Shown here: piece after piece, positions 1 through 38,928 of the stretch | Layout of the letters: every line of letters begins with the position of its first letter | How positions within the stretch are numbered: position 1 is the stretch's first letter | Virus record (IMG/VR): IMGVR_UViG_3300045934_000031 | Span: 1-38,928 of that record | Length of the DNA: 38,928 nt | Source: a virus | Direction: 5' to 3' (one strand) | Translations under genes and position numbers: made by a program | Notes under the pieces: generated by a model | What the model was told of the DNA's origin: nothing | The model's input: only the letters and a program-made list of their open reading frames with translations | Databases searched by the model: none

Positions 1-127
1 TGAGCCGAGCCATGACCAGCTAGAAAATCCACTTGGTCCAGTATCAGGGTCGCTTACTGAGCAAACCACATCGAACGTAAAACCGCTAGTAGGCGGTATG
101 GCGTAAAGATAATATGTTGTGTTGGCT
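1..127. repeat. Terminal direct repeat, copy 1 (contig circularity)
   Basis: Bases 1-127 are identical to 38802-38928. An exact 127-base overlap at both ends of a contig is typical of a k-mer assembler (k=127) closing a circular or circularly permuted molecule, so this is more likely an assembly overlap than a biological terminal repeat. The unique genome is about 38,801 bp. The overlap lies inside an open reading frame that stays in frame through the join, which supports the closure. Confidence 0.93.
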
Positions 128-831
128 GCCTTAGCGCCAGTATCCAATCCATTTCGGCCGGCAGTATCTAAATCAAGAGTACGATCAGCCACATTCGCAT
201 AAACTTTACCGTCGATTAATACTGCGGCAATCTTTGTGGCTGATGCAGGCACAACTACTTGGCTTGTGTCTGCTGCAACGGAAGTGAAGCCTGGTCGGCC
301 ATGAGCGGCCTTCCATTCAAGAAATGAATAACCCGTGCGAGGCACAAAGAAATCGCCTGATAATAATTCACGCCGGAGCCAAGGCATTAATAGGGTTCCA
401 TCGCTAGTACGGTGGAATAGAATGATATTTCCGTTATCACCTACAGCATCAGGCAAAGCGCCGGCGGCAGCCGTGGTAACCGTTGTGATTGATTGGTTGG
501 ATGCAGGCTCGCGGTTCTTAACTATATAACCGAATCGATTTGAGCTAGCTAGGTTTGTCGGGGATGCGGCAGTAGTTATTGTAACTGTCTTATCGGTTAT
601 ATGATCGTGTATAACTATATCTTCAGTAAATGTGACGTTGCCAGTGCTGCTATCCCATGAGATTTTACCGCCCCCTCGAAACGATAAGTTTCTATCTTCG
701 CGTGCGGCATACAAAACCCGTGCTGCCTCGGTGAATGAGTCATCGTTTAAGATCGTATCCCAAACGTTGTTATCGCCGCCGGGAGTCGGCACTGTAAGAT
801 TTATTAAACCTGTACCTGGTAAACTTGGCAT
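1..831 (-). CDS. Tail protein, N-terminal 277 codons (gene spans the contig join)
   Basis: The gene starts at the ATG at 831-829 (MPSLPGTG...), overlapping the stop of the upstream distal tail gene as TAATG. It reads without a stop to base 1. Because of the end overlap it continues at 38801 and stops at 38400, giving 410 aa in total. I recognise no catalytic motif. The sequence is rich in G, T, S and D, with short beta-strand-like segments, as is usual for tail tip or fibre proteins. Its place between the distal tail protein and the large hub protein suggests a structural tail-tip role. Function is inferred from position only. Confidence 0.85.
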   Translation of the reverse strand, partial: MPSLPGTGLINLTVPTPGGDNNVWDTILNDDSFTEAARVLYAAREDRNLSFRGGGKISWDSSTGNVTFTEDIVIHDHITDKTVTITTAASPTNLASSNRFGYIVKNREPASNQSITTVTTAAAGALPDAVGDNGNIILFHRTSDGTLLMPWLRRELLSGDFFVPRTGYSFLEWKAAHGRPGFTSVAADTSQVVVPASATKIAAVLIDGKVYANVADRTLDLDTAGRNGLDTGAKAANTTYYLYAIPPTSGFTFDVVCSVSDPDTGPSGFSSWSWLGS

Positions 832-1643
832 TATTCACCTACCGGCAAGCTCTTGCCGCCCGCCTCTTCGTCTAAGGTTAAACTGATATCAAAGTTGTCA
901 TTAGCATTTTGCTCAACCACTAATTCACCGCTCATACGGACAAAGAACCCTTCCTTGGGTGTCGTGAAAGGATTAAGAACGTAAACAAACGGTAGTCCAG
1001 AGCCCTTTACAAATCGCTCTAGCTTGCGCAATTCGTCCCTTGTAGTAGCTGTCGCTTTTTCCCATTTGATTCTAAACACCCTGCGCTCGGCGCGAGTGTA
1101 AACATATTTCTGCATATATTCGGTGACATTTTCAATATTGTTGCGTTCAAAGGTTTGAGTATGTTGGATTTCATGCTGTTGGGTTGTCGCAAGGGCAACG
1201 CGCCTGCCTAGCCACCATTCGCCAACTTCATAGAATCCGTCTGGATTGGTTGTATCCGAGATTAAGATGCGCCAAAATTGAAATGTCTGAGCGCTCGATA
1301 GCTCATGGTAAAGATTACGTTGCTTAGGATCGAGACCTAACCCGCTTATAGTGAGCGCCTCTGAAAATGATGGGGCTCCCCATGAATCTGTTGCATTGGC
1401 TTGAATGGTAACCGTCGCACTGGAAGTAAGATTAACATTGCCTAAAAAAACGGTATCAATTTGAACGGCCGCAAGGAAATCATTGACTACGTTATGCGAA
1501 CTAGAGGCATTGAGTGTCCGCCAAGTCTGAGAATAATTATCGGTCTGAAGGTTAGCGGATGGATAATTAGTCTGTTGACTGTCTGCCACAAGTGACTTAG
1601 CAAACGTTTTGATTTGGTTGTTATATAGAAATCTAGTCGACAT
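831..1643 (-). CDS. Distal tail protein-like (270 aa)
   Basis: Protein of 270 aa starting MSTRFLYNNQ, directly after the tape measure gene and sharing one base with its stop. It looks beta-rich: the first 150 residues resemble a carbohydrate-binding or galectin-like sandwich, and the second half (after about residue 160, with many R, K and W) resembles a distal tail belt domain. A protein of this size right after the tape measure is normally the distal tail protein that joins the tube to the tip. I saw no diagnostic motif, so the call rests on synteny and general character. Confidence 0.6.
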   Translation of the reverse strand: MSTRFLYNNQIKTFAKSLVADSQQTNYPSANLQTDNYSQTWRTLNASSSHNVVNDFLAAVQIDTVFLGNVNLTSSATVTIQANATDSWGAPSFSEALTISGLGLDPKQRNLYHELSSAQTFQFWRILISDTTNPDGFYEVGEWWLGRRVALATTQQHEIQHTQTFERNNIENVTEYMQKYVYTRAERRVFRIKWEKATATTRDELRKLERFVKGSGLPFVYVLNPFTTPKEGFFVRMSGELVVEQNANDNFDISLTLDEEAGGKSLPVGE

Positions 1644-4078
1644 TATACCAACCTCTTGAGAGTATCGCGGATACCTCCACGATTGGTTTTAAGCGCCTCT
1701 TGCAACATAGACACAATATCCGAGCCACTGCCCATTGATTTACCATTGATCATGATATTTACATTACCAGCCGACATGCCCTTCGGGATAACAGTTTCAC
1801 CCTCATGCACGAACGCTAAACCGGTCTTGTTGACTTGGCCGCCATCTTGGAATTTCTTAGTACCTTCCAGAACCTTGCGTATGTTTTTCAATTCATCCAA
1901 TTGGCTCAAGAAAATTTTATTTTCGCGTTCCATTAGATTCAGTATCCGATCTTCTTTGGCTTGTGTCTCGGCATTAGCTGTTTCCAATTGTGCTAGGATT
2001 GAAGCCTGTTTGTTTTTTAACTCTTCGTTAGTAATAATGCCTGATGCAGCGGCCTGTTGGGCTTGCTGAAACTCATTAAGCAATGCATTTTGTAGATCCA
2101 ATGCGGCTTGAGCCTTATCGGCCCCGGTCGCCTCTTGAAATGCCTTAAGTGCGGCTGCACTGCTTTCATTTGGAGCGAGTAATGCACCGGATATAGTTTT
2201 CTTGACCACTTCAAAGCCTTGGTTGACGTTTTGCCATAGGCTTAACTCTTCGCTGAGTTGCTGCATTCTCAAGTTATGTTGCTGAGTAACGAGTTGCGTT
2301 TGCTCTTCGATTGCTTTTTCTAACTCATCGAAAAGGGCATTTAATTCACGCTTACTTCCCTTATGTAATCTTATGGTATCTTCTGCGAAACGCCTCACGC
2401 CGCCTTCTACGCTAACAAGCTGGCGGGCGGGGTCCGTTCTACGATCCAATAGACTATCAATTTCTCTAGTTATATTTTTAATCCCGCTACGCCCCTCTTT
2501 AACGCGTTGATTATAAGTCATGACGTTTTCAGAGGTTGAACGGGCACTCATGGCAGCATCTTCAAGGCTTCTCTCAAGAGTTTTCATTCTCTCATCGAAT
2601 TCTGCTATGCCCCCTGATAAGCCCCTTGCTCTATCTTCAAATACCTCAAGCCCACCGTCGATAAGGCTGCCGATTTCCAGCCAACCGTCTTTCCAGTCGG
2701 TAAACAGATCCATTATGCCACTGCCTATTTGCTGGATCAGTTGTGGGAATTTCAAATATAAAGCGAATACAGCCGCGCCAGCACCCATCGCACTACCTCC
2801 GGCTGCGCCGGCTATATCAGTTGCGCTACCGCCTTCGATTGCAGAGGTTGTACTGCGAAAGGTTGCCTGCCGTTGTGATTGTTCTTTTGCGGCTTTCTCT
2901 TCTGAGATTGCACGCATATTGAATTCGTGATTCCGTTCAAAGATGCTTAATATGTCTTCGGCTTCTTGCTTTTCAACGCCTCTTAGTTTCAGCAATCGCT
3001 CTACTTCTTGTTTTCTTTCTTCATAAAGTTTATTGGTCAACTCTTCTTTAGACATCATTTCTTCTAAAGCCGCATCCGATTCTTTGCGTAGATCGTTAAC
3101 ATCGTTGATTAAGTCTTTTTCCTTTTTAATCGACTCTTCGTGCTGTTTATCCAATACCGCTCGCTTGCTGGCCTGAGCATTCAACATGTTGTTAATTGGA
3201 ATGATCTGTTTTTTGGCGTCGCGTTCTTTTATAGAGGCATTCTGGTTGCCTTGGAACGATCCGGTTTTTAGAAAGTTGCTAAGGCCCTTAACGGAAATGC
3301 TTATGTTTTGGATCGCCTCGGTTATGGAAATGAGACCGAATAGTCGTGTGTTTACTACGGCCTCGGCAAAAGTTTTAAATGATTCAATCAGGCTGCGTAT
3401 AGAGCCAGCCAACGTATCGACTTCGGCTACAGCGGCTCCACTGAATCCTTTATCTCGTAGCGCCTGCATTATGTTTGCTAGGTTTTCTGTCGGTGTTATG
3501 GCATCCTTAACATTTATCCCATACCGCTTGAGCGCATCGCCTGAGCCTTGGATTGCCTTGCCAACGGCACGAGCGGCGGTCTCTTGATCTATTCCCATGG
3601 CTGCTGAGATATCCAGTGTGGCTTGTGTGGCCTGCTTTAAAGATTCACCATAGACACCGAATGATGCAATAAGCCGAGCGATATCGAGTAAGGTGCTTTG
3701 ATCTTGCGCATTCTGATCTGCCAAGGCTGTTGTAAATGCGACAATGTCGTCAACCACCGCCTGATTGGTTACTCCCAAGGCTTTATATTGAGCTGTTAAA
3801 AGTTTAGTGGATTTTTCTATTTCGGAAGTTTCACTGATACCAGTTCTTATCGTCTTATAGAAAGCGGCTATTGCGGCTGTTGGACCGACAATATTTTTCG
3901 CAAATGACACAAAGCTTTGACCTAGGCTTGCTGATGTGCGGGTAGCCTCTTCAGCAATTTTAGAACCCTTCTTAACCTCTTCGTTTAGGTTCTTAATAGA
4001 ATTCTGAACACCGCCGATCTTCGTCGTCGCGTTGTTATCGATAACATTTATTGGTATTACGACCGCTTGCTCTGCCAT
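1643..4078 (-). CDS. Tail tape measure protein (811 aa)
   Basis: The longest gene in the genome. It lies between the tail chaperones and the distal tail gene, which is the standard tape measure position. The protein starts MAEQAVVIPINVID and has long helical, coiled-coil stretches (about residues 290-410 and 480-760) rich in E, K, Q and A. A Gly/Ala-rich hydrophobic segment near residues 420-450 may insert into membrane. The C-terminus has a GGQVNKTGLAFVHEGETV-type motif found in many phage tape measures. Its start overlaps the end of the frameshifted chaperone frame by 22 bases. It sets tail length and may help DNA cross the cell envelope. Confidence 0.9.
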   Translation of the reverse strand: MAEQAVVIPINVIDNNATTKIGGVQNSIKNLNEEVKKGSKIAEEATRTSASLGQSFVSFAKNIVGPTAAIAAFYKTIRTGISETSEIEKSTKLLTAQYKALGVTNQAVVDDIVAFTTALADQNAQDQSTLLDIARLIASFGVYGESLKQATQATLDISAAMGIDQETAARAVGKAIQGSGDALKRYGINVKDAITPTENLANIMQALRDKGFSGAAVAEVDTLAGSIRSLIESFKTFAEAVVNTRLFGLISITEAIQNISISVKGLSNFLKTGSFQGNQNASIKERDAKKQIIPINNMLNAQASKRAVLDKQHEESIKKEKDLINDVNDLRKESDAALEEMMSKEELTNKLYEERKQEVERLLKLRGVEKQEAEDILSIFERNHEFNMRAISEEKAAKEQSQRQATFRSTTSAIEGGSATDIAGAAGGSAMGAGAAVFALYLKFPQLIQQIGSGIMDLFTDWKDGWLEIGSLIDGGLEVFEDRARGLSGGIAEFDERMKTLERSLEDAAMSARSTSENVMTYNQRVKEGRSGIKNITREIDSLLDRRTDPARQLVSVEGGVRRFAEDTIRLHKGSKRELNALFDELEKAIEEQTQLVTQQHNLRMQQLSEELSLWQNVNQGFEVVKKTISGALLAPNESSAAALKAFQEATGADKAQAALDLQNALLNEFQQAQQAAASGIITNEELKNKQASILAQLETANAETQAKEDRILNLMERENKIFLSQLDELKNIRKVLEGTKKFQDGGQVNKTGLAFVHEGETVIPKGMSAGNVNIMINGKSMGSGSDIVSMLQEALKTNRGGIRDTLKRLV

Positions 4079-4437
4079 TGCTTTGCCTTATTAGTCATTT
4101 CAAATTTATTTTGTGACCTGTTTTTAATCTTTGCATCCTCTTCTAAACAAATTAAAAGCTTCTCGAATGTTTCTTTTTGTTTTTTGACTCCGTATAGCTC
4201 GAACAGATATTGAACCCCTTGGTAGTCGAGACCTTCGGAAAGGGCAGTGGTCGTTCGGAGCAAGTTGAATATGCGCCATGCTTCATAATTGTTGGGTTCA
4301 AATTCATTTTGAAGATGGTAGAATTTGCACTGTTTGCAGTCTGGTATTGGTATCTTAAACTTTTCGAGATTCTCATCGCATTTGAAGCACTGGATATTGT
4401 GTTGGTTAAGTACATAAGCCGCCCACTCCTTTAGCTT
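4057..4437 (-). CDS. Tail assembly chaperone T extension, reached by -1 frameshift
   Basis: The -1 frame entered at the A9 run (4444-4436) is open for 126 codons down to the TAA at 4059-4057. Joined to the first 137 residues of the upstream gene it gives a 263-aa GT-type fusion. The extension begins KLKEWAAYVLNQ and has two CxxC pairs (CFKC and CKQC, about residues 17-37 of the extension) that may bind zinc, then a helical tail. It overlaps the tape measure start by 22 bases. The layout matches the lambda G/GT arrangement, in which a minor frameshift product recruits the tape measure to tail protein. Confidence 0.8.
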   Translation of the reverse strand, partial: KLKEWAAYVLNQHNIQCFKCDENLEKFKIPIPDCKQCKFYHLQNEFEPNNYEAWRIFNLLRTTTALSEGLDYQGVQYLFELYGVKKQKETFEKLLICLEEDAKIKNRSQNKFEMTNKAKQWQSKRS

Positions 4438-4847
4438 TTTTTTTCAGCCTCGATTTGTATTTCCTCGAATGTCTGAATGTCTTTCATCTTCTCAAGTATC
4501 CAAACCTCGAATCCATCGGCGTGCTGAAGTAGCGCCATTTTGTTTTCGTGGCTGCATTCATAAATAACGGTTTTGTTGCCCTTATTGAACCTTTGCCCAA
4601 CCTTTGGTAGCGACTTGCCGTTGACACCATCCCATTCCATAATGCTTTGCGCTATCTTGTTTAAGAATTTGTCGTTGTCGATCTCTTCGACTTTCTGATG
4701 GGTCTTACGGTCCCAAGAGGTAACTTTGGATGCTTCCAGCCAATCGCTAAGATCGCGCTTGTCGACCGCTCGGATCAAAAAGCGCATACCTTCACGCCAT
4801 TCGACCCATGCTGATTTTTCTACTATCGCGTCGGTTATCTTTGCCAT
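4431..4847 (-). CDS. Tail assembly chaperone G-like (138 aa)
   Basis: Protein of 138 aa starting MAKITDAIVE, between the tail tube gene and the tape measure, preceded by GGGAG at a good distance. The mostly helical, acidic protein ends in EAEKKS just after a nine-A run where ribosomes can slip into the frame of the extension described above. Size, position and the slippery end identify it as the zero-frame tail chaperone. It is a cytoplasmic assembly factor and is not expected in the virion. Confidence 0.82.
   Translation of the reverse strand: MAKITDAIVEKSAWVEWREGMRFLIRAVDKRDLSDWLEASKVTSWDRKTHQKVEEIDNDKFLNKIAQSIMEWDGVNGKSLPKVGQRFNKGNKTVIYECSHENKMALLQHADGFEVWILEKMKDIQTFEEIQIEAEKKS
4434..4445 (-). 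other. A9 slippery site for programmed -1 frameshift
   Basis: On the minus strand the codons read GAA AAA AAA AGC TAA, containing nine consecutive A (4444-4436). Slipping back one base on the two AAA codons gives AAG CTA AAG and opens the 126-codon T frame. The zero-frame stop is only one codon beyond the slip. A purine-rich AAAGGAG lies just downstream; whether it acts in the slip is unknown. Polymerase slippage on A9 could give the same product. Confidence 0.8.
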
Positions 4848-4859
4848 GTTTACTCCCTA

Positions 4860-4884
4860 GCCTTTCGGCAATTAGGCTTTCGCC
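4860..4884 (-). other. Two GAAA-tetraloop mini-hairpins between tail tube and chaperone genes
   Basis: The 57-base gap between the tail tube stop and the chaperone start holds GGCGAAAGCC (4884-4875) and GCCGAAAGGC (4869-4860) on the transcribed strand. Each can form a three-base-pair hairpin with a GAAA loop. They may tune translation or mRNA decay between a very abundant and a scarce product. Stems this short could arise by chance. Confidence 0.3.
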
Positions 4885-4904
4885 GTGAGTGTTTCGCCTT
4901 GACC

Positions 4905-5834
4905 CTATGTCAAAGCGATACTGATTTCATCGTCGCCAGCACTCATGACAAACATAAGCCCGACGTTGAGTACCAAGATTCCATCCCTAAATTCTTGACC
5001 GATTTCGATAATCCGAACGACCGGTGCAGTGATTACAACTATGTTACCTGCGGTAGCGCCAAGCGTTAGACTGTAGTTTCCAGTCGTACCAGCATATAGG
5101 CGACCATAAAAGTCGAACGTACCGACCAAAGTTTCCTCGACTTTCATCGATCCAACTGGTCGTCGAGTCGGTATAAGCACGGATTTGATACCGTCCGACT
5201 CAGCAATTGACGGTCTTAAAGCCATGGAATTAGCAATATCTATTTCAACCGTTTCGACAATATGCGTCGTTAACGAGTGGAAGGTAAACAGGGTTGACAA
5301 TACCGCTTGAGGGATTGTCGAGTTAAACGTTGTACCGGTAAGAATCGCCGTGTCGGTAATTGTCGGTTTTGCACCCCAAAAGGTGAATTCCAACAGGACA
5401 AATTCTCCGACGTTTGCCGAGAATCGCCATGTACCGCGCGCGCCTACGATTTGGTATCGCTTACCATCAACATAGAACGCAATCGTTCCCGATGGATCAG
5501 CGGTTGAAGCCGGTAAATAGGTTACCGAGGTTGCCGGTACGACTGTCTCAGCCATTTTGCAGAATTTGAGAAGCTTACCCCATTCGGGGGCGGTGCCTGC
5601 GGTTCCGCTGCCCTTAAGCTCGACCTTGAATGTCATGACCCCGTAGCGTTTACCAGTTACCGGGCTCATCTGAGACAGGGTCGGTCTAAACGGGTCGCGG
5701 TCGTGTATGTCGGTTACTTCGTCAAATGACGGCTCATAAACTAGAAACGCATCGGTATTAACCAGCGTTTCAGCCGTACCCTCGACGGTCTCTTGTTTGG
5801 CGGCCATTACCGCCCGTTGTGCTATTAAAGGCAT
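4905..5834 (-). CDS. Major tail tube protein (309 aa)
   Basis: Protein of 309 aa beginning MPLIAQRAVM, with a strong ribosome site (GAGGGAGGGG) before the ATG. The N-terminal region (KQETVEGTAETLVNTDAFLV) is typical of siphovirus tail tube proteins. The rest is beta-rich with repeated G, T and V strands and an Ig-like C-terminal part (about residues 235-309). It follows the gp36/gpG/gp37 connector genes and precedes the chaperones, as expected for the subunit that polymerises into the tail tube. No sheath gene is adjacent, so the tail is probably non-contractile. Confidence 0.8.
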   Translation of the reverse strand: MPLIAQRAVMAAKQETVEGTAETLVNTDAFLVYEPSFDEVTDIHDRDPFRPTLSQMSPVTGKRYGVMTFKVELKGSGTAGTAPEWGKLLKFCKMAETVVPATSVTYLPASTADPSGTIAFYVDGKRYQIVGARGTWRFSANVGEFVLLEFTFWGAKPTITDTAILTGTTFNSTIPQAVLSTLFTFHSLTTHIVETVEIDIANSMALRPSIAESDGIKSVLIPTRRPVGSMKVEETLVGTFDFYGRLYAGTTGNYSLTLGATAGNIVVITAPVVRIIEIGQEFRDGILVLNVGLMFVMSAGDDEISIALT

Positions 5835-5856
5835 TGTTATCCCCTCCCTCTAAAAA

Positions 5857-6009
5857 CTATTCTTTGTGACCTTCTTTATCGCGTCTTTTAGGTTTTTCAG
5901 ACTCTCTTTTTTCTTCTTTGATTTCATCTTGAGGCGGATTAATTTCGTTACCGTCTTTGTCGACGTACGTGGTTCCGCCTTTTCTACTAGTGATCGTAAT
6001 CCCTTCCAT
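5857..6009 (-). CDS. Small charged protein between tail terminator and tail tube (50 aa)
   Basis: A 50-aa frame starts at the ATG at 6009 (MEGITITSRKGGTTYVDKDG...) with GGGAGGG just upstream and stops with TAG at 5857. The first 25 residues look like a small beta hairpin; the rest is a Lys/Glu-rich tail (EEKRESEKPKRRDKEG). It fills the gap between two structural genes, and small genes are common at this point in Mu-like and siphovirus maps. No function is known to me; it may be a tail accessory protein. Confidence 0.7.
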   Translation of the reverse strand: MEGITITSRKGGTTYVDKDGNEINPPQDEIKEEKRESEKPKRRDKEGHKE

Positions 6010-6022
6010 ATTCCCTCCCACA

Positions 6023-6526
6023 TTAAAGCTGAGTGCTTACGTAAACGTCAACACGTTCGCGTATAATGGCTCTGATGCCGCTTGTCCAAACTGTTTGATC
6101 TTTGCCAATCTGCACCCCCCCAATTTCACTATAAGCTACTGATTCTGTCTGATATTGGCCGATTACCCCCAATGGCCAAGCTGATGCTTGAGATTCAAAA
6201 ACGTTTTCAGCCGCGCGCAATATCGTCCACGCCTTCTTTTGCCCGGTCTCAGGATCAGGATTGCTTACCAATACCACCATGGCAATGTTGTGGAATAGAT
6301 CCTTTTTACCGCTAGTGTAATCCCTTGGCGTTGCATCGATCGGTATCAAAATTATGCATGGGAAATTCTGAACCGATTGAATATCACGATCACCAACGTA
6401 AACAGTCACGACTTGATCGCTTACATGAAAACGCGGATCGTCAAATTTCTCGTCCTGCGCCGTTAGCCTGGTTGGCAGGTTGTCGTCCAATTGTGATTTC
6501 ATCTCATCCATTACGTCCCTAATCAT
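6023..6526 (-). CDS. Tail terminator / gp37-like protein (167 aa)
   Basis: Protein of 167 aa starting MIRDVMDEMK, overlapping the upstream gpG-like gene by four bases (ATGA). It has alternating strands and helices (VVTVYVGDRDIQSVQNFPCIILI) as in tail terminator or minor tail proteins of the Mu gp37/DUF1834 type. It sits after gp36- and gpG-like genes, as in Mu. Such proteins cap the tail tube at the head end. The family call is from overall resemblance and order. Confidence 0.65.
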   Translation of the reverse strand: MIRDVMDEMKSQLDDNLPTRLTAQDEKFDDPRFHVSDQVVTVYVGDRDIQSVQNFPCIILIPIDATPRDYTSGKKDLFHNIAMVVLVSNPDPETGQKKAWTILRAAENVFESQASAWPLGVIGQYQTESVAYSEIGGVQIGKDQTVWTSGIRAIIRERVDVYVSTQL

Positions 6527-6987
6527 TTGTTACCTGAGACCCATTGACGCGCAAGCCCGACAATATCTTTCCGGTCTTGATTGGTTAAACTTAGAAAGCG
6601 ACGTTGTTTTAAACGACCTTCGCCCAACTGATGCTTGGATGCATAAGGAACCCTAGTACCGAACAACATGCTTTGAGGTTGGGTATCGAAAACCATGTCA
6701 GGGCTGCTGATATTGGTAAGGCTGGTATAGAGCCGATCAGTCAAGCGCAATATGGTTTTGCCGGGGTAGTTCTTTTGTTTCCAAGCTGCATAGCGCACTG
6801 ATAACGGCTCCCATTTCTGAGCCCGGCCACCTTCGCTTTTAAACTGTTCTTGCATGACCCCGGTAAGAAAGTTACGTATGGTTGCCCAAAATGGCCGCCA
6901 ATCGTCGATTCTTTTCTTAGCCGAGCCAAGTAAAGCATCGAACTGAGTGTCGCCCTGTATCCCTATTGTTAGTCTAAAGAATGCCAT
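6523..6987 (-). CDS. Virion morphogenesis protein, Mu gpG-like (154 aa)
   Basis: Protein of 154 aa starting MAFFRLTIGIQGDTQF. It carries the family signature: a predicted helical N-terminus, then W-P-L-S-x-x-Y-A-x-W-K-x-x-x-Y-P-G-K-T-I-L-R-L-T-D-R-L-Y-T-S-L-T spread over about residues 56-92, then VPYASKHQLGEG near residue 115. This matches phage virion morphogenesis or tail completion proteins that join heads and tails. It overlaps the next gene by four bases and shares one base with the previous stop. Confidence 0.8.
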   Translation of the reverse strand: MAFFRLTIGIQGDTQFDALLGSAKKRIDDWRPFWATIRNFLTGVMQEQFKSEGGRAQKWEPLSVRYAAWKQKNYPGKTILRLTDRLYTSLTNISSPDMVFDTQPQSMLFGTRVPYASKHQLGEGRLKQRRFLSLTNQDRKDIVGLARQWVSGNK

Positions 6988-7445
6988 TAGAGTATTGGGT
7001 CTCTCAATTTAAAGTCTGGATCGCCGTCGGTATCAGGGTTTGCCAAATCTGCATTTCCTTCCGGTGAATAGGTTGGATTCTCGCCACTTGCTAATTGAAC
7101 AGAGCCCTCTTTTAATCCCAAAAACCAGGCATCTATATCGGCTCGCATCAGTTCAACCGCTGCGGCAATATCTCTGCCGGCACCGGCTGCAATCGCTATT
7201 TCAACGTCAACAGCCGTCATCCATTTGTTTATAGTGCGAGCACTGATTAAATCGAGCGCGTTGGTGAGTGGCACCGCGTACCCGCTCGCGCGCAAGGCAT
7301 CATTCATTTTACTGAAATTATCCTTGATCAGTTTTTCAACGTCGGCCTCTGATGGTTTACTATCGGAGGTAAATTGCCGTTGAGGCAGAATATCTGCAAC
7401 GTCGGCTAGCTCGCAATATCCATCAGTGCCTAAAGTAATCGCCAT
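6987..7445 (-). CDS. Head-tail connector, Mu gp36-like (DUF1320) (152 aa)
   Basis: Protein of 152 aa beginning MAITLGTDGYCELADVADIL, the usual start of DUF1320/gp36 proteins (residues, then a helical bundle). It carries SARTINKWMTAVDVEIAIAAG (about 68-88) and later helices with MRADIDAWFLGLKEG. It follows the major capsid gene and precedes gpG, as in Mu-like phages, where it acts as an adaptor below the portal. The last 25 residues are Asp/Pro/Gly rich and probably flexible. Confidence 0.8.
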   Translation of the reverse strand: MAITLGTDGYCELADVADILPQRQFTSDSKPSEADVEKLIKDNFSKMNDALRASGYAVPLTNALDLISARTINKWMTAVDVEIAIAAGAGRDIAAAVELMRADIDAWFLGLKEGSVQLASGENPTYSPEGNADLANPDTDGDPDFKLRDPIL

Positions 7446-7466
7446 GCCGTCTACTCCTAAGAACTA

Positions 7467-7502
7467 AGGGGGCAGAGACAGCACAAGCCGCCGCTGCCCC
7501 CT
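7467..7502 (-). terminator. Hairpin after the major capsid gene (terminator or attenuator)
   Basis: On the minus strand AGGGGGCAG (7502-7494) pairs with CTGCCCCCT (7475-7467), a nine-base-pair GC-rich stem with an 18-base loop. It is followed by a weak U-rich tail (TAGTTCTT). It lies in the 81-bp gap after the capsid stop and before gp36. A partial terminator here would keep capsid mRNA abundant compared with downstream connector genes. A stem that protects the mRNA 3' end is the alternative. Confidence 0.6.
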
Positions 7503-7526
7503 CTTTACACCTAGCTCAACCAACTA

Positions 7527-8450
7527 TTATGTGTTGGTCGTCTTAACAGCTAACTGCCAAAGACCCATGCCAGTGTTATAACGAGCCTTGGTTCCCCATA
7601 GGTATTCGTTATATTTGAACACGTGGTCTGCCTCGGGATTAGTCATACCGACTAAGTCAGGGGCTTCACGATCTTGGAATATGAATGGCTTAATCGGCCC
7701 GACTTTGTTGATTAAGTACCAGTCATTCGCGTCACCGCCAGTCAATGATGCAAGATATGGGCTAATAACGAGCTTGAATGCGCCTTTTAGAACGTTAGTT
7801 GTATTTGAAATTAAAGTTGCATTCTGCAACTCTTCAAACACACCAAACAATCCTTGTGGTGCTAAAACGATCAAATCTAGCTGAGTATTGAAATGCTCCC
7901 CGGTATCCGTTTTATAACCAAGTAGAGCGGCCCGTGCTGCACGGAAGTCCGCAGTTACTTGTGCGGTAGTTACGCCGGTTCCGGTAAGTAGATTGCTCTG
8001 AGTACCAGAATCACCCGTTGCATGAGTAGTTGCAAACATTGCAACACCGTCATAAGCAACACCGTTCGCAAGAATGGTCTGCATCAATAGTTTGTGTCTA
8101 TGACGAAGCGCGGCGCTCGCCAAACCTTGGATGCGAGGCATGATAGTGCCAAGTTTACCATCATCCTCGAAAGTCTCACGCTTGATAGCGATCGTTGCTT
8201 CCCAAGATTTGTTAACCAAGCTGTAGTGTAGAACACGGAGTGCCTTATAAACTCGCTCCCCTAGAAACTCCCGCATTCCAGGAAAGTCACCCAACCAACT
8301 GTAATCTTCGGTATCAGCCGTACTTGGGACAACCGTTGCTAAGTCTTCCAGAGGGAAGCTACGCATATTTTCTGCGTAATACTCCTGGAATGCCGAGCGA
8401 AAAGTCGTAAGTGCTCCGGCGACATAATCTGATGTTACTATACGAGACAT
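7527..8450 (-). CDS. Major capsid protein, Mu gpT-like (307 aa)
   Basis: Protein of 307 aa starting MSRIVTSDYVAGALTTFRSAFQEYY, close to the N-terminus of Mu gpT-type major head subunits. Further family-like segments are YSWLGDFPGMREFLGER (about 50-66), NKSWEATIAIKRETFEDD (about 79-96), then an HK97-fold-like body ending in KYNEYLWGTKARYNTGMGLWQLAVK. The ribosome site AAAGGAGGGG is strong, fitting a very abundant product. It follows the decoration protein and the protease/scaffold. No N-terminal propeptide is obvious. Confidence 0.9.
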   Translation of the reverse strand: MSRIVTSDYVAGALTTFRSAFQEYYAENMRSFPLEDLATVVPSTADTEDYSWLGDFPGMREFLGERVYKALRVLHYSLVNKSWEATIAIKRETFEDDGKLGTIMPRIQGLASAALRHRHKLLMQTILANGVAYDGVAMFATTHATGDSGTQSNLLTGTGVTTAQVTADFRAARAALLGYKTDTGEHFNTQLDLIVLAPQGLFGVFEELQNATLISNTTNVLKGAFKLVISPYLASLTGGDANDWYLINKVGPIKPFIFQDREAPDLVGMTNPEADHVFKYNEYLWGTKARYNTGMGLWQLAVKTTNT

Positions 8451-8490
8451 TGTTTACCCCTCCTTTAAGAAAGTTTAAAAATTCCAACCA

Positions 8491-8886
8491 TCACGCAGGT
8501 GCCAGGTCAACCCAAATGACCGAAGCTGATTCAAACTGAACCACCCGACCAATCAAGAGATTGTTTGTCGCAGTTAGTGTTACCGTATCGTCTGCCGAAG
8601 CATAGATAAGCTCACCAACTGCTGATGCTGCAAAGCCCGATTGACCTGTAATACGGACAATGCCTTTACGACGAACTGTAATTTTGTCACCTGTAACGGT
8701 TAGTTTTTTCTCAGTGCAAATACCACCGAATTGATCGCCTGAAGAGGCAACAAATCCTAATGCCAGTCCGGTTGCAGATACTATGCTAACTATCTGCCCT
8801 TTATAAAACTGCGTAGCCGCAGTTGCGGCAAGATCGACGTAAACTCCGTCTCTTGCCTGAAAATCTCTGTCTGCTGAAAGTGCCAT
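8491..8886 (-). CDS. Head decoration protein, DUF2190-like (131 aa)
   Basis: Protein of 131 aa starting MALSADRDFQARDG. It is a small beta-barrel-like protein with a repeated G-x-I-V pattern (FYKGQIVSIVSATGLALGFVASSGDQFGGI) typical of DUF2190 or capsid cement proteins. A strong ribosome site (AAAGGAGGG) precedes it. It lies between the protease/scaffold and the major capsid gene, the common place for a decoration protein in Mu-like siphovirus modules. Confidence 0.78.
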   Translation of the reverse strand: MALSADRDFQARDGVYVDLAATAATQFYKGQIVSIVSATGLALGFVASSGDQFGGICTEKKLTVTGDKITVRRKGIVRITGQSGFAASAVGELIYASADDTVTLTATNNLLIGRVVQFESASVIWVDLAPA

Positions 8887-8913
8887 TTTTTAACCCTCCT
8901 TTAGGTCAAATAG

Positions 8914-9471
8914 TTATTGAATCTTATGAGCGTCTTTAGCTTTGATCGCAACAACCTTATTTGGGTCAATCCCCAATACTTTAGCAACATGCGCTTCGTG
9001 CTCGTTCAAAGCGACATGTTCATTACTACCGTTATCTACCCCATGCGATTTGAAATGTTCTAGTTTTGGAGCGCTAGCGTAGAATTTTTCAGTCGCTTCC
9101 AGACCCATCGTTTCACACATTGAGATAATCGAATCACGTTGAGCTGGTAATGCTTTCTTTTCGGTTAGGATCATCTTATCAGCAAAAGCAACCGCTTTGC
9201 CTTTCTTCAGATCAGCCGACAAAGTAGCATTACTTTTAGCAGCCTCTTCTAACTTGGCATTTAGATCCTTGCCGATCTTCATAGCTGCATCAAGCTCCGA
9301 GCATATACGCTTAACGGATTCGACAACCGTCTCGCCTTCCTTGGCTTCAGTAGCCTTGCGAATCTCAGACAACGTCAAGCTTTCCGATTTCTCGATAGCC
9401 TTGATCACGTCATCCTCGGTGGCATTATCTGCCAAACCGAAACGTTCTTTGATCTTTTCACTCAATTTCAT
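8914..9471 (-). CDS. Internal in-frame scaffold product (185 aa)
   Basis: Inside the protease gene an in-frame ATG at 9471 (MKLSEKIKERFGLAD) is preceded by GGAGGGG five bases upstream, a far better ribosome site than expected by chance. The 185-aa product is almost all helical (EKSESLTLSEIRKATEAKEG, then DLNAKLEEAAKSNATLSADL), as expected for a capsid scaffold. Mu (I/Z) and lambda (C/Nu3) make scaffolds this way from nested starts. Separate translation is inferred from the start signal and the precedent. Confidence 0.72.
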   Translation of the reverse strand: MKLSEKIKERFGLADNATEDDVIKAIEKSESLTLSEIRKATEAKEGETVVESVKRICSELDAAMKIGKDLNAKLEEAAKSNATLSADLKKGKAVAFADKMILTEKKALPAQRDSIISMCETMGLEATEKFYASAPKLEHFKSHGVDNGSNEHVALNEHEAHVAKVLGIDPNKVVAIKAKDAHKIQ

Positions 9472-10281
9472 AAGTTCCCCTCCATTGGTTTTGATTTTCC
9501 CTTTTAAAGGAATTTCGGTTAGCTCTACGGGCTTCATACCCTCTAAGAATGGCCGATTTGTTAGAGCAATTGCGAGAAGCATAGGCCCTACCAAATCCCC
9601 ATTGCGCTTGTCTTGATACTGTTCAGTCCACTCGGGAGAGATGTAACGAAACTCACCATTAGCAATGTAGTCAACAGCGGCCGCCGTCCAATCTATCAAT
9701 GCATGGAGACCATCTTTTTTTAATTGAAGATCCCTAACCCACCCAGCGGCTTTGCTAGACTCTGGATCGGCGGCCATTCCTGAACCATGGTTGTAGTCGA
9801 CCATTATGTCACGGTCGGCAAAGGTCTCGAAATTTTGCACCAACTTACCGAGCATATCCTTGCTGATATTCATTTCTCCGTATATTGGGTGCGAGAATTT
9901 ACCGGGTTTGAATACTTGAATCCAAGATTGGGCCGCACCTTCAAACTCATGGCGGAAAGTAAACGGGATAAGGTGACCGCGTTTCTTATCCGAGAATTGC
10001 GGGTTGCCTTCCTTCTTGACCCATTCGCCACTATCTAGCTTTTGGTAATTGGCCTCGACAACCCCCCATGCGGCAGCATTGCTACTACCCTCATCGAGAC
10101 CAATTTCCGAAAGGTGATTAAGAACGTCTTTGACTATAAATTTTGCTTCGTTTGGTAGTTCAGAAAATTGCGCGGGTATCTGTTCAATACTTTCGTATTT
10201 GTCTTTAAACTGGATCGCTTTATTCGTCTGTTGCCGGCTCAAATGACCCCCCATGGTCTTCACAATGTGATCGCGCTTCAC
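8914..10281 (-). CDS. Prohead protease with scaffold domain, Mu gpI-like (455 aa)
   Basis: Protein of up to 455 aa. About residues 28-92 resemble a ChaB-type domain (KYESIEQIPAQF, later AAAWGVVEANYQKLDSGEW). Residues 100-260 match the Mu I protease family: DIMVDYNHGSG, AAGWVRDLQLKKDGLHALIDWT and FRYISPEW. The last 185 residues are the helical scaffold. The GTG start at 10281 has a poor ribosome site and overlaps the upstream frame by 62 bases; the ATG at 10254 (MGGHLSRQQ) is an alternative. The protease should process scaffold and head proteins during maturation. Confidence 0.82.
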   Translation of the reverse strand: MKRDHIVKTMGGHLSRQQTNKAIQFKDKYESIEQIPAQFSELPNEAKFIVKDVLNHLSEIGLDEGSSNAAAWGVVEANYQKLDSGEWVKKEGNPQFSDKKRGHLIPFTFRHEFEGAAQSWIQVFKPGKFSHPIYGEMNISKDMLGKLVQNFETFADRDIMVDYNHGSGMAADPESSKAAGWVRDLQLKKDGLHALIDWTAAAVDYIANGEFRYISPEWTEQYQDKRNGDLVGPMLLAIALTNRPFLEGMKPVELTEIPLKGKIKTNGGELMKLSEKIKERFGLADNATEDDVIKAIEKSESLTLSEIRKATEAKEGETVVESVKRICSELDAAMKIGKDLNAKLEEAAKSNATLSADLKKGKAVAFADKMILTEKKALPAQRDSIISMCETMGLEATEKFYASAPKLEHFKSHGVDNGSNEHVALNEHEAHVAKVLGIDPNKVVAIKAKDAHKIQ

Positions 10282-10444
10282 CTTCCGACCAATCGTCCTT
10301 TGGGTATCTGAACGATTGTAGATCGCTGCTACCGTCTCGCCTGAATCCTATAATCACATTCGGGCTTTTAGAGTTATCCCGCCTTAAGCGTTCAAAGCCA
10401 CCCGGTGATTTAATTCTGCAAGCGTGTTCGTTCGGATAAGGCAT
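10220..10444 (-). CDS. Small head-module protein with MPYPNEHACR start (74 aa)
   Basis: Protein of 74 aa beginning MPYPNEHACRIKSPGGF and ending FEPATDE, with RYPKDDWSEGEARSHCEDHGG near the C-terminus. This short module is common in phages as a stand-alone protein or as the front of protease-like head proteins. Here it is a separate frame overlapping the protease start by 62 bases. The overlap raises the possibility that the two were one protein and were split by a frameshift. Function unknown. Confidence 0.75.
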   Translation of the reverse strand: MPYPNEHACRIKSPGGFERLRRDNSKSPNVIIGFRRDGSSDLQSFRYPKDDWSEGEARSHCEDHGGSFEPATDE

Positions 10445-10480
10445 ACGCTACACTACACGTAACTTAGTTTCGATTAGCGT

Positions 10481-10495
10481 TTGACAAGTTGTCAA
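10481..10495. promoter_or_regulatory. Inverted repeat TTGACA-N3-TGTCAA in an intergenic gap
   Basis: The 58-base gap between the 40-aa membrane protein and the 74-aa head-module protein holds TTGACAAGTTGTCAA, a six-base inverted repeat around AGT. Half-sites of this type often bind a repressor dimer, and TTGACA is also the sigma70 -35 consensus. No good -10 lies 16-18 bases away on the minus strand, so I call it a possible operator and not a promoter. Confidence 0.35.
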
Positions 10496-10502
10496 TGATT
10501 AT

Positions 10503-10625
10503 TTATTTGCATGCTCTACTGAACATCATTGATAAAACAAATATGAAGCCCATAGCCACAATGATCATGACCGCAAGTTTGTTGCTTTTGTCTTCGGGGC
10601 TTTGATTTGGTTCGTTTAATGACAT
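10503..10625 (-). CDS. Small single-TM protein (40 aa)
   Basis: A 40-aa frame starts at the ATG at 10625 (MSLNEPNQSPEDKSNK) with GGTAGGAT upstream and ends at 10503. Residues 17-36 (LAVMIIVAMGFIFVLSMMFS) form one clear transmembrane segment after a polar N-terminus, followed by a short basic tail (RACK). It sits in the head module between a small zinc protein and the 74-aa protein. Function unknown; an inner-membrane protein is the simplest reading. Confidence 0.65.
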   Translation of the reverse strand: MSLNEPNQSPEDKSNKLAVMIIVAMGFIFVLSMMFSRACK

Positions 10626-10626
10626 G

Positions 10627-10821
10627 TTATCCTACCTGCTTAAAAAAATCCTTACGACATTGACCACAAAAGATCATCCGTGTCTTACGCCATTTTTTCA
10701 TATATGCAGCATGGCACGATTTACAGTACCTTTGATTAGGTTTTCTTGCATTGCGGTGGCACTTGCTGAAAACTTTTTGACCATTTAAGCTATAAATCCT
10801 TAAAGTCATGGTTGGTTTCAC
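10627..10821 (-). CDS. Small zinc-finger protein (64 aa)
   Basis: Protein of about 64 aa with the phage motif KCHRNARKPNQRYCKSCHAAYMKKWR (residues 20-45, quoted in part: C-H-R-N-A-R-K-P then Y-C-K-S-C-H), and a second pair CGQC at 52-55. The Cys spacing suggests one or two zinc sites. The frame opens with GTG at 10821; ATG at 10809 (MTLRIYSLNG) is an alternative. Such proteins are frequent in phages; their role is unknown but may involve nucleic acid binding. Confidence 0.65.
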   Translation of the reverse strand: MKPTMTLRIYSLNGQKVFSKCHRNARKPNQRYCKSCHAAYMKKWRKTRMIFCGQCRKDFFKQVG

Positions 10822-10837
10822 TCACAAATAATAAAAA

Positions 10838-10853
10838 TGTTTCACGGGAAACC
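10838..10853 (-). terminator. Weak hairpin after the portal gene; also parS-like 16-mer
   Basis: Directly after the portal stop the transcript can pair GTTTC with GAAAC around CCGT, followed by ATTTTTATTATTT. Stem plus U-rich tail in this place suggests a weak intrinsic terminator. On the plus strand the same bases read TGTTTCACGGGAAACC, which differs at two of 16 positions from the chromosomal parS consensus TGTTTCACGTGAAACA. The five-base-pair stem is short, so neither role is secure. Confidence 0.4.
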
Positions 10854-13130
10854 TTAAGCCTCCGCAGGTGAAGTCGAGAATGTCGCTATATAGATACATC
10901 TACACCTTGGTCCCCCGTCACAAATCTGAGTAAGCGGCGGCATAAACTGATAGAATTCTGGCGATCCAACTATGTACTGAGTACCGGCCCTGTCTAGCTC
11001 CGCACATGGCGCGCAGGTGTTCTGATCGAGTGCGGCTGATAGCTGCATGTATTCTATCTCATCGCCTAATTGTTCAGACTCGTAAGCCCTGCCTTTACCG
11101 AATGCCTCTGGCACGGTAGCCCGTGCTGAAGTCTCGACAGACTTCGTGCTTAAATCTTCGAGTGCCGCCATGATTTCATCAATGTTAGCTGAACCCCTAG
11201 CAATGGCGGCGATTGTTAGGTCACGGGCAGTATTCTCAACCTGTTGCCATACGCGTTGGCCTAGACGAACCGACATAGCCTCAAGTATAGCCTCTGCGTT
11301 TTGTGGTGTTGCGATGCTTGTGTTGGTGTTGATCTTTTTAATCTTTGGTGGCTTTTTAAGTTCAGCGGCCTGCATATTCTCATTTGGCGGTGCCGCTCTA
11401 TTCTGCCGCTTCTTTTCGTCCTGAATGGTTTGACGACCATAATCGTAAAGATCAGATAACACATCCTTAACCGCAAGCGCGGTGCGCTTCTCGTCTTCGT
11501 CGGATACGTTGATTTTCATAGCATCAGATGGTTGTTGGCTTTTTAAAGCAGCCATGATCTGTTGCCGTAGATCCTCAAGTGTCTGATCCTTTACTGTTTG
11601 CGTTATATTAACGATCTGAGAAATGGCACTATCCATAGTGCCTTCTATCGCTTTCCAGGTTACGTGCTTTTCGTTTTGCCTTATGGGCCGCTTCTGAAAA
11701 GTGGTGTAGTGATCAAACTCACTCGGCATTGATTGAAGATATCGGATGGTAACTGATTTTGGTTCGACGGCTTGCTGCCCTGGTTTAGGTTCCTGGTCTT
11801 GCTCGGGCTCGCCTTCGTTGTCATCTGCCGGCGGCGGTTCCGTGTCGTCGATTTCCTTTTCTTGTTTCTTAGGCATCTTGAATTTATCACGTACAAAATC
11901 CTCTGTTTCGTGGTCCGGCGTGATCGCCCCGGCTGAGAATACCTGATTAATGGCTTGAGCGTATTCCAGCAATGCGTCGGTAATAATACCACTCACCTTT
12001 AGCTTTGGATAACGCTTTTTGTCAAGGTTAGGATAGTTAGCTTCGAGTAGGTCTTTGATCCATTTGTTGTTGATGCAATCGGCTATGTAGTTAGCAAAGC
12101 CTTGCAGGTTCTTTAAAAATAGCCCGCTTAGGTTTTCGCTGAGACTCTTAGTCCCGGTATCAGTCATTCCAAGGTTTAAGAAGCCGGCCATAACGCTAAC
12201 GGCAATCCGCTCATCCCGGTATTTGATCATCGGCAATAAATCGATATGCTTGGAATCACCTTGGTCAATGTATTCAAGCTCCCAACCGTTCGGCACGAAC
12301 GCATAGGCTTGCTGATGAGCACGAAGGTTCTTAGCAAGGCTAACGGCATTGGCTTTATCATCCGGGCTATACTTTGGTGGCGCAGTTATCTTAGGTACGC
12401 CTACCGCATGACGCATGGCTTGCATAGCCTGATATTTCTCGAATTTTTCTTTTTGCACCCAAGGTTTGTAGGCCGGGCGCAGGATGCTTTGACCTTTCGG
12501 ACTATCGGCTTCGGGGCGGTTGACAAAGAGTATGCTTTTCCATGCAGGGATTATGTAATCTCCCATAAACTCGCCACTGAATACGCGTTGCCGGTAGCCA
12601 GTGAGGTTTTCATTCTTGTCAAAAAACCACTCCCATATGGTGCTTTGAAGGCGGGGGGCTAGCTTGCAGACATAAAGCTTTCCAGTAGGATCATAGTCAT
12701 AAATCTTTTCCACTAAGCTAAAGCCAAACTTAAGTGATCCTAATGCTATGCGCAGAATGGTTTGAAAGTCTTGCTCGGGGGCTTCAAAGATTGCCCAATT
12801 GACCCATTCAGTTATTTCAAGTTCCTCTGGTGTTGCATCATCCGGGGGGTGAATACACCAATCAGCGGTTATGATCGGCATCTCAAGCATGAGCAACGTG
12901 GCTGCAACTGTTGGATCGTTGCGACTCATCTTGTTAAAGAGATTGACACCCTCGACGCCTTGCAACTTAGGGTTATATTCATCAGCACCGATAAGGTTAT
13001 CGTAACCTAGCTGAACCTCAAACCCGGTTACACCATAGGATTGTTTAGATGGTTGGGTCTTTGGTGCCTTGGGAATTTTTGCGTACTCTTGTGCTACGCG
13101 GGTTCCGTGGACTATAGATTTGCGAGGCAT
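10854..13130 (-). CDS. Portal protein fused to gpF-like head morphogenesis domain (758 aa)
   Basis: Residues about 30-440 match Mu gp29-type portals (DUF935): NKMSRNDPTVAATLLMLEMPI, ALGSLKFGFSLVEKIYDY, then PKGQSILRPAYKPW. A highly acidic Pro-rich linker (about 445-480) follows. The C-terminal 250 residues resemble the minor head protein family of Mu gpF/SPP1 gp7, ending with NTCAPCAELDRAGTQY, PPLTQICDGG and RCRCIY. In Mu these are two genes (gp29 and gpF); here they are one 758-aa protein. It forms the dodecameric DNA gate and head-morphogenesis partner. Start MPRKSIVHG. Confidence 0.88.
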   Translation of the reverse strand: MPRKSIVHGTRVAQEYAKIPKAPKTQPSKQSYGVTGFEVQLGYDNLIGADEYNPKLQGVEGVNLFNKMSRNDPTVAATLLMLEMPIITADWCIHPPDDATPEELEITEWVNWAIFEAPEQDFQTILRIALGSLKFGFSLVEKIYDYDPTGKLYVCKLAPRLQSTIWEWFFDKNENLTGYRQRVFSGEFMGDYIIPAWKSILFVNRPEADSPKGQSILRPAYKPWVQKEKFEKYQAMQAMRHAVGVPKITAPPKYSPDDKANAVSLAKNLRAHQQAYAFVPNGWELEYIDQGDSKHIDLLPMIKYRDERIAVSVMAGFLNLGMTDTGTKSLSENLSGLFLKNLQGFANYIADCINNKWIKDLLEANYPNLDKKRYPKLKVSGIITDALLEYAQAINQVFSAGAITPDHETEDFVRDKFKMPKKQEKEIDDTEPPPADDNEGEPEQDQEPKPGQQAVEPKSVTIRYLQSMPSEFDHYTTFQKRPIRQNEKHVTWKAIEGTMDSAISQIVNITQTVKDQTLEDLRQQIMAALKSQQPSDAMKINVSDEDEKRTALAVKDVLSDLYDYGRQTIQDEKKRQNRAAPPNENMQAAELKKPPKIKKINTNTSIATPQNAEAILEAMSVRLGQRVWQQVENTARDLTIAAIARGSANIDEIMAALEDLSTKSVETSARATVPEAFGKGRAYESEQLGDEIEYMQLSAALDQNTCAPCAELDRAGTQYIVGSPEFYQFMPPLTQICDGGPRCRCIYIATFSTSPAEA

Positions 13131-13192
13131 GATTAAAACCTACATAAGCGATTTACCCTTTGGCAAGGGAATTTTCGGTGTCATTCAATGTA

Positions 13193-14632
13193 CTACCATT
13201 CACTTGAGCGAATTCTGCCACCTTCATTGGCATCTTTGAAGCTTGAGAATGTGTTTAGCTCCCCGGTTAGCGAACCCCATACGGCATAAGAAAACGCCGC
13301 TGCACCGTCTGGTAGGTGAAAGCCTCGCTTGATCTTAAAGCGTTGATCGCTAGTGTATTCATAGGGGATGGTTGAAAGCTGCGCCCTGATTTCTTCAAAC
13401 TGCCCTAACTTGATTTCACCCGCTTTGATTTTATCGGCAATGGTAAACAATAGCTCGGTCTGCCAATTTTCATAATGCGTCTTGTCGATTACTGTAAGGC
13501 TATTGTCGATTGGTATTACTGTTGTGCTAGCCGGGATTATCTCATGCAACCTATCGGTAACCCCGCCACCTAAGCCACGGTCATCTGGACAAATAATGTC
13601 GACTTGGTACTTATCGCAATAGTCCTTAATGCGGCCAACCGTGTGCATAAGGTTCTTACCGCCATATCTCTCATAGGCTAGCAACTGGCCACCTTGAACA
13701 AGGCAAAAGGCAGTCTCGTCTTCTCCGAACCTTGCAACGTCAATACCGAGACACATAGGCCCATCATAAACTGGTTTAGTACCCATTGCCTCTTCGAGGT
13801 TGGAAATGCTAAAGATCCGATCCGTACCACCTGGAGCAAAATTGCCTAATACCTTTGCGATAAAGATTGGGCTATTCTCACCCCAACGCCGTTTCTTTTC
13901 TTCGATGGTTGCAGGGTCAACTAAGGGTGAATCGTATTCACTTGCATGTACAATTTTCCACATGCTGGATAGGCGAGTGTTGGCGTCATAGAATTCACCG
14001 ACTGGATCTCCCGGCGTTGAACCCATAAACTTTTGCAGGTTCTTAGAGGTTGCAGCACCTTCGATTGCGTCAAAGTGTTCTTTACGGATCGCTTTCGCCT
14101 CTTCAAAGATAAGCATGATATGCCCGGCATGTAGACCTTCGATCAGGTTTGAGTTTTGCGGTGACATTGTGAAGCCTGCCCATTGCCGGCGAAAACCTTT
14201 CATGTAGTAATTTTGTTGTTCGGATCGATGAGCGATTGCTTGAAACTCTGGCGGCATGCGTAGCCACATTTTGTCTATTTCGGACCATAGATAGTTTTTT
14301 AATTGTGTCCAAGACGGACCCATGTAGATCACCCGACAAAATGGGCGGGTGAAAAAGAACCATAGGCTAGCGGCTGCAAGAGTGAATGATTTACCTACGC
14401 CATGGCCTGTTCGCATGCATACATTGTGGCCGTCGGCTAGGTGCCTGAAAGATTCTTTTTGTGGCTTCTCGTAAAGTTCTTTGATTCTTAAAACTTCGTT
14501 AGCGAATGCAAATGGGTCTTTATAAAAATTACTCTTCGCCCACTTCGCTAGCTTGTCCGGCTTCTGATACGTCGCCTTCGTTATTATCTGAGGATTCTTC
14601 GCCTTCTTTGGGCGCTTCGTTTCCAATGACAT
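13193..14632 (-). CDS. terL: Terminase large subunit (479 aa)
   Basis: The N-terminal ATPase has Walker A GHGVGKS (76-82), Walker B IMLIFEE (172-178) and a coupling motif GST (204-206). The C-terminal RNase H-like nuclease has GIDVARFGEDET (Asp 298) and ICPDDRGLGGG (Asp 350/351). It packages DNA into the prohead and cuts it. The ATG at 14632 lies 104 bases inside the small subunit gene, in another frame; its Lys-rich N-terminus overprints the acidic tail of TerS. No later ATG precedes Walker A except one just before it, so the long overlap is probably real. Confidence 0.93.
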   Translation of the reverse strand: MSLETKRPKKAKNPQIITKATYQKPDKLAKWAKSNFYKDPFAFANEVLRIKELYEKPQKESFRHLADGHNVCMRTGHGVGKSFTLAAASLWFFFTRPFCRVIYMGPSWTQLKNYLWSEIDKMWLRMPPEFQAIAHRSEQQNYYMKGFRRQWAGFTMSPQNSNLIEGLHAGHIMLIFEEAKAIRKEHFDAIEGAATSKNLQKFMGSTPGDPVGEFYDANTRLSSMWKIVHASEYDSPLVDPATIEEKKRRWGENSPIFIAKVLGNFAPGGTDRIFSISNLEEAMGTKPVYDGPMCLGIDVARFGEDETAFCLVQGGQLLAYERYGGKNLMHTVGRIKDYCDKYQVDIICPDDRGLGGGVTDRLHEIIPASTTVIPIDNSLTVIDKTHYENWQTELLFTIADKIKAGEIKLGQFEEIRAQLSTIPYEYTSDQRFKIKRGFHLPDGAAAFSYAVWGSLTGELNTFSSFKDANEGGRIRSSEW

Positions 14633-15122
14633 TCGATATGATCCTGTTATTATCAGGGTTAGACGCCACTGCCTGATTTATGATCAACTGTAACATATTC
14701 AGTGAATTGGTGTCAGGCTTTTCTACGTCACGGTTCCAGCGGTCTGGACTGCAATTGCGGAGCCAAAATATGCCGGCTCTATCGGAAGGCTGAAACTTTT
14801 TAACGATCTTATCTTTGACTATGTTGCCGGTGTCTTTGTCGAAAAAGGCGACTTCCTCTTCGTGAGACCAACCACATGCGTTTTGAAACATGGCGATTTC
14901 GACTAGCTCATTTGGTAGTTCGCGGGCTTCATTAATGGCTAGGCGTAAATCAGGGTGCTTGCCTTTCCATAGGCAAATTGTTTTTTCATTGATGCCAAGA
15001 AGTTCAGCTATCTCCGCTTGGGTTTTGCCTTGCTCGATTAAATTAACTATTGCATTACCAACTACTTCGTTAAATCGAGCTGGTCTACCCCGTTTTGCTA
15101 TAGCCCCTGCCATAGCACCCAT
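14529..15122 (-). CDS. terS: Terminase small subunit (197 aa)
   Basis: Protein of 197 aa. A helix-turn-helix near residues 30-55 (KTQAEIAELLGINEKTICLW) is typical of TerS DNA-recognition domains. A middle helical region (about 60-130) would form the oligomer core, and the C-terminal 40 residues are strongly acidic (EAPKEGEESSDNNEGDVSEA). It lies directly upstream of TerL and overlaps it. It recognises the packaging start site and delivers the DNA to TerL. Confidence 0.85.
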   Translation of the reverse strand: MGAMAGAIAKRGRPARFNEVVGNAIVNLIEQGKTQAEIAELLGINEKTICLWKGKHPDLRLAINEARELPNELVEIAMFQNACGWSHEEEVAFFDKDTGNIVKDKIVKKFQPSDRAGIFWLRNCSPDRWNRDVEKPDTNSLNMLQLIINQAVASNPDNNRIISNVIGNEAPKEGEESSDNNEGDVSEAGQASEVGEE

Positions 15123-15135
15123 TGTATCACAATCC

Positions 15136-16383
15136 CTAATTTCTAGGGATATGTAATCCTTGGCTCAACGGAGTTAAGCCGCCTGGATGCAATATCTTAG
15201 TCTCAACGTCAACCCTAAACCCAAGATTGCCCATTAGGGCTCTTATTTCAGGTGTATTGCAATTACGGAAATTTACCGCGCCAAGCATCAAATCACCATT
15301 GGCACCGCCGATATTCCAATATGTATCTTCACCGTAGTAACCACAACTATCAACAGTCAAGGTACGCGCACTATGAACCGGTGGCATTCTGCCAGCAGGA
15401 TTTAAAGCACCAACCCAACTAATATTATTATTCCACTGTCTAGGCACGCCTGGGTGAGCGCAACCGGTATTCTTGATATAGATATGACCATTAGCCGGGC
15501 CTTGAGATGGGACACCATTAATGCTGCCATAAAAATCATTTCCAGAATCATCGAACATAATACATTTCGATTGATCCATAGTAGCCCCGCCGTAATAGCG
15601 CGAATTTTCAATAAACACATTTGCGCTTGCACCTTGTATTACAGTACCGCCGCCGCCACGCCATGAGTTAGGACCGCCCCAATTGTTGAATGCGCTGTTT
15701 TTTATATGTATCAACGCATCTTTAACCCATCGGCATTCTGAAGGTCTTGCCGTAAATTTTAATCCTTCAGCACCAACACCATTTACTTTCAATCCTTCGA
15801 CATAAGCCCCTTTTTTTGCAAACCCATGTCCATAACAAAAATGCTCATGAGATAATGGCATATTCACTTTCACACGCTTGAGAATCCAATCGCATTGATA
15901 ACCAAAAATACCCCAAGTACCATGGGTATCAGTAGTACCTGATCCAGTCCCGTTATCGTTTACTTCCACGTCTTCAAGATAAGCTGTAAACTTTTCTTTA
16001 ATTGGACCACTTGGGTTTGCAAGCCCCATATGCAAAGCTCTACCGCGTGCATAGTAGCTTCTGAAATTCATTGTCATGTTGGTAAATTTAACAATGCCAT
16101 TATGCGGGCCGACAAAGATCATTTCATCAACGTTATGCTGATTTTGAACGCGTGTTACGCCAATTCCTTGCCCTTTGAATTCGACACCGTCGTAACCACT
16201 ATCCAACCAGTTACGAGAATAGTATTTTTTTAAATTATGACCGTTCTGATCCCAATCGATATTAAAACCAGTCTGATCACCTTCCGGCAATTCGATTAGC
16301 TTTAAATTCGGTGGTTCCTCTTGTGAGGCTGCATGTAAATTAACAATTTCATGGTCACCAATTTGAATTACTTCAGGCTCCAT
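15136..16383 (-). CDS. Right-handed beta-helix protein (about 415 aa)
   Basis: Repeating short strands with Asn/Gly turns (for example VKFTNMTMNFRSYYARGRAL, NVFIENSRYYGGAT, HIYIKNTGCAHPGV) indicate a right-handed parallel beta-helix of the pectate-lyase or tailspike type. I chose the ATG at 16383 (MEPEVIQIGDHE) because GGAGG lies four bases upstream; another ATG is at 16404. There is no obvious signal peptide or virion-attachment domain. It lies between a lipoprotein gene and TerS. It could be a depolymerase, a head fibre or another virion glycan-binding protein; no catalytic residues can be assigned. Confidence 0.72.
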   Translation of the reverse strand: MEPEVIQIGDHEIVNLHAASQEEPPNLKLIELPEGDQTGFNIDWDQNGHNLKKYYSRNWLDSGYDGVEFKGQGIGVTRVQNQHNVDEMIFVGPHNGIVKFTNMTMNFRSYYARGRALHMGLANPSGPIKEKFTAYLEDVEVNDNGTGSGTTDTHGTWGIFGYQCDWILKRVKVNMPLSHEHFCYGHGFAKKGAYVEGLKVNGVGAEGLKFTARPSECRWVKDALIHIKNSAFNNWGGPNSWRGGGGTVIQGASANVFIENSRYYGGATMDQSKCIMFDDSGNDFYGSINGVPSQGPANGHIYIKNTGCAHPGVPRQWNNNISWVGALNPAGRMPPVHSARTLTVDSCGYYGEDTYWNIGGANGDLMLGAVNFRNCNTPEIRALMGNLGFRVDVETKILHPGGLTPLSQGLHIPRN

Positions 16384-16394
16384 AAATCCTCCTT

Positions 16395-16805
16395 TTATTT
16401 CCAATTAACGGATTCTAGACCAGACCTATGAACAACCACAAGTTCAGCAGAATTTGATTCGCCGACCCCATCTACTTTATCACAATTAAATACATTCGCT
16501 ATGCTTGTATTGAAAACAAAGCAAGGCTTTCGCACTTCAAGACCAGTCTTTTGTTTAACGCCCCTAATTGCGGCGGCCTCTGGCGTTTCATCTATACCCA
16601 AAACGTCCCCCGGTAGCTCCAATAGATTGTCTGGAATCTCAGGGTGTTCGTTTATTAACACATAAAGATCCGTCGAATCTTTGAGAATACAAGATGATTT
16701 AAACATTCCGACGACTGGCTCGCCACATCCTTTTGGTATGCTCTCAATAACTACTCTATCGCCGCATCCCGCCGCTAGCAGAATGATAATAAGTAATATT
16801 CTCAC
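16395..16805 (-). CDS. Lipoprotein with degenerate Nudix fold (136 aa)
   Basis: Begins with GTG (GTGA overlap with the upstream stop). The signal peptide MRILLIIILLAAGC has lipobox LAAGC (Cys 14), so it should be a lipoprotein. Residues 67-89 keep exact Nudix box spacing (G-x5-E-x7-R-E-U-x-E-E-x-G-U): Glu 73, Arg 81, Val 83, Gly 88 and Leu 89 are present, but the metal-binding Glu positions are Gly 82, Gln 85 and Lys 86. Hydrolase activity is therefore unlikely. Cys 39 and Cys 108 correspond to Cys 35 and 112 of the lipoprotein at 21302-21766, suggesting a disulfide and common origin. Role unknown; a surface-exclusion or host-modifying role is conceivable. Confidence 0.75.
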   Translation of the reverse strand: MRILLIIILLAAGCGDRVVIESIPKGCGEPVVGMFKSSCILKDSTDLYVLINEHPEIPDNLLELPGDVLGIDETPEAAAIRGVKQKTGLEVRKPCFVFNTSIANVFNCDKVDGVGESNSAELVVVHRSGLESVNWK

Positions 16806-17383
16806 TGAGTTATTTTGCCTTCGTAGTGAAAAAGTTCTGGATGCGACTTACAGTAATTATAAAATTGGTCAGGTGTCACGTTATAACCTTCCCACCAATT
16901 AGGCATCGGCACTTTGGCAACTGTCAAGATATGAAATGTTGCCTCGGTACAAAAGTAAGCTTGATCAATTTGATAAGAATTCCCCAACCAGGCTACCCTA
17001 AACATTTCCATAGGTTTTTTATTGGCTTTTGACAAAAACAGCCTTACCGGGTAGGCGATCCAATTTATTATCTTTTCAGTGAATGTCATCAAACCCATGT
17101 AAGCGATCCCGAGATAATCGTATAACTTACCGATCATTGTTTCAGCGTATTCCTTAGCTTCTTTTTCTACCGGATTCACAACAGTAAATATATGGCAAGG
17201 CGTTCCCATCAATCGCCAAGATAAAGGTATCTTCTCGAAAAAGATTTCGCTTGTTTGATAAACCATATCATCGAAGACAACAAAAGCATGCACGATTGGC
17301 GAAGACGTAAACCAAGAGATGATATACCACCCCGGCGGCCCTTTTCTGTTAACCTCGGTTATGTCGACGAATCCGATCTGCAT
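16802..17383 (-). CDS. YiiX-like permuted papain-fold protein (193 aa)
   Basis: Protein of 193 aa. SPIVHAFVVFDDMVYQTS (about residues 28-45) supplies a His and nearby acid; later come GKLYDYLGIAYMG (about 88-100) and QAYFCTEATFHIL (about 140-152), which supplies the Cys. His before Cys in this order is the mark of circularly permuted NlpC/P60 (YiiX/YebB-type) amidases. These act on lipids, amides or peptidoglycan-like substrates. A hydrophobic stretch lies near 100-120. It overlaps the degenerate-Nudix lipoprotein start by four bases, suggesting a joint role. Function beyond the fold is inferred. Confidence 0.62.
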   Translation of the reverse strand: MQIGFVDITEVNRKGPPGWYIISWFTSSPIVHAFVVFDDMVYQTSEIFFEKIPLSWRLMGTPCHIFTVVNPVEKEAKEYAETMIGKLYDYLGIAYMGLMTFTEKIINWIAYPVRLFLSKANKKPMEMFRVAWLGNSYQIDQAYFCTEATFHILTVAKVPMPNWWEGYNVTPDQFYNYCKSHPELFHYEGKITQ

Positions 17384-17394
17384 TTCTCCCCCTC

Positions 17395-17769
17395 TTAAAA
17401 ACTTAATTCCGGATGGCGATATTCATAGCATCTTTCACGTTGTGCTTCTCTACAAATTCGGCAACGGCAGCCATTACGATAGCGTGTAGCGCCGTGACCA
17501 ACCCTTTGCTCAAGCGTCGTCTTTTTCCGGTGACACGAACGGCACAATACTTGACACTTTCGCAATTCGGTGGTGCGCTTAGTATTTGACAATGACCATA
17601 TTCTTGCTGGATTATAGTTTTTCTTTTTCGGATCAACATGATCGACTTCGAGGCTTTTGGTGCTACCGCATGTTTTACAACGCGACCCTCTAGCTTCAAT
17701 CCATTGGGCTCGGCGTTTTTGCATCCACGCGTTTTGATATATTTTCTTTTTCCCACCACTATAGCCCAT
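17395..17769 (-). CDS. HNH endonuclease (124 aa)
   Basis: Protein of 124 aa with CKTCGSTKSLEVDHVDPKKK (residues about 32-51): a zinc CxxC and the D-H of the HNH core. It continues to NTKRTTELRKCQVLCRSCHRKK, with the last His and a second CxxC. A further CRCRICREAQRER segment near the C-terminus may bind DNA or zinc. It sits among small early genes, 10 bases overlapping the upstream coiled-coil gene. It could be a free-standing homing nuclease, or help cut DNA during packaging, though phage packaging HNH genes usually sit next to terL. Confidence 0.85.
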   Translation of the reverse strand: MGYSGGKKKIYQNAWMQKRRAQWIEARGSRCKTCGSTKSLEVDHVDPKKKNYNPARIWSLSNTKRTTELRKCQVLCRSCHRKKTTLEQRVGHGATRYRNGCRCRICREAQRERCYEYRHPELSF

Positions 17770-17965
17770 GATCCAACTTCAATTGGTCAAGTTCCGCCTC
17801 TAGCTCTTTGATCTTTTCATGTTGCAGGCAAATCATTGACTCATGTTCTTCAATCAAAGTCACAATAATGCTTGGACAATTATAAAGAAAACTCCAATCA
17901 TCCACATGGTCACCAAAACGCAGTTTCTTGAGATAATCAATTGCGGCTTTTTGTGTTTCAGTCAT
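17759..17965 (-). CDS. Small coiled-coil protein (68 aa)
   Basis: Protein of 68 aa starting MTETQKAAIDYLKKL, overlapping the stop of the previous small gene by ATGA and the next gene by 11 bases. The C-terminal 25 residues (EKIKELEAELDQLKLDHG) form a likely coiled coil. No function recognised. It belongs to a tight row of small early genes (19426 down to 17395). Confidence 0.6.
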   Translation of the reverse strand: MTETQKAAIDYLKKLRFGDHVDDWSFLYNCPSIIVTLIEEHESMICLQHEKIKELEAELDQLKLDHGL

Positions 17966-18114
17966 TTTGGTTTTTTACTCAGCCGGGTTTTGCGATCAGT
18001 GAGCGATCGATCCATTGCCTCTACCCAACGTCGGATTAGTTCTATTTGCCAATGAGCGGCCATACATAATTTTCTCAATTCCTTAATTTGAGCATTAAGT
18101 TTTTTCTTCGTCAC
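17962..18114 (-). CDS. Small basic helical protein, GTG start (50 aa)
   Basis: A 50-aa frame starts with GTG at 18114, six bases after GGAGG, and reads to TGA at 17962: MTKKKLNAQIKELRKLC, then AAHWQIELIRRWVEAMDR and a basic tail RKTRLSKKPK. It overlaps the upstream gene by 20 bases and the downstream gene by ATGA. Net positive charge and helical make-up suggest nucleic acid or protein binding. No family recognised. Confidence 0.6.
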   Translation of the reverse strand: MTKKKLNAQIKELRKLCMAAHWQIELIRRWVEAMDRSLTDRKTRLSKKPK

Positions 18115-18370
18115 CGATTACCTCCCTCATCTTCATTTGTACTACCCCACACACATTGGGACAAATATTGTGATGATGCGAACCACGTCCGACTAAACAT
18201 TTTGGACAAAACCAAATCTCAACTGGCGCTGGTTGTTCTATATTATTCAATGCCGATTGTTCTAACTCTGTGATCTTCTCAAAAGCTTCAGAGAGTATAA
18301 CATTGGCTCTCTGCTCACAAAGAATATTAAGCAGCCATTTATTACCATCGCTCCAATATGGTTTTTTCAT
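18095..18370 (-). CDS. Small zinc-motif protein (91 aa)
   Basis: Protein of 91 aa starting MKKPYWSDGNKWLLNIL with GAGGA four bases before the ATG. A helical N-terminal half is followed by FCPKCLVGRGSHHHNICPNVCG (about 53-74, quoted in part: CPKC and CPNVC), which could bind one zinc with Cys or His ligands. It is the first gene after the unexplained GC-richer segment. Function unknown. Confidence 0.62.
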   Translation of the reverse strand: MKKPYWSDGNKWLLNILCEQRANVILSEAFEKITELEQSALNNIEQPAPVEIWFCPKCLVGRGSHHHNICPNVCGVVQMKMREVIGDEEKT

Positions 18371-18642
18371 TTTGTCCTCATTTTATTTGTCGCCGTCTCT
18401 CCGACGTGTCACGGTTCGGACTCGTCTCTGCTACCGTTGCATACATTACGTGGAGTCCTTACACGCCTTGCACTAGCCGCCTCATGCAAGAATACGGTTT
18501 TTTAACGACTATCTGCTCCATGGAGCGGTTCCGTCACACCCGGCCGCCAAATTTGTCGCCCCTCCCCGACTACCGAGACAAATGATTGCGAACATACATC
18601 GCCTTGCCCACAGCTTTGATGGCGGCCAGCATGAGATTATTC
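18371..18642. other. About 270-bp GC-richer stretch with no convincing gene
   Basis: No minus-strand frame here is longer than about 22 codons, and the plus-strand frames look like shadows with no good ribosome site. The stretch is clearly richer in G+C than its neighbours. It has repeated motif ATTTGTCGCC...CGAC at 18385-18405 and 18551-18570, inverted repeat ATTTGTC/GACAAAT (18551-18557 and 18577-18583) and 12-base palindrome GCTCCATGGAGC (18515-18526). It may encode a structured RNA, or be the remnant of a foreign gene. Confidence 0.45.
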
Positions 18643-18742
18643 GACTATACTATTGCGCAATTCAAGCCGTCTTTTCTCATCCATGTAATTAGCACCCCGG
18701 GCATTCCATGCTTGCAAGGAGCACAACGGGTAGCCGCCAACT

Positions 18743-18790
18743 TTAATAAGGTTTCGGTTTTGGTTTCGTCTTTGGTTTCTTCTTTGGCAT
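18743..18790 (-). CDS. Possible 15-aa Lys/Pro-rich peptide
   Basis: AGGAGG lies four bases before an ATG at 18790 that opens the 15-codon frame MPKKKPKTKPKPKPY, ending at TAA 18743. This is among the best ribosome sites in the early region, yet the product is tiny and very basic. A neighbouring frame stays open to 18645 and includes TRCAPCKHGMPG, so a frameshift may have broken a longer gene. Either a real micropeptide or a pseudogene remnant. Confidence 0.3.
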   Translation of the reverse strand: MPKKKPKTKPKPKPY

Positions 18791-18804
18791 TTTGCCTCCT
18801 CTCT

Positions 18805-19041
18805 TTAGTATTCATCCGAATCATGGAAACAATAGGCCCTGAGTATATAACGGGCCTTTTCAAAACTGAGAGATAATTTCGAGCGCTCTATCATTTCCAA
18901 ATTTCTCAATGCCACTAATTCGTCCAACAGCTTAAAGTATTTCGACACCTCTTCTAAACATTTAAATGCTGCGGCTACTTCCCTCAATGGTGGTTGCTTA
19001 TTAGGTTGAGGATTAGCTGAGCGCACCACCCTCACGCCCAT
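18805..19041 (-). CDS. Small helical protein (78 aa)
   Basis: Protein of 78 aa starting MGVRVVRSANPQPNKQ, overlapping the upstream gene by 10 bases. A basic Pro-rich N-terminus is followed by long helices (VAAAFKCLEEVSKYFKLLDE and later LSLSFEKARYILRA). Its stop is 15 bases before the possible Lys/Pro-rich peptide. No family recognised. Confidence 0.55.
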   Translation of the reverse strand: MGVRVVRSANPQPNKQPPLREVAAAFKCLEEVSKYFKLLDELVALRNLEMIERSKLSLSFEKARYILRAYCFHDSDEY

Positions 19042-19247
19042 ATGTCAAAGCCTTGTTTTCTGTTTTTCTTGCTGGTGTAATTTTTTCTCCGATCCGCACC
19101 ACGATAACGTGTTTTGGGATTAATTTTTAATTCAAGTTCGCTCAGATGCTTCTGAAATTCATTTCTCTCGATAAGCAATAGATCGATTTTATCGGATAGG
19201 TTATCCAAAGATTTTTGCAGGTTCAGCACCGCCGAGCTGTCGGTCAT
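19032..19247 (-). CDS. Small coiled-coil protein with basic tail (71 aa)
   Basis: Protein of 71 aa. Residues 8-40 (LNLQKSLDNLSDKIDLLLIE and onward) form a coiled coil; the C-terminus is strongly basic (RYRGADRRKNYTSKKNRKQG). The ATG at 19247 shares a base with the upstream stop (TAATG). Together with the 59-aa coiled-coil protein before it, it may form a heteromer. Function unknown. Confidence 0.6.
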   Translation of the reverse strand: MTDSSAVLNLQKSLDNLSDKIDLLLIERNEFQKHLSELELKINPKTRYRGADRRKNYTSKKNRKQGFDIWA

Positions 19248-19426
19248 TATCGCAAAGCCCTCCGTGCCGCATCCTCAATGTCCGATATGTGGCCTCTCAG
19301 AGTATCGACTTCGGTTTCAAGGTCTTTGATTCTGACATGCAGTTCTTTTTTCTCTTCGAGCATGTCGTCGATTTGGGCACCTAGGTCATTGATAGATTGT
19401 TGTAATTCTGCGTAACTATCACTCAT
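19247..19426 (-). CDS. Small coiled-coil protein (59 aa)
   Basis: A 59-aa frame starts at ATG 19426 (overlapping the upstream stop by ATGA) and ends with TAA at 19247. Nearly the whole protein (MSDSYAELQQSINDLGAQID, then EEKKELHVRIKDLETEVDTL) is a heptad-repeat coiled coil. It directly follows the secreted RCEC paralogue pair and precedes another coiled-coil gene. Function unknown. Confidence 0.65.
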   Translation of the reverse strand: MSDSYAELQQSINDLGAQIDDMLEEKKELHVRIKDLETEVDTLRGHISDIEDAARRALR

Positions 19427-19998
19427 GATTTAGGCCCCTTATCAGCGGGGTAATGCTTATTGCCATTACCGTCGTACCATGAGTTATCTTTTGGTTGTCC
19501 AAGAGTATTGGGAGTCGATGGTGCCGAATATGTCGATGGGCTTGATCTTTCAATTACAGTAGCGGGTCGGTTCCTTAATTCTTGTACCGTGGTTTTCAGG
19601 GCTTGTATTTCTTGGTAAAGACCCTGATAAGAAGCACTAGAGCCACCCGAAGACATACTTCTTGCCGATGCCACGTAGCCTTGTGTCCCAATAACTGAAC
19701 GGCAAGTCACGAGTTGGGTTAAACTGGTAATGCCTGCCCCGCTCTCAGTCTTTGTCATATAAAACTTCCCCGTGCTTTCCATGCAGTCGTCATGCATGTT
19801 TTGCAGTGATTTCACATCTGTTGAGACCGTGACAACCCCATCTGCTGAATCTGTTTCGCACTCGCATCGTATCCTGGGATCAGATATGGCATTATAAAAT
19901 GCATTCAGTTCCCCCTCTTCTATAAGTTCCATGGGGTAAATGGTCTTCTGTGCAAAAGCACTAGTCGAGAAAAGCATTAAGATTATTATATATTTCAT
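19423..19998 (-). CDS. Secreted RCEC protein, paralogue 2 (191 aa)
   Basis: Signal peptide MKYIIILMLFSTSAFAQ with an AFAQ cleavage site and no lipobox, so probably periplasmic. After KTIYP comes a domain with IRCECETDSADGVVTVS, a later Cys, FYMTK and LVTCRSVIGT. This is followed by a coiled coil (LYQEIQALKTTVQELRNR) and a Ser/Pro-rich tail. It aligns along its whole length with the protein encoded immediately upstream. The conserved Cys residues could form disulfides in the periplasm. No known family recognised; function unknown. Confidence 0.78.
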   Translation of the reverse strand: MKYIIILMLFSTSAFAQKTIYPMELIEEGELNAFYNAISDPRIRCECETDSADGVVTVSTDVKSLQNMHDDCMESTGKFYMTKTESGAGITSLTQLVTCRSVIGTQGYVASARSMSSGGSSASYQGLYQEIQALKTTVQELRNRPATVIERSSPSTYSAPSTPNTLGQPKDNSWYDGNGNKHYPADKGPKS

Positions 19999-20015
19999 GA
20001 TTGACTCCTTTATGT

Positions 20016-20606
20016 TTATTTATGAGGTGCCGTATCGCCGCGATCTCTCACACGTCCTTTACTATCCACCCATGTTTGACTAGGATTACTTGTAGGTGTC
20101 CTGTTAATAGGAGTGCTTGGGGTATAGTTAGGGAATGATTGTGGAGTATAATTTGTCTGAGTATTTCTATTGTTCAGCATGCCCCGCAATTCATCTATCT
20201 GCTGAGCTAGATCATTAATTTGACCACTGTAATCTACTGAGACTCCAGTTCTAGATGATCCTACTGATATGGGCTTATTCAGATAGGATGATGTACCAAT
20301 ATTACTCTTACATGTAAGTAACTCCACAAGCCCTTCGACTTGACCATTGCTCTTTTTTGCCATATAGAAATTGCGCTCATGTTCCTTACACGCTTCACGC
20401 ATCTCATCCATAGGGGCACTTTCTAAGCTTACTATAACCACCCCATCTTCTGAATTAGTAGCACATTCACAACGGATAAGTGGTTTGTCTATTGCATCCA
20501 AGAGAGGGTCTAGTTCGTCAGCACCTATTATTTCCGCTGGATAAATAGTCTTACTTTGTGCAAATGCAGTGTTTGTAAGAAGTATTAAGGCTATGATGAT
20601 TTTCAT
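20016..20606 (-). CDS. Secreted RCEC protein, paralogue 1 (196 aa)
   Basis: Signal peptide MKIIIALILLTNTAFAQ, then KTIYPAEIIG, IRCECATNSEDGVVIVS, a middle Cys (REACKEHERNFYMAK) and LLTCKSNIGTSSY. A coiled coil (YSGQINDLAQQIDELRGML) and a Pro/Thr/Asn-rich tail follow. Conserved with its neighbour at 19423-19998: KTIYP, RCEC, DGVV, FYM, LxTCxSxIGT. The start overlaps the upstream stop by ATGA. It appears to be a tandem duplicate of a periplasmic phage protein of unknown function. Confidence 0.78.
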   Translation of the reverse strand: MKIIIALILLTNTAFAQSKTIYPAEIIGADELDPLLDAIDKPLIRCECATNSEDGVVIVSLESAPMDEMREACKEHERNFYMAKKSNGQVEGLVELLTCKSNIGTSSYLNKPISVGSSRTGVSVDYSGQINDLAQQIDELRGMLNNRNTQTNYTPQSFPNYTPSTPINRTPTSNPSQTWVDSKGRVRDRGDTAPHK

Positions 20607-20806
20607 TTTTGTACTCCTTTGTTGGTTTTGTTTATTGCTCTATTAAGTTTCTTAATTGGTTTAACGTTAATCACAACACTAGCAACTAACCCACACTGGC
20701 CACATTCAAGATCATACCAACCACTAGCTGGCACTGGTAGTTCTAAGGCCATGGCTCGATCGCATCCGCATGTCCATAGTAGTTCTTCTAAAGTTAAGTT
20801 CTTCAC
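20603..20806 (-). CDS. Small zinc-ribbon-like protein (67 aa)
   Basis: Protein of 67 aa opening with GTG at 20806. CGCD (13-16) and CGQCG (about 35-39) could hold a zinc ion; the C-terminus is basic (KPIKKLNRAINKTNKG). It lies two bases after the DUF1660-like gene and overlaps the RCEC paralogue 1 gene by ATGA. Role unknown, possibly regulatory. Confidence 0.6.
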   Translation of the reverse strand: MKNLTLEELLWTCGCDRAMALELPVPASGWYDLECGQCGLVASVVINVKPIKKLNRAINKTNKGVQK

Positions 20807-20807
20807 C

Positions 20808-20909
20808 TTATTTCCATAATATTTTCCCGCAGCGTTCGCATTCTTCTCTGAGAGCTGCGTATAAAATCATCATTTTATGTCCGAACAAAAAACAGATTAG
20901 TTTCTTCAC
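20808..20909 (-). CDS. DUF1660-like small protein (33 aa)
   Basis: A 33-aa frame opens with GTG at 20909, overlapping the upstream TGA stop (GTGA), and ends with TAA at 20808. It reads MKKLICFLFGHKMMIL, then REECERCGKILWK. LCxLFGHK followed by CxRCG is the pattern of the widespread small phage DUF1660 proteins, which probably bind zinc through Cys and His. Function unknown. Confidence 0.6.
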   Translation of the reverse strand: MKKLICFLFGHKMMILYAALREECERCGKILWK

Positions 20910-21292
20910 GGATGCACTTCCTTCTCAATCGCTTTGTTACTGCAATTGACTGTTTCAGTGGCCGCAACTATCGCCGACTTACTTTTATCTATCCCCAATG
21001 TGCATTCAAGGGATTCTCGTAAACAGGCTCTATTTACTGTAGGCCCATCCGGTGTATTCACCGAACACAAGCCGTTCAAAGCGCCCATGATAATAATTAT
21101 GTTTATATAGTTATTATCAAAATTGGCTTGCACCGGAGCCGCCTTCGGGGGTTCTTTTGGGGTTTCAGGATTCTCCGGTGCCTCTGTTTCTTCTTTGACC
21201 TCTGCCGGCTTATCCACTTGAGCGGCTCCTTGTTCGCAAGACGAGTAACCAGTACCTAAAATAGCTAGAGCTAGGATCAAAATATATTTCAT
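20906..21292 (-). CDS. Exported Cys-containing protein, possible lipoprotein (128 aa)
   Basis: Strong ribosome site (AGGAGG) before ATG 21292. The hydrophobic N-terminus MKYILILALAILGTGYSSC is a signal sequence; YSSC is a poor lipobox, so Cys 19 may or may not be lipidated. A Pro/Glu-rich linker (about 27-52) leads to a C-terminal domain with four Cys (LCSVN, RACLRE, LECTLG, VNCSN) that could form two disulfides. It lies between the lipoprotein at 21302 and the RCEC pair. No family recognised. Confidence 0.7.
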   Translation of the reverse strand: MKYILILALAILGTGYSSCEQGAAQVDKPAEVKEETEAPENPETPKEPPKAAPVQANFDNNYINIIIIMGALNGLCSVNTPDGPTVNRACLRESLECTLGIDKSKSAIVAATETVNCSNKAIEKEVHP

Positions 21293-21301
21293 GCTGGCCT
21301 C

Positions 21302-21766
21302 CTAATATCCCAAGGTTTTAAGTGTATTGAAAATATCTTTATTCACATACTCAGTTTTCAACACATCATCGTGAGGGATATTCTTAATCTTAATCCCATT
21401 GCCTTGCGTACTCGGTGTATCGAATGTGGTGCAGAGAAAAAAGAATCGAACCCCGCCTGGATGCAGCGTGCTGAATGCAACAGCGGGTGAGGGGAAAAGT
21501 TTTATCCCCATTTGTCTTTCAGTAACTTCTTGTAGTTTTAGCGATAGCTCATCATGTTCAATTTCTAGGTTATTAGTTGCATAGGTCGGCAAACTATAAA
21601 CCTCTCTTGAGGTATCCGGTTGCGTTGCCCCAAGGTAGCTCAACTTCCCATCAGTCACAATGCAATATGCCTCAAGTTTACCTGTCGGGTTTGGATCGCC
21701 ATTGCTATTCCCTCCGCCTCCGCAATTACAGCCGATAAGCAATAGTGTTAGTAGAATGTATTTCAT
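21302..21766 (-). CDS. Lipoprotein with Nudix-like fold, degenerate (154 aa)
   Basis: ATG 21766 follows AAAGGAAAC at good spacing and gives signal peptide MKYILLTLLLIGC (lipobox LIGC, Cys 13), then a Gly/Asn-rich spacer. The body looks Nudix-like: AYCIVTDGKLSYLG (33-46), SLPTYA (58-63), the helix LQEVTERQMGI (78-88) in the box position, then VAFSTLHPGGVRFFFLC. The box is degenerate, with one extra residue and no clear Gly-x5-Glu. Cys 35 and 112 match Cys 39 and 108 of the lipoprotein at 16395-16805. Probably a non-enzymatic outer-membrane or periplasmic lipoprotein. Confidence 0.68.
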   Translation of the reverse strand: MKYILLTLLLIGCNCGGGGNSNGDPNPTGKLEAYCIVTDGKLSYLGATQPDTSREVYSLPTYATNNLEIEHDELSLKLQEVTERQMGIKLFPSPAVAFSTLHPGGVRFFFLCTTFDTPSTQGNGIKIKNIPHDDVLKTEYVNKDIFNTLKTLGY

Positions 21767-21792
21767 GGTTGTGTTTCCTTTCTTTGTTGTTT

Positions 21793-22251
21793 TCATTGTG
21801 AAACTTCCCTACAAATAGCCTCGATTTCGATTCTCGTTTGGTAAGGAATCTTTGCTTGTTTGGCTAATTCTATTGTTTTTTCTAGGATCGCATTGATAGC
21901 AGCTTTAAAACCCTCATCGAATGCATTAGTGAATTGAGCATGTGCTTCTGGCTTGGTAATTTCTTTTGCGGGCCGGCCGGTAATATACCAAAGGGTGTTT
22001 AGCGCGCCACTCTCGTCGTCTCTTTTTTCACCACATTTTTCGATTAAATCCATTGCTGCCAATTCGCTAAACCTTGTAGCAATTGCGCCTGTTGCTGAAT
22101 TCGGAGCGATACGTCGCCATGTTTGCAATTGAGTGCATGGCCCGTAATCACAAATATCCTCAAACACTTGCAGCCTGCGTTCGCTCAATAGCCCGCTGGC
22201 CTTCGCTTGTTCATAAGCTATTTTAGAAGTTTCAGTCATCGTATCTGCCAT
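21793..22251 (-). CDS. Winged-helix-like protein (152 aa)
   Basis: Protein of 152 aa. Residues about 20-90 (SERRLQVFEDICDYGPCTQL, SATGAIATRFSELAAMDLIE, then NTLWYITGRPAKE) fit a winged helix like those in phage replication or MarR/ROK-type domains. A C-terminal helical part (FKAAINAILEKTIELAKQAK) may dimerise. It overlaps the upstream gene by 16 bases. Could be a regulator of early transcription or a replication accessory protein. Confidence 0.62.
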   Translation of the reverse strand: MADTMTETSKIAYEQAKASGLLSERRLQVFEDICDYGPCTQLQTWRRIAPNSATGAIATRFSELAAMDLIEKCGEKRDDESGALNTLWYITGRPAKEITKPEAHAQFTNAFDEGFKAAINAILEKTIELAKQAKIPYQTRIEIEAICREVSQ

Positions 22252-22805
22252 TGATTATTAGGATTCGCTTGCGCCCATTCTTTCAAACGCGCACACATTA
22301 TGCCGATTTCACCTTGTATAGTTTCGCTCTTAGTCCCTAACTTCTCGATTGCATCCGTAAGCAAATTAATCGTTGCTTGACCGGGCTGTAAGCCTAGTTT
22401 GCTGAAATTAAAATATTCACACCAATGGGCTGGAATAAAAACGTGTTGGTCAGCAAGCTTGACCGTGATTAATTTAATCTCATCATTCGGCAAACGATTG
22501 TCATTGACCCATGATTTCGTTTCATAGTTTTGCAAATAGATCGCCCCGTTTCGCATAAAGGTGTCGCATTCTTTAAAGCCGAGCCACCGTTTAAGTACGC
22601 TATGGATAGCATCGCCCCTGGTCTGCCCGCGTCCTACAAAAGTTGTTTCGTCTTTAATCATAGCGATTGTTTCACCCTTTCCTTTTCTGTTAATCAATAC
22701 ATGTATTACTAAGCTGAGTTGATAACTGTTAACTCCGTCGCTCATTTCACCGCCATGAAAATCATAAACATAAGGAACCCGACTATCAGCAATAGGATTT
22801 TGCAA
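22236..22805 (-). CDS. Unknown early protein, nested TTG start (189 aa)
   Basis: The frame opens with TTG at 22805, six bases after a perfect AAAGGAGGT located inside the upstream gene. An alternative ATG at 22745 (MSDGVNSYQL) overlaps the upstream stop by ATGA. Contents: a beta-rich middle (LVIHVLINRKGKGETIAMIK), NGAIYLQNYETKSWVND, and a helical end (IEKLGTKSETIQGEIGIMCA). No family recognised. The gene lies among replication and regulatory genes. Confidence 0.6.
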   Translation of the reverse strand: MQNPIADSRVPYVYDFHGGEMSDGVNSYQLSLVIHVLINRKGKGETIAMIKDETTFVGRGQTRGDAIHSVLKRWLGFKECDTFMRNGAIYLQNYETKSWVNDNRLPNDEIKLITVKLADQHVFIPAHWCEYFNFSKLGLQPGQATINLLTDAIEKLGTKSETIQGEIGIMCARLKEWAQANPNNQWQIR

Positions 22806-22975
22806 ATCAATACCTCCTTTTGCAATTGGTTAACCCGTCGCACAAAGACATTATTGATCTCGTTTTGCTTCTGAGCAAACTTAGTCGTTGCATCGCCTAA
22901 TGCCTGCAATGTATCAGCAAGGCTAGTTGTGTGACCGTCGGTAAGCACTGGTTTAAATTCAATGATCTTTGCCAT
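22742..22975 (-). CDS. Small coiled-coil membrane protein (77 aa)
   Basis: Protein of 77 aa starting MAKIIEFKPVLTDGHTT. Residues 22-55 are helical and coiled-coil-like; residues 56-76 (ICKILLLIVGFLMFMIFMAV) form one transmembrane segment. It is probably tail-anchored in the inner membrane. It overlaps the upstream gene by 17 bases and contains the ribosome site for the next gene. Function unknown. Confidence 0.65.
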   Translation of the reverse strand: MAKIIEFKPVLTDGHTTSLADTLQALGDATTKFAQKQNEINNVFVRRVNQLQKEVLICKILLLIVGFLMFMIFMAVK

Positions 22976-23264
22976 TTTTCTTCACCGGCATGGGAGGTTT
23001 ATCATAACTAAGGCTTGTGCTTATTTCAAAGCGAGCGATAGTTATACCGCGCGCCCTTAGAAAATTAGTCATCGATTGCATGGCCGTGCTGATTTTGCTT
23101 TCAATGAGTGTCTGCAAATCTTTGAGCGGCCTAGTCTGATCGCCATGGGGATTGTCCGTATATAACAAACCTTCCAAGGTAATCTCTGGCATAGCCACAT
23201 ACCGCAAAGCCACTAATGGTTTTTGTTTAAGCGGCTTTTCTTTTAAGTTTGCTTTTTGTTTCAT
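22959..23264 (-). CDS. Unknown early protein (101 aa)
   Basis: Protein of 101 aa with a Lys-rich N-terminus (MKQKANLKEKPLKQKPL), then LEGLLYTDNPHGDQTRPL and a helical stretch (LQTLIESKISTAMQSMTNFL). It overlaps the ribbon-helix-helix gene by 38 bases in another frame, so translation is probably coupled. Family not recognised. Confidence 0.55.
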   Translation of the reverse strand: MKQKANLKEKPLKQKPLVALRYVAMPEITLEGLLYTDNPHGDQTRPLKDLQTLIESKISTAMQSMTNFLRARGITIARFEISTSLSYDKPPMPVKKNGKDH

Positions 23265-23427
23265 TTTCCATTTCCTTTATCGGTATAGGTGTATTGTATT
23301 TTTCCATGTATGTTAGGCTTGCCCATCGCATAAACTGAGACATGGTGATATCGTGCTTCACACAATAATCAATTACCATTTTTTTAATCTCGGGATCGAC
23401 TGCAAAATGTATCGAATTCTTAGCCAT
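23227..23427 (-). CDS. Ribbon-helix-helix regulator (66 aa)
   Basis: Protein of 66 aa: a short strand NSIHFAVD, then helix EIKKMVIDYCVKHDI and TMSQFMRWASLTYMEKY. This strand-helix-helix order with the T-M-S-Q-F-M-R turn is the Arc/CopG-type DNA-binding fold. It directly follows the Sak4-like gene (8-base gap). A likely repressor of phage or host promoters; the inverted repeats noted in this annotation are possible targets. Confidence 0.72.
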   Translation of the reverse strand: MAKNSIHFAVDPEIKKMVIDYCVKHDITMSQFMRWASLTYMEKYNTPIPIKEMENETKSKLKRKAA

Positions 23428-23435
23428 AATGCCCC

Positions 23436-24497
23436 TTATTGTTGAGCCGCCGTCTCATCGGATTTAATCAGCGGCACTTGTTTTGATTTAACCTTGTCGT
23501 CGAAAGTATCCTTGATGATTTGAATCCCCCTTTTCAATTCAACAGCTCCAAGGTTTTCAAGGGCGGTCTTTGAACTAGTCCCGAAAACGTTTTCCAGTGT
23601 TGCCACTCGAAGTTTCTTTGCGTCAGCACTAGTACCGTCCATATTGAATTTAATCAGGGTTGCTTGTAACTCTTCTAAAGCAATATCCCTTGCTTTCATC
23701 TTCTCAAAATATGAATTGTCGTTTGCTTCAAAAAGCCCGGTTGAATCCCTTGATTCGTCAAACCCGTGATGCGCACCAATGCTCAAACACTTTACTACCG
23801 GCAAAAATGTATCGAAAGTAGGCTCATCGAAATACTTGCCATCAATCAAATCCCAACGGTCTTTGCGGACCCAACAGCGATGAATATCCTTGAACGTTTT
23901 TGGATCTTCGAGCCGCTCCATTTCCAACAATAAATCAGACTCATAACCAAATTCACCTTCGGCTTTAAACTTAGTCCCGGTCGCCATAAGTTCTTTTTTG
24001 CCGGTCTCTTCGTTTAGTTCCCGTTCCCATTGATAACCCGCGCGCCCGAGCGCTAATACGTGCATCTTCGAGTTGATGAATAGATCGGTGAACTGCGCCC
24101 ATTCGGTCTTGCAAGGTTGCAGTTTGCGAAGAAATTCCTTGGTGCCCGTCTTGACTCCGTAAGCTTTTAATAATTCATTCCATACATGGGTGACTGAATC
24201 GATGATAAACGCATTGTAGCCGCTATCTTCGGCTTCACGCATGGCCGCACACAAATCCTTAAAAGCCCTTGACTTTACAATTGAAAATTGAATGCCCTGT
24301 TGCTTGAAAAAATCGACTAAAAAGTCGCTTGACTTCTCGGTGTCCAGCATGGCGATTTTTGGTTTTTCGATCTTGGCGTATTTGACGACGCCAGCGGCAA
24401 TCCTTGACGCGGTGAAGGTTTTGCCGGAACCCTGAAAGCCCATAATGCCGATCTTTAAAAAGCCCGTTTCATTCTCCGCTGGTCTAAGTAAACCCAT
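23436..24497 (-). CDS. Sak4-like RecA-fold ATPase / recombinase (about 353 aa)
   Basis: I chose ATG 24497 (MGLLRPAENETG) because GGAG lies upstream; a TTG at 24557 would add 20 residues. Walker A is GFQGSGKTF (about 20-28), followed by IAMLDTEKSSDF and a Walker B-like AFIIDSVTHVWNEL (about 100-113). This is the RecA/RadA-like fold of phage Sak4 single-strand annealing recombinases. It lies with the replication genes and would act in recombination-dependent replication or repair. The C-terminal 70 residues are Lys/Asp-rich and may bind other proteins. Confidence 0.82.
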   Translation of the reverse strand: MGLLRPAENETGFLKIGIMGFQGSGKTFTASRIAAGVVKYAKIEKPKIAMLDTEKSSDFLVDFFKQQGIQFSIVKSRAFKDLCAAMREAEDSGYNAFIIDSVTHVWNELLKAYGVKTGTKEFLRKLQPCKTEWAQFTDLFINSKMHVLALGRAGYQWERELNEETGKKELMATGTKFKAEGEFGYESDLLLEMERLEDPKTFKDIHRCWVRKDRWDLIDGKYFDEPTFDTFLPVVKCLSIGAHHGFDESRDSTGLFEANDNSYFEKMKARDIALEELQATLIKFNMDGTSADAKKLRVATLENVFGTSSKTALENLGAVELKRGIQIIKDTFDDKVKSKQVPLIKSDETAAQQ

Positions 24498-24517
24498 TTG
24501 CCACGCTCCATTAAAAA

Positions 24518-24562
24518 GGTTTAAACCACCAATACATGCAATGTTACCTATTGTCAACCTTT
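24518..24562 (-). promoter_or_regulatory. Possible promoter/operator upstream of the Sak4-like gene
   Basis: The stretch before the Sak4-like ATG holds TTGACA (24557-24552) with TATTGG 17 bases downstream on the minus strand, and the perfect palindrome GGTTTAAACC (24518-24527). A second TTGACA with a 17-base spacer to TAGTAC lies just upstream. The -10 elements are weak, so this may be an operator and not a promoter. Confidence 0.35.
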
Positions 24563-24580
24563 GTGTTTCAATGTACTAAA

Positions 24581-24781
24581 TCAATCAATTTCCTTTGTCA
24601 AGGCTTTTGGTTCTTTCAAAGTCATTTTACCTAAACACATAAAACAAGTCTCTTCGCCATAGCAGATAGTATCAATTTCATGATCGTCGCCGTCTTTTTT
24701 TATATATACTTCGACAACACGGCAATCGCCGCATTCGCTACACCATGCATCGGCTTTTTTGGTATCGTACTCGTAACTCAT
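24581..24781 (-). CDS. Small zinc-ribbon protein (66 aa)
   Basis: Protein of 66 aa starting MSYEYDTKKADAWC, with GAGGT five bases before the ATG. WCSECGDC (13-20) and CFMCLG (about 46-51) are two CxxC pairs that can hold one zinc. The remainder is acidic. It lies upstream of the Sak4-like gene. Possibly a nucleic-acid or regulatory protein. Confidence 0.65.
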   Translation of the reverse strand: MSYEYDTKKADAWCSECGDCRVVEVYIKKDGDDHEIDTICYGEETCFMCLGKMTLKEPKALTKEID

Positions 24782-25073
24782 TTGCTACCTCATTTGACAA
24801 AATGTCTGACAAATTGGCAAATGCCATTTAAAAGCACCAAGAGCCCCAAGGTTGAATTATTATTTCTTGCCGCAGGTTTTCTCGTTTTAAAAATCCTATC
24901 GCGGGAAAAAAGAAGTGAGCGCTGTTTTTCATTGTCTTTAAAATGGTACGGCATCTTTGGTTTCCTTTTTCATTCTGATTGCTGTTTCAATCCTTTTCAT
25001 GATCGAAGCTTTTATTTCTGGCGGCATAGAGTAACCGTATTTCTCAATAGCGATTATGCCTCTCGCATAAATC
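24782..25073 (-). other. Remnant 3' end of the disrupted gene plus a possible 34-aa frame
   Basis: From 25040 down to 24938 the frame encodes EKYGYSMPPEIKASIMKRIE and onward to DAVPF and a TAA at 24938. This would be the natural C-terminus of the gene at 25074-25541 if one copy of the 40-bp duplication were removed. Below it a 34-codon frame (ATG 24932, TAA 24828) has only a weak ribosome site. TGACAAA/TGGCAAA motifs repeat three times at about 24795-24822 and may be regulatory. Confidence 0.6.
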
Positions 25074-25121
25074 TCAGGATTTCTCAATAGCGATTATGCC
25101 TCTCGCATAAATCTCAGGATT
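25039..25121. repeat. Perfect 40-bp tandem duplication
   Basis: Bases 25041-25080 and 25081-25120 are identical. The match extends by two bases on the left and one on the right, so the copies share 43 bases. The unit length is not a multiple of three, and it lies at the 3' end of a gene whose frame it shifts. Confidence 0.97.
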
Positions 25122-25541
25122 ATCATGCAGGTCTTGGTAGGTATTGGCATTAAGTAACTCAAAATCGATTCTACATTCACTTGTCCAAGGCGGTATCTTT
25201 TCAAACCTAGCGGCATTGGTGCAGTGACAACGAAAAGTAAAGGCAGATTGATCGCTTCGTTTGAATGCTGTTATCATCCCGTAGCCTTTACAAAACTCAC
25301 ATGACGTAGGATCTATGCCTGGTTTTTTTGGCCTACGCTGCTTAACATATCCAGCGAATTGACCAGGTGTTGGAAAACGTTCCATCTCATAAGCGGCTTG
25401 CTCCGAGGCTGCACGGATTGTTTCATAAAGTTCTTTTTTAAAAAAATAATATAGCCCTTCGATGCGCTCATCGATTTTTTGCGTAGGTAATGATTTAACC
25501 ATAATCTTAACGGCACTCGCAAACTCTTCAATTGCCAGCAT
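25074..25541 (-). CDS. Helicase-loader-like zinc protein, truncated by duplication (155 aa)
   Basis: Helical N-terminal region with YYFFKKELYETIRAASEQAA and the motif RFPTPGQFAGYVKQRR (about 54-69), seen in many phage replication accessory or helicase-loader proteins. A zinc-like part follows (CEFCKGYGMI at about 81-90, then CHCTN near 104). The present end, IAIEKS, is caused by the 40-bp tandem duplication; with one copy the protein would be 187 aa and end DAVPF at 24938. It overlaps the initiator gene by 14 bases. It should help load the host replicative helicase; the zinc part is intact. Confidence 0.72.
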   Translation of the reverse strand: MLAIEEFASAVKIMVKSLPTQKIDERIEGLYYFFKKELYETIRAASEQAAYEMERFPTPGQFAGYVKQRRPKKPGIDPTSCEFCKGYGMITAFKRSDQSAFTFRCHCTNAARFEKIPPWTSECRIDFELLNANTYQDLHDNPEIYARGIIAIEKS

Positions 25542-26337
25542 TTTTCACATCCCCTTCTTTAACGCGTTTTATAAGCCTTGATTCCCAATCATCCTCAACC
25601 CGATTTGACCCGGGGCGTCCGTTCATTGAGCTACCGCCTTTGTCCTGAGTCTTTGATAGCCATAGAGTTATAAAGCGTTCATAGCGTGTTTTTGTTTTTG
25701 TAGGATTTGCTTTAAGCCACGCAATCATCCTATTTAACTCAAGGTCAATGTCAACAGCGGGGTAGGCTTTTCTCCAAATTTCTCTGCTTGATTCTTGAAT
25801 ATTTAAAAAACAAAAACTTCTAGCATCGTATCCGATAGGCGAAGCCTTCGGTACGATGCAAGTCTTTTTACTCTCCTCTCCTATACTTTCCTTTCCTTTC
25901 CTTTCCTTTACAGCGCTGAGTGCTCCACTAGGGCTCGGCGAGTGCTCGGCGAGTACTCTAGGATCGCTTTCATAAGAGACTGATTCATATAACTTTTCTG
26001 AAATCCAATTAGCAATGAGAGGTTTGCTAGGTTTATCGATCCGTTGGTGTTTATGAAAATTTTTAATTAAGAGATATTTTCGATCATTGTACATAAAGAA
26101 TACTACAAGAGCCCTCGGCGAGAGTTCGTCGAGTATAGGGCGAGCAATACAATCAATTGCCGGTTCTTGACAATATGGCAAAATTTTAGCCTTAAGCTCA
26201 TGGTGTTCAAATTCGATCACGCCATAATCGTCACTGAAATTGAGCAGACCAGTGAAAACACGGTATGCCCTATCGGATAGCATGCCCGTTTTTGCATCGG
26301 CATAAATCTCAGGCTTGATTGTTCTTATTCGCCCCAT
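25528..26337 (-). CDS. Replication initiator, DnaD/O-like (269 aa)
   Basis: ATG 26337 (MGRIRTIKPEIYADAKTG) follows AGGAGGT by five bases; the upstream ATG at 26382 has no such site. The first 110 residues are the winged helix usual in phage replisome organisers (LSDRAYRVFTGLLNFSDDYG, then NFHKHQRIDKPSKP). A low-complexity KERKGKE linker (about 150-160) and a C-terminal helical domain follow (AYPAVDIDLELNRMIAWLK). The linker and nearby codons carry DNA repeats that may form the origin, as in the lambda O gene. It binds the origin and recruits the loader encoded next. Confidence 0.75.
   Translation of the reverse strand: MGRIRTIKPEIYADAKTGMLSDRAYRVFTGLLNFSDDYGVIEFEHHELKAKILPYCQEPAIDCIARPILDELSPRALVVFFMYNDRKYLLIKNFHKHQRIDKPSKPLIANWISEKLYESVSYESDPRVLAEHSPSPSGALSAVKERKGKESIGEESKKTCIVPKASPIGYDARSFCFLNIQESSREIWRKAYPAVDIDLELNRMIAWLKANPTKTKTRYERFITLWLSKTQDKGGSSMNGRPGSNRVEDDWESRLIKRVKEGDVKNAGN
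25886..25909. repeat. Pentanucleotide repeat (CTTTC)4.8 in the initiator gene
   Basis: Four full copies of CTTTC and a partial fifth encode the KERKGKE linker of the initiator. On the coding strand the tract is pure purine (AGGAAAGGAAAGG). Gain or loss of a unit would shift the frame. Similar purine tracts occur in the linkers of related phage initiators. Confidence 0.85.
25933..26136. repeat. Iteron-like CTCGGCGAG pairs inside the initiator gene (candidate origin)
   Basis: CTCGGCGAG occurs at 25934-25942, 25945-25953 and 26114-26122, and as TTCGTCGAG at 26125-26133. In both pairs the copies are 11 bases apart, one helical turn, and the pairs are 180 bases apart. Between them lies an A+T-rich stretch (about 26045-26105, with AAAATTTTTAATTAAGAG). 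Iterons plus an A+T-rich segment inside an initiator gene is the lambda origin layout. Confidence 0.5.
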
Positions 26338-26400
26338 AATACCTCCTAAAAGCAAAACGGGGATGAGAGAGATCGCCCCCACCCCCGTTGCTCGCGGTGT

Positions 26401-26470
26401 ATGAGACTAACGGCGAAGTTAGAAAGAACACCGCAAATTTAAATATTTTTGATTGTTCGCCGTTTCTCAT
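26401..26470. promoter_or_regulatory. Long inverted repeat upstream of the initiator gene
   Basis: ATGAGA-N4-CGGCGAA (26401-26417) is mirrored by TTCGCCG-N2-TCTCAT (26456-26470), 13 paired bases in two blocks around a 38-base A+T-rich centre. It lies in the gap before the initiator gene and just downstream of a possible promoter. It could be an operator, or a 5'-UTR hairpin that controls initiator synthesis. There is no U-tract, so it is unlikely to be a terminator. Confidence 0.45.
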
Positions 26471-26476
26471 TCTGCT

Positions 26477-26504
26477 TTTTTACTCTCACTAATTTAGGTG
26501 TCAA
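26477..26504 (-). promoter_or_regulatory. Possible promoter for the replication genes
   Basis: On the minus strand TTGACA (26504-26499) is followed after 16 bases by TAAAAA (26482-26477). The -35 is consensus, the -10 matches four of six. It overlaps the end of the 60-aa membrane protein gene and sits right before the long inverted repeat. Confidence 0.4.
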
Positions 26505-26683
26505 CTATTTTTATTCATCCTCTCGTTTTCAATTGCCGCATCAGCGATCTTTTTATAGATCGCAACCATTTGTTCGCGGCTCGCTTTTGCGAATGGATAT
26601 GTTGGCGTCCACTCAACCCCGAAAAAATATCCTAGACAAAACATGACGATTCCAAAAACTCCCGAGATAATTATTATTTCCAT
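26501..26683 (-). CDS. Small single-TM protein (60 aa)
   Basis: Protein of 60 aa: MEIIIISGVFGIVMFCLGYFFG is an N-terminal transmembrane anchor, followed by a polar helical part (REQMVAIYKKIADAAIENER). GGGGGG lies before the ATG. An inner-membrane protein facing the cytoplasm or periplasm, of unknown function, in the early module. Confidence 0.65.
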   Translation of the reverse strand: MEIIIISGVFGIVMFCLGYFFGVEWTPTYPFAKASREQMVAIYKKIADAAIENERMNKNS

Positions 26684-26696
26684 GGTCCCCCCTTTG

Positions 26697-27134
26697 TTAT
26701 TCGCACCAAACGTTTAAGTAAAAATAGACCGGTGTATAATTCACGGCTTCTTTGATATCGCTCGGAGTCGCAATGCGACCAAAGTGATCGTAAATATAAA
26801 CTCTCACTGCATCTAATGCTAATGATGCCCCGACACTGACACCCAAACGACCAAGCATATCATTTGGCGTAGCGGTCACGGAAAAGATTTGCTCACAAGC
26901 TTTGGTGTATTTAATTTCGATGTACTCAGCGGTTTGACTGATGGATTTAAGACCGAGCGCTTTGTGATCTTGATCTTCGAGAATTTTCCAATCCCCTGTT
27001 TGAGTCGCACTAATTATCCCCATGCGATCCTCGCGTTGAGGTGGCGTCGGGGTTTTGTCGACTACATTGCTGGCCGCGCTTTTCCCGCAAGCACAAAGCA
27101 AGAAGGCTAAAAATAATATTGGTTGATGCTTCAT
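26697..27134 (-). CDS. Phage lipoprotein (145 aa)
   Basis: Signal peptide MKHQPILFLAFLLCACG with a lipobox-like LCAC; a TP-rich spacer follows (DKTPTPPQRED). The mature domain has ISQTAEYIEIKYTKACEQIF and a C-terminal VYFYLNVWCE, so two Cys that may pair. The Gly/Ala-rich middle (LGRLGVSVGASLALDAV) could be a membrane-facing helix. No family recognised. With the 55-aa lipoprotein upstream it starts the early region with envelope-directed products. Confidence 0.7.
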   Translation of the reverse strand: MKHQPILFLAFLLCACGKSAASNVVDKTPTPPQREDRMGIISATQTGDWKILEDQDHKALGLKSISQTAEYIEIKYTKACEQIFSVTATPNDMLGRLGVSVGASLALDAVRVYIYDHFGRIATPSDIKEAVNYTPVYFYLNVWCE

Positions 27135-27149
27135 GTTGATTTTCCTTTC

Positions 27150-27305
27150 TTAGTTTAAACCCATATATTCTTTTATCATGATCGGTTTATAGCCCAAGTT
27201 TTTGATCGCCTTATAAGCCAAGTAAGGCGTTCTAGCTTTTTGATAAATCATAAACACTGCACCGGGGGCTGTTTTATCCAAATATCTCACTTCATATTTT
27301 TTCAT
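27150..27305 (-). CDS. Small basic early protein (51 aa)
   Basis: A 51-aa frame starts at ATG 27305 (MKKYEVRYLDKTAPGAVFMI) with GAGGT upstream and ends at TAA 27150. It overlaps the lipoprotein gene before it by 14 bases. It looks like a small alpha/beta protein with ARTPYLAYKAIKNLGYKPIM. No family recognised; small early proteins of this kind often bind host factors. Confidence 0.6.
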   Translation of the reverse strand: MKKYEVRYLDKTAPGAVFMIYQKARTPYLAYKAIKNLGYKPIMIKEYMGLN

Positions 27306-27459
27306 TGGCTACCTCTTTAGTATTGCAAATCCATTCGGTGTGATCGGCGTTACCGATCTTCAGGCTGATTAATTCGCATCTGTCGATATCGAGCGTTTCA
27401 GTTTCGTCGCCACAACCAATCAAAAATATTGCGGTCAATAATACGATTAGGTATCTCAT
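27292..27459 (-). CDS. Small lipoprotein (55 aa)
   Basis: ATG 27459 opens MRYLIVLLTAIFLIGCGDE: a signal peptide with lipobox LIGC, Cys 16. The mature part is only about 40 residues and has two more Cys (DRCELIS and EWICNTK) that could form a disulfide. The ribosome site ACGGAGGTG lies inside the end of the upstream gene. Such tiny lipoproteins in phage early regions are sometimes superinfection-exclusion factors; this is only an analogy. Confidence 0.68.
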   Translation of the reverse strand: MRYLIVLLTAIFLIGCGDETETLDIDRCELISLKIGNADHTEWICNTKEVANEKI

Positions 27460-27460
27460 T

Positions 27461-27562
27461 TTACTTCACCTCCGTAGCTTGGCAGACCACAATCTCGCCA
27501 GCATCTACCATGTCGTCCAAAAGCTCGATCATGTCCAGGATATCGTTGATTACAGTTTCCAT
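27461..27562 (-). CDS. First early gene, small acidic protein (33 aa)
   Basis: A 33-aa frame at ATG 27562 (METVINDILDMIELLDDMVD), preceded by GAGGTGAT and directly downstream of the strong early promoter. It is strongly acidic and helical, ending ICQATEVK-like (VVCQATEVK). As the first product of the early operon it could be an inhibitor of a host protein; acidic early proteins often are, but there is no direct evidence. Confidence 0.6.
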   Translation of the reverse strand: METVINDILDMIELLDDMVDAGEIVVCQATEVK

Positions 27563-27594
27563 TTATCACCTCGCCGTTAATTGTTGATATATAT

Positions 27595-27623
27595 ATAGTA
27601 CAATGGATGTCAAAGGATGTCAA
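27595..27623 (-). promoter_or_regulatory. Strong early promoter, TTGACA-17-TACTAT
   Basis: On the minus strand TTGACA (27623-27618) and TACTAT (27600-27595) are separated by 17 bases. A second TTGACA 10 bases further (27613-27608) has TATATC 16 bases downstream. TTGACATCC is thus repeated in tandem with a 10-base period. The start of the 33-aa gene is about 33 bases beyond the -10. This is the best promoter in the window. Confidence 0.8.
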
Positions 27624-27679
27624 GCATAATAATATACACTAAAATAGTCAATGATAATGGATGCTTATATATGGCTCCA

Positions 27680-27754
27680 ATGGCGGGCTAGAAAACCCCG
27701 GTAACGTGGCATTCCAGGGCTTTACAACGCGTGTGGCGTACGTTCGCCCGCCAT
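27680..27754 (-). terminator. Structured GC-rich element at the end of the late unit (terminator)
   Basis: Just after the stop at 27759 the transcript can form AAAGCCCTGG/CCGGGGTTTT (27723-27714 with 27701-27692), a 10-base-pair stem with two wobble pairs and a 12-base loop, followed by CTA. An outer nine-base-pair stem ATGGCGGGC/GCCCGCCAT (27754-27746 and 27688-27680) encloses it together with a small hairpin ACGC/GCGT. This gives a three-way junction. The main stem with its U run is a credible intrinsic terminator separating the late unit from the early promoter. Confidence 0.6.
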
Positions 27755-27758
27755 AGAG

Positions 27759-28121
27759 CTAAGTGGAGGCAGTAACCGCTTGCTTAAGGGTGAAGCGTGC
27801 GTCAACTGCTATAAATTCGTCGAGGCTCGAAAGCTTAACTTTAACGTCATACGTATATTCCTTGTCGAGCACAACGCTTGCAAAATGAGTGGTTAAAATC
27901 TTAATGTCCAATTCGCCTTTATTGGTTACTTGATTGGCAAGTGTTATCCCGCTACCGACTGTTAACTGTAACACGCCGGGGTCTGCATCGGTTCGCCTTT
28001 CCTTAACCGTAAACCAAACCGAGGCACCGGTTAGATCAACCAGCGCCTCTGTCTTATCCCTTATGGTGCAGTGGATATTGTATTGCTCGCCTTTGCGTAC
28101 TGTTAAATTATTGTCCGACAT
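27759..28121 (-). CDS. Baseplate/fibre accessory protein, Ig-like (120 aa)
   Basis: ATG 28121 (MSDNNLTVRKGEQYNIHCTI) overlaps the upstream stop as TAATG and follows GGGGGT; a start at 28142 is possible. The beta-sandwich pattern (LVDLTGASVWFTVKERRTDA, then YTYDVKVKLSSLDEFIAVD) resembles the N-terminal domain of BppU-type upper baseplate proteins. It is the last gene of the fibre region. Probably helps attach or extend a receptor-binding protein. Confidence 0.6.
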   Translation of the reverse strand: MSDNNLTVRKGEQYNIHCTIRDKTEALVDLTGASVWFTVKERRTDADPGVLQLTVGSGITLANQVTNKGELDIKILTTHFASVVLDKEYTYDVKVKLSSLDEFIAVDARFTLKQAVTAST

Positions 28122-29134
28122 TATAACCCCCAATACGGCCAATCATAAGTTAGATTCTTAGCGTAAGCCGCGCCACACATTTGTAAATTGGACCGGCCCG
28201 ACGGCGCTTCGGTATATTCTCTCATCCCAAAACGTATGCCATTAGCAGGATTGATTCCACCTAATGCGCTCAAAGCCGATCCGAAAACTAAACTGCCGGC
28301 AACGCTTACACTATCCACAAAGCACGTCGGCAAAGTTAAACTCCGATCAAATTTGAGTTTAACATGGTGCCAAAGATTATCATTGAACAATGTAGTTCCG
28401 GTCAATACAAATTTAGTTTCATGGAATGCTAAGGCATCGTCGAATATCAGAACCACTATGGAAACGGGCGCGAACGGCCCAACGGTTGAGACAAATATTT
28501 CAATGCCTGCTTTAAACGGGGAAGCCGCGTCACGTATATCGTAATCGAAAAATGAATAAAACGTATCAAGTTGCGGTGAAACGCTTTTCATCCCAAAGTA
28601 AAGTTGAAAGTTCGAGGTTCCAGGCTTCATTGAAATGTTTACGGGGCCGCTTGAATTACCGCCACCGTCTGTCCCCGGTGCTGTATGGTGTGAAAAAAAG
28701 CTTGCCGTATTATTCCAGTAAACGGCTTTCATATCGGTATTGGGCGGACCGGGTTGGCCGTAGCTTATGTTGCTTGAGCCAATTTTGCCGGCCTTGTAGG
28801 TATCGCCAAGAATCTCACTTATGTAATCGCCGCATGATGCTTTGCCCCAATGCCAAACTTCAGTAGCTCCCGTTAATGGCGGATAGTAGGATGGGACAAT
28901 TTCACAATGATCAATCTTGCCGCTCAATCCGGGGCCGCTCGCTTGACCGCGCAAGCTTGGTTGATTCATTAAACCGCTCAGTTGATTTATTGCTGCGACG
29001 CCTTTGAGATTTGGTTGGTTAATCGTGCCTAGAATATTTGGCTGCACCATTAATCCACTTATTGGGTGCTGGACAAAAGTGCTACTACCTCCACCCGCTG
29101 TTGAACCACCATAGCCACGCGTAACTACAGTCAT
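28121..29134 (-). CDS. Fibre protein with N-terminal repeats and LamG-like domain (337 aa)
   Basis: The first 95 residues hold a short Gly/Gln/Pro repeat (GLMVQPNILGTINQPNLKG, then GLMNQPSLRG) of about 10-12 residues. A concanavalin/LamG-like sandwich follows (about 110-330: FQLYFGMKSVSPQLDTFYSF, NLWHHVKLKFDRSLTL). LamG-like domains in phage fibres bind glycans. Probable receptor-binding or adhesion protein. The start overlaps the previous gene by ATGA. Confidence 0.66.
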   Translation of the reverse strand: MTVVTRGYGGSTAGGGSSTFVQHPISGLMVQPNILGTINQPNLKGVAAINQLSGLMNQPSLRGQASGPGLSGKIDHCEIVPSYYPPLTGATEVWHWGKASCGDYISEILGDTYKAGKIGSSNISYGQPGPPNTDMKAVYWNNTASFFSHHTAPGTDGGGNSSGPVNISMKPGTSNFQLYFGMKSVSPQLDTFYSFFDYDIRDAASPFKAGIEIFVSTVGPFAPVSIVVLIFDDALAFHETKFVLTGTTLFNDNLWHHVKLKFDRSLTLPTCFVDSVSVAGSLVFGSALSALGGINPANGIRFGMREYTEAPSGRSNLQMCGAAYAKNLTYDWPYWGL

Positions 29135-29739
29135 GCTGCATGACTCCGTTTGGCCGGCACTGTTGCAGAGGTAGTTATAGCTCCGCCAGTTTTATCCGTT
29201 ACGCTTGCAGTGAGTAAGGGCGTGGTCGTATCATCGTCATAGATTATCAGGTTGCCGCTAGACCCGTCGGCGAGTTCAAAGCGATTGAGAAGTGCGGCTT
29301 TGATTCTTTTCATCATTAAGCCAAAGCTATTGGCGGACACAAAGCTTGCAGTGAGTGCATTCCATACTGCTGATGCGATACTTGTGGAAGTTAATGCATC
29401 GTCAAAATATACGTCGTCGAAGCTTTCCAAATCACTCACACCGTCGTTGTATTTAAAAATAAACTGATACTCGCCTTGAGCCGCAACGGGTGTCGCACTA
29501 TTCCAAAGAAAACGATATATGCCTTTCATGTCGGTATCAGTTCCGTTTAGATCAGTAAGGGTTTGAAACTTTGTCGTCCAGCCTGCTGCTTTAAAAGTAT
29601 TGTCATTAAAATCTAAGAACTGATTGTTGAGTTTGTTGCGTACCGCTGCTGTTACTGTTGCACCGATAATCGGCACGGCATTACGCATTAGCTCAAGTTC
29701 GATGCTTACGTTGGTATCGCCGACTTCAAAGTAAAGCAT
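29131..29739 (-). CDS. Tail/fibre accessory protein, Ig-like (202 aa)
   Basis: Protein of 202 aa starting MLYFEVGDTNVSIELELMRN. The N-terminal half is a beta-sandwich (IGATVTAAVRNKLNNQFLDF, then GEYQFIFKYNDGVSD) similar in type to BppU-like domains. The C-terminal half holds an amphipathic helix (FGLMMKRIKAALLNRF) and a beta end with many T and D. Structural role inferred from context. Confidence 0.6.
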   Translation of the reverse strand: MLYFEVGDTNVSIELELMRNAVPIIGATVTAAVRNKLNNQFLDFNDNTFKAAGWTTKFQTLTDLNGTDTDMKGIYRFLWNSATPVAAQGEYQFIFKYNDGVSDLESFDDVYFDDALTSTSIASAVWNALTASFVSANSFGLMMKRIKAALLNRFELADGSSGNLIIYDDDTTTPLLTASVTDKTGGAITTSATVPAKRSHAA

Positions 29740-29750
29740 AGCTGCATCCG

Positions 29751-30080
29751 TTACGTTTGAGGTGGAACCAGTTCGATAAAGCTACCAGGATCAATCGGAT
29801 CAAATCTTATATCATTAATTGTGCTTGCAACTACTGAACCACCGGAAATGTTATTGTAAAAATTAACTACTTGACTTCTATTGAAGGTAAAAAATTCAAT
29901 GGTCTTAAGAAAATTAGTCAGTATAGGCCGCAGCGTTACTCTCACAGTTGGTTGAGGCAAGGCCAATGCATTGTATTCGATTAGTTCTATATCACTATCA
30001 AGGACAGTATGCCCCGCTGAAATAGTGAGTTGAGCCGAGATCACCGATAATGGAAGTCTAAAAGTTTGGTTCTGAGCCAC
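29751..30080 (-). CDS. Small tail/fibre-region protein (109 aa)
   Basis: Protein of 109 aa starting MAQNQTFRLPLSVISAQLTI. It looks like a compact beta-domain (PTVRVTLRPILTNFLKTIEF) ending with ELVPPQT. It lies between fibre-type genes, 11 bases before the 202-aa gene. No family recognised. Confidence 0.55.
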   Translation of the reverse strand: MAQNQTFRLPLSVISAQLTISAGHTVLDSDIELIEYNALALPQPTVRVTLRPILTNFLKTIEFFTFNRSQVVNFYNNISGGSVVASTINDIRFDPIDPGSFIELVPPQT

Positions 30081-30082
30081 GA

Positions 30083-30370
30083 CTATTCACCAAAACATTC
30101 GTTTATAAATTGTGCTAACTGAAGGGCCTCATCTTTAGACCAGCACCGGCCGATTTGTTCGATATGCAATACCGGATCACCATTTTTCATTGAGATAATA
30201 TTATTATCTATTGGAGTAATAATAAGGTCGGCGTCTAAAATTTTTATTGAAGCCGATAAACGATATCCGTGGCCAAGTTTATCCCGGGTGGAAATAATGA
30301 GTGCTGGCAATTGATCCTTTGCCTTGGCGATCTCTTGAACCTCCTTAATGATTTGCAGATTGGTTTTCAT
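30083..30370 (-). CDS. Small unknown protein (95 aa)
   Basis: ATG 30370 (MKTNLQIIKEVQEIAKAKDQ) follows GGAGGTG at good spacing; an upstream frame start at 30427 lacks one. The content is alpha/beta, with SIKILDADLIITPIDNNIIS and LHIEQIGRCWSKDEALQLAQ. It overlaps the Cys-rich gene by 26 bases. No family recognised; perhaps not structural. Confidence 0.55.
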   Translation of the reverse strand: MKTNLQIIKEVQEIAKAKDQLPALIISTRDKLGHGYRLSASIKILDADLIITPIDNNIISMKNGDPVLHIEQIGRCWSKDEALQLAQFINECFGE

Positions 30371-30638
30371 TGAACACCTCCAAAAGTTTAGGGTTAGCAT
30401 AGCAACATTGCTTAATTTTTTCAGCACTTAATTTGCCAGCGGCGATGATCTTCATAATGGGCGCAGTTTTAATTTCATCTGTCTGATAGTTGCACCAATT
30501 GTCGCGCCAAATATTATGAATTTGGCATTTGAAATCATTGGCAAGATTTTGGCAGCGCAACCCGGCCTTGGTATAGCAACATTTGGCTTTGCAGATTTCA
30601 ATGCAATATCGATCATTGAGAGTCAAGGACATAAGCAA
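30345..30638 (-). CDS. Cys-rich protein, YkgJ-like CxxxCxxxCC (97 aa)
   Basis: Protein of 97 aa with RYCIEICKAKCCYTKAGLRC (residues 11-29, in part), CQIHNI, WCNY and a late KQCCYANP: nine Cys. The first cluster resembles the CxxCxxCC zinc/iron-binding group (YkgJ-like). The frame opens with TTG at 30638, eight bases after AGGAGG; an ATG two codons later is the alternative. It overlaps the propeller-like gene by 26 bases. A metal-binding role is likely; its place in the fibre region is odd. Confidence 0.58.
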   Translation of the reverse strand: MLMSLTLNDRYCIEICKAKCCYTKAGLRCQNLANDFKCQIHNIWRDNWCNYQTDEIKTAPIMKIIAAGKLSAEKIKQCCYANPKLLEVFNENQSANH

Positions 30639-31278
30639 ATCTTTTGCCTCCTGTTATACTGTAAGCTGTTTCACTTAACCCATAAAGTATAGTATTAAAA
30701 CTCCGGATCTGTGTCCCAATTTTCTGATCGTATTTTTTTATCGTTCCCTGTACGCTATCAGCACCAGTTAATATCCAAAGCCATCTACTATCATAATGTA
30801 AATCCCTGGAATTAGACGGGGCCGTAAAACTGCCATCAACCAAAGCCCAACTTTTTTTGCGGTCATATTTTTCAACATTGCCGCTGGTATTATTTATCGT
30901 CCAGCAATAACGATAATTGCCAGTCAAGCCTCGGAAAGAACCACTAATAGTCAATGTGTCTACGATCCTTCCAGTTTTCATATCAATTTTATGCACTGTC
31001 CCGGCCGCGCTTAATTTCCATAGATACCGACCGCGCCCCCACATTCCCTCTGGGTTGCCAGTCACACTGAAAGTTTTTATTGTTCTTGGTACATTGAATC
31101 TACCATCCATTTTAGTGATTGTGGCAGTAGTTAAATTACTAATATAGAACCAACGATTAGTTAAATGAAGGCAACAACTTCTTTGGTCTGCTAGTAAACT
31201 ACGACGTGGCCCAATCTGCCTTCTTTTTTTAAGATCATATTTTGTAAAATATAAATCTGGTTGAGCGACTATACCCAT
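30613..31278 (-). CDS. Beta-propeller-like protein (221 aa)
   Basis: About five degenerate repeats of 40-45 residues, each with an aromatic strand and a K-x-D/Y-D-x-K turn: RYLWKLSAAGTVHKIDMKTG, YRYCWTINNTSGNVEKYDRK, RWLWILTGADSVQGTIKKYD. This suggests a propeller of NHL or similar type, perhaps completed by oligomerisation. It follows the 440-aa repeat protein, whose stop it overlaps by one base. A binding or capping role at the fibre is plausible. Confidence 0.6.
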   Translation of the reverse strand: MGIVAQPDLYFTKYDLKKRRQIGPRRSLLADQRSCCLHLTNRWFYISNLTTATITKMDGRFNVPRTIKTFSVTGNPEGMWGRGRYLWKLSAAGTVHKIDMKTGRIVDTLTISGSFRGLTGNYRYCWTINNTSGNVEKYDRKKSWALVDGSFTAPSNSRDLHYDSRWLWILTGADSVQGTIKKYDQKIGTQIRSFNTILYGLSETAYSITGGKRFAYVLDSQ

Positions 31279-32600
31279 TAATCAATCACTCCGAGAATTG
31301 CATTGGCACATGTTATGGTATTCGTCGCATCTGTCCCGGTAGCCGTTGCCTTGACTCTGATATAACGTGCTGGGATATCGAATCTTAAACATTCCGCCCA
31401 TGTACCGTAAACGCCGATACTTGCGTCGTCCATGGAGTAGTCCGTCCACGGATCTTCGGGAAAGTCGAAATAAATTGAATCGTCTGCACTGTATTGCAGC
31501 ACGTAGGTTATATCGGTTGGCGTGTTAGCTTTAGTAGTATGATGTCCAAAAAAACCACGGCGAAATTTGAAACAATCCAACGATGCGCTTGTTGCCGTCG
31601 TGGTGACGTTATTATAAGTCGTGTTAATCGCCGTGAGGATTAATGTAGTGCGACGGGTGCCAGTGAGTAGATTTTGCTGATCGTCTATATTAAGCGACCC
31701 AATATCACCGTCCTCAACTGTATTCGGTGTGGCTCTATAGACACCGCCAACTTGTACTGGATTGCCTGCTGCGGCCGCATCGTTTGCGGCTGGCCCTTGC
31801 ACGAAAGTTCCGCCGGCGGCATTGCCTCTTTGAGCGTCATATGTGGCACCGTTAAACACATAGTTTGCTGAGATAACGGCAAGCCCCTGCAAATTAGCAG
31901 CGGTCAATGCGTCCGCATTAGGTTGCCTTACAACGGCACGCGTACCCCTTGTAGTCGCATCCTCAAGGGAAATAATTTGTGATCGCTTTAAATCAATGCG
32001 CGCTGCGGCTGCATCATTTTCACTAAGAACTGTACCCGCCACCTCATCAAAAATGAAGCCACCCATAAAAAGCTTAGAAGTGCCGTCCGTAAATCCAAGA
32101 TTGTCTGTTAATGTTTGATTATCGGCAACAGTGAAAGTTCCAGTCCCTGCGTTTGCTGTAACTGTCCACGAACCGCCTTGATTAGCTGTAACAGTTCCAC
32201 TGATTGGCACCGGGGTCGCACGTAATTGAGTGTCGGTTAAAGGGCCGGTAACCGCTACGGAACCCGAGACGGAGACTGTCCAGGCCCCTCCTTGGTTAGC
32301 GGTTACCGTGCCACTAATCGGAACCGGCGTTGCTCTTAATTGAGTATCAGTGAGTGGACCTGTTACTGCGACAGATCCAGATACTGAAACGGTCCACGCA
32401 CCTCCCTGGTTTGCAGTAACAGTGCCGCTTATTGGGACTGGTGTCGCCCTAAGTTGCGTATCAGTCAATGGTCCGCTAACAGGCACTGCAACAGCGGAGG
32501 CGTCACCGGTAATGACAACGCGCCTTGACCCGTCGACAAGCGCATATTGAGGCGTTCCGCCTGAGTTTGAAAACGCTTGAATTATATTTATGAACGCCAC
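31278..32600 (-). CDS. Fibre protein with identical 38-aa repeats (440 aa)
   Basis: After a 43-aa leader, two identical repeats begin GPLTDTQLRATPVPISG and end SVSGSVAVT (38 residues each), and a third, partial copy continues into NAGTGTFTV. The C-terminal 250 residues form a beta-rich domain (FRRGFFGHHTTKANTPTDIT, then FPEDPWTDYSMDD) that looks like a galactose-binding sandwich. Repeated TVTANQGG segments are typical of phage fibre or virion surface proteins. At DNA level the repeats are recoded: in about 30 of 38 codons a different synonym is used. Confidence 0.72.
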   Translation of the reverse strand: MAFINIIQAFSNSGGTPQYALVDGSRRVVITGDASAVAVPVSGPLTDTQLRATPVPISGTVTANQGGAWTVSVSGSVAVTGPLTDTQLRATPVPISGTVTANQGGAWTVSVSGSVAVTGPLTDTQLRATPVPISGTVTANQGGSWTVTANAGTGTFTVADNQTLTDNLGFTDGTSKLFMGGFIFDEVAGTVLSENDAAAARIDLKRSQIISLEDATTRGTRAVVRQPNADALTAANLQGLAVISANYVFNGATYDAQRGNAAGGTFVQGPAANDAAAAGNPVQVGGVYRATPNTVEDGDIGSLNIDDQQNLLTGTRRTTLILTAINTTYNNVTTTATSASLDCFKFRRGFFGHHTTKANTPTDITYVLQYSADDSIYFDFPEDPWTDYSMDDASIGVYGTWAECLRFDIPARYIRVKATATGTDATNTITCANAILGVID

Positions 32601-32607
32601 TTGTTAC

Positions 32608-33084
32608 CTACTCAACTAAGGATTCAACTAATTCTTTTATTTTTTCTTGATGCGGTACGCATCCATCCCATTCGCGCACAAGCAAAATAGTTTCGCTATC
32701 TCGGGTCACTGGCACTTGAATCTGATAGAAGCTGAACAATGTTTTTGATGAATCGTCATCAAGGATAACCCCGGATCGACGAAGTGCATCAATTGCATAC
32801 TTACATCCGCCAAGTAAATTATCGCTATCAACTTTCTTAGCGTCTTTATTATTGAATGTCCTGATGATCATAACCTCGGCCGGGCAAAGAGGTTGCTTGC
32901 TATAGCCTCGATTCGCAATGCCGACAAGATGCTGGTTACCAATTTGCTTGATGAGCCGGTTAATGATGTGCGTGTGGCCATACTGCATGTATCGATCACG
33001 CAGCATCTTGTTTAGCGTCGGTGTCGGGTCGATCCGATAAATTTGCCATTGCTTATCGGCAACTATTGCAAATGCCGGCTGCAT
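32608..33084 (-). CDS. RusA-like Holliday junction resolvase (158 aa)
   Basis: Protein of 158 aa. The key segment KKVDSDNLLGGCKYAIDALR, then GVILDDDSSK (about residues 80-113) matches the RusA pattern with Asp residues in D-x-D-N and D-D-D. It resolves branched DNA to help packaging. Its place between the holin candidate and the fibre genes, far from the replication genes, is unusual. The start overlaps the holin candidate stop by one base (TAATG-like). Confidence 0.8.
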   Translation of the reverse strand: MQPAFAIVADKQWQIYRIDPTPTLNKMLRDRYMQYGHTHIINRLIKQIGNQHLVGIANRGYSKQPLCPAEVMIIRTFNNKDAKKVDSDNLLGGCKYAIDALRRSGVILDDDSSKTLFSFYQIQVPVTRDSETILLVREWDGCVPHQEKIKELVESLVE

Positions 33085-33275
33085 CAGTTAGGCTTACTAA
33101 CTGCCCGTCTTAAACCGATTGCTGTTATTCCGCCTAGAATCATAGCGATAGCCGAGCTATAATCCAACGCTTGCGCATGAGTCGGTTCCACGAAATGAAT
33201 CACCAAACCCACAACGCCGGTAATCAAAGAACCAAAGCCCGCGATATAAGTAAGATATCCTTTTAGAAAATCCAT
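33084..33275 (-). CDS. Two-TM protein, holin candidate (63 aa)
   Basis: Protein of 63 aa with two hydrophobic helices: YIAGFGSLITGVVGLVIHFV (9-28) and SAIAMILGGITAIGLRRAV (about 40-58), and a basic C-terminus (RRAVSKPN). A strong ribosome site (AGGAGGTAAT) precedes it. Size, topology and position in the lysis cluster fit a class II holin that permeabilises the inner membrane. Confidence 0.65.
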   Translation of the reverse strand: MDFLKGYLTYIAGFGSLITGVVGLVIHFVEPTHAQALDYSSAIAMILGGITAIGLRRAVSKPN

Positions 33276-33276
33276 T

Positions 33277-33621
33277 TTAATTACCTCCTTTTGAAAATTG
33301 AACTACGGCTGCGCCTACAGCGAAGCCAATAATAATGCCTACGATTAAATTACCTATGTTGCTTTCTACATCAACACCCCCTTTGATAATTTGTTGTGAT
33401 CGCTTAAAACAATCATCCGCTTGTTTACAGCAAGCAATTCCTTTCGATAATTTCCCTGCCAGCACTTCACGTCCCTCTTGGTCGAAACACATAAGCGGAT
33501 TATCGATTACGGTACTACCAGGCTCGACCATAAAACCATTGGGGTTAGCAATAGCGTTAGAGTTCGTCCATAAGGTCGTTAATATAATCAAGCTGATCAG
33601 ATAGTTTTTTATTTCGGACAT
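33277..33621 (-). CDS. Exported protein overlapping the i-spanin gene (o-spanin position) (114 aa)
   Basis: N-terminal signal MSEIKNYLISLIILTTLWT with a site near NSNA, no lipobox; a Cys-rich middle (ACCKQADDCF, about 68-77), then a C-terminal transmembrane helix (GNLIVGIIIGFAVGAAVVQF). It begins 65 bases inside the end of the i-spanin-like gene in another frame, the lambda Rz/Rz1 arrangement, but it lacks the lipoprotein Cys of a typical o-spanin. The C-terminal helix is reminiscent of unimolecular spanins. Probably part of outer-membrane disruption. Confidence 0.55.
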   Translation of the reverse strand: MSEIKNYLISLIILTTLWTNSNAIANPNGFMVEPGSTVIDNPLMCFDQEGREVLAGKLSKGIACCKQADDCFKRSQQIIKGGVDVESNIGNLIVGIIIGFAVGAAVVQFSKGGN

Positions 33622-33793
33622 CGTCCGCCCCTTTTATGGTTGCAAGTTCTATTTCATTTTTGTAAACCTTTTTTGCTTGTTCTAATAAATCTAGTTTTAA
33701 TTTATCGCTTACTCTGATATGCTTTTTAATTACGTATTGTTGATAAATAGCGACTCCGATTAAGACTAGTATTGTTATATATGGCAGCATCAA
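33557..33793 (-). CDS. i-spanin (Rz-like) candidate (78 aa)
   Basis: Protein of 78 aa: MMLPYITILVLIGVAIYQQY is an N-terminal inner-membrane anchor, followed by a long charged helix (VSDKLKLDLLEQAKKVYKNE, then NKKLSDQLDYINDLMDEL). N-in, C-out topology with a periplasmic coiled coil is that of Rz i-spanins. Its last 65 bases overlap the next exported protein. The pair lies right after the endolysin gene. Confidence 0.68.
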   Translation of the reverse strand: MMLPYITILVLIGVAIYQQYVIKKHIRVSDKLKLDLLEQAKKVYKNEIELATIKGADDVRNKKLSDQLDYINDLMDEL

Positions 33794-33801
33794 TCCCCCA
33801 T

Positions 33802-34263
33802 CTAAGTTGAGACAATTATTTGATCAATATGCTTAACCCACATAGACCATAGACCAACGTGAATATGGCCCCGCTTCTCATAATAAATAATCTCACCTTT
33901 CCAGTGCAAGACTTCTTTTATCCAAAGAAAGACTTTAAGCGGCGATTGATCTAAAGGCTTCAAATCAAGGGCTTCGCCATGTTTATGCTGAGTGTCGCCA
34001 ATCGATTTGGCTCCATAAGGAATAACTCTTGCTTCATTTAATTCATCAGACACTAGACCACTGGTTACTTCTAAACGGCCGTTTGCGTCCCTTGCCGGCT
34101 GTGCGCATAAGTTTACAATCAGAAAAAGATTGTTGGCTTGCTCAATGGTTGGGATTATCTTTGCAGCTAGATCGGGCCTAGTCTTAGATACAACACATTC
34201 ACCCAATGTAAAATTTTTACTAAGCTGAATTTGTCGCCAGTCTGAAGATAGCTTGCGTTCCAT
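33802..34263 (-). CDS. Endolysin, M15 peptidase (153 aa)
   Basis: Protein of 153 aa with the M15A zinc signature: TQHKHGEALDLKP (about residues 90-102; S/T-x-H-x-x-G-x-A-x-D) and the second metal/catalytic segment KRGHIHVGLW near 134-143. The N-terminus (LSKNFTLGECVVSKTRPDLA) is also typical of phage M15 endolysins. It cuts peptide cross-links of the host wall. No signal peptide, so it depends on the holin. It overlaps the upstream gene by one base. Confidence 0.85.
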   Translation of the reverse strand: MERKLSSDWRQIQLSKNFTLGECVVSKTRPDLAAKIIPTIEQANNLFLIVNLCAQPARDANGRLEVTSGLVSDELNEARVIPYGAKSIGDTQHKHGEALDLKPLDQSPLKVFLWIKEVLHWKGEIIYYEKRGHIHVGLWSMWVKHIDQIIVST

Positions 34264-34634
34264 TAATGCACCCCAAATACAATCATCAATAATTTCTTTA
34301 CGGCTTCGACGTTTGTAACAACACCTCCTCCGGCAACAAGGATAATTGCAAATATCATCATTGCTTTTTGATATTTTGCTAAAGCATCTCTTATTTCTCG
34401 AAGAGTGTCTTTATACTCTTCAATGTCAACCTTAGCGCTTAAAGCCCGATCAATATTGTCCAAACGTTTAGTCATTTCCATTTGTGCAAACACATTCCTT
34501 TGCTGGCCGTCACCCATGCGGTGGTTAATGTCCCTAAGCTTTTGCTCATGTACCGCGCTCACCGTGACAATCTCCGTAAGTTTTTCAAAAATTTGATCAA
34601 TTTTATTTTCGATCCTTTCATTATCCTGTACCAT
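34263..34634 (-). CDS. Coiled-coil protein with C-terminal TM, XhlA-like (123 aa)
   Basis: Residues 1-85 are a coiled coil (RIENKIDQIFEKLTEIVTVS, then MEMTKRLDNIDRALSAKVDI); residues about 92-118 (AMMIFAIILVAGGGVVTNVE, then LLMIVFG) form one or two membrane segments. The layout resembles XhlA-type lysis accessory proteins. As first gene of the lysis cluster it may be a holin partner or a pinholin-type regulator. Confidence 0.58.
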   Translation of the reverse strand: MVQDNERIENKIDQIFEKLTEIVTVSAVHEQKLRDINHRMGDGQQRNVFAQMEMTKRLDNIDRALSAKVDIEEYKDTLREIRDALAKYQKAMMIFAIILVAGGGVVTNVEAVKKLLMIVFGVH

Positions 34635-34655
34635 TCATCAGTCCCCCCAGAACTA

Positions 34656-34686
34656 ATTTTACCTGATGTGTCCATAGGTTTGTCAA
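34656..34686 (-). promoter_or_regulatory. Possible promoter for the lysis cluster
   Basis: The 58-base gap before the lysis genes has TTGACA (34686-34681) and TAAAAT (34661-34656) on the minus strand. Both hexamers are good, but the spacer is 19 bases, longer than optimal. It is the only sizeable gap in this part of the late unit. Confidence 0.4.
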
Positions 34687-34692
34687 AAATAC

Positions 34693-35271
34693 TTAAGTGT
34701 CATAGATTACCTCGACGTAAGCACTTACATCGTAATCGGCTCCCCCGGCCCCTGCTGTAACGTCTAAGAAAAAATTTATCGTATCCCCGGCAACGAATGT
34801 GTCCGTACCGCGCGCTTGAGTACCGGAAGTTTTAAATTCCGTGTTATTCGCATTCACTACCAATGATGATAAAGTAAAAACTGTAGAGCCGTTTTTTCTG
34901 ATAGTCGGCGCGATTGTGGTTGATCCGACGAAAGCCGTGGTAAATATTTGTATCCCGGCACCAACAATAGAGCCTGGTCGAGTAACTACGTGGCCAAATG
35001 CTAAAGTAGTTGAATCATCGCTTATGCCTAGATACTTGTCCGTTGCCGATGCTGTAACTGAGCTGCCATATACTAAACATTCGCGCGAACCTTTTAATTC
35101 TTTTCCGATAGTTACGTCTTGAGCGAATAGAATATCGTTAGCGTTTGAGAATGGATCGCCTAAAATATCCTCTGCCAAATATCTAGTATTGTCTTTTAAA
35201 TTATTGGCATCAGTGAATCCTAACAGATCACCAAACACAAAATCGACTAATTTGTTATAAGTAAATGGCAT
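34693..35271 (-). CDS. Tandem tail paralogue 3 (192 aa)
   Basis: Starts MPFTYNKLVDFVFGDLLGF. Conserved with the two upstream neighbours: a start M-x-F-x-Y-x-K, NTRYLAEDILGDP (about 28-40), KELKGSR, RPGSIVGAGIQ, a beta C-terminal half with TQARGTDTFVAGDTINFFLD, and end VIYDT. These look like small beta-sandwich virion proteins carried as three tandem copies after the hub gene. Function unknown; a fibre tip or adhesin is possible. Confidence 0.65.
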   Translation of the reverse strand: MPFTYNKLVDFVFGDLLGFTDANNLKDNTRYLAEDILGDPFSNANDILFAQDVTIGKELKGSRECLVYGSSVTASATDKYLGISDDSTTLAFGHVVTRPGSIVGAGIQIFTTAFVGSTTIAPTIRKNGSTVFTLSSLVVNANNTEFKTSGTQARGTDTFVAGDTINFFLDVTAGAGGADYDVSAYVEVIYDT

Positions 35272-35274
35272 ATA

Positions 35275-35820
35275 TTAGGTATTAAGTACCACCTCAATAT
35301 TTGCCAATACTCTTGCGGTTAAAGTACCAGCGGTTGTAACGTCTATGAAAAATTGTATTGTGTCGTTCGCCAAAAAGGTATCCACGTTCCTTGCTTGCGT
35401 AGTCGAAGTCTTAAATTCCGTATTATTGGCATTGATATTCAGTGACGAAAGGGATAACACATCAACACCATTAATACGGACTATGGGAGTAACTATGCGA
35501 GCGCTAGTGAAGGCAAGAGTGTAAGCCTGTATTGCAGCGCCAACGATTGAACCTCCACGCGGGGCCACATGATCGAATGCCAAATAATCATCCGTGGCTG
35601 GAATCCCGCCCCAAAAAGTAAAGGCAAAGCGTGATCCTTTTATTTCTTTGCTCAAGGTTACGTCTGATAAAGCCATATTTACGTTATTGCTATTATTGGC
35701 CGGATCGCCGAATAGGTCTTCGGCAAGATAACGATTGTTGTCATTAACCTTTTTGAATGATTGGTGACCGTAAAAATTCCCGAATAAGTAGTCGCCTATT
35801 TTTGTATAGTTAAATGCCAT
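35275..35820 (-). CDS. Tandem tail paralogue 2 (181 aa)
   Basis: Starts MAFNYTKIGDYLFGNFYGH, with NNRYLAEDLFGDPANNSN, KEIKGSRFAF, PRGGSIVGAAIQ, NNTEFKTSTTQARNVDTFLA and end VVLNT. It shares motifs with both neighbours but is shortest (181 aa), with differences mainly in the middle. Paralogue 3 is its closer relative (both have NANNTEFKTS). A four-base gap to the next gene points to one transcript. Confidence 0.65.
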   Translation of the reverse strand: MAFNYTKIGDYLFGNFYGHQSFKKVNDNNRYLAEDLFGDPANNSNNVNMALSDVTLSKEIKGSRFAFTFWGGIPATDDYLAFDHVAPRGGSIVGAAIQAYTLAFTSARIVTPIVRINGVDVLSLSSLNINANNTEFKTSTTQARNVDTFLANDTIQFFIDVTTAGTLTARVLANIEVVLNT

Positions 35821-35826
35821 AACACC

Positions 35827-36414
35827 TCAAGTGTTGTAGACGATATCGATAGCAGCGGCTAACTCAAATAATGCCGAGCCCGCTGGTTGAAAATCCAAAA
35901 ATAAGCTAATTACATCATTGGCTACAAAATTATTCACTCCCCTCGCTTGAGTAAAAATAGATTTATATTGAGTAAGTACGATATCCAAACTTATCAGTGG
36001 CAAAGAAATAATATTCGATCCGTTTATCCTAACCCTTGGGACCACTTTGGCAGCAGTTGTAAAAAACGTTAGATTCATTAAAAGACTGATTCCGACAACC
36101 GAACCAGCACGGTTAGCTATATGGCCCAAAGCGTGTGTAGTTGAGAGTAGATTAAACACACCAACGTAAGTATCGCCACCTGAACTATCGATATCGCCAA
36201 AATAATTTAGGATCAGCCGGTCGCCTTTAATCTCATTAGTGCCCGATACATTAACGTCACCCGATGCAAAATTGACTGCGTTCCCATTTGAAGACGGATC
36301 ACCCATTATATCTTCGGCGAGATACCTGGTTGAATTCTTGATTGCATTGGCCGATTGAAAACCAAATAGATCGTCAAGAAGATAATCAGGCAGTTTTGAA
36401 TATGTGAAAGCCAT
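35827..36414 (-). CDS. Tandem tail paralogue 1 (195 aa)
   Basis: Starts MAFTYSKLPDYLLDDLFGF; NSTRYLAEDIMGDPSSNGN, NEIKGDRLIL, NRAGSVVGISLL, FTQARGVNNFVANDVISLFL, end DIVYNT. It shares one base with the hub stop (TAATG). It is the most diverged of the three paralogues. Likely a virion surface protein of the tail tip. Confidence 0.65.
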   Translation of the reverse strand: MAFTYSKLPDYLLDDLFGFQSANAIKNSTRYLAEDIMGDPSSNGNAVNFASGDVNVSGTNEIKGDRLILNYFGDIDSSGGDTYVGVFNLLSTTHALGHIANRAGSVVGISLLMNLTFFTTAAKVVPRVRINGSNIISLPLISLDIVLTQYKSIFTQARGVNNFVANDVISLFLDFQPAGSALFELAAAIDIVYNT

Positions 36415-38399
36415 TAGAGTAACACCGGCATATCATCGCCATTGCTAAATTCGCCAGTGGTCTCGTCGCCAAGGTAGCCATATATTTTCTGGTCTGAACT
36501 TGCAGTTAACCATGAAGGTAGAATGTCATAAGTAATGCTACTCTCTGTAGTCCAGACTGTATTTGCAACGTCAACTGTAGTCGCAGTAACCGCAGTAATT
36601 TTGTTGTGGCTTATGTTTAATCCGGTCTTAAGCCTAATAATATCATTTACGACAACGCCGGCGGTGATCAAAGATCCAGGCCCGCCGGTAATTGTAATGG
36701 TGTTATCAGTATTGACAACGCCGGCAGTACCGCTACTCGCGCGCACGCGTGATGATTCGTCGTCAAGGAAAAACCCGTCATCAGTTAATGCCTCCACATC
36801 GATAGCTCTTATATCGATTTCACCATTCATTGGATTAATGACATGCTCGATAACCTCAACGTTTTGATCGTCGATAGCTACCCCGGCCGGGCCGTTCGCA
36901 TGGGTAATGCCGATTTGATCAGCTAGATCGACTAGCGCGCCCTGCAAGCCGGTTCTGAAGCGATAATGCGGCACTGGTTGTTTAAATTGGAATATAAGCC
37001 GTTGAGCTACATCAGATGCAGAATCGCTATCAGCCCAATTCGCTTGCAACACGAAAAGCTTTTCTTCAAACCGAGCGATTGACTCAGCGTCGTCAAAAAA
37101 CTCCGATTTAAAGAAACTCTTTTTTGCTTGATGAAAGTGAGAAAGGTAGTTACACTTATTGATTATTTGCGTGTCTTGAGCTCCTTCGATATTGCTATCA
37201 TGATCAATTGCAAATGAGCCTGCAAATATATCTCTTGCTTCATCGAATTTCTTAACTGTCTGGCCAAGCGGAGCCGGTGCAAAAATACTAGCACCAACGT
37301 TACCATCTTTGGTTATGAACATTCTGATATTAAATGATCGGCATAAATCTTGTAATAATTCAGCCGAGGTTCTTTTGTCGGTGTATCCGCCAATTACCGT
37401 ATAGATTCTGGCGTCTGCTATGTCGGTTGATGTATTAAATGAAGTGGAATCGATTAGCGGATTACCAAGATAGTTCGACAAAATATCATTAAGAACGTCA
37501 ATAGGATTAGTCATAACCGTTCCATCAGCATTCATACGACCCTGTACGTTAACGGTAACTAAACCGAGACTGCCACCGTCGAGCACATTCGTGCTGAATT
37601 GGGCATCAGTAAATTCGATGTATGCCATTTCGCTACCGTTAATAATACCACTCGTTACCGGCGTATAGTGAGTAACTGCCGTCAACAGAGATGATCCAGT
37701 GCTTTTGGTAACATATACTTGATCTATTGATTTCACTGCATGGCGAGCAATTAAGAATTTTTTCGTCCCAATTCCATTGTTAATATAAAGAGTAGGAAAG
37801 GCCCCCCGGTCGCGGTTGTCATCAGAATTAGTAACCGAATGCGTCCCGTAACATAATGGCAAAGGCAACCCTCGATGCCCAGCGTAAGAATTTGGAAAAT
37901 CAGTTTCATTTAGATCCCCAACTAAAGGAAATTCTGGAATATCAAAAAGCTTATCTTTGAGCGTGATTTGCAAAGTAAAACCACTTATGGCATAATTATC
38001 GATTATGCCTCGGCTTATTTCTTGAAAAGTACCAAGCGTCATATTCTCCGAACCTATCTTTATTGAAACACTCGAACCTTTAAGATTGGCCGTTTTAAGT
38101 GAGTAGATTTGATCCGTATCTGATAAAACGATTTCGACGGTTGACGATTGGAATATCCCGGTTGTTTTCTGCAATACTCGTCGTACTGCACCAACATTGA
38201 TCATCTTGCCGTCGTATAACGCTTGAACATAGCGAGCGGTGCCATTACTGATATATAATTTTTCACCGTCCGGCTCTAAAGTTATTTCAATTAGAGTAAT
38301 TATGCCGACTTGGAATTTGCTGAAGTCATTGAATAGAGTATGGCCGCCGCCATAAGTATAAAAACCGTAAGTGGCCAAACCGTATGGCCGACTTCCCAT
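36414..38399 (-). CDS. Tail tip / baseplate hub protein (661 aa)
   Basis: Protein of 661 aa starting MGSRPYGLATYGFYTYGGGH. Early beta-domains (ITLIEITLEPDGEKLYISNG, VEIVLSDTDQIYSL, then GIIDNYAISGFTLQITLKDK) resemble hub proteins of Mu-like siphoviruses such as B3-type phages. The middle has HRGLPLPLCYGTHSVTNSDD and a hydrophilic region with RTSAELLQDLCRSFNIRMFI. The C-terminus ends in TGEFSNGDDMPVLL. The ATG follows directly after the stop of the gene across the join. It should hold the tip of the tail and the fibres. Confidence 0.7.
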   Translation of the reverse strand: MGSRPYGLATYGFYTYGGGHTLFNDFSKFQVGIITLIEITLEPDGEKLYISNGTARYVQALYDGKMINVGAVRRVLQKTTGIFQSSTVEIVLSDTDQIYSLKTANLKGSSVSIKIGSENMTLGTFQEISRGIIDNYAISGFTLQITLKDKLFDIPEFPLVGDLNETDFPNSYAGHRGLPLPLCYGTHSVTNSDDNRDRGAFPTLYINNGIGTKKFLIARHAVKSIDQVYVTKSTGSSLLTAVTHYTPVTSGIINGSEMAYIEFTDAQFSTNVLDGGSLGLVTVNVQGRMNADGTVMTNPIDVLNDILSNYLGNPLIDSTSFNTSTDIADARIYTVIGGYTDKRTSAELLQDLCRSFNIRMFITKDGNVGASIFAPAPLGQTVKKFDEARDIFAGSFAIDHDSNIEGAQDTQIINKCNYLSHFHQAKKSFFKSEFFDDAESIARFEEKLFVLQANWADSDSASDVAQRLIFQFKQPVPHYRFRTGLQGALVDLADQIGITHANGPAGVAIDDQNVEVIEHVINPMNGEIDIRAIDVEALTDDGFFLDDESSRVRASSGTAGVVNTDNTITITGGPGSLITAGVVVNDIIRLKTGLNISHNKITAVTATTVDVANTVWTTESSITYDILPSWLTASSDQKIYGYLGDETTGEFSNGDDMPVLL

Positions 38400-38928
38400 T
38401 TATTTATACTCCAATAATTGTTCTTGCCACCTTAGCAATCTAAATACAGCGGTATCAGAGGCGCTTGTAACACGCATCCAAATGGTCTTTGGAGTGATGA
38501 TCGGTATGCGTGGTTGTATTATATCGGCATTTGTAACCGTGGTGCTGCCGGCATTGCAAAAGTTTAATTCATTTGCGGCTGCCGAAGTGGAGCTGAAAAA
38601 CATATCGTCGCCGGCGGCAAGAATGGCGGTAAATAATCCTCGTCCCCATACCTCTTTGGCTTTGCTCGAACAAATCAAAGTTTTTGAAGTGAGGGTTGTA
38701 TCGCTACTAGTTACATCTAAACCAGCCTCACTGGTTAGAGTTGAATAAATGCCATTGAAATAATTGAATACTGCAACTGCCGAGGATGCAATGGTATTGA
38801 ATGAGCCGAGCCATGACCAGCTAGAAAATCCACTTGGTCCAGTATCAGGGTCGCTTACTGAGCAAACCACATCGAACGTAAAACCGCTAGTAGGCGGTAT
38901 GGCGTAAAGATAATATGTTGTGTTGGCT
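38400..38928 (-). CDS. Tail protein, C-terminal part (continuation of the gene at 1-831)
   Basis: The frame is open from the right end of the contig (the last 127 bases repeat bases 1-127) to the TAA at 38402-38400. Counting the join once, 133 residues lie here and 277 at 831-1, giving 410 aa. This part includes SAVAVFNYFNGIYSTLTSEA and ends LRWQEQLLEYK. Its stop is immediately followed by the hub ATG. A start at 38870 within the repeat is an artefact of the contig edge. Confidence 0.85.
   Translation of the reverse strand, partial: ANTTYYLYAIPPTSGFTFDVVCSVSDPDTGPSGFSSWSWLGSFNTIASSAVAVFNYFNGIYSTLTSEAGLDVTSSDTTLTSKTLICSSKAKEVWGRGLFTAILAAGDDMFFSSTSAAANELNFCNAGSTTVTNADIIQPRIPIITPKTIWMRVTSASDTAVFRLLRWQEQLLEYK
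38802..38928. repeat. Terminal direct repeat, copy 2
   Basis: Exact copy of bases 1-127. See copy 1; the overlap should be removed when the circle is closed. Confidence 0.93.

Follow-up and report, generated by a model that had tools for sequence, protein, structure and literature searches.

A phage with Mu-like head and packaging genes encodes a predicted lipoprotein carrying a degenerate Nudix domain

The locus and its genomic setting

The phage studied here is IMG/VR record IMGVR_UViG_3300045934_000031, and the window is the whole record of 38,928 bases. A 127-base direct repeat is common to both ends, as is typical of complete circular assemblies, and the record is therefore taken as such. 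The head and packaging genes are Mu-like, with a portal fused to a MuF domain, a Mu-type protease, and a gpT capsid. For the region 14000-24000 no close relative was found among 50,697 phage records. A sister phage, IMGVR_UViG_3300037422_000067 (circular, 36,796 bases, 127-base end overlap), was reached through an alignment of terminases. A sequence-only reading of the window had placed two lipoprotein genes in this region, here denoted P1 and P2; both open reading frames are present, on the minus strand. The features considered are:

15136..16404, minus strand: downstream gene of 422 aa, possibly a beta-helix surface protein (by eye); 78% identity in the sister phage
16395..16805, minus strand: P1, predicted lipoprotein of 136 aa with a degenerate Nudix domain (open reading frame; Pfam PF00293; 75% identical homologue)
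16482..16484, minus strand: P1 Cys108, conserved in the sister phage homologue
16521..16523, minus strand: P1 Cys95, conserved in the sister phage homologue
16527..16688, minus strand: P1 region matching Pfam NUDIX, residues 40-93
16539..16607, minus strand: degenerate Nudix box of P1, residues 67-89 (DVLGIDETPEAAAIRGVKQKTGL), from the sequence and an alignment with E. coli Nudix proteins
16548..16565, minus strand: RGVKQK of P1, residues 81-86, replacing RE-U-x-EE; identical in the homologue
16689..16691, minus strand: P1 Cys39, conserved in the sister phage homologue
16725..16727, minus strand: P1 Cys27, conserved in the sister phage homologue
16764..16766, minus strand: P1 Cys14, predicted lipidation site, followed by Gly and not Asp (lipobox; homologue)
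16767..16805, minus strand: P1 signal peptide, residues 1-13 (recognised by R2, a hydrophobic stretch and the lipobox AAGC)
16802..17383, minus strand: upstream partner gene, papain-like by eye (H32 ... FCTE C145); phrog_1128, 5.9e-11
17395..21766, minus strand: variable island with an HNH endonuclease, a secreted paralogue pair and P2; little in common with the sister phage
21302..21766, minus strand: P2, predicted lipoprotein of 154 aa (open reading frame, lipobox LIGC)
21728..21730, minus strand: P2 Cys13, predicted lipidation site (lipobox LIGC13)
33084-34634, minus strand: probable lysis cassette (weak M15 peptidase match; holin- and spanin-like proteins by eye)

P1 belongs to a conserved block consisting of the papain-like protein, P1, the beta-helix-like protein, and the terminases, with 67-83% identity to the sister phage throughout. 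An ORF-by-ORF comparison of the two phages indicates that the neighbouring island turns over while P1 stays with the terminases. The stop of the papain-like gene overlaps the start of P1 in both phages; this start is a GTG at 16805 in the window and an ATG in the sister phage. The papain-like gene (66% identity to the sister phage copy) has neither a Pfam nor a PDB match, and the only Pfam match of the 422-aa downstream gene is sub-threshold.

Several further genes of the window, all on the minus strand, deserve mention. The 758-aa fusion of a Mu-type portal and a MuF-like domain (10854-13130) is also found in the sister phage and in L003, whose MCP is 59% identical. In the tail region, a phrog_8610 protein (831-1643) matches Pfam XRCC1_N just above the cut-off and probably has a galactose-binding-like fold. 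A 440-aa protein (31278-32600) contains about three near-identical repeats (GPLTDTQLRATPVPISGTVTANQGGAWTVSVSGSVAVT), and three adjacent related proteins of 181-195 aa (34693-36414), each with RYLAED near the N-terminus, are likely tail or surface paralogues. The members of the probable lysis cassette are a protein with a C-terminal hydrophobic segment, an M15-like protein with an H..D..HIH pattern, an i-spanin-like protein of 78 aa, a secreted protein of 114 aa, and a membrane protein of 63 aa.

Sequence features and conservation of P1

The signal peptide of P1 (MRILLIIILLAAG) is predicted, by pattern, to be cleaved before C14 of the lipobox AAGC. In line with the signal peptides read earlier from the sequence, P1 (lipobox AAGC) and P2 (lipobox LIGC) each begin with a basic residue and a hydrophobic stretch ahead of the lipobox, such that by pattern both have the signal peptide with a lipobox Cys of bacterial lipoproteins. 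For P1, the predicted anchoring in a membrane is backed by the sequence as well as by the conserved homologue.

Pfam PF00293 matches P1 with 22.5 bits (E = 1.2e-4, curated cut-off 21.1); the mature protein scores 22.9 bits, and the homologue alone 19.3 bits, which is under the cut-off. In a six-frame search of the genome with the same profile, P1 is the sole match. A Nudix HMM of our own, made from 13 proteins of this family in E. coli, assigns 14.5 bits to P1 versus 11.1 bits for the top shuffle, and a profile-profile comparison bears out the Nudix assignment (hhalign 87.5%, E = 3.6e-6). The PDB sequence matches of P1 are mostly Nudix proteins, none of them individually significant, and a tblastn search of plasmids with P1 gave three matches at E<=1, each annotated as a Nudix protein. 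A match on a P. distasonis plasmid was set aside as an ordinary Nudix gene.

Within the box, E73, R81, G88 and L89 are retained with exact spacing from E73 to L89, while D67, G82, Q85 and K86 stand for G, E, E and E of the pattern GX5EX7REUXEEXGU. The earlier reading of the box, including the loss of the metal-binding acids at G82, Q85 and K86, is hence confirmed, with D67 as an additional departure. When aligned with the E. coli Nudix proteins, both P1 and its homologue end one residue past the conserved Trp; since the sequence stops there, P1 would be without the usual last Nudix helix. By profile and alignment, P1 is clearly derived from the Nudix family and has lost all three metal-binding Glu. 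The structure prediction of P1 (single-sequence AlphaFold2) is of low confidence (pLDDT 31.9).

The ends of the sister phage record cut the P1 gene, which was read across the end overlap. The encoded protein, likewise of 136 aa, retains RGVKQK, all five Cys, a lipobox, and the C-terminal end; G88 is changed to Glu, one more loss. Its signal peptide consists of different letters of the same kind, with the lipobox ALSC. The changes at the three codon positions of this pair, a comparison of two sequences, number 31/15/77, with a dN of 0.17 and a saturated dS. The dominance of third-position changes indicates that selection maintains the dead form and, judged from the two sequences, this form predates the split of the phages. 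When patterns of P1, P2, TerL, MCP and the papain-like protein were scanned against viral and genome contigs, the sister phage was the only other carrier of P1. A tblastn search of P1 and P2 in phages gave no match, and no named phage record matched P1. Upstream of the terminase genes, L003 has small ORFs as well as glycosyltransferase-like (by eye) ORFs, and no Nudix match was obtained there.

With four Cys in addition to the lipobox one, P1 could form disulfides in more than one pairing. The segment spanning Cys95-Cys108 (CFVFNTSIANVFNC) resembles a hairpin, and the low-confidence model places strands at 95-99 and 102-106; a putative Cys95-Cys108 bond is at least as plausible as a Cys39-Cys108 bond. 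The Cys pair that P1 had been said to share with P2 stands in part: in a forced Nudix alignment, Cys39 of P1 and Cys35 of P2 occupy one column, whereas Cys108 and Cys112 lie two columns apart.

P2 and the variable island

The best start of P2 is the ATG at 21766, preceded by AAAGGAAA; an in-frame ATG is located ten codons upstream at 21796. The gene stands at the edge of the variable island and is absent from the sister phage. Searches of Pfam, NCBIfam and PDB gave no match to P2. Its score of -2.2 bits on our Nudix HMM is equalled by 983 of 5000 shuffles (35% of the 2,801 scored), and after addition of P1 to the profile the P2 score is matched by 1059 of 5000; hhalign against Nudix gives 0.1%. 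Direct comparison of P1 and P2 results in P = 0.05 for the local alignment (0.02 for the P1 homologue versus P2), P = 0.19 for the global alignment (0.06 for the homologue), and 3.5% in hhalign. BLASTP gives 0.019, but with an alignment that is out of register with the Nudix box. The structure prediction of P2 is again of low confidence (pLDDT 34.1). The proposal that P2 is itself a Nudix protein is thus not borne out by its profile scores, which are like those of shuffled sequences, and none of the statistics computed supports a fold or a disulfide common to the two proteins, which also differ in evolutionary pattern. P2 may have a very diverged Nudix fold; it would appear to be a separate accessory lipoprotein.

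The island also includes tandem paralogues (19423-19998 and 20016-20606, minus strand) with 37% identity, classical signal peptides (AFA followed by Q), and conserved Cys; their counterpart in the sister phage is a single shorter gene of weak similarity. The variable island of the sister phage (L011 1706-1915) harbors a short-period repeat that reads as alternating residues in several frames (AIAIAI, GYGYGS). Two further predicted lipoproteins are encoded at 26697-27134 and 27292-27459 (minus strand), the one of 55 aa with a homologue in the sister phage, so that the phage encodes at least four.

Proposed role of P1 and alternative readings

With the Nudix superfamily (PF00293; MutT and relatives) P1 shares the Pfam match, the box spacing, E73/R81/G88/L89, and the order of elements up to the conserved Trp. 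It differs in its predicted export and lipidation, the loss of the three metal-binding Glu, Asp as the first box residue in place of Gly, the lack of the C-terminal helix past Trp, and four extra conserved Cys. Inactive Nudix domains are known as binding or sensor domains, as in TRPM2 (PMC4974056) and NrtR (PMC6800001). TRPM2 NUDT9H, the NrtR sensor domain, SDOS and CCAR2 resemble P1 as non-hydrolysing Nudix domains, in their case used for binding; these proteins are cytosolic or nuclear and cellular, whereas P1 is phage-encoded and predicted to be extracytoplasmic. In the parts cited here of a viral NAD/ADP-ribose survey (PMC9503650), Nudix is found in 0.25% of small phages and a lipidated form is not mentioned; the phage Nudix proteins described in these parts (T4 NudE, NadM-type clades) share with P1 a phage Nudix domain near packaging genes, but have enzymatic activity and no described lipidation. 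In open-access full-text literature, no exported, periplasmic or lipoprotein Nudix was found, an absence that is not proof of novelty.

A second comparison concerns phage lipoproteins. Superinfection exclusion is the function of several whose role is known. In the periplasm, the lipoprotein T5 Llp jams FhuA; an intramolecular disulfide is common to T5 Llp and the Cor family (PMC9586334). The mEpimmI lipoproteins, whose genes lie inside the structural gene cluster, keep out phages of the same group (PMC11893012). Like T5 Llp and Cor, P1 is a small phage-encoded lipoprotein with conserved Cys, encoded near structural genes; in contrast to these, it is larger and has a Nudix-derived domain, and the searches run gave no sequence relation.

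We tentatively propose, as a possibility that is open to some doubt, that P1 is a lipidated Nudix pseudoenzyme with a binding surface in the periplasm, whose most likely role would be superinfection exclusion in the manner of T5 Llp. The phage would probably infect a Gram-negative host. P1 would leave the cytoplasm through Sec and receive its lipid at Cys14; its anchoring site would probably be the periplasmic face of the outer membrane, a placement suggested by Gly, not Asp, after Cys14. The Nudix-derived domain, devoid of the metal site and the last helix, would serve for binding instead of hydrolysis; that the metal site was lost while the protein stayed conserved points to such a role. During the late phase, P1 may bind an envelope component, for example a receptor, and, working like T5 Llp, exclude superinfection or protect progeny. 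The lipoprotein signal, the Nudix homology, the loss of the three acids, selection, and linkage to the late block are established at the level of the sequence; receptor blocking, which had been suggested before, is compatible with what is known of T5 Llp and Cor among phage lipoproteins (PMC9586334). P1 would fit the pattern of exclusion lipoproteins in anchor, Cys, and gene position. A main doubt is the overlapping upstream papain-like gene, which an exclusion role leaves unexplained.

The binding partner might instead be a periplasmic pyrophosphate ligand, either soluble or linked to a lipid, such as an NDP-sugar or an undecaprenyl-pyrophosphate intermediate, with P1 as a sensor or sequestering protein and no receptor blocking. 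We consider this somewhat unlikely: Nudix folds bind X-linked diphosphates, the catalytically dead TRPM2 NUDT9H still binds ADP-ribose (PMC4974056), and P1 retains E73 and R81, but none of the three metal ligands is left, and it is usually through the metals that Nudix proteins hold their substrates. Less likely again is that P1 and the papain-like protein form an envelope-modifying or lysis-related pair. Their adjacency and stop-start overlap are kept in both phages, at a position where Mu-like phages carry lysis genes. A separate lysis cassette at 33084-34634 is, however, kept in the sister phage as well, and the papain-like assignment consists of motifs by eye and phrog_1128, whose name says no peptidase. 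Since the probable lysis cassette lies elsewhere, membership of P1 in such a cassette was set aside as a main idea.

That P1 and P2 are diverged paralogues of one Nudix-derived lipoprotein is improbable: the predicted segments occur in the same order, the low-confidence models share a strand-helix-hairpin order, and C39/C35 as well as the helix region come roughly into register when the alignment is forced, yet the signal between the two proteins does not go beyond P of about 0.02-0.19, P2 scores resemble those of shuffled sequence, and the gene is missing from the sister phage. Decay of a functionless former Nudix enzyme, as the missing catalytic residues and last helix might indicate, is highly improbable given the strong constraint, with third-position changes dominating, the frame open and every Cys retained in both phages.

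Returning to P1 as a binding protein, it is quite possible, if short of probable, that the phage has remade a Nudix enzyme as an exported, lipid-anchored, possibly disulfide-stabilised binding protein in the envelope. If true, an enzyme fold of nucleotide metabolism would have found another use beyond the cytoplasm, in a phage protein of the surface or the periplasm. P1 would then be a compact, expressible candidate for exclusion or ligand-binding assays, and proteins like it would be at risk of mis-annotation as hydrolases.
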